Source of the DNA: Eubacterium sp.
Lineage (GTDB): Bacteria; Bacillota; Clostridia; Lachnospirales; Lachnospiraceae
Assembly (NCBI GenBank): GCA_022767895.1
Contig: JALENH010000140.1
Coordinates: 1 to 38,647, forward strand
Direction of reading: 5' to 3'
DNA: 38,647 nt
Below, piece after piece: positions 1-38,647 of this stretch. Within the stretch, counting starts at the first letter, position 1, and each line of letters begins with the position of its first letter. The notes under the pieces were generated by a model. It was not told the origin of the DNA. It made no database searches and saw nothing but the letters and a program-made list of their open reading frames with translations. Position numbers and translations under genes: made by a program.

Positions 1-39
1 TTTTTAGCAAATATTCATAAAAAATTATCTCAAAAACTA

Positions 40-68
40 TGGACATGTCACAAAAATGGTGATATACT
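40..68 (+). promoter_or_regulatory. Putative sigma-A promoter TGGACA-N17-TATACT for the carbohydrate operon
   Basis: TGGACA at 40-45, 17-nt spacer, TATACT at 63-68; upstream of the first CDS (185). Confidence 0.5.
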
Positions 69-184
69 TTATTACAAACTGTATACATATTATACAAAAA
101 AAACATCGTGTGTTTTGCATAGGGGACATGGTTCATTGGCAGAATGCATAAAAAGAGAAACAACGAAAGGAGATTGCGACAGCT

Positions 185-3100
185 ATGTCAAAGTTGATGA
201 AGAAAAAAGGCTTACGGACATTCCTGATTGTAGTACTTGTGATTATTGCATTTGTACTCTTTTTCAAATTAAAGGGTTCGTCTGTCAGCGACAACTCCGA
301 CAAGTACGCAGGTGTGGATTTTGACGCTATGAGCAGCGAATATCAGCGTGAAGGCCAGTATAGTGATTATGTGGCGAAACGCACAGATGCCAATACACCA
401 AGTGGCATCTATGATATTCCGGTTGCGGATTTCGAGAAGAATGAGACAACCAAAAATGTCACTGTACATAACGATCTTGGTCCGGAGAATGAGAAGGGAG
501 AAACTGTTCTGATTCCAGAAGAGGGAAGTGCAGTGTATTCCGTGGATGTGAAGGAAGAAGGCTATTATAATATGCGCCTGGAGTATTATCCTTCGACAGG
601 GGATAAGGATGACCGAGGTATTGCGATTGAGACCAAGGTGGAACTCTACAATGAGGAGACGGGGAAGTTTGAGTCCCCATTTAATGGTGCTGAGGGTATT
701 GACTTCGGACGTGTTTACACTGATGACGGCAAACCGACGAAGGATAACCAGGGGAATGAGATTCGTCCTTCGCAGATTGAAGACCCGACTCGTACATGGA
801 TTTCTTCCTATTTTGAAGATCCTACCGGATATGAGGCAGAACCATATTATTTCTATTTCCATAAAGGTGTGAATAAGATTCGTCTGACTGGTGTTAATGA
901 ACGCCTGATTATGCGCAAGCTGGAAGTCGGCAATAAGAAGAAGACACCTACTTATGCAGAATATGCAGAAGCGAACAAAGGTAAGCCCAATGAAGTTGAG
1001 AAAACCTATGTGAAGAAGATTCAAGGTGAGAAATCGGATCGCCGTTCCTCGCCGTCTTTGTATGCAACTTATGACCGTACATCCGGTGATACAGAGTATG
1101 AGGATCAAGAGGGCAATGTAACAAAGCACAATACGGATAAGCAGGTTCTTAATGTAATCGGTGGTACCCAGTGGAAGGTTGCCGGTGATTGGCTGGAGTG
1201 GACCACTTCCGTTGAAAAAGAAGGTGACTATGTCATTGGTATCAAGGGACGTCAGGGTTATAACCGTGGTTATATTGCCAACCGTTCTCTGCTGATTGAT
1301 GGTGAGGTGCCGTTTGAAGAGGCTTCAAAAGTTCAGTTTACATATAGTAATACGTGGAGTATGCTTTGCCTGCAGAATGAGAAAGGCGAAGCTTACAAAT
1401 TTCATCTGACAGCAGGTGAGCATAAGATTCGTCTGAAGATTACGCTGGGCGAGCTTGGTGAATATCTGCAGCAGCTTTCTGACAGCGTGTACCGCATGAA
1501 CCAGTATTATCGTCAGATTCTTGTATTGACTGGTACCGAGCCGGATGAATTCCGTGATTATCAGATTGAAAAGGTATATCCGGAAATCATTGAAGCTATG
1601 GACGATGAGTCGAAAATTCTGTATCGTCTGGTTGATCAGGTGACAGCATATACCGGTGAGAGAGGTGGCGAGATTTCAGTCGCACAGACGCTGGCTGCAC
1701 AGATGGCCAAATTCGTAGAACGTCCGGATAAGATTCCACAGACACTTTCCAATTTTAAGGAAAATGTTAGCTCGTTGGGAACTTCTATCAATAACCTGAG
1801 TGCTACGGCAATGGATATTGACTATATTGTTCTGGCTGGTGACAAATCGGCAATCGAGGAAGTGAACGAGGGAAGCTTTGACAGAATCGTGCATGAGTGT
1901 ACACTGTTTGTTAATTCCTTCCGCTCGGATTCATCTGCTCTTGGTAACGTGTATGATTCTGATGATCCGGATGTGATTGATGTGTGGATTACCGCTGGAC
2001 GTGACCAGAGTACAATTTTGAAGAATATGGTTGACCAGCAGTTCACGCCGGAATCCAAAGCAAAATACGGAAAAGAAATAAAAGTAAATGTCAAGCTGAT
2101 TGATGCGGCGGCTTCCGCCAACACGGTTACAAACTCAGCTGGTGCGGTAAATGCGATGTTGCCGGCGGTAATGTCCGGTAATGGTCCGGATGTGGCACTT
2201 TGTATTTCACAGACGGAGCCTGTCAACTATGCCCTTCGTGGTGCGACTGTTGACTTGACTCAGTTCCCGGATTACAAAGAGGTTCTTTCGGATTATCAGG
2301 AAAGTTCCTACGTATCTTACTGGTTGAAGGACAAAACGGGACATACCGGATTGTATGGACTTCCGGAGACGGAAAACTACAATGTGCTGTTCTATCGTAC
2401 GGATATTATGGATGAGCTTGGAATTGATGCCACTCAGATTAAGACGTGGGATGATGTTATTAAAATTCTTCCTATACTTCAGAAGAACAGTATGTCTTTT
2501 GCGATTCCTTCGGTAGAGCGTAAGATTAACAATGCATCAAACCCTGACTTGGCAAATTATTATGCACAGTTAGTTCAGCGAGGTGGTTCCCTGTACCGTG
2601 ATGACGGTATCGAGACGACCATCGGAAGCACTGAGGGTATTGAGGCATTTGAGTTCTATACAAAATTGTTTACGAACTATAAGCTGGTTAAACAGTATGA
2701 TTTTGCAAACCGTTTCCGAAGCGGTGAGATGCCAATCGGTGTTGCGGATTATAGTACATTCAATACCTTGTCTGTATTCGCGCCGGAGATTAAAGGTCTT
2801 TGGAACTTTGGAATGGTGCCTGGCGTCCAGCAGGAAGATGGTTCTATAAACTCTTCTGTCCAGAGCTGGGGTACTGCTTCTATGATGCTTCGCGGTGCAG
2901 AGGAGCGCGGCAAGGAAGATATGGCATGGAGCTTTATGAAATGGTGGGCAAGTTCTGATACTCAGGCGACCTATGCAAGAGAACTTGAGGCTGTCATGGG
3001 TGCGGCGGCACGTTATGCAACAGCCAACAAAAAAACTTTCAAGACGCTGTCCTGGAGCAGCAAGGAATCAAAAGCTCTCGAAGAACAGCATAAATGGGCA

Positions 3101-3322
3101 TTTGGTATTGCTCAGGTTGCCGGTGGTTACTATACTGAACGTCATATCACCAATGCAATCCGTAAAGTTATGAATAACAACGAGGATCCCCGTGAGACGA
3201 TTCTTGATTATGTTACTACGATAAATAAGGAGTTGTCGAACAAACGAGAAGAGTTTGGATTGAAAACTCTGGAGCAAGAAGAAGCTGAAAAAAACAAAAA
3301 TAAGAGAGGAGTGAGAAGATGA
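185..3322 (+). CDS. Large membrane-anchored extracellular solute-binding protein with N-terminal carbohydrate-binding-like beta domains
   Basis: 1045-aa ORF; N-terminal TM segment (TFLIVVLVIIAFVLFF) without a lipobox Cys; C-terminal half reads as a family 1-type solute-binding protein (AVMSGNGPDVAL...GLPETENYNVLFYRTDIMDELGI); RBS AAAGGAG upstream; followed directly by MalF/MalG permeases. Confidence 0.85.
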   Translation: MSKLMKKKGLRTFLIVVLVIIAFVLFFKLKGSSVSDNSDKYAGVDFDAMSSEYQREGQYSDYVAKRTDANTPSGIYDIPVADFEKNETTKNVTVHNDLGPENEKGETVLIPEEGSAVYSVDVKEEGYYNMRLEYYPSTGDKDDRGIAIETKVELYNEETGKFESPFNGAEGIDFGRVYTDDGKPTKDNQGNEIRPSQIEDPTRTWISSYFEDPTGYEAEPYYFYFHKGVNKIRLTGVNERLIMRKLEVGNKKKTPTYAEYAEANKGKPNEVEKTYVKKIQGEKSDRRSSPSLYATYDRTSGDTEYEDQEGNVTKHNTDKQVLNVIGGTQWKVAGDWLEWTTSVEKEGDYVIGIKGRQGYNRGYIANRSLLIDGEVPFEEASKVQFTYSNTWSMLCLQNEKGEAYKFHLTAGEHKIRLKITLGELGEYLQQLSDSVYRMNQYYRQILVLTGTEPDEFRDYQIEKVYPEIIEAMDDESKILYRLVDQVTAYTGERGGEISVAQTLAAQMAKFVERPDKIPQTLSNFKENVSSLGTSINNLSATAMDIDYIVLAGDKSAIEEVNEGSFDRIVHECTLFVNSFRSDSSALGNVYDSDDPDVIDVWITAGRDQSTILKNMVDQQFTPESKAKYGKEIKVNVKLIDAAASANTVTNSAGAVNAMLPAVMSGNGPDVALCISQTEPVNYALRGATVDLTQFPDYKEVLSDYQESSYVSYWLKDKTGHTGLYGLPETENYNVLFYRTDIMDELGIDATQIKTWDDVIKILPILQKNSMSFAIPSVERKINNASNPDLANYYAQLVQRGGSLYRDDGIETTIGSTEGIEAFEFYTKLFTNYKLVKQYDFANRFRSGEMPIGVADYSTFNTLSVFAPEIKGLWNFGMVPGVQQEDGSINSSVQSWGTASMMLRGAEERGKEDMAWSFMKWWASSDTQATYARELEAVMGAAARYATANKKTFKTLSWSSKESKALEEQHKWAFGIAQVAGGYYTERHITNAIRKVMNNNEDPRETILDYVTTINKELSNKREEFGLKTLEQEEAEKNKNKRGVRR

Positions 3323-4254
3323 ATTTTCTGGGAAAATACGTGCAGATTAAGAAGCGCAATGCAAAGATTGCCTGGAAAAAGGCTAAGATGTCCAAGACAT
3401 GTTACCTGTTCCTGTTGCCATATTTGATTGTGTTTACTGCATTTTACATTTTGCCGGTATTGATGTCGGTCTTCTACAGCTTTACGTACTATAACGTGCT
3501 GGAGCCGGCAAGATTCGTCGGTGTAGATAATTACATCGACCTGCTCCTTGCAGATGATGTGTTCCTGATTGCGGTCAAGAACACATTCCTGCTGGCAGCA
3601 ATCACAGGTCCGCTTGGATATATTATGGCGTTCCTCTTTGCCTGGTTCATTAACGAGCTGCCGAGATACATTCGTGCGTTTGCCGTTTGTGTGTTCTACG
3701 CACCTACAATTTCGGGTCAGGCATATCTGGTATGGTCCATTCTGTTCAGTGGAGATGCATACGGCTATGTAAATTCATTTTTGATAAAGTTTGGTTTGAT
3801 TAGTGAGCCGATTCTATGGCTTACAGACACAAAGTATATGATGAATGTTATTATCATCGTTGTACTGTGGATGAGTCTTGGTCAGGGATTCTTGTCCTTT
3901 GTTGCCGGACTTCAGGGTATTGACAACTCGCAGTTTGAGGCTGGTTATGTGGACGGTGTAAAGAACCGCTGGCAGGAGTTGTGGTACATAACACTTCCTG
4001 GTATGAAACCAATGCTTCTGTTCGGTGCCGTTATGGCCATTACTCAGACCTTTGGTGTGGCAGACCAGACGATGTCACTTTGTGGTTTCCCTAGTACCGA
4101 TTACGCGGCGCGTACGGTAGTTACCCATTTGATTGATTATGGTACAACTCGATTTGAAATGGGTTACGCCTCTGCGATTGCAACCATATTGTTTGCGGTG
4201 ATGCTTCTGTTGAATAAGGCAATACAGTCGCTGCTGAGCAAAGTTGGAACTTGA
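3319..4254 (+). CDS. Sugar ABC transporter permease (MalF/UgpA type)
   Basis: 311 aa, multiple TM segments, EAA-like loop (FEAGYVDGVKNRWQELWYITLPGMKP); ATGA overlap with the preceding CDS. Confidence 0.9.
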   Translation: MNFLGKYVQIKKRNAKIAWKKAKMSKTCYLFLLPYLIVFTAFYILPVLMSVFYSFTYYNVLEPARFVGVDNYIDLLLADDVFLIAVKNTFLLAAITGPLGYIMAFLFAWFINELPRYIRAFAVCVFYAPTISGQAYLVWSILFSGDAYGYVNSFLIKFGLISEPILWLTDTKYMMNVIIIVVLWMSLGQGFLSFVAGLQGIDNSQFEAGYVDGVKNRWQELWYITLPGMKPMLLFGAVMAITQTFGVADQTMSLCGFPSTDYAARTVVTHLIDYGTTRFEMGYASAIATILFAVMLLLNKAIQSLLSKVGT

Positions 4255-4271
4255 TAGGAGGTATCGCAAAG

Positions 4272-5135
4272 ATGAAATTATTTAAAATAAAACGAAGAAA
4301 GCCGAACCGCTCCGTTGGTGGTGATATCGGTATTTACATTTTGCTGATCCTGTTTGGTATCTTCTTTGTACTGCCATTGGTATATTCCATCAGTAGTGCA
4401 TTTAAACCGTTGGATGAGATTTATATCTACCCGCCAAGATTTTTCGTGAAAAATCCTACCTTTAACAACTTTCAGGATTTGCTTGTTGTTATGTCAAGTT
4501 CTTATGTGCCGTTTACGAGATACGTATTTAACACCGTATTCATTACCGTACTTGGTACAGTAGGACATCTGATTATCGGCTCTATGGCCGCATATGTATT
4601 GGCAAAATATGATTTTCCGGGTGGAAAAAGAATATTTAAAATTATTCAGGCAGCCATCATGTTTAATGCCTATGTGTTGCAGATTCCTACCTATATTATC
4701 ATGAGCAAACTGGGATGGATTGATACATATCTGGCATTGATGGTTCCGGCACTTGCCCTGCCAATGGGATTGTTCCTGATGAAACAGTTTATGGAGCAGA
4801 TACCGGATGCGCTGATTGAAGCGGCAAAGATTGACGGTGCCAAGGAAGGACGTATCTTCCTGCGGATTGTTATGCCGAACGTAAAGCCGGCATGGCTGAC
4901 AGTTACGATTTTCTCTGTACAGAACCTTTGGAATATGAAAGGTCAGGTATATATATATTCGGAAGAATACAAGATGCTGCCATATGCTTTGCAGCAGATT
5001 ATGGCCGGTGGTGTCGCTCGTGCAGGTGTTGGCTCGGCGGCAACCATGGTTGTTATGATGGTGCCGATTGTAATCTTTATTCTGGCAGAGAGTAACATTC
5101 TGGAAACCATGGCTAGTTCCGGAATTAAAGACTGA
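4272..5135 (+). CDS. Carbohydrate ABC transporter permease (MalG/UgpE type)
   Basis: EAA loop EAAKIDGAKEGRIFLRIVMPNVKP; start placed at the ATG after AGGAGG rather than at the upstream TTG of the ORF track (4251). Confidence 0.9.
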   Translation: MKLFKIKRRKPNRSVGGDIGIYILLILFGIFFVLPLVYSISSAFKPLDEIYIYPPRFFVKNPTFNNFQDLLVVMSSSYVPFTRYVFNTVFITVLGTVGHLIIGSMAAYVLAKYDFPGGKRIFKIIQAAIMFNAYVLQIPTYIIMSKLGWIDTYLALMVPALALPMGLFLMKQFMEQIPDALIEAAKIDGAKEGRIFLRIVMPNVKPAWLTVTIFSVQNLWNMKGQVYIYSEEYKMLPYALQQIMAGGVARAGVGSAATMVVMMVPIVIFILAESNILETMASSGIKD

Positions 5136-5151
5136 TAAAGGAGGAAAAGAA

Positions 5152-6639
5152 ATGAGAAAAATGAAACGATTTACTTCTGTATTTGCGTTATTACTCGTTG
5201 CATCCCTCCTTGTAGGCAATGTGGAGGCTCTGGCAAACAGTTCAGACGGCAAACATTATACATATACATATGATTGCTGGGATGTGGATCGTGAATCTCC
5301 GGATGCCTATTCGGTTGAACGGGTTATTTCGGGCTCTGATTTTAGCAAATGCGGAAATTTTTCCGAACCACAGGGAATCTACTCAACAGGCAATAAGATG
5401 TATGTTGTAGATACCGGAAACAACAGAATCTGTGAATTCGTTTATGAGAACAGTGAGTTTACCTTTGTGAAGGATGTGAAAGGTTACAAGAATGCTGAGG
5501 GAAAAGATGTTGCACTCAATGGTCCTCAGGATGTGTTCGTAACAGAGGACGGACAGATGTATATTGCCGATACCGGTAATAACAAAATCGTTCATCTGGA
5601 TGCACAGGGAGGTCTTGTAAAAGAGATTGGACGTCCGGAGGATAAGACCTACACAGACCCCAAATTCTTGCCACAGAAGCTGGTAGTGGATGGAGCGAGA
5701 CGTGTTTTTGCTCAGGTTCAGAATGTTAACAAAGGTTTCCTGGAATTCGATGATGCCGGAGACTTTACCGGTTTTGTAGGAGCAAGCGAAGTTACTTACG
5801 ACTTCTTCACATATTTGTGGAAAATGGTGGCAACGAAAGAGCAGAGAGCACAGATGGAGTTGTTTGTACCAACAGAGTACTCGAACCTGTGTCTTGACTC
5901 AGAAGATTTTATTTATGCGACTATCAGTACCTTTGATGGAGCAGTAGAATCTGCTGAGCCGATTCGTAAGCTGAATGCAAAAGGTACCGATATCCTCGTC
6001 CGCAATGGTTATAACGATCCATACGGTGATTTGCGTTATACCGAGCGAGGAGAGATGAAAGGACCTTCCAAGTTTGTCGATATCTGTTGTCTGCCGAATG
6101 ACGTATATTATGCACTGGATAATACAAAGGGACGTATCTTTGCTTATGATTTCCAGGGTAACATGCTATATGCTTTTGGTGGACATGGTTACAAAGCGGG
6201 ATTGTTTATGAATCCGTCTGCGATTGAGGATCTCGGTGATTCACTTCTTGTTGTGGATCAGAAACTGGGAACCATTACTCAGTTTACTTTGACCGAATAC
6301 GGAAGACTGATTAATGAGGGCCTGGCAGAATATAAGAAGGGGCATTATGAGAAATCTGCTGAAATCTGGCGTGAGGTACTGAAACATAATGGTAACTACG
6401 ATCAGGCATATATTGGAATTGGTCGTGCACTCCTGCGTGAAAAGAAATATAAAGAGGCAATGGAGTATTTTGAGTTGAAGTTGGATGCAAAGAACTATTC
6501 CAAAGCATTCAAACTATATCGAGAAGAGTGGTTTGAAGAGAACATCGGCACAATCCTTGTGATTCTTGCAATTCTCATTCTTCTGGGCTTTGGCGTTGGA
6601 TTCGTGAAGAAAGCCAGAAGGGAGGTTGAAAAAGGATGA
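5152..6639 (+). CDS. Secreted NHL-repeat beta-propeller protein with TPR-like segment and C-terminal TM anchor
   Basis: Signal peptide; NHL motifs (PQGIYSTGNKMYVVDTGNNRICEF, PQDVFVTEDGQMYIADTGNNKIVHLD); TPR-like helices (EYKKGHYEKSAEIWREVLKHNGNYDQAYIGIGRALLREKKYKEAMEYFELKLD); TM near the C-terminus. Confidence 0.8.
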   Translation: MRKMKRFTSVFALLLVASLLVGNVEALANSSDGKHYTYTYDCWDVDRESPDAYSVERVISGSDFSKCGNFSEPQGIYSTGNKMYVVDTGNNRICEFVYENSEFTFVKDVKGYKNAEGKDVALNGPQDVFVTEDGQMYIADTGNNKIVHLDAQGGLVKEIGRPEDKTYTDPKFLPQKLVVDGARRVFAQVQNVNKGFLEFDDAGDFTGFVGASEVTYDFFTYLWKMVATKEQRAQMELFVPTEYSNLCLDSEDFIYATISTFDGAVESAEPIRKLNAKGTDILVRNGYNDPYGDLRYTERGEMKGPSKFVDICCLPNDVYYALDNTKGRIFAYDFQGNMLYAFGGHGYKAGLFMNPSAIEDLGDSLLVVDQKLGTITQFTLTEYGRLINEGLAEYKKGHYEKSAEIWREVLKHNGNYDQAYIGIGRALLREKKYKEAMEYFELKLDAKNYSKAFKLYREEWFEENIGTILVILAILILLGFGVGFVKKARREVEKG

Positions 6640-7301
6640 AAATAAAAGAAAGACTGACCAATAAAGATGCATGGATTCGTTATCGTGATTCACTTCGTTA
6701 TTCCCTGCATTGTATCGTAAGACCTTTTGATGGTTTTTGGGATTTGACTCATGAAAAGAGAGGTTCTATGGCGGCTGCCAATACAATTATCATTTTGGTT
6801 CTTTTGACAAACCTGATCAAATTGGGAGCAACCAGTTTTGTGTTTAATCCTGTCAATTGGGATAATGTGAACCTGATTTTAGAAATGGCAACTTTCATTG
6901 TACCATTTATTGTGTATGTTGTGGCAAACTGGTGCCTGACAACGTTGTTTGATGGTAAAGGTACATTGAAGGATATCTGGATGGGAACAGCTTATGCGAT
7001 GACACCTTACGTGCTCATTCAGTTGATTCTGATTCCGCTTAGTAATGTTGTTACCGAAGAAGAAGGTGCATTTTACTCGGTGTTCAGTAATTTCTCACTG
7101 ATATGGTGTGGACTGCTGATAATTGCATCGGTTATGATGATTCATGATTTCATGTTGGGAAAAGCATTTTTATCACTGATTTTCTCAGCTGTGGGAATGC
7201 TGATTATCGTATTCCTGCTAGTACTCTTCTTCAGTTTGATTAGTGATGGTTTCTCATATTTCTATTCGATTTATAAAGAAACCGTATTCCGAATGTATTG
7301 A
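6636..7301 (+). CDS. Yip1-family polytopic membrane protein
   Basis: 221 aa, several TM segments, Yip1-like motif (VANWCLTTLFDGKGTLKDIWMGTAYAMTPYVL); overlaps the previous stop. Confidence 0.75.
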   Translation: MKIKERLTNKDAWIRYRDSLRYSLHCIVRPFDGFWDLTHEKRGSMAAANTIIILVLLTNLIKLGATSFVFNPVNWDNVNLILEMATFIVPFIVYVVANWCLTTLFDGKGTLKDIWMGTAYAMTPYVLIQLILIPLSNVVTEEEGAFYSVFSNFSLIWCGLLIIASVMMIHDFMLGKAFLSLIFSAVGMLIIVFLLVLFFSLISDGFSYFYSIYKETVFRMY

Positions 7302-7321
7302 TGAAAGGAGGAAATGGCAGA

Positions 7322-9913
7322 ATGAAAAAGAAATTGTATTTGCTCCTGATTGCAGTACTTTCGTGTTTTTTGTTTGTTGCCTGTGGTGAAAGTGATGAAG
7401 GCGGCAAGGAAATGGAGACATATGAGTATGACAATAGCGGAGATGTTACAATTGAGAATGATTCATTGAAACTTACTGTTAGTGGTTCCTCCACTCAGAT
7501 TGAGATTACAGATAAGGCAACCGGCAAGACATATAGTTCTAATCCATCATCGGAAGATGTGGAGAAGTATGCTGCCGCTGAGGGACACTACAAAGATGTA
7601 TTGAGTTCAACTTTGAATCTTACATACTCAAATAGCACGGATACCAAGAAAGAGATTGATAATTATTCGCAGTGTATTCGGGACAATCAGTTTTATAAGA
7701 TTGAGAAAGTAAGTGACAATGAAATTAAAGTAAGTTATTCGGTAGGTGATTTCGAGAAAACCTATACTTGCCCGGTGGCAATCAAAGAATCTCGGATGAA
7801 ACAGTATTTGGATAAAATGTCTTCATCAGAACAAAAGTCGGCGCTTCGTAGTTATATTTATTACAATTATGAAGAACTGAATTCCTCTGATGAGGCTTCC
7901 GACAAAGAGCTGTTGACGAAGGGGGAGAAGTTGTTCCCGGATTTGAAAGATGAGCCAATTTACTATTTGGATGAAGAAGTCACAGATTCTCGTCTTCAGC
8001 AGTTGGAGACAAAATTTGAAAAGGCTGGTTATACGTTAGATGATCGTGCGAAAGATATGGGAGATTACAAAGTATCCCGTAACGAAGGAAAGCCGATTTT
8101 CGATATTTCCGTACATTATGTACTTGAGGACAATCATCTGCTTGTAAAGGTTCCGATGAAGGAGATCTCTTACAATGAAGATTATCCGATTGTTAAGTTG
8201 CAGCTTCTTCCTTATATGGGAGCATCTAATAAGGACGAGAACGGTTATATGCTCGTTCCGGAAGGAAGCGGTGGAAAGATCAACTTCAATAACGGCAAGA
8301 CCGGTCAGCAGAGATATCAGAGTGATATTTATGGATGGGATTACGGACAGGCTCGTACAACAATTGTAGATGAGACAAAATCCAATTTTCCATTGTTTGC
8401 GATTGCCAATGAGACAAGTAAAAGTTCCTTCCTGTGTGTTGCAGAAGAGGGAAGCTCCTATGCTACCGTGCAGGCTGATATATCAGGAAAGAATAATGGA
8501 TACAATTACAGCACGTTCATTTATAGCATGATTCATGGTGAGAATATGGATGTGTCGACCAAATCGGATACGACGGTTCGTGTTTATGAAGACGGTCTTC
8601 CGGATGAGACAATTTCCCAGAGATACATCTTCACAGATTCAACTGATTATTCAGAATTGGCGAAGGAATATCGCGGCTATCTTCAGAAGAAGTATCCAAA
8701 TCTTGGAAAAGTAGATGGCAATAGTCAGGCACTGGCTGTAGAGATGATTGGTGCTGTGGACGATACGGAACATATTCTGGGGTATCCTGTTGTTCGTTCC
8801 CAGTCGTTGACTTCCTATACACAGGCAAAAACGATTCTAGAGGACTTGAAAAAAGCCGGGATTGGAAATGTTAATGCTAAGTATACTGGTTGGTTTAACA
8901 CCGGTGTAAAACAGACATCGGCACAGAAAGTAAGTACTGTTGGTCGTCTTGGAAGTTCTTCTGATTTGGAAGATTTGACAGCATATGCAGACAAGACAGA
9001 TGGTATGGATCTTTATCTGAATGGTACATTCAACTATGTATACAAAGATAAATGGTTTGATGGATTCAGCTCAACAAGAAATGCGGCCAAGTTTGTCAGC
9101 AGAGAAGAGTGTGAATTGTATAACTGGGATCCAATTACTTATCAGGCAAATGATGATTATACAGAATATCATAATTATGATAGTTATTACCTTGTGAAAC
9201 CAGCCTATGCGATGGAATCCGTTGACAATTATGTAGAAGAAGTCAATGATTACGGAAGTAAAAACATAGGTATGGAAGATATCGGTAATACACTTGCCGG
9301 TGATTACAATCCGAAAGATCGCGTATCCCGTGAGGCCGCGTTAAATCTCCAGGTGAAGAAAATGCAGTCCCTGAAACAGGGTGGCAATAAGGTAATGATC
9401 ACCGGAGGTAACCAGTATGCTGTACCATATGCAGATTTTGTGACGGATATGAATCTGGATGCCCGCGCTGTCAATATCATTGACGAGCAGGTTCCGTTCT
9501 ATCAGATGGCGTTACATGGCCTGGTAAATTATTCCGGAACAGCTATTAATCTGGCAGAGAATCAGGAAGAAAATATTCTGAAATCTGCAGAAACAGGTGC
9601 TGGTTTATACTTCACCTACATCGCAGAAAAGACAAGTGTTTTACAGGATGGTAAATATACCAGATATTATGCTTGTAATTATGATGATTGGAAAGATGAT
9701 ACTTTGAACTTGTATAACAAGTTCAGCGAGACATTCGAGGGTACTTACGATAAAGGAATTGACAAGCATGAGAGACTTGCTGATGGCGTATATAAGACGA
9801 CCTTCGAAGGCGGAAAAGCAGTAGTTGTAAACTACAACTATAGCAACTATCAATACAATGGCCAGGAGATTCCGGCCAGAGATTTCGCAGCAGTGAAGGG
9901 AGGTGAAGAATAA
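7322..9913 (+). CDS. DUF5696-like lipoprotein, possibly glycoside-hydrolase-like
   Basis: Lipobox LFVACGE; large extracellular protein; start at the ATG after AGGAGG (ORF track start 7298 is upstream); family assignment by sequence reading and genomic context. Confidence 0.65.
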   Translation: MKKKLYLLLIAVLSCFLFVACGESDEGGKEMETYEYDNSGDVTIENDSLKLTVSGSSTQIEITDKATGKTYSSNPSSEDVEKYAAAEGHYKDVLSSTLNLTYSNSTDTKKEIDNYSQCIRDNQFYKIEKVSDNEIKVSYSVGDFEKTYTCPVAIKESRMKQYLDKMSSSEQKSALRSYIYYNYEELNSSDEASDKELLTKGEKLFPDLKDEPIYYLDEEVTDSRLQQLETKFEKAGYTLDDRAKDMGDYKVSRNEGKPIFDISVHYVLEDNHLLVKVPMKEISYNEDYPIVKLQLLPYMGASNKDENGYMLVPEGSGGKINFNNGKTGQQRYQSDIYGWDYGQARTTIVDETKSNFPLFAIANETSKSSFLCVAEEGSSYATVQADISGKNNGYNYSTFIYSMIHGENMDVSTKSDTTVRVYEDGLPDETISQRYIFTDSTDYSELAKEYRGYLQKKYPNLGKVDGNSQALAVEMIGAVDDTEHILGYPVVRSQSLTSYTQAKTILEDLKKAGIGNVNAKYTGWFNTGVKQTSAQKVSTVGRLGSSSDLEDLTAYADKTDGMDLYLNGTFNYVYKDKWFDGFSSTRNAAKFVSREECELYNWDPITYQANDDYTEYHNYDSYYLVKPAYAMESVDNYVEEVNDYGSKNIGMEDIGNTLAGDYNPKDRVSREAALNLQVKKMQSLKQGGNKVMITGGNQYAVPYADFVTDMNLDARAVNIIDEQVPFYQMALHGLVNYSGTAINLAENQEENILKSAETGAGLYFTYIAEKTSVLQDGKYTRYYACNYDDWKDDTLNLYNKFSETFEGTYDKGIDKHERLADGVYKTTFEGGKAVVVNYNYSNYQYNGQEIPARDFAAVKGGEE

Positions 9914-10828
9914 ATGGCTCGCAAAAACAAAAAGAAAAAGACCCTGGCATTTAAAAATGCAGTTGCAGGCTATTTATTTATTGCACCATTTATCATCGGG
10001 TTTATCTTGTTCCTTGTTGTTCCGCTGATACAGTCATTGCGAATGAGTTTTAGTACGGTAGAACTTGAGGGCGGATTGTCTATGACTTGGGCAGGACTTG
10101 AAAACTACCGCCAGGCGTTCTTAGTGGATGAGCAGTTTGTTCCGAACCTGATTTCAGAGCTTGTAAAGATGCTGACTAATGTTCCGGCGACATTGATTTT
10201 CAGTTTCTTTATAGCATTACTGTTAAATCAGTCCTTTAAGGGAAGAGGTGTCGTGCGTGCTATCTTCTTCCTGCCGGTAATTCTTTCATCCGGCGTTATT
10301 GTTGGTCTGGAGAGTGGAAACACACTTCTGGCTGACATGAAGGATGCCATTGAGGCTTCCTCAAACGATACGAGTATTACAGGAGTACTGGAAAGTATTT
10401 TGATTACTTCAGATTCCAGTCCGATGTCACAAATGTTTGGATATGTATTTGATATCATCAACAGTGTATATGACATTGCGATTGCGTCCGGTATCCAGAT
10501 TATTATTTTCCTTTCTGCTTTGCAGACAATTTCGCCAAGTATGTTTGAGGCGGCTAAAATTGAGGGATGTACCGCATGGGAGAGTTTCTGGAAGATTACA
10601 CTTCCAATGGTTAGTTCCATGATTCTGGTAAATATCGTGTATACCGTTATTGACTTCTTCTTAAAGACAGATAATACGGTTATGGAAAGAATTGATGCGA
10701 TAGGTATCGGAGGCCGAATGGATTATGGTCAGGCGTCAGCTATGGCGTGGGTATATTTTCTATGTGTAATTGTAGCGTTGGGTATTGTTTCGTTGATTAT
10801 TTCTAGGAGGGTATATTATTATGAGTAA
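9914..10828 (+). CDS. Sugar ABC transporter permease (MalF type) with a long inter-TM insertion
   Basis: EAA loop FEAAKIEGCTAWESFWKITLPM; TM pattern; insertion about SGNTLLADMKD...FGYVFDIINS. Confidence 0.88.
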   Translation: MARKNKKKKTLAFKNAVAGYLFIAPFIIGFILFLVVPLIQSLRMSFSTVELEGGLSMTWAGLENYRQAFLVDEQFVPNLISELVKMLTNVPATLIFSFFIALLLNQSFKGRGVVRAIFFLPVILSSGVIVGLESGNTLLADMKDAIEASSNDTSITGVLESILITSDSSPMSQMFGYVFDIINSVYDIAIASGIQIIIFLSALQTISPSMFEAAKIEGCTAWESFWKITLPMVSSMILVNIVYTVIDFFLKTDNTVMERIDAIGIGGRMDYGQASAMAWVYFLCVIVALGIVSLIISRRVYYYE

Positions 10829-11816
10829 GATAGGTAGTAAGTTTAAGACCTTCAGGGAACGTAATAAAAAATCCAACGGCTATTTGTTACGAAAAGTGTC
10901 CTTCAATGTGGCATATAAAATTATTCGTTTTGTATTGTTGTTTGGATTATGTTTCCTGATTTTGCAGCCATTGCTGAATAAGATTTCCATTAGTTTTATG
11001 GAAGAACGGGATTTGTATGACTCTACAATAAATGTTATTCCTCGCCATTTTACGCTGGACAATTTTAAGATAGCCAGTGACCTGATGGATTATTGGGCGG
11101 CTCTTGGAAATACTTTGTGGATTTCCCTGTTAGTAAGTCTTCTTCAGATCGTTTCCTGTACTTTGGTAGGATATGGTTTTGCAAGATACAAGTTCCCGTT
11201 GAAGGGCCTCTGGTTTGCTATGGTGGTGCTGGTGATTGTCATTCCACCATCTACAATCCAGTCTTCCCTGTATTTGAATTTCCGTTACTTTGATATTTTC
11301 GGAATATTTACGTTGATTACGGGACAACCGTTAAACCTCTTGGATTCCTTTGCTCCATATGCGTTTATGTGTTTGGGCTGTATGGGATTGAAAAATGGAC
11401 TTTATATCTACATGCTTCGTCAGTTCTTCCGTGGAATACCAAAAGAGCTGGAAGAGGCCGCTTATGTAGATGGATGTGGCAAAGTAAAGACTTTTATTCG
11501 GATTATGTTGCCGGATGCAAAACCAATGATTACATCCTGTTTTCTGTTCTCCTTCGTATGGCAGTGGACGGATAGTTTTTATTCGGGAATGTTCCTTCCA
11601 AACTATTCGATTCTGGCCAATAAGGTAGCACGTCTGTCTGAAGTGCTTAACTCTTATGTGAAGGCAACAACAGGTCTGGACAAAGCTTCGACAGCATATG
11701 CTTCGGCAATGATTGGTACAGGTACTTTGCTGGTAATCATTCCATTGATTGTTGTTTACCTGTTTGCTCAGAAAGGCTTTGTAGAAAGCTTGAGCCAGTC
11801 AGGTATTAAGATGTAA
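10821..11816 (+). CDS. Carbohydrate ABC transporter permease (MalG type)
   Basis: EAA-type loop LEEAAYVDGCGKVKTFIRIMLPDAKP; 8-nt overlap with the upstream permease. Confidence 0.88.
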   Translation: MSKIGSKFKTFRERNKKSNGYLLRKVSFNVAYKIIRFVLLFGLCFLILQPLLNKISISFMEERDLYDSTINVIPRHFTLDNFKIASDLMDYWAALGNTLWISLLVSLLQIVSCTLVGYGFARYKFPLKGLWFAMVVLVIVIPPSTIQSSLYLNFRYFDIFGIFTLITGQPLNLLDSFAPYAFMCLGCMGLKNGLYIYMLRQFFRGIPKELEEAAYVDGCGKVKTFIRIMLPDAKPMITSCFLFSFVWQWTDSFYSGMFLPNYSILANKVARLSEVLNSYVKATTGLDKASTAYASAMIGTGTLLVIIPLIVVYLFAQKGFVESLSQSGIKM

Positions 11817-11823
11817 TATATTT

Positions 11824-11839
11824 CGCCGCTTCGGCGGCG
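11824..11839 (+). promoter_or_regulatory. Intercistronic UUCG-tetraloop hairpin
   Basis: CGCCGC-TTCG-GCGGCG, 6-bp perfect GC stem, no T-tract after it. Confidence 0.75.
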
Positions 11840-11922
11840 GGAGATGCAAAACAGCAAAATTTGGTTATAACCGGCTGGTGTGCAACCGGTATAGCAATAT
11901 AAAAAATAAGGAGGCAAAAAAA

Positions 11923-13359
11923 ATGAAAGCAAGCATGCAAAAACTGATTGCAATGGGTCTTTGTGTCGTTCTTGCAGTAGGAACACTTACTGGATGTAAT
12001 GGCAGCGATTCCGCAAAGGATGGCAAAACAGCATCCGGTTCCAGTGCGAATGGCAAATCTGCAGATAAGAAGACATTTGATGACCTGGGTGGCATGGAGA
12101 TTACAGTTGGTGACTGGTTTACATCAAAGGATACCCTTGCTGACCGAACAGACGAATTTGGTAAAAAGCAGAACGAATACTGGAAGAGTATTCAGGATCA
12201 GTATAATTTCAAAATTACTCGTGATTCTGTATACTCCTATACAGATGCTAAGTCAGATTATGTAAATGATGTTATGGCGAGCAGCCCGAAATATGAGTTG
12301 TACTATCTGTATCAGGAATTCGTATCAGAGCCATTGATGAAGGGTCTGATGTATAACTTGTCAACACTTCCTGAGTTTGATTTCTCTGAGGAGAAGTGGA
12401 ATCCTACGGTAAAAGAGTTGATGAGCATTGGTGATGGAATCTGGGGTATGAGTCCTGACAACGAGCCACGTGGAGGTATCTTCTACAACAAACGTCTCTT
12501 CAAGGAAGCAGGTATTCCAGAGGATGAGCCATATGAACTGCAGAGAAAGAACAAGTGGACATGGGATAAATTTGAAGAGTATTGCAAGAAGCTGACCAAA
12601 GATACCGATGGTGATGGTAAGACAGACCAGTATGCAATGGCAAGTTTCTCCAAATATTATTTGCCTATGTGTGCAGCTAATAATAATGCTACATTCGTAA
12701 GCCGTGGAGAAGATGGCAAGTACCAGAATGCAATCACGAGCAAAGAGTTCAAAGATGCTATGAACTGGGGTGTTGACTTGATTAAGAAAGGTTACATTAA
12801 GCCAAAACCATCAGAGAATGTAGCATGGGATTGGTACAAAGCAGCATTCCGTGATGGTGAAGCAGCAATGCAGACCGCTGAGGTTTATGAGATTAGTGCT
12901 TTCGCTGATATGGAAGATGACTGGGGCTTCGTAATGTTCCCATACAATCAGGATCAGGAAGGTGCAACCAACAAGCAGACACCAAACGACAATATTGTAG
13001 TTATGCCAGCCTGCTTTGATGCTGAAAAAGCTGAGAAGATTGCTTTTGCTTATGACTTGTATACAGAGCCAATCGATGGTTACACACCTGAGCAGCAGAT
13101 TCTTGAGCAGTATTATCCAAAGTTCAGAGATGATTATGCTGTCGATGAGACCATTTCTATGATGCTTGAAGAAGAGCACAAATCAACCTCCTATCTGCCA
13201 ATGATCAGTGAGATTGATTATGGTGATTTCTGTTATCCGGTATATGCAATGGCAACAACGCCAGCAAAGAAGATCGAAGAGCTTTCGACCAAATGGGATG
13301 CTAAGATCAGTAAAGTAAATGCAGAATATGAGAAGTTTGCAAAAGCGCACACAAAATAA
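11923..13359 (+). CDS. Extracellular solute-binding lipoprotein of a carbohydrate ABC transporter
   Basis: Signal peptide plus lipobox (AVGTLTGC); RBS AAGGAGG before ATG 11923; SBP-like body. Confidence 0.88.
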   Translation: MKASMQKLIAMGLCVVLAVGTLTGCNGSDSAKDGKTASGSSANGKSADKKTFDDLGGMEITVGDWFTSKDTLADRTDEFGKKQNEYWKSIQDQYNFKITRDSVYSYTDAKSDYVNDVMASSPKYELYYLYQEFVSEPLMKGLMYNLSTLPEFDFSEEKWNPTVKELMSIGDGIWGMSPDNEPRGGIFYNKRLFKEAGIPEDEPYELQRKNKWTWDKFEEYCKKLTKDTDGDGKTDQYAMASFSKYYLPMCAANNNATFVSRGEDGKYQNAITSKEFKDAMNWGVDLIKKGYIKPKPSENVAWDWYKAAFRDGEAAMQTAEVYEISAFADMEDDWGFVMFPYNQDQEGATNKQTPNDNIVVMPACFDAEKAEKIAFAYDLYTEPIDGYTPEQQILEQYYPKFRDDYAVDETISMMLEEEHKSTSYLPMISEIDYGDFCYPVYAMATTPAKKIEELSTKWDAKISKVNAEYEKFAKAHTK

Positions 13360-13394
13360 TTTGATTTAATCGAATTAAAGAAAGTTAGTTTCAT

Positions 13395-13443
13395 AAGGGC
13401 TGTTCAGAATAAGCGGAAGGTTTGTTTTGCACAGCCCTTTCTT
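13395..13443 (+). terminator. Putative terminator/stem-loop after the solute-binding protein gene
   Basis: AAGGGCTGT ... ACAGCCCTT (13395-13403 with 13431-13439), long loop, short T-rich tail. Confidence 0.45.
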
Positions 13444-13522
13444 AAAATAATTTTTGAAAATTAGGGATTATTTAATCTTTTAAAATACATAGTACATCAT
13501 TGAAGAATAAGAGGAGATTGCG

Positions 13523-15493
13523 ATGAATTTTAGCAAATGTTGGCTGGATTATAAACCCTTGGCAGAATATGAACAGGAGTGGCTGACTTTGGCTGTGCAA
13601 TGTGAGGGTAAAATTGTCAGCAGTGCTGTACGGGAATATAAGCTTGCCATGAAGGAAATGACTGGGAAGGGACTTGATGTTATCAATACCCCGGCAGAGC
13701 AAGGAGTTAATTTGAAACTGGATGCCGAATTGGTATCCGGCCAGGATGGTTATACCATCTCTGTCAGTGGAGAAAAATATGAAATTACCGGGCAGTCAGA
13801 AAGTGGTATACTATATGGTGTATTTCATTTTCTGCGGCTGATTCGCACTGGGCATCTGGAAGAACTTCCCGTGGCAAATACACCGGAGATGCCTTTGCGC
13901 ATCATGAACCACTGGGACAATATGGATGGCAGTATTGAGAGAGGGTATTCCGGGGAATCCTTTTTTTACAAGGACTACGAGATTCTCTGGGATGAGCGCA
14001 TTGAGCAGTATACCCGTATGATGGCCTCCATCGGTATCAATGCCATTGTCATTAATAATGTCAATGTGCATGAGAAGGAGACGTATCTTATCACGGACCG
14101 TTATCTGCAGCAGGTAAAGCAGTATTCAGATTTGTTCAATCAGTATGGAATTTCCTTGTATACCAGTGTCAATTTTGCTGCGCCGATGGAACTGGGGGAT
14201 TTTGATAATTGTGACCCCCTGAATCCGGATGTGGCAGCGTGGTGGAAAAAAACAGTTGCCCATGTTTATGAAGTAATACCGAATTTTGGAGGCTTTTTGG
14301 TAAAGGCAGACTCCGAGGGAAGACCGGGGCCTTTTACCTATGACCGCACCCATGCAGACGGTGCCAACATGTTGGCAAGGGCGCTGGCTCCGTTTGGTGG
14401 TACCTTGATTTGGCGTTGTTTTGTTTATAATTGTGGACAGGACTGGCGGGATAAAAAGACAGACCGTGCCAGAGCCGCTTACGATAACTTTATTGGTCTG
14501 GACGGACAGTTTGATGACAATGTGATTCTGCAGATTAAAAACGGACCGATGGATTTCCAAGTGAGAGAACCGGTATCGCCTCTGTTTGGTGGGTTGAAAA
14601 AGACCAATATGATACTGGAAGTGGAGATTGCCCAAGAGTATACCGGTCAGCAGATTGATCTCTGTTATCTTCTGCCGATGTGGCGGGAAATCCTTGATTT
14701 TGATACGTATGCTGAAGGAGAAGGCTCTACGGTACAGAAGATTGTCAATGGCTCTGTCTATGGGCAAACGCTCTGTGGTATGGCAGCGGTGATTAATACG
14801 GGTAATGATTTCAACTGGACCGGCAGTGATCTGGCGGCGGCGAATACTTATGGTTATGGCAGAATGACCATGAATCCGTCTCTGTCATCGGATGTGATTG
14901 CCAGAGAATGGACCGAACTGACACTTGGCTCAGAAGTAGAGCAGGAAATCGTGCCGATGCTTATGAAGTCCTGGTCCACTTATGAAAAATATACGTCGCC
15001 CCTTGGCATTGGCTGGATGGTGACACCTCATTATCACTACGGGCCGGATATTGACGGCTACGAATATGACCGATGGGGAACCTATCACCGGGCAGACCGG
15101 GATGGTCTGGGTGTGGACCGTACACCGGCTGGGACAGGCTACACGGATCAATACAATGAACCTTGGCGGACTGTGTATGCGGATCCGGAAACGTGTCCGG
15201 AGGAATTGCTGTTATTCTTCCATTATGTGCGGTATGATGCTGTACTCAAAAGCGGAAAAACCCTGATTCAGCATATCTATGACACCCATTTTGAAGGAGT
15301 GGAAGAGGTTGAGGAGATGATTGCCCGTTGGGAGTCGTTGCAGGACAAACTGGCAGAGGATGTTTATGAACGCGTGCATGAGCGTATGGAGAGACAGCTT
15401 GCCAACGCCAGAGAGTGGCGAGACCGTGTGAATACCTATTTTTACCGCAAGAGTGGTGCAGAGGATGCACAGGGACGTAAAATTTATGAATAA
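13523..15493 (+). CDS. aguA: Alpha-glucuronidase, GH67 family, cytoplasmic
   Basis: GH67-like sequence (PLRIMNHWDNMDGSIERGYSGESFF, GFLVKADSEGRPGPFTYDRTHADGANMLARALAPFGG); no signal peptide; next to uxuA/uxuB. Confidence 0.92.
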   Translation: MNFSKCWLDYKPLAEYEQEWLTLAVQCEGKIVSSAVREYKLAMKEMTGKGLDVINTPAEQGVNLKLDAELVSGQDGYTISVSGEKYEITGQSESGILYGVFHFLRLIRTGHLEELPVANTPEMPLRIMNHWDNMDGSIERGYSGESFFYKDYEILWDERIEQYTRMMASIGINAIVINNVNVHEKETYLITDRYLQQVKQYSDLFNQYGISLYTSVNFAAPMELGDFDNCDPLNPDVAAWWKKTVAHVYEVIPNFGGFLVKADSEGRPGPFTYDRTHADGANMLARALAPFGGTLIWRCFVYNCGQDWRDKKTDRARAAYDNFIGLDGQFDDNVILQIKNGPMDFQVREPVSPLFGGLKKTNMILEVEIAQEYTGQQIDLCYLLPMWREILDFDTYAEGEGSTVQKIVNGSVYGQTLCGMAAVINTGNDFNWTGSDLAAANTYGYGRMTMNPSLSSDVIAREWTELTLGSEVEQEIVPMLMKSWSTYEKYTSPLGIGWMVTPHYHYGPDIDGYEYDRWGTYHRADRDGLGVDRTPAGTGYTDQYNEPWRTVYADPETCPEELLLFFHYVRYDAVLKSGKTLIQHIYDTHFEGVEEVEEMIARWESLQDKLAEDVYERVHERMERQLANAREWRDRVNTYFYRKSGAEDAQGRKIYE

Positions 15494-15499
15494 TTGCGA

Positions 15500-15528
15500 T
15501 TTACGTTTGTAAATTGTAATAGAATAAT
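15500..15528 (+). promoter_or_regulatory. Candidate promoter TTTACG-N17-AATAAT with a dyad over the -35
   Basis: Dyad ATTTAC-gttt-GTAAAT (15499-15514); intergenic region before uxuA. Confidence 0.3.
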
Positions 15529-15603
15529 AATAAGGCGTGTTTCGCCGCATACTAATTTCGTGGTAGACACGACAGAATATCCAGAGAAAAGAGGTAAAAA
15601 ATT

Positions 15604-16674
15604 ATGGACATGACATTGAGATGGTATGGAGAGGGAAACGACAGTGTAACATTGGATCAGATTCGCCAGATTCCCGGCGTGACCGGTGTAATCACCGCTC
15701 TTCATGATATTCCGGCAGGAGAGCCATGGACTTATGAAGACGTTATGAAACGCAAGAAAGAGGTAGAGGCCAAAGGCTTGAAATTAGTGGGCGTTGAGAG
15801 TATCAACGTGCATGAGGATATCAAAATTGGTCTTCCTACAAGGGACAAATTGATTGAAAATTATTGCAAGTCCCTGGAGGCAATTGGAAAAGCAGACATT
15901 CATCTGGTTTGCTACAACTTTATGCCGGTGTTTGACTGGACCAGAACTGATCTTGCCATGCCTTTGGAGGATGGCTCCACGGCACTTGCCTATGATTCCT
16001 CTATCATTGACGGAATTGACGCCAGTGAGATGTTTGACCGCATTGAGAAAGCCAGTGGCGGTTTCGTAATGCCGGGCTGGGAGCCAAACCGTCGGGATGA
16101 GATTATGGATTTGTTCGATAAGTATAAAGATGTAGATGCAGACAAGCTTCGTGAGAATTATAAATATTTCCTGGATGGAATTATGCCAACTTGCGAGAAG
16201 TATAAGATTAAGATGGCTGTGCATCCGGATGATCCGGCATGGGATGTTTTTGGACTTCCAAGAATTGTTACCTGTGAGGAGGATCTTTTGAAGATTGCTG
16301 AGATGAATCCAAGCATTTACAATGGATTTACCCTTTGCACCGGTTCCCTGGGAAGTAATTTGAACAACAACCTTCCGGAGATTATCCGCAATCCGAAAAT
16401 AGCAGAGAGAATCCATTTTGCTCATATCCGCAATATTAAATATGAGAATAAGGATTTGTTCCATGAGGTATCCCACTTGTCCAGCGATGGTAATCTGGAT
16501 ATGTATGAAATCGTGAAGGCGCTGATTGACATGGGCTTTGATGGCTGTATCCGTCCGGACCACGGACGGATGATTTGGGATGAGCAGGCAAGACCGGGTT
16601 ATGGGTTGTATGACCGTGCACTGGGAGTGGCTTATCTCAACGGATTATGGGAAGCAATTCACAAGAACAAATAA
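15604..16674 (+). CDS. uxuA: Mannonate dehydratase
   Basis: UxuA-like sequence (MDMTLRWYGEGNDSVTLDQIRQIPGVTGVITALHDIPAGEPW..., CTGSLGSNLNNNLPEII). Confidence 0.95.
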   Translation: MDMTLRWYGEGNDSVTLDQIRQIPGVTGVITALHDIPAGEPWTYEDVMKRKKEVEAKGLKLVGVESINVHEDIKIGLPTRDKLIENYCKSLEAIGKADIHLVCYNFMPVFDWTRTDLAMPLEDGSTALAYDSSIIDGIDASEMFDRIEKASGGFVMPGWEPNRRDEIMDLFDKYKDVDADKLRENYKYFLDGIMPTCEKYKIKMAVHPDDPAWDVFGLPRIVTCEEDLLKIAEMNPSIYNGFTLCTGSLGSNLNNNLPEIIRNPKIAERIHFAHIRNIKYENKDLFHEVSHLSSDGNLDMYEIVKALIDMGFDGCIRPDHGRMIWDEQARPGYGLYDRALGVAYLNGLWEAIHKNK

Positions 16675-16686
16675 AGGGAGGCAATT

Positions 16687-18294
16687 ATGAAGTTATTAGA
16701 TGTGGAAAATGGTTCCAGAAAAGAGTGGGAGGAGAAGGGCTATGAACTGCCGGCTTACGACAGGGAAGCTGTAAAGAAGGAAACAAAGGAAGCTCCGACC
16801 TGGGTTCATTTTGGTGCCGGTAATATTTTTCGTGCCTTTCCTGCTGCTAAACTGCAGGAGCTTCTGAACGATGGAAGCTATGATAAAGGTGTTATTGTGG
16901 CTGAAAGTTTTGACCATGAGATTATTACAAAAGCTTACAAACCCTATGATGGATTGAGTCTGTCTGTTGTTTTGAAGGCAGGCGGCACCATTGAAAAGCA
17001 TGTGGTAGGAAGTGTTGTGGAATCGCTGGTTGCGGATCCTTCGGAGCCGGAAGATTTTTGCAGATTGACAGAAATTTTTGAAAATCCTTCTCTGCAGATG
17101 GTGACCTTTACTATCACGGAAAAAGGCTATTCTTTAGTCAACGGAAAAGGTGAGAATCTTCCGGGGGTAGAGGATGGACTGGCGGCTGGGCCGGGACAGC
17201 AGAGTCATCTTATGGGACGGATTGCGACCCTCTGTTACGAGCGTTTTCAGAAAAATGCAGCGCCTCTGGCACTTGTCAGTACAGACAACTGCTCTCACAA
17301 CGGGGACAAGCTGAAGGCCGGTGTGATGGATTATGTGAAAGCGTGGAAAGAGGCCGGTAAAGTGGGAGACGACTTTGTATCTTATATGGAAGAAAAAATT
17401 TCTTTCCCATGGTCCATGATTGATAAGATTACGCCGAGACCGGACGAGAATGTCAAGGAGATGTTGGAGAAGGACGGTTTTGAAGATACGGAACTGATTA
17501 TTACAAGCCGCAACACCTATACAGCTCCTTTTGTGAATTCCGAGGAGACCGGTTATCTTGTAATTGAGGATGATTTCCCCAATGGCCGTCCGCCATTGGA
17601 AAAAGCAGGAATTGTCTTTACGGAGAGAGAGACGGTGGATAAGGTAGAAAAAATGAAGGTTTGTACCTGCCTGAATCCGCTGCATACGGCACTGGCAATT
17701 TACGGCTGTATGCTTGGGCATACTTCTATTCACGATGAGATGGAGGATGCTGAGCTGAGCACCCTGATTGAGAAAATGTGTTATGACGAGGCAATGCCGG
17801 TGGTTGTAGATCCGGGTGTTATCAATCCGAAAGAGTTTGCGGAAGCTGTTTTGAAAAAACGTCTTCCCAATCCTTTTATGCCGGATACCCCACAGCGTAT
17901 CGCCTGCGATACATCCCAGAAACTGCCGATTCGATTTGGCGAGACCATCAAATTGTATCAGTCCAGAGAGGATTTAGATCCGAAGAACCTGACATTGATT
18001 CCTCTTGTACTGGCAGGATGGTGCCGTTATCTCATGGGAGTGGATGATGAAGGAAATGCATTTGAGCAGAGTCCGGATCCTCGTCTGGATGAGGTGAAAG
18101 CCTACGTGCAGGGAATCTCCTTTGGAGATAGCAATGTGCATGCGGCACTGAAACCGATTCTTTCCGATGCTACCATATTTGCCGTAGATCTTTATGAAGT
18201 GGGACTTGGTGAGAAGGTAGAGGGAATGTTTGTGGAACTGATTGCAGGACCGGGAGCGATTCGTGCGACATTAAAGAAGTATACGAAGGCCTAA
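16687..18294 (+). CDS. uxuB: Mannitol dehydrogenase family protein, probable fructuronate reductase
   Basis: Polyol dehydrogenase features (VHFGAGNIFRAFPAAKLQELL, VCTCLNPLHTALAIYGCMLGH); adjacent to uxuA. Confidence 0.85.
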   Translation: MKLLDVENGSRKEWEEKGYELPAYDREAVKKETKEAPTWVHFGAGNIFRAFPAAKLQELLNDGSYDKGVIVAESFDHEIITKAYKPYDGLSLSVVLKAGGTIEKHVVGSVVESLVADPSEPEDFCRLTEIFENPSLQMVTFTITEKGYSLVNGKGENLPGVEDGLAAGPGQQSHLMGRIATLCYERFQKNAAPLALVSTDNCSHNGDKLKAGVMDYVKAWKEAGKVGDDFVSYMEEKISFPWSMIDKITPRPDENVKEMLEKDGFEDTELIITSRNTYTAPFVNSEETGYLVIEDDFPNGRPPLEKAGIVFTERETVDKVEKMKVCTCLNPLHTALAIYGCMLGHTSIHDEMEDAELSTLIEKMCYDEAMPVVVDPGVINPKEFAEAVLKKRLPNPFMPDTPQRIACDTSQKLPIRFGETIKLYQSREDLDPKNLTLIPLVLAGWCRYLMGVDDEGNAFEQSPDPRLDEVKAYVQGISFGDSNVHAALKPILSDATIFAVDLYEVGLGEKVEGMFVELIAGPGAIRATLKKYTKA

Positions 18295-18298
18295 AACC

Positions 18299-18372
18299 AA
18301 AAGGAATTTCAATCGACTCGAGAAGAGATGATGCTTCGCATCAAATTCTCTCGCTGATTGAAATTCCTTTTT
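18299..18372. terminator. Bidirectional intrinsic terminator between convergent uxuB and sigG
   Basis: 16-bp perfect stem AAAAGGAATTTCAATC / GATTGAAATTCCTTTT with an inner hairpin TGATGC-TTC-GCATCA; A-rich left and T-rich right flanks. Confidence 0.85.
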
Positions 18373-18413
18373 CGTTTCGTGTAACAATCTGATATATATA
18401 GTAACTATTATTC

Positions 18414-19190
18414 CTACTGCAAATGATTCTTCATCAGATTCAGTGCATTCTTTTCCAGTCTTGAAACCTGTGCCTGGGAAATATGGATTTCCTCTGCGAC
18501 CTCCATTTGGGTTTTGCCCTCGAAATAGCGAAGCTTGATAATGTTATTTTCCCGTTCAGGCAGGTGGTCCAGGGCATCCTTCAAGGAGAGATGTTCTACC
18601 CAACTTGATTCCTTGTTCTTTTTGTCGCTGATTTGATCCATGATATACAGTGTGTCACCACCTTCGGAATAAACAGGCTCATAGAGGGAGACCGGGCTTT
18701 GGATAGCATCCAGAGCGAAGGCAATATCCTCGGGAGAGACATCGATCACTTTTGAGATATCCTCAAGGGTAGGCTCTGTTTCCTGCTTTTTCATTAACGC
18801 CTCTTTTGCATAAATAGCTTTGTATGCTGTATCACGGAGTGAGCGGCTGACACGGATGGCATTGTTATCCCGAAGATAGCGGCGTACTTCGCCAATGATC
18901 ATGGGGACCGCATAGGTGGAAAATTTGACATCCTGTGTTACATCAAAATTATCGATGGCTTTGATGAGTCCGATGCAGCCAATCTGAAACAGATCATCGA
19001 TGTTTTCATTACTGTTATTAAAACGCTGGATAATGCTGAGAACCAGCCGGAGATTGCCACGAATATACTGTTCTCTTGCCTCTTTATCTCCATTTTTTAT
19101 CTTGTCAAAAAGTTCTTTTTTCTCATCATTGGAAAGGAGTGGGAGTTTGCTGGTGTTGATTCCACAGATTTCAACTTTGTAGTGTGCCAT
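18414..19190 (-). CDS. sigG: Sporulation RNA polymerase sigma factor SigG
   Basis: 258 aa; VEICGINTSKLPLL N-terminus, sigma-70 regions (RFNNSNENIDDLFQIGCIGLIKAIDNFD; ISQAQVSRLEKNALNLMKNHL). Confidence 0.93.
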   Translation of the reverse strand: MAHYKVEICGINTSKLPLLSNDEKKELFDKIKNGDKEAREQYIRGNLRLVLSIIQRFNNSNENIDDLFQIGCIGLIKAIDNFDVTQDVKFSTYAVPMIIGEVRRYLRDNNAIRVSRSLRDTAYKAIYAKEALMKKQETEPTLEDISKVIDVSPEDIAFALDAIQSPVSLYEPVYSEGGDTLYIMDQISDKKNKESSWVEHLSLKDALDHLPERENNIIKLRYFEGKTQMEVAEEIHISQAQVSRLEKNALNLMKNHLQ

Positions 19191-19233
19191 GTCGGTTTCC
19201 TCCTATTGCCTTTTTAGATAATTATTCTCCTTT

Positions 19234-19263
19234 TAGCATGAACGGAGTGGGAACGATTTATGC
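19234..19263 (-). promoter_or_regulatory. SigG/SigF-like promoter for sigG
   Basis: On the minus strand: GCATA (263-259), N18, CATGCTA (240-234). Confidence 0.5.
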
Positions 19264-19270
19264 GTCCAAT

Positions 19271-19279
19271 CATAGAATA
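19271..19279 (+). promoter_or_regulatory. SigE/SigK-like -10 element upstream of the ymxH-like gene
   Basis: CATAGAATA, fits CATANNNTA; AC 16 nt upstream (253-254). Confidence 0.35.
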
Positions 19280-19308
19280 ATCGTAAGAATAGAAAGCGGA
19301 GTTAGGAC

Positions 19309-19569
19309 ATGCGGATTTGCGATCTCAAAGAAAAGGAAGTCATAAATATATGCGATGGCGAGCGAATGGGCTTTGTGGAGGATGTGGAATTTGATTTGTG
19401 CACAGGAAAGATTACCCATATTATCATTCCCGGGCCGTGTAAATTTTTTGGTGTACTGGGAAGAGAAGAAGAGTACATTATTGAAATTTGTCATATATGC
19501 AAAATTGGTGAGGACCTGATTTTAGTGGAAGTAAATAAGGAAAGAGTTACCAAAAAATGTGGAATGTAG
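19309..19569 (+). CDS. YlmC/YmxH family sporulation protein (PRC-barrel)
   Basis: 86 aa MRICDLKEKEVINICDGERMGFVEDVEFDLCTGKITHIIIPGPCKFFGVLGREEEYIIEICHICKIGEDLILVEV. Confidence 0.88.
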   Translation: MRICDLKEKEVINICDGERMGFVEDVEFDLCTGKITHIIIPGPCKFFGVLGREEEYIIEICHICKIGEDLILVEVNKERVTKKCGM

Positions 19570-19571
19570 AC

Positions 19572-19600
19572 TTTACTTCTGAGGGGAAATCCGATATACT
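19572..19600 (+). promoter_or_regulatory. Putative sigma-A promoter TTTACT-N17-TATACT for nrdR
   Basis: Hexamers at 19572-19577 and 19595-19600, upstream of ATG 19631. Confidence 0.45.
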
Positions 19601-19630
19601 TACAGTAGTAGAAAAAAAGGAGAGAAAATT

Positions 19631-20101
19631 ATGAAATGTCCATTTTGTTCTGAGGAAAATACAAAGGTAATCGACTCTCGTCCGGCAGATGACAATAGTT
19701 CCATCCGCCGTCGTCGTCAATGTGAAAAATGCGGAAAACGTTTCACTACCTATGAAAAGCTGGAGACGATTCCGCTCGTTGTAATTAAGAAAGATCAGGC
19801 GAGAGAACCCTATGACCGTTCCAAGATAGAGAAGGGCGTATTCCGCTCCTGTATCAAGCGTCCGATCTCTGTGGATCAGATTAATGAACTGGTGGACTCT
19901 GTCGAGAGTGCTGTTTTTAATCTGGGGGAGAAGGAAGTGCCAAGCAGCCAGATTGGTGAGATATTGATGGACAGACTGCAGAAACTGGATCCGGTGGCAT
20001 ATGTCCGTTTTGCTTCCGTATATCGTGAATTTAAGGATGTTAATACTTTTGTGGATGAAATTAAAAAATTGTTGGATCATCAGGGAACCATAGAAGATTA
20101 A
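19631..20101 (+). CDS. nrdR: Transcriptional repressor NrdR
   Basis: MKCPFCSEENTKVIDSRPADDNSSIRRRRQCEKCGKRFTTYEKLE zinc ribbon plus ATP-cone. Confidence 0.97.
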   Translation: MKCPFCSEENTKVIDSRPADDNSSIRRRRQCEKCGKRFTTYEKLETIPLVVIKKDQAREPYDRSKIEKGVFRSCIKRPISVDQINELVDSVESAVFNLGEKEVPSSQIGEILMDRLQKLDPVAYVRFASVYREFKDVNTFVDEIKKLLDHQGTIED

Positions 20102-20109
20102 AAAAGGAC

Positions 20110-20138
20110 TTGCACACTCTCATGACGTGTGATATGAT
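20110..20138 (+). promoter_or_regulatory. Putative sigma-A promoter TTGCAC-N17-TATGAT for yifB
   Basis: Hexamers at 20110-20115 and 20133-20138; RBS GAGGAGG and ATG at 20173. Confidence 0.65.
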
Positions 20139-20172
20139 GAAGATGGATCAATCCTCGGATGAGGAGGACTTT

Positions 20173-21705
20173 ATGTTTAATAAAGTGTTTGGTGCAGATG
20201 TGTCAGGTGTGGAAGCCCGGGTCATTTGCATCGAGGCAGACGTCAGTGACGGACTGCCTGTTTTTGATATGGTTGGTTTTCTTGCCTCGGCAGTGAAGGA
20301 GGCGAGAGAGCGGGTGCGCATTGCGGTGCGCCAGATGGGAATCCGCTTTCCGGCGAAGCGGATTACTGTTAACTTGTCGCCGGCGAATCTGCGCAAGGAA
20401 GGGACTTCTTTTGACCTTCCCATTGCTATTTCTCTTTTGACCGCATTCGGTCATCTATCCTGTGAATGCACGGAAAATACGCTTTTTATTGGTGAATTGG
20501 GCTTGGACGGTACGTTATATGCTGTCAACGGTGTGCTTGCTATGGTTCTTGCCGGAAGGGAGCAGGGGATTCATCGTTTTGTCGTTCCCACTGCCAATGT
20601 TTGGGAGGCCGCAGTTCTTCAGGATATTGAACTTTATGGCATGGACACGCTGAAACAGACGGTTCAGTTTTTGCGGGGAGACATCGAAAAAGAGAAAGTA
20701 CATATCTCTTTTGAACAGTGGCAGAATTCCCAAGAGGATTCTGTAGATTTTTCTGACATAGTGGGACAGAGTGCGATGAAACGGGCGGCAGAGATTGCTG
20801 TCAGCGGCAGACACAATTTATTGATGATTGGACCACCGGGAAGTGGTAAAACCATGCTTGCCAAACGTCTGCCGACCATTATGCCGCGGATGGATATGGA
20901 GGAAAGTCTGGAGATTACGAGACTTTACAGCATATGTGGTCTTTTGCCGGAGCGTACTTCTGTAGTTACAAAGCGCCCCTTTCGTGCACCACATCATACT
21001 GTTACGCCTACAGCTCTTACCGGAGGAGGGAGAATCCCCATGCCGGGAGAAATTACATTGGCATCGAAGGGCGTACTTTTTTTAGATGAGCTTCCGGAAT
21101 TTTCCAGAGCTTCTCTGGAGGTGCTTCGTCAGCCTTTAGAGGAGCACAAAGTTACGATATCCCGTGTGGGAAAGAGTTACGAATATCCTTCCGACTGTTC
21201 CTTTGTGGCGGCCATGAATCCTTGTCGCTGCGGCTATTTTCCTGACCGGGATAAATGCCGCTGTACCGTGGGAGAGATTCGGAAATACCTGGCGAAAGTT
21301 AGTGAACCACTCTTAGACCGCATGGATTTGTGTGTGGAGACAGGACTTCCCGATTTTCATTTATATGGGCACGAAAATGAGAGCTCAGCAGATATTCGGG
21401 AACGTGTAAGCCGGGCCATGGAGATGCAAAGGATGCGGTACCGGGAAGAAAGCTTTTCCTACAATGGGGAATTGACAGGGACCGCTCTTAAAAAATACTG
21501 TCCTCTGGGCAAAAAAGAGCGCGAATATCTGGAAATGCTTTTTCAGGGACAGGAACTGAGCATGCGGCGTATATCCCGGATTATCAAAGTGTCCCGTACG
21601 ATTGCGGATTTGGCAGGGAGCAATGATATTCGAGAGGAACATATCACGGAAGCAGTTCGCTTTCGCAGTGTGGACCGGAAATATTGGGGGGTGGCAGAAG
21701 GATGA
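20173..21705 (+). CDS. YifB/ComM family Mg chelatase-like AAA+ ATPase
   Basis: MFNKVFGADVSGVEARVICIEADVSDGLPVFDMVGF; Walker A IGPPGSGKTMLAKRLPTIMP; FRAPHHTVTPTALTGGG. Confidence 0.95.
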   Translation: MFNKVFGADVSGVEARVICIEADVSDGLPVFDMVGFLASAVKEARERVRIAVRQMGIRFPAKRITVNLSPANLRKEGTSFDLPIAISLLTAFGHLSCECTENTLFIGELGLDGTLYAVNGVLAMVLAGREQGIHRFVVPTANVWEAAVLQDIELYGMDTLKQTVQFLRGDIEKEKVHISFEQWQNSQEDSVDFSDIVGQSAMKRAAEIAVSGRHNLLMIGPPGSGKTMLAKRLPTIMPRMDMEESLEITRLYSICGLLPERTSVVTKRPFRAPHHTVTPTALTGGGRIPMPGEITLASKGVLFLDELPEFSRASLEVLRQPLEEHKVTISRVGKSYEYPSDCSFVAAMNPCRCGYFPDRDKCRCTVGEIRKYLAKVSEPLLDRMDLCVETGLPDFHLYGHENESSADIRERVSRAMEMQRMRYREESFSYNGELTGTALKKYCPLGKKEREYLEMLFQGQELSMRRISRIIKVSRTIADLAGSNDIREEHITEAVRFRSVDRKYWGVAEG

Positions 21706-22775
21706 ATCAAGAAGAGGAAAAATATCTTTTTTGGCTTTGCTCGATACATGGTCTTGGGCTTTCAGCTATCCGGAAGGTCCATGACATCTTTTCGACGGCA
21801 GAGGCAATCTACTATGCTACGGAAGAGCAGATTATGGGTGCGGATGCCTTGAAAAAGCGAGAGCGGGAACTTGTCGCAGAGGCAAGAAATAAGAAAAACT
21901 GGGAAAGTGAATGGGAAAAAATGCGAGAAAAGAAAATCCAATTTGTTTCCTTTTTTCACGAACAATATCCGGAGGCTCTCCGGAATCTCTACCAGCCACC
22001 AAAGAAACTTCTGGTAAAAGGGAAACTCCCCTCAAAGGAGCGTGTCTCCATCGGTGTTGTGGGAGCCAGAAACTGTACACCCTATGGAAGGGATATGGCG
22101 AGAGTGTTTGGATACCGTCTGGCTGAGGGGGGCGTTCAGGTTATCAGCGGCATGGCTCTGGGTATTGACGGCTGGAGTCATCAGGGAGCTTTGGAAGCGG
22201 GAGGAGATACCTTTGCCGTACTTGGCTCCGGTGTGGAAGTATGTTACCCTGTCCGTCATCAGCGGCTTTATGAAAGCATCCGGAAACACGGGGGTGTGTT
22301 TTCGGAGTTTCCGGCATATGCCCGTGCACAGCCCGCATTCTTTCCCATGAGAAACCGTATTATTAGTGGATTGTCAGACGGAATCCTTGTGGTGGAGGCG
22401 AGAGAAAAAAGTGGTTCACTGATTACCGCGGACGCTGCCTTAGAGCAGGGCAAGGATGTATTTGTGATTCCCGGAAGGATTGGGGATGAATTAAGTGTTG
22501 GGTGCAACCGCCTGATTCGGCAGGGAGCAGTACCGGTCCTTTCGCCAGACGATATTCTGGAGTATTATGGTCTGAATACAAAGGAGAAAATAGAACCGGA
22601 AACGGGTATGGAGAGGGAAGTTTTGGAATATATTGGAGCAAGACCGACCCATATGGATGAATTGGCAAAGGGACTGGATGTATCGCAGACAGACCTTATG
22701 AAGTGTATTTTGAAACTGAAAAGGCAGGACCTGGTGGAGGAGATACAGAGGGGGTACTTTATGAAAAAAATATAA
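21702..22775 (+). CDS. dprA: DNA-processing protein DprA (Smf)
   Basis: Rossmann-like core IGVVGARNCTPYG...VISGMALGIDGWSHQGAL...VLGSGVEVCYP; ATGA overlap with yifB. Confidence 0.95.
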   Translation: MNQEEEKYLFWLCSIHGLGLSAIRKVHDIFSTAEAIYYATEEQIMGADALKKRERELVAEARNKKNWESEWEKMREKKIQFVSFFHEQYPEALRNLYQPPKKLLVKGKLPSKERVSIGVVGARNCTPYGRDMARVFGYRLAEGGVQVISGMALGIDGWSHQGALEAGGDTFAVLGSGVEVCYPVRHQRLYESIRKHGGVFSEFPAYARAQPAFFPMRNRIISGLSDGILVVEAREKSGSLITADAALEQGKDVFVIPGRIGDELSVGCNRLIRQGAVPVLSPDDILEYYGLNTKEKIEPETGMEREVLEYIGARPTHMDELAKGLDVSQTDLMKCILKLKRQDLVEEIQRGYFMKKI

Positions 22776-22782
22776 ATTTTGC

Positions 22783-22811
22783 TTGAAAGGCTGATAAAAA
22801 TGGTGTATGCT
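22783..22811 (+). promoter_or_regulatory. Putative sigma-A promoter TTGAAA-N17-TATGCT for topA
   Basis: Hexamers at 22783-22788 and 22806-22811 in the dprA-topA gap. Confidence 0.5.
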
Positions 22812-22886
22812 AGGACTTGTTGAAATTTTCAGGAACAGAACAATCCGGAAACAGTGGAATGCTGACGCTTCGGAATGGAGGGTAAT

Positions 22887-24968
22887 ATGGCAAAGAATCT
22901 GATTATTGTGGAGTCTCCGGCTAAATCGAAGACCATTAAGAAGTTTTTGGGGAAGAATTACGAAGTTGTGGCATCAAACGGCCACGTTCGCGATATGCCT
23001 AAAAGTCAGATGGGGGTAGATTTTGAACATGATTTTGAACCCAAATACATTACAATTCGTGGAAAAGGTGATTTACTTGCCTCTTTGCGCAAGGAAGTAA
23101 AAAAGGCTGATAAAATCTATCTGGCAACCGACCCGGACCGTGAAGGAGAGGCAATTTCATGGCATTTATGTCATGCTTTGAAGCTGGATCCCAAGAAAAC
23201 CAGCCGCATTACCTTTAATGAAATTACGAAAAACGCAGTCAGACAATCCCTGAAACAGTCCCGGGATATTGATATGGATTTAGTGGATGCCCAGCAGGCA
23301 AGACGTGTATTAGACCGCCTGGTAGGGTATTCCATCAGTCCCCTTTTGTGGGAAAAAGTAAAACGAGGCTTAAGTGCCGGACGTGTGCAGTCTGTGGCAT
23401 TGCGCATCATTGCAGACAGAGAAAGTGAGATTGATGCTTTCATACCTCAGGAATACTGGACGATGGAGGCTAAGCTTTCTGTTTCCGGTGTGAAAAAGCC
23501 ATTGGTTGCCAAATATTATGGTAATCCGGAGAAACATGAAATTGCATCCAGAGAAGAGGCGGAAAAGATTCAAAAGGAATTAGAGGGTGTGCCTTTTTCT
23601 GTGAGCAGTATTAAGAAAAGTGAGCGGACCAAGAAACCGCCGCTTCCATTTACTACTTCCACGCTTCAACAGGAGTGTGCCAAGCATCTGAATTTTCCGA
23701 CGAGAAAAACGATGCAGATTGCGCAGCAACTCTATGAAGGTGTGCAGGTGAAGGGGCATGGAACCATCGGTCTTATTACCTATCTGAGAACAGATTCCAC
23801 CCGTATTTCCGAGGAAGCAGACAAGGCATGTAAAGAATATATCAGCGCCACCTATGGCGAAGAAAATATTATTGAGAAAGCGGCAACTCCGAAGACGAAT
23901 GGCAAGATACAAGATGCCCATGAGGCAATCCGCCCTACGTATGTGGATTTGACGCCGGTTCAGGTGAAAGAATCTCTGACCAGAGATCAGTTTCGTCTCT
24001 ACCAGTTGATTTGGAAACGTTTTGTGGCAAGCCGTATGCATTCGGCAAAATATGAAACTCTTTCCGTGCGGATTAAGGCGGGCAGTCATCAGTTTGCCAG
24101 TTCCGGCTCCAAACTGGTATTCCCGGGATTTATGTCAGTTTACCAGCAGGATGAGGATAAAGAGGAAGCGAATGCCGTACTTGCCAAGGTGACGAAAGAT
24201 TCTGAGCTGAACTTAACGGAACTTGTACCGGAACAACATTTTACACAGCCACCGGCTCATTTTACCGAGGCGTCTCTTGTCAAAACACTGGAGGAGCTGG
24301 GAATTGGCCGTCCAAGTACCTACGCACCGACGATTTCAACTCTGATTTCCCGCCGCTATGTGGCAAAAGAACAGAAAAATTTGTATTTATCGGATTTGGG
24401 AGATATTGTCAATCAGATCATGGTCAGTGCTTTTTCGACTATTGTGGATGTGAATTTTACAGCCACCATGGAAGCGTTATTGGATGGTGTGGCGGAAGGT
24501 AACGTTGAGTGGAAAACCATTGTCCGCAATTTCTATCCGGATTTGGAAAAGGCTGTAAAACATGCAGAGAAGGCTCTGGAGAAAATAAAAATAGAAGACG
24601 AAGTGACAGATGTGGTCTGCGAACTCTGTGGCCGCAACATGGTTATTAAGTACGGGCCCCATGGCAAGTTTCTTGCCTGCCCGGGATTTCCGGAGTGCCG
24701 CAATACTAAGCCGTACTATGAGAAAATTGGAGTGAAATGTCCGAAGTGCGGTGGTGAAATTGTGATTAAGAAAACCCAGAAGGGACGCCGTTATTATGGT
24801 TGCGAAAACAACCCGGAGTGTGACGTGATGACTTGGCAGAAGCCATCCGGTCAGACATGCCCCGAGTGTGGCGGTATGATGTTGGAGAAGGGGAATAAAC
24901 TGGTTTGTGCCGATAATTCCTGCGGATATATCATGGAAAAGAAGACAGATAAAAAACCAGAGAGTTAA
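22887..24968 (+). CDS. topA: DNA topoisomerase I
   Basis: MAKNLIIVESPAKSKTIKKFLGKNYEVVASNGHVRDMP; C-terminal zinc ribbons (CPKCGGE, CPECGGMM); RBS GGAGGG before 22887. Confidence 0.97.
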   Translation: MAKNLIIVESPAKSKTIKKFLGKNYEVVASNGHVRDMPKSQMGVDFEHDFEPKYITIRGKGDLLASLRKEVKKADKIYLATDPDREGEAISWHLCHALKLDPKKTSRITFNEITKNAVRQSLKQSRDIDMDLVDAQQARRVLDRLVGYSISPLLWEKVKRGLSAGRVQSVALRIIADRESEIDAFIPQEYWTMEAKLSVSGVKKPLVAKYYGNPEKHEIASREEAEKIQKELEGVPFSVSSIKKSERTKKPPLPFTTSTLQQECAKHLNFPTRKTMQIAQQLYEGVQVKGHGTIGLITYLRTDSTRISEEADKACKEYISATYGEENIIEKAATPKTNGKIQDAHEAIRPTYVDLTPVQVKESLTRDQFRLYQLIWKRFVASRMHSAKYETLSVRIKAGSHQFASSGSKLVFPGFMSVYQQDEDKEEANAVLAKVTKDSELNLTELVPEQHFTQPPAHFTEASLVKTLEELGIGRPSTYAPTISTLISRRYVAKEQKNLYLSDLGDIVNQIMVSAFSTIVDVNFTATMEALLDGVAEGNVEWKTIVRNFYPDLEKAVKHAEKALEKIKIEDEVTDVVCELCGRNMVIKYGPHGKFLACPGFPECRNTKPYYEKIGVKCPKCGGEIVIKKTQKGRRYYGCENNPECDVMTWQKPSGQTCPECGGMMLEKGNKLVCADNSCGYIMEKKTDKKPES

Positions 24969-24971
24969 TGC

Positions 24972-25000
24972 TTGTCAATAGAAAGAAATTATGATAATAT
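24972..25000 (+). promoter_or_regulatory. Putative sigma-A promoter TTGTCA-N17-TAATAT for codY
   Basis: Hexamers at 24972-24977 and 24995-25000. Confidence 0.65.
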
Positions 25001-25022
25001 TGTTCTATGGGGGACATATGAC

Positions 25023-25802
25023 ATGAGTATTGAGCTGTTGGACAAGACTCGCAAGATCAACCGTCTCCTCAATGACAAACATTCTTCCAAGGTGGCGTTT
25101 ACCGATATTTGTTCCGTGCTGGGGCAGGTTTTACGGGCGAATGCCTATGTGATTAGCAGCAAAGGAAAGCTGTTGGGGACTTATGTAGATGGTGACGGGA
25201 CGATTCCGAGTTTTCAGGACAAGAGGGGGAGTTATATTGAGACAGCGATGAATGAACGTTTTCTCAATGTACTTTCCACAAAGGAAAATGTGAATCTGGA
25301 GACCCTGGGATTTTCCAAAGAGGAAATTGCAGGGTTTAAAGCGTTAATTACACCGATTAGTATTGGTGGAGAGCGTCTGGGAACATTATTCCTGTATCGT
25401 CAGGAAGAAGAGTTTTCGATTGAAGACATTATTTTAAGTGAATACAGTACAACTGTGGTAGGACTGGAGATTATGAGAGCCGTTCAGGAAGAATCGGATA
25501 TGGAGCAGCATAAGAAGAGCAATTTTTCTTCTGCTCTGACAGCGCTCACGCCACTGGAGCAGAAAGCAGTAAGTCATGTGTTCCATGCATTGGCTGGCGA
25601 GGAAGGAACTCTTGTAACGAGCAAACTGGCAAATGAGATAGGCATTACCAGGACGGTAATTGTCAATGCACTCCGAAAGTTAGAGAGTGCCGGTCTAATA
25701 AAGACCAAATCTTCCGGTGTAAAAGGAACCCATATCAGAGTGCTTAACGATATTGTTTACACAGAATTTGACAGTTACTACCGTGAGAAATGGAATTCAT
25801 AA
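25023..25802 (+). CDS. codY: GTP-sensing global transcriptional repressor CodY
   Basis: MSIELLDKTRKINRLLNDKHSSKVAFTDICSVLGQVLRANAYVIS; HTH KLANEIGITRTVIVNALRKLESAGLIKTKSSGVKGTHIRVLN; GGGGG RBS before 25023. Confidence 0.95.
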   Translation: MSIELLDKTRKINRLLNDKHSSKVAFTDICSVLGQVLRANAYVISSKGKLLGTYVDGDGTIPSFQDKRGSYIETAMNERFLNVLSTKENVNLETLGFSKEEIAGFKALITPISIGGERLGTLFLYRQEEEFSIEDIILSEYSTTVVGLEIMRAVQEESDMEQHKKSNFSSALTALTPLEQKAVSHVFHALAGEEGTLVTSKLANEIGITRTVIVNALRKLESAGLIKTKSSGVKGTHIRVLNDIVYTEFDSYYREKWNS

Positions 25803-25851
25803 ACGCAAAGGGAATTGTGATATGGGATCATAATGCCATTTGCGTTTTTCT
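25801..25851 (+). terminator. Strong intrinsic terminator-like hairpin between codY and flgB
   Basis: AAACGCAAAGGGAATTGTGAT-atggg-ATCATAATGCCATTTGCGTTT, about 21 positions paired with two mismatches, followed by a T-tract. Confidence 0.8.
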
Positions 25852-25869
25852 AAGAGAGGAAGTGAGGAT

Positions 25870-26259
25870 ATGGTTTTATCAAATGCTTACAACTACATAA
25901 ACGTATTGGATCGGGCAGCGGATGCCAGCTGGACACGAAATGATGTGCTGGCAAATAATATTGCCAATGCCGATACGCCGGGGTACAAGAGAAAAGATGT
26001 GCAGTTTGAGACCTATTTGTCCAATGCCGTGGCGGGGACGGATTCCCTGGATGAGACTGTGGCAAACATTGACCTCAACGAATTAAATGCCACCGTATAT
26101 ACGGAGCAGCCGGGACTCAGTTATCGTATTGATGGCAATAATGTGGATATTTCCACGGAAAATGTAGAACTGGCAAAGAATCAGATAAAGTATTATACGT
26201 TGATGAATTCCATCAATCAGGAATTTTCTCGTATGAAGTCAGCTCTTAAAACAACATAA
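25870..26259 (+). CDS. flgB: Flagellar basal body rod protein FlgB
   Basis: DVLANNIANADTPGYKRKDVQFE; start of flagellar operon. Confidence 0.93.
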   Translation: MVLSNAYNYINVLDRAADASWTRNDVLANNIANADTPGYKRKDVQFETYLSNAVAGTDSLDETVANIDLNELNATVYTEQPGLSYRIDGNNVDISTENVELAKNQIKYYTLMNSINQEFSRMKSALKTT

Positions 26260-26280
26260 GTAAGCTAAGGAGGGATTGAT

Positions 26281-26721
26281 ATGTCAGTATTTGGAGCCAT
26301 GGATGTCAGTGCTACCGGTATGACCGCGCAGCAGCTTCGTATGGACACAATTTCAGAAAATATAGCCAATGTCAACACAACAAGAGGGGCAGATGGCAAA
26401 CCATATAAACGGAAGGCGGTTGTTTTTCAGGAAAAGAGTTATCCGACTTTCAGCGAAAGCTTGAGTATGGCAAATCGTCATAATATTGGGAAGGGTGTGA
26501 AAGTTTCCCAAATTGTGGAGGATAATTCAGAGGGGAACATGGTATATGATCCCTCACATCCGGATGCAGATGAAGATGGTTACGTAACTTATCCGAATGT
26601 TAACACGGTGACAGAGATGACTGATATGATCGATGCTACCCGTGCTTTTGAGGCCAATGTAACAGTGTTGAATTCCACCAAGGGGATGGCGATGAAGGCT
26701 CTGGATATCGGTCAGGGTTGA
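26281..26721 (+). CDS. flgC: Flagellar basal body rod protein FlgC
   Basis: MSVFGAMDVSATGMTAQQLRMDTISENIANVNTTRGADGKPYKRK. Confidence 0.95.
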   Translation: MSVFGAMDVSATGMTAQQLRMDTISENIANVNTTRGADGKPYKRKAVVFQEKSYPTFSESLSMANRHNIGKGVKVSQIVEDNSEGNMVYDPSHPDADEDGYVTYPNVNTVTEMTDMIDATRAFEANVTVLNSTKGMAMKALDIGQG

Positions 26722-26758
26722 TGATATCAGGATATGATTGTGGGAACGGAGGAATAGA

Positions 26759-27085
26759 ATGGATATAGCGAGTTTATCTGCCATTAGTGGCATTGAAAAT
26801 ATAAGTAAATATGCGGATAACAGTATGCAGACGGAGAAGTCGAAGAATACAGGGACAGCAAGTTTTGACAGCCTGTTGAATTCGGCCATGAATCTTGTGA
26901 AGCAGACCGAGGATTATTCCAATGCTGCTGAGGTGGAGGAAGTAAAGTATGCCATGGGACAGAGTGACAGTCTCCATGATTTGATGGTGGCACAGCAGAA
27001 AGCTAATGTGTCTCTGCAGTATACAGTAGCCGTGAAGAATACGGCAGTGGAAGCCTACCGCTCAATTATGAATATGCAGATTTAG
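26759..27085 (+). CDS. fliE: Flagellar hook-basal body complex protein FliE
   Basis: MAQQKANVSLQYTVAVKNTAVEAYRSIMNMQI-type C-terminus; start at ATG after GGAGG. Confidence 0.93.
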   Translation: MDIASLSAISGIENISKYADNSMQTEKSKNTGTASFDSLLNSAMNLVKQTEDYSNAAEVEEVKYAMGQSDSLHDLMVAQQKANVSLQYTVAVKNTAVEAYRSIMNMQI

Positions 27086-27116
27086 AGACTATAGCTTTGG
27101 GGAGCGATAAAAAACA

Positions 27117-28745
27117 ATGATGGATCAATTGATTGCAATCAAGGATAAAATTCTTGAATTCTGGAATAAGTATACAGCAAAACAAAAAACAATCATTATC
27201 TGCGTGGCATGTGCAATTTTGATTGCTATTGTTTTGCTTGCTTATTTTATGACTCGTCCGGTCTACACGGATGTGGCAACGCTGAGTGGGGATTCGGCCA
27301 CCACCTTTGACAAGGCGTTGGAGGGTGCCGGAGTGGATTATGAAAAGGAATCAGACAGTGATGGGAATACGACTTTCCGAGTGGAACAGTCGGAGTATTC
27401 GGATGCGATTCTTCTGATGGGAGAAAACCAGATTACCGATGATGAAATGACATGGGAGAAGGCGTTGGAATCTGATATGACAACGTCCTCTGATGAGAAG
27501 CAGACGAAGGCAACTCTGGCTTTGCAGTCATCCATCAGGAAGGGGCTTCTGAATTTTGAGGGAGTGGAGGATGCTACTGTTTACATCAACCGCCCCAAGG
27601 ATGATGGCACGATTTATGCAGATAAGGAAGAAACTTCGGTCAGTGTTTCATTCAAGATGGCAGGTAACAAGACCATGGATGGAGAGACTGCGGAGGCGGT
27701 TGCTTACTATTTGGCCAATGCTGTGGGAAGCGCAAAACCGGATCATATTGTATTGACTGATACCAAAGGAAATCTGTTGTTTAATGGCCAGGAAGATACA
27801 GGACTTGGCGGAACGATTAGCAGTACAGAGGAATATCGGGATAAACTGAAAAATAATTTTGCCAAATATGTCCGTGATTTGCTGACAAAGGCCGGCTATG
27901 ATGATGTGGAAGTATCAAAGAGTAATATTGTCTTTGATATGAACAAGATTACGGAACTGGTAACTACATATACCACCAATGAGGGGCAGGACCAGGGACT
28001 TTATGGAAGTTCTTATGAATATAAATCCACGGGTAATTCCGGCTCCGGAGGGATTCCGGGGACAGAGAGCAATGGTGATGTGACGGATACGATGATTGAT
28101 ACCGGTGGAAACAGTTCTTCCGAACAGATACTGAATAAATATGAGTACCTTCCGAACAAGACAGTACAGAACATCGAGCATGAGATTGGAGCTGTCAAGA
28201 AAGATGAATCCTCCATTGCCGTTGTGCTGACCAGATATAACGTGATAAAAGAGGAAACGCTGGAAGATCAAGGGGCTCTTGACGAAATGTCATTTGATGA
28301 ATATGTAGATGCCAACAGCAATGTGACGGAGCAGGAAGTGCCTGAAAATCTGCCACAGCTGGTTGCAGCGGCAACTGGTATTGCGGAAAATAATATACAG
28401 ATTCGTGTTGTGGAAAAGCCGGTATTTGAGGCGAAGGAAGAGAGCTCTTTTGGAGACAACGTGACCAATTATCTCATGGTGATTCTTACTGTGCTGATTG
28501 CAGGGCTTTTGGTATTTGTGATTATCAAGGGAACGTCACCGGTTGAAGTGACGGAGATGGAACCGGAATTGTCGGTAGAGGATTTGCTTGCCACAACCAG
28601 GGAGAATGAGCCAAATCTTGATGAGATTGAGTTGGAAGATAAATCGGATACTCTTTTGATGATAGAAAAATTTGTAGATGAAAACCCGGAAGCAGTAGCA
28701 TTGCTTCTGCGCAATTGGATTAACGATGACTGGGGGGCTATTTAA
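27117..28745 (+). CDS. fliF: Flagellar M-ring protein FliF
   Basis: N-terminal TM, LQSSIRKGLLNFEGVEDATVYINRP, C-terminal TM and FliG-binding tail (EAVALLLRNWINDDWGAI). Confidence 0.94.
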   Translation: MMDQLIAIKDKILEFWNKYTAKQKTIIICVACAILIAIVLLAYFMTRPVYTDVATLSGDSATTFDKALEGAGVDYEKESDSDGNTTFRVEQSEYSDAILLMGENQITDDEMTWEKALESDMTTSSDEKQTKATLALQSSIRKGLLNFEGVEDATVYINRPKDDGTIYADKEETSVSVSFKMAGNKTMDGETAEAVAYYLANAVGSAKPDHIVLTDTKGNLLFNGQEDTGLGGTISSTEEYRDKLKNNFAKYVRDLLTKAGYDDVEVSKSNIVFDMNKITELVTTYTTNEGQDQGLYGSSYEYKSTGNSGSGGIPGTESNGDVTDTMIDTGGNSSSEQILNKYEYLPNKTVQNIEHEIGAVKKDESSIAVVLTRYNVIKEETLEDQGALDEMSFDEYVDANSNVTEQEVPENLPQLVAAATGIAENNIQIRVVEKPVFEAKEESSFGDNVTNYLMVILTVLIAGLLVFVIIKGTSPVEVTEMEPELSVEDLLATTRENEPNLDEIELEDKSDTLLMIEKFVDENPEAVALLLRNWINDDWGAI

Positions 28746-29761
28746 TGGCAGGAAATACATATAGTGAGCTGGACGGAATCCAAAAAGCGGCGATTATGCT
28801 AATTACGCTGGGACCGGAGAGGGCGGCTGTTGTTTTTAAACATTTAAAAGAGGATGAAATTGAACAGCTTACCCTGGAGATTGCCAACACGAGAAGTGTT
28901 TCGCCGTCTCAGAAGGAGCAGGTTCTCAATGAGTTTTACGAAGTCTGTCTGGCACAGCAGTATATCGCAGAAGGTGGTATTGGTTACGCCAAGGATTTGT
29001 TGCAGAAGGCATTGGGAGAGAGCAAGGCTCAGGAGGTGCTTGGCAAACTGACAGCATCTCTTCAGGTACGTCCATTTGAGTTTATCCGCAAGACAGAAGC
29101 ATCACAGATTCTCAACTTTATTCAGGATGAACATCCTCAGACCATTGCCCTGATTTTGTCCTATCTGTCGCCGCAACAAGCAGCGGGAATTATCAGTTCC
29201 CTGACACCGGACAAGCAGACGGATGTGGCAAAGCGAATTGCCATGATGGACCGGACATCACCGGATGTCATCAAGGAAGTGGAAAATATTCTGGAGCAAA
29301 AACTGGCTTCTCTGGTGAGTCAGGATTACACCATTGTTGGTGGTGTGGATTCGGTAGTAGAAGTGTTGAATACTGTAGATCGTGGAACAGAGAAGCATAT
29401 TATGGAAAATCTCGAAATCGAGGAACCGGAACTTGCCGACGAAATTCGAAAGAAAATGTTTGTGTTCGAGGATATTCTTATGCTGGACGATCGTTCTATC
29501 CAGCGCGTTCTGCGTGAAGTGGAGAACAGTGAATTGGCAGTTGCTTTGAAGAATGCCAATGAAGAGGTACAGAATGTAATCTTCAACAACATGTCTACCC
29601 GTCTGGTTGATATGATTAAAGAAGATATGGAATATATGGGACCGGTTCGTCTGAAAGACGTAGAAGAAGCACAGCAGAAGATTGTAAATATTATTCGCAA
29701 GCTGGAGGATTCTGCTGAGATTGTAATTTCCCGTGGCGGAGGTGACGAGATCATTGTCTAA
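28745..29761 (+). CDS. fliG: Flagellar motor switch protein FliG
   Basis: IQKAAIMLITLGPERAAVVFKHLKEDEIEQLTLEIA...HPQTIALILSYL...MFVFEDILMLDDRSIQRVLREV. Confidence 0.97.
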   Translation: MAGNTYSELDGIQKAAIMLITLGPERAAVVFKHLKEDEIEQLTLEIANTRSVSPSQKEQVLNEFYEVCLAQQYIAEGGIGYAKDLLQKALGESKAQEVLGKLTASLQVRPFEFIRKTEASQILNFIQDEHPQTIALILSYLSPQQAAGIISSLTPDKQTDVAKRIAMMDRTSPDVIKEVENILEQKLASLVSQDYTIVGGVDSVVEVLNTVDRGTEKHIMENLEIEEPELADEIRKKMFVFEDILMLDDRSIQRVLREVENSELAVALKNANEEVQNVIFNNMSTRLVDMIKEDMEYMGPVRLKDVEEAQQKIVNIIRKLEDSAEIVISRGGGDEIIV

Positions 29762-30590
29762 TTTGATCAAGTATCCCTTTGTCAATTTGCAGGGGAAAGA
29801 AACGAAAGTGATTCAGTATGAGACGGATGAAGGAAAATTTGTTCCTTTTGACCAGAAGAAAAAAGTGGTGGTGAAATCACTTGACGAGGTAGAAAAGGAG
29901 AAGGAACTCCAAATCATGGAGGAAAAAGAGGACGTAAAGGACTCAGAGTTTTCTGCCGGTGTTCCGGTGACAAATTTTGATGAAATGTTCAAACAGAAAT
30001 CCGAGGAGGCAGACAAAGAGGCTGCTTCTATTTTGGAAAATGCACGAGAAGAGGCCAGAGAAATTGTTCAAGAGGCGAGAGAGCAGGCGGATGCTGTGCG
30101 GGAGAATGCCAGACAGGAAGGAACAGTTTTGGGAAAAGAAGAGGGGCTTCGTGAAGCGCAGGAAGAGATTGAGCAGATTAAGGAAGATCTTTTCGAAAGG
30201 AAAAGGCAGCAGGAACAGGAATATGAAAAAATGATTCAGGAGACAGAGGGACAATATGTGGATATTCTCTGTTCCCTGATTCGAAAGCTGACAGGTGTTA
30301 TTGTGTCCGACCGGAAAGAGGTTATTTTACACCTGATTCGCAGTGGAATTGCAGATATAGAACCGGCGAAACATTACACAATCCGTGTCTGTGCGGAGGA
30401 TCTTTTGTATATTGAGAGTAATAAGGAAGATATTCTGGAAAAAACCGGCATTACCGGAACCTTGGAAGTTCAGGAGGAAAAGGGTCTGACAGAAGGAGAA
30501 TGTATTATAGAGACAGACAAGCAGATGATTGACTGTGGATTTCAGACCCAGCTGGGGAATCTGATCAGTACACTCCGTATGCTGGTATAA
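29754..30590 (+). CDS. fliH: Flagellar assembly protein FliH
   Basis: Charged coiled-coil FliH-like protein between fliG and fliI; TTG start at 29754 preceded by GGAGGTG preferred over the GTG at 29733. Confidence 0.85.
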   Translation: MSNLIKYPFVNLQGKETKVIQYETDEGKFVPFDQKKKVVVKSLDEVEKEKELQIMEEKEDVKDSEFSAGVPVTNFDEMFKQKSEEADKEAASILENAREEAREIVQEAREQADAVRENARQEGTVLGKEEGLREAQEEIEQIKEDLFERKRQQEQEYEKMIQETEGQYVDILCSLIRKLTGVIVSDRKEVILHLIRSGIADIEPAKHYTIRVCAEDLLYIESNKEDILEKTGITGTLEVQEEKGLTEGECIIETDKQMIDCGFQTQLGNLISTLRMLV

Positions 30591-30621
30591 TTGAGCACCA
30601 TCAAGCAGGAAGGTTATTAAC

Positions 30622-31956
30622 ATGCCATCGATTAATTTTGAGAAATATGATATGCTGATGGACAAAAGCTATGTCAGCCAGTTGGGAAAAGTTGCAAAAG
30701 TGGTTGGACTGACCATTGAATCCATTGGCCCGAGTGCAAAATTAAATGATTTGTGTCTGATTAAGTCAAACACCCGAACAGAACCCGTAAAAGCGGAAGT
30801 AGTGGGCTTCCGTGATGACAGGGTTCTTTTGATGCCCTATGATGATGTGGAAGGAGTTGGACTGGGCAGTTGGGTGGAAAATACCGGAGCACCTTTGCAA
30901 GTGGCGGTAAGTGATGACCTGTTGGGGTGCACACTGGATGGTGTGGGACAACCCATGACGATGACTTCTATCGATGAGAATTGTCCGCGTTATTCCGTAG
31001 AGGCTGTTCCTCCTGACCCGTTGAGCAGAGAGATTATTGCAGATGTGCTTCCGCTGGGGGTCAAGGCGGTAGATGGCACGATTACGGTGGGAAAAGGGCA
31101 GAGAATCGGTATCTTTGCGGGAAGTGGTGTGGGAAAAAGCACTTTGATGGGGATGTTTGCCCGGAATACAAAGGCGGATATCAATGTCATTGCTCTGATT
31201 GGAGAGCGTGGCAGGGAAGTTCGCGAATTTATCGAGAGGGATTTAGGGGCGGAAGGTATGAAGCGTTCGGTAGTGGTTGTCGCCACTTCGGATAAGCCGG
31301 CGCTGATTCGCAATAAGGCGGCAAAGACGGCAACGGCAGTGGCAGAGTATTTTCGTGACCAGGGAAAGGATGTTCTTCTAATGATGGATAATCTGACGCG
31401 ATTTTCCATGGCTCAGAGAGAAATCGGCCTGGCCTCGGGTGAACCTCCGGTTTCTCGTGGTTATCCACCCAGTGTATATGCAGAAATGCCGAAACTTTTA
31501 GAACGTGCGGGCAATTCGGACAAAGGTTCCATCACCGGTTTGTATGCTGTGTTGGTGGATGGTGATGATTTTAATGAGCCGATTGCAGATACTGCTCGGG
31601 GAATTCTAGATGGACATATTGTGTTGTCCCGATCCATGGCACAGCGGAATCATTATCCGGCCATTGATGTGCTTGCCAGTATTTCCCGTGTTATGAGTGC
31701 TGTGGCATCCAGCGAGCATAAAGAACTGGCGGGGAAAATGAAAAATATTCTGGCTACTTACCGAGATGCGGAAGATTTGATTAACATCGGTGCATACCGT
31801 GCCGGTTCCAATAAAAACATAGATTTTGCCATAGAGAAAATTGATGCGGTCAATAATTTTTTACGGCAGGGAACCGATGAGAAGTTTTTGTTTGAAGATA
31901 TTCTGCAAAAGATGAGGGATATATTTGCAGAAAATCCTATGAGCGAGGAAGGATAA
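30622..31956 (+). CDS. fliI: Flagellum-specific ATP synthase FliI
   Basis: Walker A GIFAGSGVGKSTLMGM; IALIGERGREVREFIERDLG; LLMMDNLTRFSMAQREIGLASGEPP. Confidence 0.97.
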   Translation: MPSINFEKYDMLMDKSYVSQLGKVAKVVGLTIESIGPSAKLNDLCLIKSNTRTEPVKAEVVGFRDDRVLLMPYDDVEGVGLGSWVENTGAPLQVAVSDDLLGCTLDGVGQPMTMTSIDENCPRYSVEAVPPDPLSREIIADVLPLGVKAVDGTITVGKGQRIGIFAGSGVGKSTLMGMFARNTKADINVIALIGERGREVREFIERDLGAEGMKRSVVVVATSDKPALIRNKAAKTATAVAEYFRDQGKDVLLMMDNLTRFSMAQREIGLASGEPPVSRGYPPSVYAEMPKLLERAGNSDKGSITGLYAVLVDGDDFNEPIADTARGILDGHIVLSRSMAQRNHYPAIDVLASISRVMSAVASSEHKELAGKMKNILATYRDAEDLINIGAYRAGSNKNIDFAIEKIDAVNNFLRQGTDEKFLFEDILQKMRDIFAENPMSEEG

Positions 31957-31959
31957 GCG

Positions 31960-32409
31960 ATGGCAAAGTTTGTGTTTTCCATGCAGAATATTCTGAATAT
32001 GAAAGAAAAACTGGAAGATCAGGAAAAGAATAATTTTGCCCAGGCCAATCTTCGTCTTCAGGAGGCGGTTGCTGAACAGGAAGAACTGGAACAGCGACTT
32101 GCTGAAGCCAAGAAAAAGTTGCAGCAGGAGGTATCAGATGCACTGGATGTGAGGACAATTCGCAGCCGGGAGGATGCTGTGGAAATTCTTCGGATGTATG
32201 TCCGTCAGCAGATTCTTGTGGTGAAGCAGCGGGAAAAGGAAGTAGATGTGGCAAGGGAACATTTGAATGAAGCGATGAAGGAGCGAAAGACCTTTGAAAA
32301 ACTGCGGGAAAAAGCACTGGAGGCATTCCTGGCAGAGGAAAATTTGAGAGAACAAAAGGAAGTTGATGAGCTGGTGAGTTATCGTTACGGCGTTGACAGT
32401 CAGGAGTGA
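31960..32409 (+). CDS. fliJ: Flagellar export protein FliJ
   Basis: Coiled-coil 149 aa (MAKFVFSMQNILNMKEKLEDQEKNNFAQANLRLQ) directly after fliI. Confidence 0.9.
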   Translation: MAKFVFSMQNILNMKEKLEDQEKNNFAQANLRLQEAVAEQEELEQRLAEAKKKLQQEVSDALDVRTIRSREDAVEILRMYVRQQILVVKQREKEVDVAREHLNEAMKERKTFEKLREKALEAFLAEENLREQKEVDELVSYRYGVDSQE

Positions 32410-32422
32410 AAGGAGATCAATT

Positions 32423-33181
32423 ATGGCAAAAAAGGATAATAAGGATGAACAGGAAGTAAAAAATGACGAGAGTGCCGGTGGCAAGTTTATCACGATTTTG
32501 ATTGTGTTGGTGATAGTGATTATTTGGCTGGCTATTTTTGGTGTATTGATTAAACTGGATGTGGGGAATTTTGGAAGCGAAGTACTATATCCGGTACTGA
32601 AAGATGTACCAGTTGTCAATATGATTCTTCCGACTCCAGCGGAGAAGGAGGATGGAGAGGAAAAAGAGTATGATAATCTGGCAGAGGCCAATGCCCGAAT
32701 TAAGGAGCTGGAGAGTCAGTTGGCTGCCAGCAAAAATGCAGGCTCTGCCAACAGCAGTGAGGTGGAGGAACTGCAGGCAGAGGTTAACCGGCTGAAGAAG
32801 TTTGAGGAAGCTCAGAGTTCCTTTGCAAAACGGGTACAGGAATTTGATGAAAATGTCGTATACAATGACAAGGCACCGGATACGGAAGAATATAAGACAT
32901 ATTATGAGGGGATCGAGCCGGATAATGCAGAAAAAATCTATAAAGAAGTTTGTCAGGATTATGAATATTCCCAGGAAATCAAAGACCAGGCAGATACCTA
33001 TGGAAAAATGGAACCGGCCAGTGCAGCAGCAATTTTGTCTGAGATGACCAATGATCTCAGTCTGGTGGCGAAAATCCTTGACAGCATGCAGCCGTCAAAG
33101 AGTGCCCTGATTCTTCAAAACATGACACCGACTACAGCGGCCCAGGTGACGACAAAGATGACATCCATGAAAAAGAAATAG
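32423..33181 (+). CDS. MotE/YlxF-like protein with TM and MgtE-N-like C-terminal domain
   Basis: N-terminal TM, coiled coil, C-terminal MEPASAAAILSEMTNDLSLVAKILDSMQPSKSALILQNMTPTTAAQVTTKM; located between fliJ and fliK. Confidence 0.8.
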   Translation: MAKKDNKDEQEVKNDESAGGKFITILIVLVIVIIWLAIFGVLIKLDVGNFGSEVLYPVLKDVPVVNMILPTPAEKEDGEEKEYDNLAEANARIKELESQLAASKNAGSANSSEVEELQAEVNRLKKFEEAQSSFAKRVQEFDENVVYNDKAPDTEEYKTYYEGIEPDNAEKIYKEVCQDYEYSQEIKDQADTYGKMEPASAAAILSEMTNDLSLVAKILDSMQPSKSALILQNMTPTTAAQVTTKMTSMKKK

Positions 33182-33193
33182 AAGACTATAAAC

Positions 33194-33221
33194 TAAAGAA
33201 AGCAATATGGTCTGCCGATAT
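33194..33221 (+). promoter_or_regulatory. Sigma-28/SigD-type flagellar promoter TAAA-N16-GCCGATAT
   Basis: TAAA 33194-33197, GCCGATAT 33214-33221, intergenic between motE-like and fliK. Confidence 0.8.
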
Positions 33222-33262
33222 ATATTTCGTAGATGATTTTTAAGAAGAAAGGAGGGAAGAGA

Positions 33263-34666
33263 ATGACAATGCAGGGAATAGCCCGGATTACAACAAAGGC
33301 GGGCAGCATTACACCGGAGCGGAGTACAAAAGCAGGAGATACAGTTTTTGAAACCTTTATGAACAAACAGGCAGTACAGGTTTCAGGAAAATCAGGCAAC
33401 GCAGATGCTAATTCTAATATTTCCAACAGGAGCAAAGGTTTATCAGCTAATCGCTATAACAAAGATAATAGTGTAAGCGCCAACAACGATTCCACGAGAT
33501 TGAAGGTGAAGGAACCCACATCTACCAATCAGTCACCGGAAGAATGTGGAACGGATTTGAAAGAAGTTTCGGAAATCGTTGCGCAGACTATGGTGATCCT
33601 TCAGGAAATATTCGGTCTATCTGAAATGGAACTGCAGGATATCATGAACCAGTTCTCGATGGAACCTCAGGATTTGCTTTTGCAAATGGAAGGGGACCGG
33701 ATGGTGCCGGTCAATACTGCTGCTATTCAGGAATTAATTCTTGGAATCCATGGAGTTGATGATACGGCGTCTTTTCTTACGAATGACACGCTGAATCAGG
33801 AACTTACGGCTGTGACGGAACAGATAACCGAGCTTCTTGCGGAGAGTTTCGGCGTGAGTGAGGCAGAACTTGCGAAAGTGGAAACGTCATTTCTTTCAGA
33901 ACTCGCAGGACAGCTTGAAAAGGTGACAGAGATGACAGGATTGGTAGATTCTTCCACGATGCAGATGGAGAATCAAATGGTATCGGAAGAAGATGTAACC
34001 CAGGCACAACAGGTAGAAGAGCCGTTGACTGTTGTATTTGAAACTCAGGAAGATGCGGGAGACGGAGATGGTGGAAACGAACAGATGATGACGGATCATC
34101 AGCCGGCTTCGCAGGGGACACAGGACATTTCTCCGCAGACACAGGCTACAACAGTGGAAGTTTTCAAGGAGAACCTGGTACAGGCATTTGAGGAAGTTCG
34201 TGGCACAGAAGGAACATCTGCTGAAAGCGTAATGAATCAGATTGTGGAACAGGTGGTACATCATGTAAGGGTTCGTGTCATGCCTGAGACAACCAGCATG
34301 GAACTTCAACTAAATCCGGCAAGTTTGGGACGTGTTAATCTTACTGTTGCCACTACCGCCGGAGCTGCAACGGCAACACTTGTTGTTGAGAATCAGATGG
34401 CAAAAGAAGCACTGGAAAGTCAGATGATTCAATTGAAAGAAACATTTGCTGAGCAGGGATTGAAAGTAGATGCGGTGGAGGTTACTGTGGCGGAATTCGG
34501 ATTGAAAAAAGAGAATGAACAGCAGGATGAGCCATCTGGTGGCGGAAGACAGAATCGGAGATCTCATTCTGGTGACAGGACCGTAAAAGAAGAGGAAAGC
34601 GTGGCAGACAATGTTACCGCCCCGGACCGGAGAGATGCGGAGAGTACGGTGGATTACACCGCATAA
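33263..34666 (+). CDS. fliK: Flagellar hook-length control protein FliK
   Basis: C-terminal FliK domain (VRVMPETTSMELQLNPASLGRVNLTVATTAGAATATLVVENQMAKEALESQMIQLKETFAEQGLKVDAVEV); RBS GGAGGG. Confidence 0.92.
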   Translation: MTMQGIARITTKAGSITPERSTKAGDTVFETFMNKQAVQVSGKSGNADANSNISNRSKGLSANRYNKDNSVSANNDSTRLKVKEPTSTNQSPEECGTDLKEVSEIVAQTMVILQEIFGLSEMELQDIMNQFSMEPQDLLLQMEGDRMVPVNTAAIQELILGIHGVDDTASFLTNDTLNQELTAVTEQITELLAESFGVSEAELAKVETSFLSELAGQLEKVTEMTGLVDSSTMQMENQMVSEEDVTQAQQVEEPLTVVFETQEDAGDGDGGNEQMMTDHQPASQGTQDISPQTQATTVEVFKENLVQAFEEVRGTEGTSAESVMNQIVEQVVHHVRVRVMPETTSMELQLNPASLGRVNLTVATTAGAATATLVVENQMAKEALESQMIQLKETFAEQGLKVDAVEVTVAEFGLKKENEQQDEPSGGGRQNRRSHSGDRTVKEEESVADNVTAPDRRDAESTVDYTA

Positions 34667-34693
34667 GAAAGAGAAACGAAAGGAAGTGAGAAA

Positions 34694-35509
34694 ATGGCGG
34701 TAAGCAGTACAGGCAATTTGACAACTGCAGTAGAAGATCTTACTGTGGGCAGTACGGAGCGTAAAGTCAATCAAAGAGGCTCCAGCGAACTGGGAAAAGA
34801 AGAGTTTTTAAAGCTTTTAGTAACTCAGCTTCAGAATCAGGATCCATTGAATCCTCAGAATGACACAGAATTTATTTCCCAGCTGGCACAGTTCTCGTCC
34901 TTGGAGCAGATGACCAACATGAGCGCAACGATGTCCAATACATCGGCCTATAGTCTGGTTGGCAAAGAAGTGATTGTACAGACGAAGGATTCCACAGGAG
35001 CTTACAAAGAAGTTCGTGGTACCGTGGATTATGTGGAAATGAAAAACGGAGATGCCATGTTAGCAATTAATGGACAGACCTACAGTCTCGATGATTTGGT
35101 TCAGGTTATGGACAGTATGTATGCCATCAAGGAGTATTTGCCTTCGGTACAGGAACAGACAGAGACCTTTGACAAGACCAATCCGGCGTTGATAACAGTG
35201 AAGATTGATCTGGGAAGCAAAGGGTATGAGGCGAGTAGTGTTGCAGTTGCTTTGAATGGAGAATATATCGATAAAGAGTTTCTTAACTACAACGACGGGG
35301 AACTGACAATATCTCCAGAGGCTTTCAAAGATCTGGAACCGGGAAGTTATTATCTTGGCTTCTACTTTGATGATCCATTCCAGACATCGGTAACGGATAA
35401 AGTTAATATCAAGATTATTGACAGTGGCATTGTGAAAGATGATTCGGAGCAGAATGTCGAAGAAGGGAATAGCACTTCCACGGAGGAAACCAGCACGGAC
35501 AATGCATGA
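34694..35509 (+). CDS. flgD: Flagellar hook capping protein FlgD
   Basis: [41 protein letters not shown]. Confidence 0.95.
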
Positions 35510-35526
35510 CAAGGAGGTCGGGAATT

Positions 35527-35883
35527 ATGAATGTAACGAAAAATTTTACATCCATTGAGCAGATTCGTGGCCAGATAAAAAACCGGGAGCCGGAACGAAA
35601 AGCCGGAACACGGACAGAAGATGTACCAAGCTTTGACGAAATCCTTTTTTCCAAACATGCCTCAAGAAGACTGGAGACAAGACAAATTGATATGTCGGAT
35701 GAACAACGGGCAAGGTTGCAGGATGCAACAAGTCAGGCAAGGGAAAAAGGAATGAAAGAGTCACTTGTGATGGTAGACAATCTGGCATTTATTGTCAATG
35801 TAAAAAGCAACACCGTGATTACCGCTGTAAATGATACAAAGAATGCGGTGTTTACAAACATTGATGGAGCAATCATTAACTAG
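35527..35883 (+). CDS. TIGR02530 family flagellar operon protein
   Basis: FDEILFSKHASRRLETRQIDMSDEQRARLQDATSQAREKGMKESLVMVDNLAFIVNVKSNTVITAV; located between flgD and flgE. Confidence 0.88.
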   Translation: MNVTKNFTSIEQIRGQIKNREPERKAGTRTEDVPSFDEILFSKHASRRLETRQIDMSDEQRARLQDATSQAREKGMKESLVMVDNLAFIVNVKSNTVITAVNDTKNAVFTNIDGAIIN

Positions 35884-35981
35884 TAACAGAAACGAAATAT
35901 GCTGGCCCTTAACAGGAAGCATAGGCGCTCTTGACTGACAGAGAGAGTGCATAAGTGAAAGAAAATGGAGGGTGATTCATT

Positions 35982-37427
35982 ATGATGAGATCATTGTATT
36001 CCGGAGTTTCCGGATTAAAAGTACATCAGACCAAGATGGACGTTATCGGTAACAATATTTCTAATGTAAACACAGTTGGTTTTCGTGCCAGCTCCGTAAA
36101 CTTTACGGATGTGTTTTACCAGACGACACAGAATGCGTCCGGTCCCAATGCCAATACCGGTACGGCCGGAACCAATGCCGTGCAGATTGGTCTTGGATCT
36201 AATGTGGCATCAATCAGTGTAGATTTGAGCGGTACAGGTGCAACACAGCGTACAGACCGTGGTATGGATATCATGATCAATGGTGATGCTTTTCTGATTG
36301 TTAAAAGTAATGGCAATACCTATTTTACCAAATCAGGAGCACTGGATATTGATGCAAACGGTACTTTGTATTGCACCACCAACGGAGCATCGGTGCTTGG
36401 CTGGGGCGTAGATGAAGATGGAGAAATTCGTAAAGATACAGCTGCTACTCTGAATCTGATGGGCGGTGAGAATGCGTATTCAGACCCGAATGCCACGACG
36501 GATGTTTCTCTTTCCGGTAATGTGGATCAGAAGGATCCTCTTGTGGCGTACAGTGCAGATGGAGCCGGATATCCGATGGCTGTCAGTTTTTATGACAATC
36601 TGGGTAATTTGTGTACGGCAAAATACAGTATTATCCAGACCAGTGCAGATTCCACCAATACATACAGCGTCCGTCTTCATGACATTCTGGGGGCAGATGG
36701 TAAATCCATTTTGAAAAGAAAGGATGAGGCGTCGGGAGACTATGTTTCCACTGAGCAGCCTATTAATTTTAACGAACTGGATTTGGGTGGAACCAATTAT
36801 ACAGTGGATGCCAGCAGTGGTGACATTAGTTTTGGCGATGCTGTGGACTGGCCGATACTCACATTTAATTCTGTAACAGGTGCGTTCACCAGCGTGAGCA
36901 GTGATAACGGAGAGGCTTTGAATCTGAATCTCAGTGCAGATAACAATCCTTATCCAACCAGTGGTGTAGATATTGATTTTTCTGATTTGACCATGTATGC
37001 CAGTGATAAAACCTGTAAAGTTAAACCAAGCCGCGGTGGCGCGAATGGCGATGGGGCAGGAAATGCAGCAGGAACATTAAATGGTTTCTCGATTCAGACT
37101 GACGGTATGATATATGGTGTATATAGCAATGGTGATAAAAAACTGTTAGGACAGATTGCTGTGGCAACATTTGCCAACCCATCCGGCTTGGAGTCCGTTG
37201 GTAACAGTATGTATGCCGCTACTCTGAACTCTGGTGATTTTGATGGTATTGGTATAGATATTACGGAAGTGGGTAAGTTCTCAGTTGGCGCGTTGGAAAT
37301 GTCGGATGTCGATTTGGCAAATGAATTTACCAGTATGATTACAACACAGCGTGGTTTTCAGGCAAATTCACGAGTGATTACAACTTCTGATACGATGTTG
37401 GAAGAATTAATTAACTTGAAACGATAA
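35982..37427 (+). CDS. flgE: Flagellar hook protein FlgE
   Basis: MMRSLYSGVSGLKVHQTKMDVIGNNISNVNTVGFRASSVNFTDVFYQT ... C-terminal ANEFTSMITTQRGFQANSRVITTSDTMLEELINLKR. Confidence 0.95.
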   Translation: MMRSLYSGVSGLKVHQTKMDVIGNNISNVNTVGFRASSVNFTDVFYQTTQNASGPNANTGTAGTNAVQIGLGSNVASISVDLSGTGATQRTDRGMDIMINGDAFLIVKSNGNTYFTKSGALDIDANGTLYCTTNGASVLGWGVDEDGEIRKDTAATLNLMGGENAYSDPNATTDVSLSGNVDQKDPLVAYSADGAGYPMAVSFYDNLGNLCTAKYSIIQTSADSTNTYSVRLHDILGADGKSILKRKDEASGDYVSTEQPINFNELDLGGTNYTVDASSGDISFGDAVDWPILTFNSVTGAFTSVSSDNGEALNLNLSADNNPYPTSGVDIDFSDLTMYASDKTCKVKPSRGGANGDGAGNAAGTLNGFSIQTDGMIYGVYSNGDKKLLGQIAVATFANPSGLESVGNSMYAATLNSGDFDGIGIDITEVGKFSVGALEMSDVDLANEFTSMITTQRGFQANSRVITTSDTMLEELINLKR

Positions 37428-37439
37428 GTGGATAGCATA

Positions 37440-37471
37440 GTCCCGGTGTGCGGAATTTCTGTCACCGGGAC
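37440..37471 (+). promoter_or_regulatory. Intercistronic GC-rich hairpin between flgE and flbD
   Basis: GTCCCGGTG (37440-37448) / CACCGGGAC (37463-37471), 14-nt loop, no T-tract. Confidence 0.7.
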
Positions 37472-37520
37472 GATTGTCTCAAATGACAGAAAATTGTTTG
37501 TGTTCAGAAAGGAGATCCTC

Positions 37521-37709
37521 ATGATTGATGTAACAAGGATGAATGGTTCTGTACTCACAATAAATAATCATTTAATCGAATCGGTGGAAGAAACACCAGA
37601 TACGGTCATCACTTTGACCACTGGTAAAAAAATAATTGTAAAAGAAAGTAGACAAGAAGTAAAAAATTTAGTAAAATTGTATGAGAAAGAAATATCTTGT
37701 AACTTTTAA
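37521..37709 (+). CDS. flbD: FlbD family flagellar protein
   Basis: MIDVTRMNGSVLTINNHLIESVEETPDTVITLTTGKKIIVKES; RBS AAAGGAG before ATG 37521. Confidence 0.9.
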   Translation: MIDVTRMNGSVLTINNHLIESVEETPDTVITLTTGKKIIVKESRQEVKNLVKLYEKEISCNF

Positions 37710-37721
37710 GGTGGTGGCATT

Positions 37722-38537
37722 TTGGATTTAGCTACAATAATCGGACTCGTCGGCTGTGCGGGGGCCGTTTTTTATGGTATTGTTTCGGGAGACCAGGGAT
37801 TTGCTGCGTTGGGAAACTTCTGGGATTTGGCTTCTTTCCTGATCGTTGTTGTCGGATGCTTGATGTGTATGATGACGATGTCGGGGAATATTGGGGAGTT
37901 TGTGAATTCGCTGAAGTCTTTTTTACTGACGATAAAAGTGCAGGAATCCAATGAAGGCGAGACGATACATAAAATCATTGATCTGGCAAATGTGGCCAGA
38001 AAGGAAGGACTTCTGCAGTTGGAAGAGGCGGCAGGAGAAATTGATGATGATTTTCTAAAAAAAGGAATCATGTTGATTGTCGATGGAACGGATCAGGAAC
38101 TGGTATCCAGTATTCTGGAGACGGAACTTGACTGTATAGAGCAGCGACACAGCAAGATTTACAGCTTTTGGGACAACCTGGCTGCCATGGGTCCTGCTTG
38201 GGGTATGATTGGTACACTGATTGGTTTGATTAACATGCTGAAACTTTTGGATGATCCAAGTTCTATCGGACCGCAGATGGCGATTGCGTTGATTACGACA
38301 TTGTATGGTTCTTTGATTGCCAACTGGATTGCCATTCCGGTTGCTACCAAGCTTCGTGCAAAGAACCGGAAGGAGATTATGTTAAAGGAAGTTATCTGTG
38401 AGGGAATCCTTTCGATTCAGGCGGGTGAAAACCCTCGAGTTATTGAGGAAAAACTGAAATCTTTCCTTGCACCGGCTGATCGGGAAGCAGTCCTTGGCGA
38501 CGATAGCAAAGGCGGCGGACAAGGTGGTGACGCTTAA
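37722..38537 (+). CDS. motA: Flagellar motor stator protein MotA (TTG start)
   Basis: MotA/ExbB-like TM pattern (NLAAMGPAWGMIGTLIGLINMLKLLDDPSSIGPQMAIALITTLYGSLIAN); AAGGTGGTGG upstream of TTG. Confidence 0.95.
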   Translation: MDLATIIGLVGCAGAVFYGIVSGDQGFAALGNFWDLASFLIVVVGCLMCMMTMSGNIGEFVNSLKSFLLTIKVQESNEGETIHKIIDLANVARKEGLLQLEEAAGEIDDDFLKKGIMLIVDGTDQELVSSILETELDCIEQRHSKIYSFWDNLAAMGPAWGMIGTLIGLINMLKLLDDPSSIGPQMAIALITTLYGSLIANWIAIPVATKLRAKNRKEIMLKEVICEGILSIQAGENPRVIEEKLKSFLAPADREAVLGDDSKGGGQGGDA

Positions 38538-38647
38538 TGGCCAAAAAGAAACGGGAAGAAGATCAAGGTGGCGGAGGCGGAGGCTGGATCAACACATTTG
38601 CGGATTTGATGAACCTGCTACTCTGTTTCTTCGTCCTTTTGTTTTCT
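38537..38647 (+). CDS. motB: Flagellar motor protein MotB, truncated by window end
   Basis: TAATG overlap with motA stop; translation MAKKKREEDQGGGGGGWINTFADLMNLLLCFFVLLFS matches the MotB plug/TM region. Confidence 0.92.
   Translation, partial: MAKKKREEDQGGGGGGWINTFADLMNLLLCFFVLLFS

Follow-up and report, generated by a model that had tools for sequence, protein, structure and literature searches.

A putative twin oligosaccharide importer around an NHL-TPR, Yip1 and DUF5696 core in Eubacterium sp.

CUT1 importers are the main uptake route for plant fibre fragments in Gram-positive gut and biomass-degrading bacteria, and they are usually described as a binding protein with two permeases. A locus in the gut bacterium Eubacterium sp. 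carries two such sets around three envelope proteins that are not transporters, which raises the question of what these three proteins do there. The locus lies in a 38,647-nucleotide stretch of DNA, the whole of which is called the window here. The most probable reading (about two in three) is that the cassette encodes two CUT1 importers which take up oligosaccharides from xylan and share an ATPase, arranged around a membrane-bound core that would work chiefly with the second permease pair. We regard it as a conserved module and not as a categorically new machine.

Layout of the cassette

The cassette, with its flanking genes and signals, is as follows.

40..68, +: promoter-like site ahead of the cassette, TGGACA-17-TATACT with TG before the -10, a pattern match only
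185..3322, +: SBP1, 1045 aa, with an N-terminal membrane anchor, weak CBM35/Golvesin-like beta-sandwich modules and then a family-1/8 solute-binding domain (about 600-1000)
3319..4254, +: P1F, MalF/UgpA-type permease of importer 1, XloF-like
4251..5135, +: P1G, MalG/UgpE-type permease of importer 1, EAA loop; likely true start ATG 4272
5152..6639, +: NHL-TPR-TM protein with signal/TM 10-28, NHL beta-propeller, TPR 386-444 and C-terminal TM 467-485
6636..7301, +: Yip1-domain integral membrane protein, about 5 TM
7298..9913, +: DUF5696 lipoprotein, lipobox FVAC, GH129/GH101-like fold; likely true start ATG 7322
9914..10828, +: P2F, MalF-type permease of importer 2, AxoF-like, EAA loop
10821..11816, +: P2G, MalG-type permease of importer 2, AxoG-like, EAA loop
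11821..11842, +: small, stable GC hairpin between P2G and SBP2, z -2.8
11878..13359, +: SBP2, lipoprotein solute-binding protein; likely true start about 11923
13395..13441, +: strong hairpin with a U-rich tail between SBP2 and GH67, -26.2 kcal/mol, z -6.4
13523..15493, +: GH67 alpha-glucuronidase, no signal peptide (cytoplasmic); closest solved relative 1mqp
15604..16674, +: UxuA, mannonate dehydratase
16687..18294, +: UxuB-like fructuronate reductase, mannitol dehydrogenase family

All nine cassette ORFs were found in the window where they had first been placed, on the + strand between 185 and 13359. ORF coordinates and Pfam matches bear out the order given in the earlier note (SBP1, a MalF/MalG pair, the NHL-TPR membrane protein, the Yip1 protein, the DUF5696 lipoprotein, a second MalF/MalG pair and SBP2), as well as the common direction and the overlapping junctions. 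The 4-nt ATGA overlaps at the SBP1/permease and NHL/Yip1 junctions are genuine, as is the 8-nt overlap of P2F with P2G. The listed starts of P1G (TTG 4251), DUF5696 (TTG 7298) and SBP2 (GTG 11878) are probably mis-called, since each gene has an ATG with a good ribosome site a little further in, at 4272, 7322 and about 11923 respectively. Downstream of the cassette are the GH67 gene and then uxuA-uxuB.

A single transcription unit is plausible from the sequence, given the promoter-like site at 40-68 and a window scan that found no terminator-like site between the cassette genes. Promoter-like matches overall, this site among them, are as numerous as expected by chance. The hairpin at 13395..13441 is likely a terminator or attenuator that marks an operon or attenuation boundary at the cassette end, and the one at 11821..11842 is possibly an mRNA processing or stability element. 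Rfam gave no match anywhere in the window.

SBP1 matches Pfam SBP_bac_8 (E 1e-18). SBP2 has no Pfam match, but it can be aligned with 6rjy, a protein that binds arabino-oligosaccharides (E 2e-12). The permeases belong to Pfam BPD_transp_1 except for P2F, which falls below the Pfam cut-off yet matches UgpA; P1F has an EAG variant in place of the EAA loop motif. The cassette itself has no ATPase gene, and two MalK OB-domain matches mark MalK-type ATPases elsewhere in the genome. SBP1, P1F and P1G would form one CUT1-type importer and SBP2, P2F and P2G another, both served by a shared ATPase from elsewhere in the genome.

Conservation and the Caldicellulosiruptor bescii locus

A survey of 201 genomes from the same family found 43 with Yip1, and these are precisely the 43 that have full-length DUF5696. 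Yip1 loci adjoin DUF5696 in 72 of 75 cases; the other three are in one genome, judged among the DUF5696 matches listed. Every one of 80 fetched Bacillota loci has NHL and/or Yip1 with DUF5696 beside the second permease pair. In a set of 80 named loci, 69 keep the full eight-gene order, and several of the remainder are contig ends. The arrangement is repeated in most of 160 other loci and is therefore far beyond chance. Some genomes have six or more copies, and the carriers include many bacteria of the gut as well as degraders of biomass. The cassette also occurs in other families and in Treponema, that is, in two phyla and in highly diverged sequences; the collection scan used seven closer sequences as the query. 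An accident of Lachnospiraceae was considered as the source of the linkage and rejected, since phylum-wide loci keep it. Across 105 loci the distances of the nine proteins correlate at 0.85-0.96, values that have no outside control and in part reflect shared descent. The linkage of core and permeases, one of the points on which the earlier note had staked its proposal, is upheld by the 43 genomes and the 80 fetched loci. The near-symmetry that it described holds in part: permease pair 2 keeps its place beside the core, while SBP1 and permease pair 1 are mobile and lie downstream or elsewhere in the genome at some loci. The breadth of the cassette is unreported in searchable papers. Strict linkage, multiple copies and wide spread suggest that the core is an overlooked part of fibre uptake.

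The same gene order has been published as the xylan degradation locus (XDL) of C. bescii (Caldicellulosiruptor/Anaerocellum), Athe_0174-0185, with the order xloEFG-X-GH129-axoFGE-xynF..., which is xylan-induced and bound by XynR (PMC8579813, PMC12285236). The cassette was identified with this locus because of an exact match to the published XDL XynR operator, 104 bp upstream of the SBP1 ORF in genome G379. The operator is absent from the loci L121, L122 and L125 and present in three other genomes of their genus, including G379. The uptake machine that the earlier note put forward as a candidate undescribed one is not wholly so, as its gene order had been published. In locus L234, X is a 717-aa protein with NHL (510 bits) and Yip1 (219 bits) matches. 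Judged by these domains, X is an NHL-TPR-Yip1 fusion, a nature unreported in searchable papers.

The cargo in Eubacterium sp. is most likely glucuronoxylan fragments, both aldouronic and xylo-oligosaccharides. The cytoplasmic GH67 would remove the glucuronic side group from imported fragments, and UxuA and UxuB would lead on to hexuronate catabolism. There are ten GH10 matches elsewhere in the genome. A divergent GH43 and an adjacent GH3 lie by the cassette at locus L141, and ORFs of similar size are upstream in other close relatives. GH10, GH3, GH43, GH26, GH31 or CBM65 are near the cassette at other loci. Since these enzyme neighbours vary between loci, and include GH26, pectin-lyase-like and alpha-galactosidase genes, the cassette in general is not xylan-specific.

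Possible roles of the core

The Yip1 protein matches Pfam Yip1 (E 1e-11), and the NHL and TPR domains of its neighbour are likewise confirmed by Pfam. A Yip1 structure predicted from the single sequence was unusable (pLDDT 59). The core did not turn up in literature searches for DUF5696 or for Yip1 together with NHL and transporters. NHL-TPR-TM-Yip1 fusions make up 26 proteins at homologous loci, and they support a physical complex. The NHL propeller and TPR would lie outside the membrane, tied to the Yip1 membrane domain. Together with a mostly non-canonical, GH129-like DUF5696, they may form a glycan-handling or scaffold unit that acts chiefly with permease pair 2. The occurrence in Treponema, a diderm, makes a direct role at a surface polymer less general.

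DUF5696 (Pfam E 1e-187) has the GH129 fold (Foldseek 5opq E 2e-30; NagBb TM 0.70-0.74 by target) and is annotated as GH129 in C. bescii. It could be catalytically active outside the cell, as a glycoside hydrolase from a divergent family related to GH129, and trim oligosaccharides ahead of their import, with NHL and Yip1 only as its anchor. In remote alignments, on which all assignments of catalytic positions rest, D661 of the window aligns with the GH129 nucleophile (D435 of NagBb, D486 of ZgGH129), and 110 of 161 homologues have Asp there. However, the acid/base position (E478 of NagBb) is T702 in the window and D/E in just 19% of homologues, both positions are acidic in 10 of 161, and the known GH129 substrates (alpha-GalNAc and 3,6-anhydrogalactose) are unlike xylan, which leaves such trimming rather unlikely. 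DUF5696 thus appears to have a GH129 fold that mostly lacks the GH129 catalytic pair, a combination unreported in searchable papers. The surface processing complex that the earlier note offered as one role of the core is a hypothesis, and this mostly missing pair weighs on it. D661, D669, D729 and E765 are well conserved within the window's DUF5696 subfamily and could serve a different chemistry. It is also conceivable, though less probable than not, that the CUT1 permeases and the three core proteins, NHL-TPR, Yip1 and DUF5696, make up an obligate membrane complex. DUF5696 would then be a GH129-fold protein that has lost its catalytic role and hands glycans to the transporter, and oligosaccharide importers would have an accessory apparatus that had gone unrecognised.

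Two independent importers could simply be neighbours at a locus for hemicellulose, and the core genes could have envelope tasks that have nothing to do with them, as the mobility of SBP1 and permease pair 1 and the naming of XloEFG and AxoFGE as separate transporters (PMC8579813) would allow. The strict co-occurrence of NHL, Yip1 and DUF5696, the position of the core next to pair 2 in 80 loci of diverged sequence and across two phyla, and the NHL-Yip1 fusions make this unlikely. Less likely again is a sensor or regulator whose propeller reads glycan outside the cell and which sets how active or abundant the importers are, without carrying glycan. The propeller, TPR and multi-TM architecture is compatible with ligand-dependent protein contacts, but the module has no kinase, cytoplasmic signalling domain or regulator, and Yip1 has no known output domain.

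Comparison with known systems

Like CUT1 (MalFGK-type) importers with a shared MsmX/MsmK ATPase, the cassette has binding proteins, MalF/MalG-type permeases with EAA loops and an ATPase outside the locus. It differs in having two complete permease/SBP sets per unit, three non-transporter envelope proteins, and N-terminal CBM-like modules on its 1045-aa SBP1. DUF5696 is like the GH129/GH101 glycosidases (NagBb, ZgGH129) in fold (TM 0.65-0.74 by target), profile (E 2e-12) and hhalign match (96% over 418 columns), and unlike them in its identity of about 12%, its unconserved acid/base position and its place as a lipoprotein within an importer cassette. The aldouronate utilization cluster of Paenibacillus sp. 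JDR-2, compared by description only, also has an intracellular GH67 alongside genes of an ABC transporter, serving the use of glucuronoxylan fragments, and the text of that paper mentions no NHL, Yip1 or twin importer (PMC4765114).

The closest counterpart is the C. bescii XDL, which has the same order of SBP-F-G, a core with a DUF5696/GH129-like protein, and F-G-SBP. NHL and Yip1 are fused there as X, whereas they are two genes in the window, and the window runs on into GH67-uxuA-uxuB, which C. bescii has in another XynR operon, aguX-uxuBA-bgaL. For this published model locus the comparison amends how X and GH129 are annotated, and C. bescii offers a genetically accessible place for testing their role.

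Gene layout and likely substrate

The nine genes at 185-13359 encode, in order, a solute-binding protein (SBP1), the permeases P1F and P1G of importer 1, a core of NHL-TPR, Yip1 membrane and DUF5696 proteins, the permeases P2F and P2G of importer 2, and a second solute-binding protein (SBP2). They are present as the earlier note described. All lie on the + strand, adjoining genes overlap or stand close together, and a scan of the window sequence found no terminator-like sites between cassette genes. Translation probably does not begin at the listed starts 4251, 7298 and 11878, since each has an ATG with a clear upstream ribosome site nearby, at 4272, 7322 and about 11923 respectively. The cassette is followed by:

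3' of SBP2: hairpin with a U-rich tail, -26 kcal/mol, z -6.4

Because this hairpin is strong, the downstream GH67-uxuA-uxuB genes may be expressed separately or via read-through only. The contig (C99), which the window covers in full, is part of a 2.58 Mb genome, 90% complete, whose closest named relatives among the matches listed in a collection scan are uncultured Lachnospiraceae. A flagellar/basal-body gene cluster of motile Lachnospiraceae was recognised by eye at 25840-38537.

Glucuronoxylan fragments are the favoured substrate, since the window encodes a cytoplasmic GH67 (closest: 1mqp), UxuA and UxuB, the genome has ten GH10 matches, and the loci whose SBP2 most resembles that of the window are GH67-linked. 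The close relative L141 has a divergent upstream GH43 xylosidase-type gene and a GH3 gene after SBP2, and five other close relatives have ORFs of similar size in the same upstream position. Neighbours at other loci include GH10, GH26, GH31, GH43, GH3, CBM65, pectin-lyase-like and alpha-galactosidase genes, which makes the cassette a general chassis.

SBP1 (1045 aa) has an N-terminal segment as anchor and weak CBM35/Golvesin-like modules; its solute-binding domain is C-terminal and akin to Lin1841 and CbpB. SBP2 is similar to the arabino-oligosaccharide-binding protein 6rjy. The EAA loop is canonical in three permeases, with an EAG variant in P1F. No ATPase gene was found within the cassette locus; two MalK-type ATPases are encoded elsewhere in the genome. 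In L105 and L109 the cassette is succeeded by a row of at least four SBP2-type genes, which suggests that one importer serves several binding proteins. Many Lachnospiraceae loci (L063, L065, L069 and similar) have a gene of about 630 aa between P2G and SBP2; the one product searched singly, that of L063, has three CBM65_1 stretches and is probably a glycan-binding protein.

Conservation of the core

Of 201 genomes, the window's own and 200 from the same family, 43 contain Yip1, and these are the very 43 that contain full-length DUF5696. DUF5696 adjoins Yip1 in 72 of 75 Yip1 loci; the other three are in one genome, where adjacency was judged among the DUF5696 matches listed for it. The NHL family is distributed likewise, save for short partial propeller or TPR matches. 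All 80 loci from family and phylum genomes carry NHL and/or Yip1 together with DUF5696 and at least one pair-2 permease, contig ends excepted. An independent collection supplied a second sample, and in its 80 named loci NHL and Yip1 are present in 79, both P2 permeases in 78 and the full eight-gene order in 69, several of the remainder running off the contig. The collection scan confirmed at least 573 relatives, including Treponema.

SBP1-P1F-P1G lies downstream of the DUF5696 locus in L119, L124, L128 and L129 and is absent from it in L108, L110, L111, L115 and L116, with NHL-Yip1-DUF5696-P2F-P2G intact in all nine; genomes missing it from the locus have full-length SBP1 genes elsewhere. With this block mobile or absent and the rest constant, the core is most tightly tied to permease pair 2. 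When the nine proteins are compared among themselves only, their pairwise distances correlate at 0.85-0.96 across 105 loci, which shows that they are inherited together and does not speak to contact. Over the same loci SBP2 has diverged most, with a mean identity of 30%, and P1F least, with 61%.

In the NHL protein a propeller is combined with a TPR stretch, and a TM segment lies at the C-terminus; Yip1 has about five TM segments. The two are fused as a single protein in 26 loci, retaining the TM segment between them. The propeller, TPR and DUF5696 would be extracytoplasmic, and the core may form a membrane complex with permease pair 2, within which substrate would be handed over. Treponema is diderm, and the same proteins there would face the periplasm, which suggests oligosaccharide rather than polymer handling as the more general role.

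The DUF5696 protein

DUF5696 is likely a lipoprotein. Its AlphaFold model, built from 63 sequences (pLDDT 88.7, pTM 0.86), matches the GH129 structures 5opq, 8rzk and NagBb (E 2e-30 to 1e-21, TM 0.65-0.74 by target) and, more weakly, GH101 structures. Sequence profiles concur with the GH129 likeness, and the Pfam DUF5696 model overlaps GH129. By hhalign with 12 GH129 proteins, D435 of NagBb, its nucleophile, maps to D661 of the window's DUF5696 protein, and E478, its acid/base, maps to T702, so that the acid/base residue is missing. An alignment with ZgGH129 gives the identical acid/base column, and D486N in the ZgGH129 Michaelis complex supports the nucleophile role. Among 161 homologues the nucleophile position is Asp in 68%, the acid/base position is acidic in 19%, and both are acidic in ten. 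The protein is not classed as GH129. D669, D729 and E765 are highly conserved, so it may have other chemistry. Lachnospiraceae proteins of about 640 aa (L220-L231) give weak DUF5696 matches; the one searched further, that of L220, is a close homologue of the GH129 enzyme NagBb and possibly a mucin-type alpha-GalNAc enzyme.

Relation to a published locus of C. bescii

The C. bescii xylan degradation locus (xloEFG-X-GH129-axoFGE-xynF-...) encodes two CUT1 transporters and is upregulated on xylan (PMC8579813). XynR binds its operator (PMC12285236). A search of seven genomes of one genus with the published operator gave an exact match in three, one of them G379:

L234 706-725 (G379): exact XynR operator match, 104 bp upstream of the SBP1 ORF (810)

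SBP1, P1F, P1G, a 717-aa NHL-Yip1 fusion, DUF5696, P2F, P2G, SBP2 and GH43 follow in L234. Since the exact operator precedes the same cassette, the double importer that the earlier note called a candidate undescribed uptake machine has the arrangement of a locus already in print. What the note observed is confirmed, and its interpretation finds partial support. A core of such strict conservation, yet unexplained, sets the cassette apart from the ordinary; it is not categorically new, because its importers are CUT1 and the order was already published for one genus. The X of the C. bescii locus is the NHL-TPR-Yip1 fusion, and the gene order xloEFG-X-GH129-axoFGE is common to that locus and the cassette.
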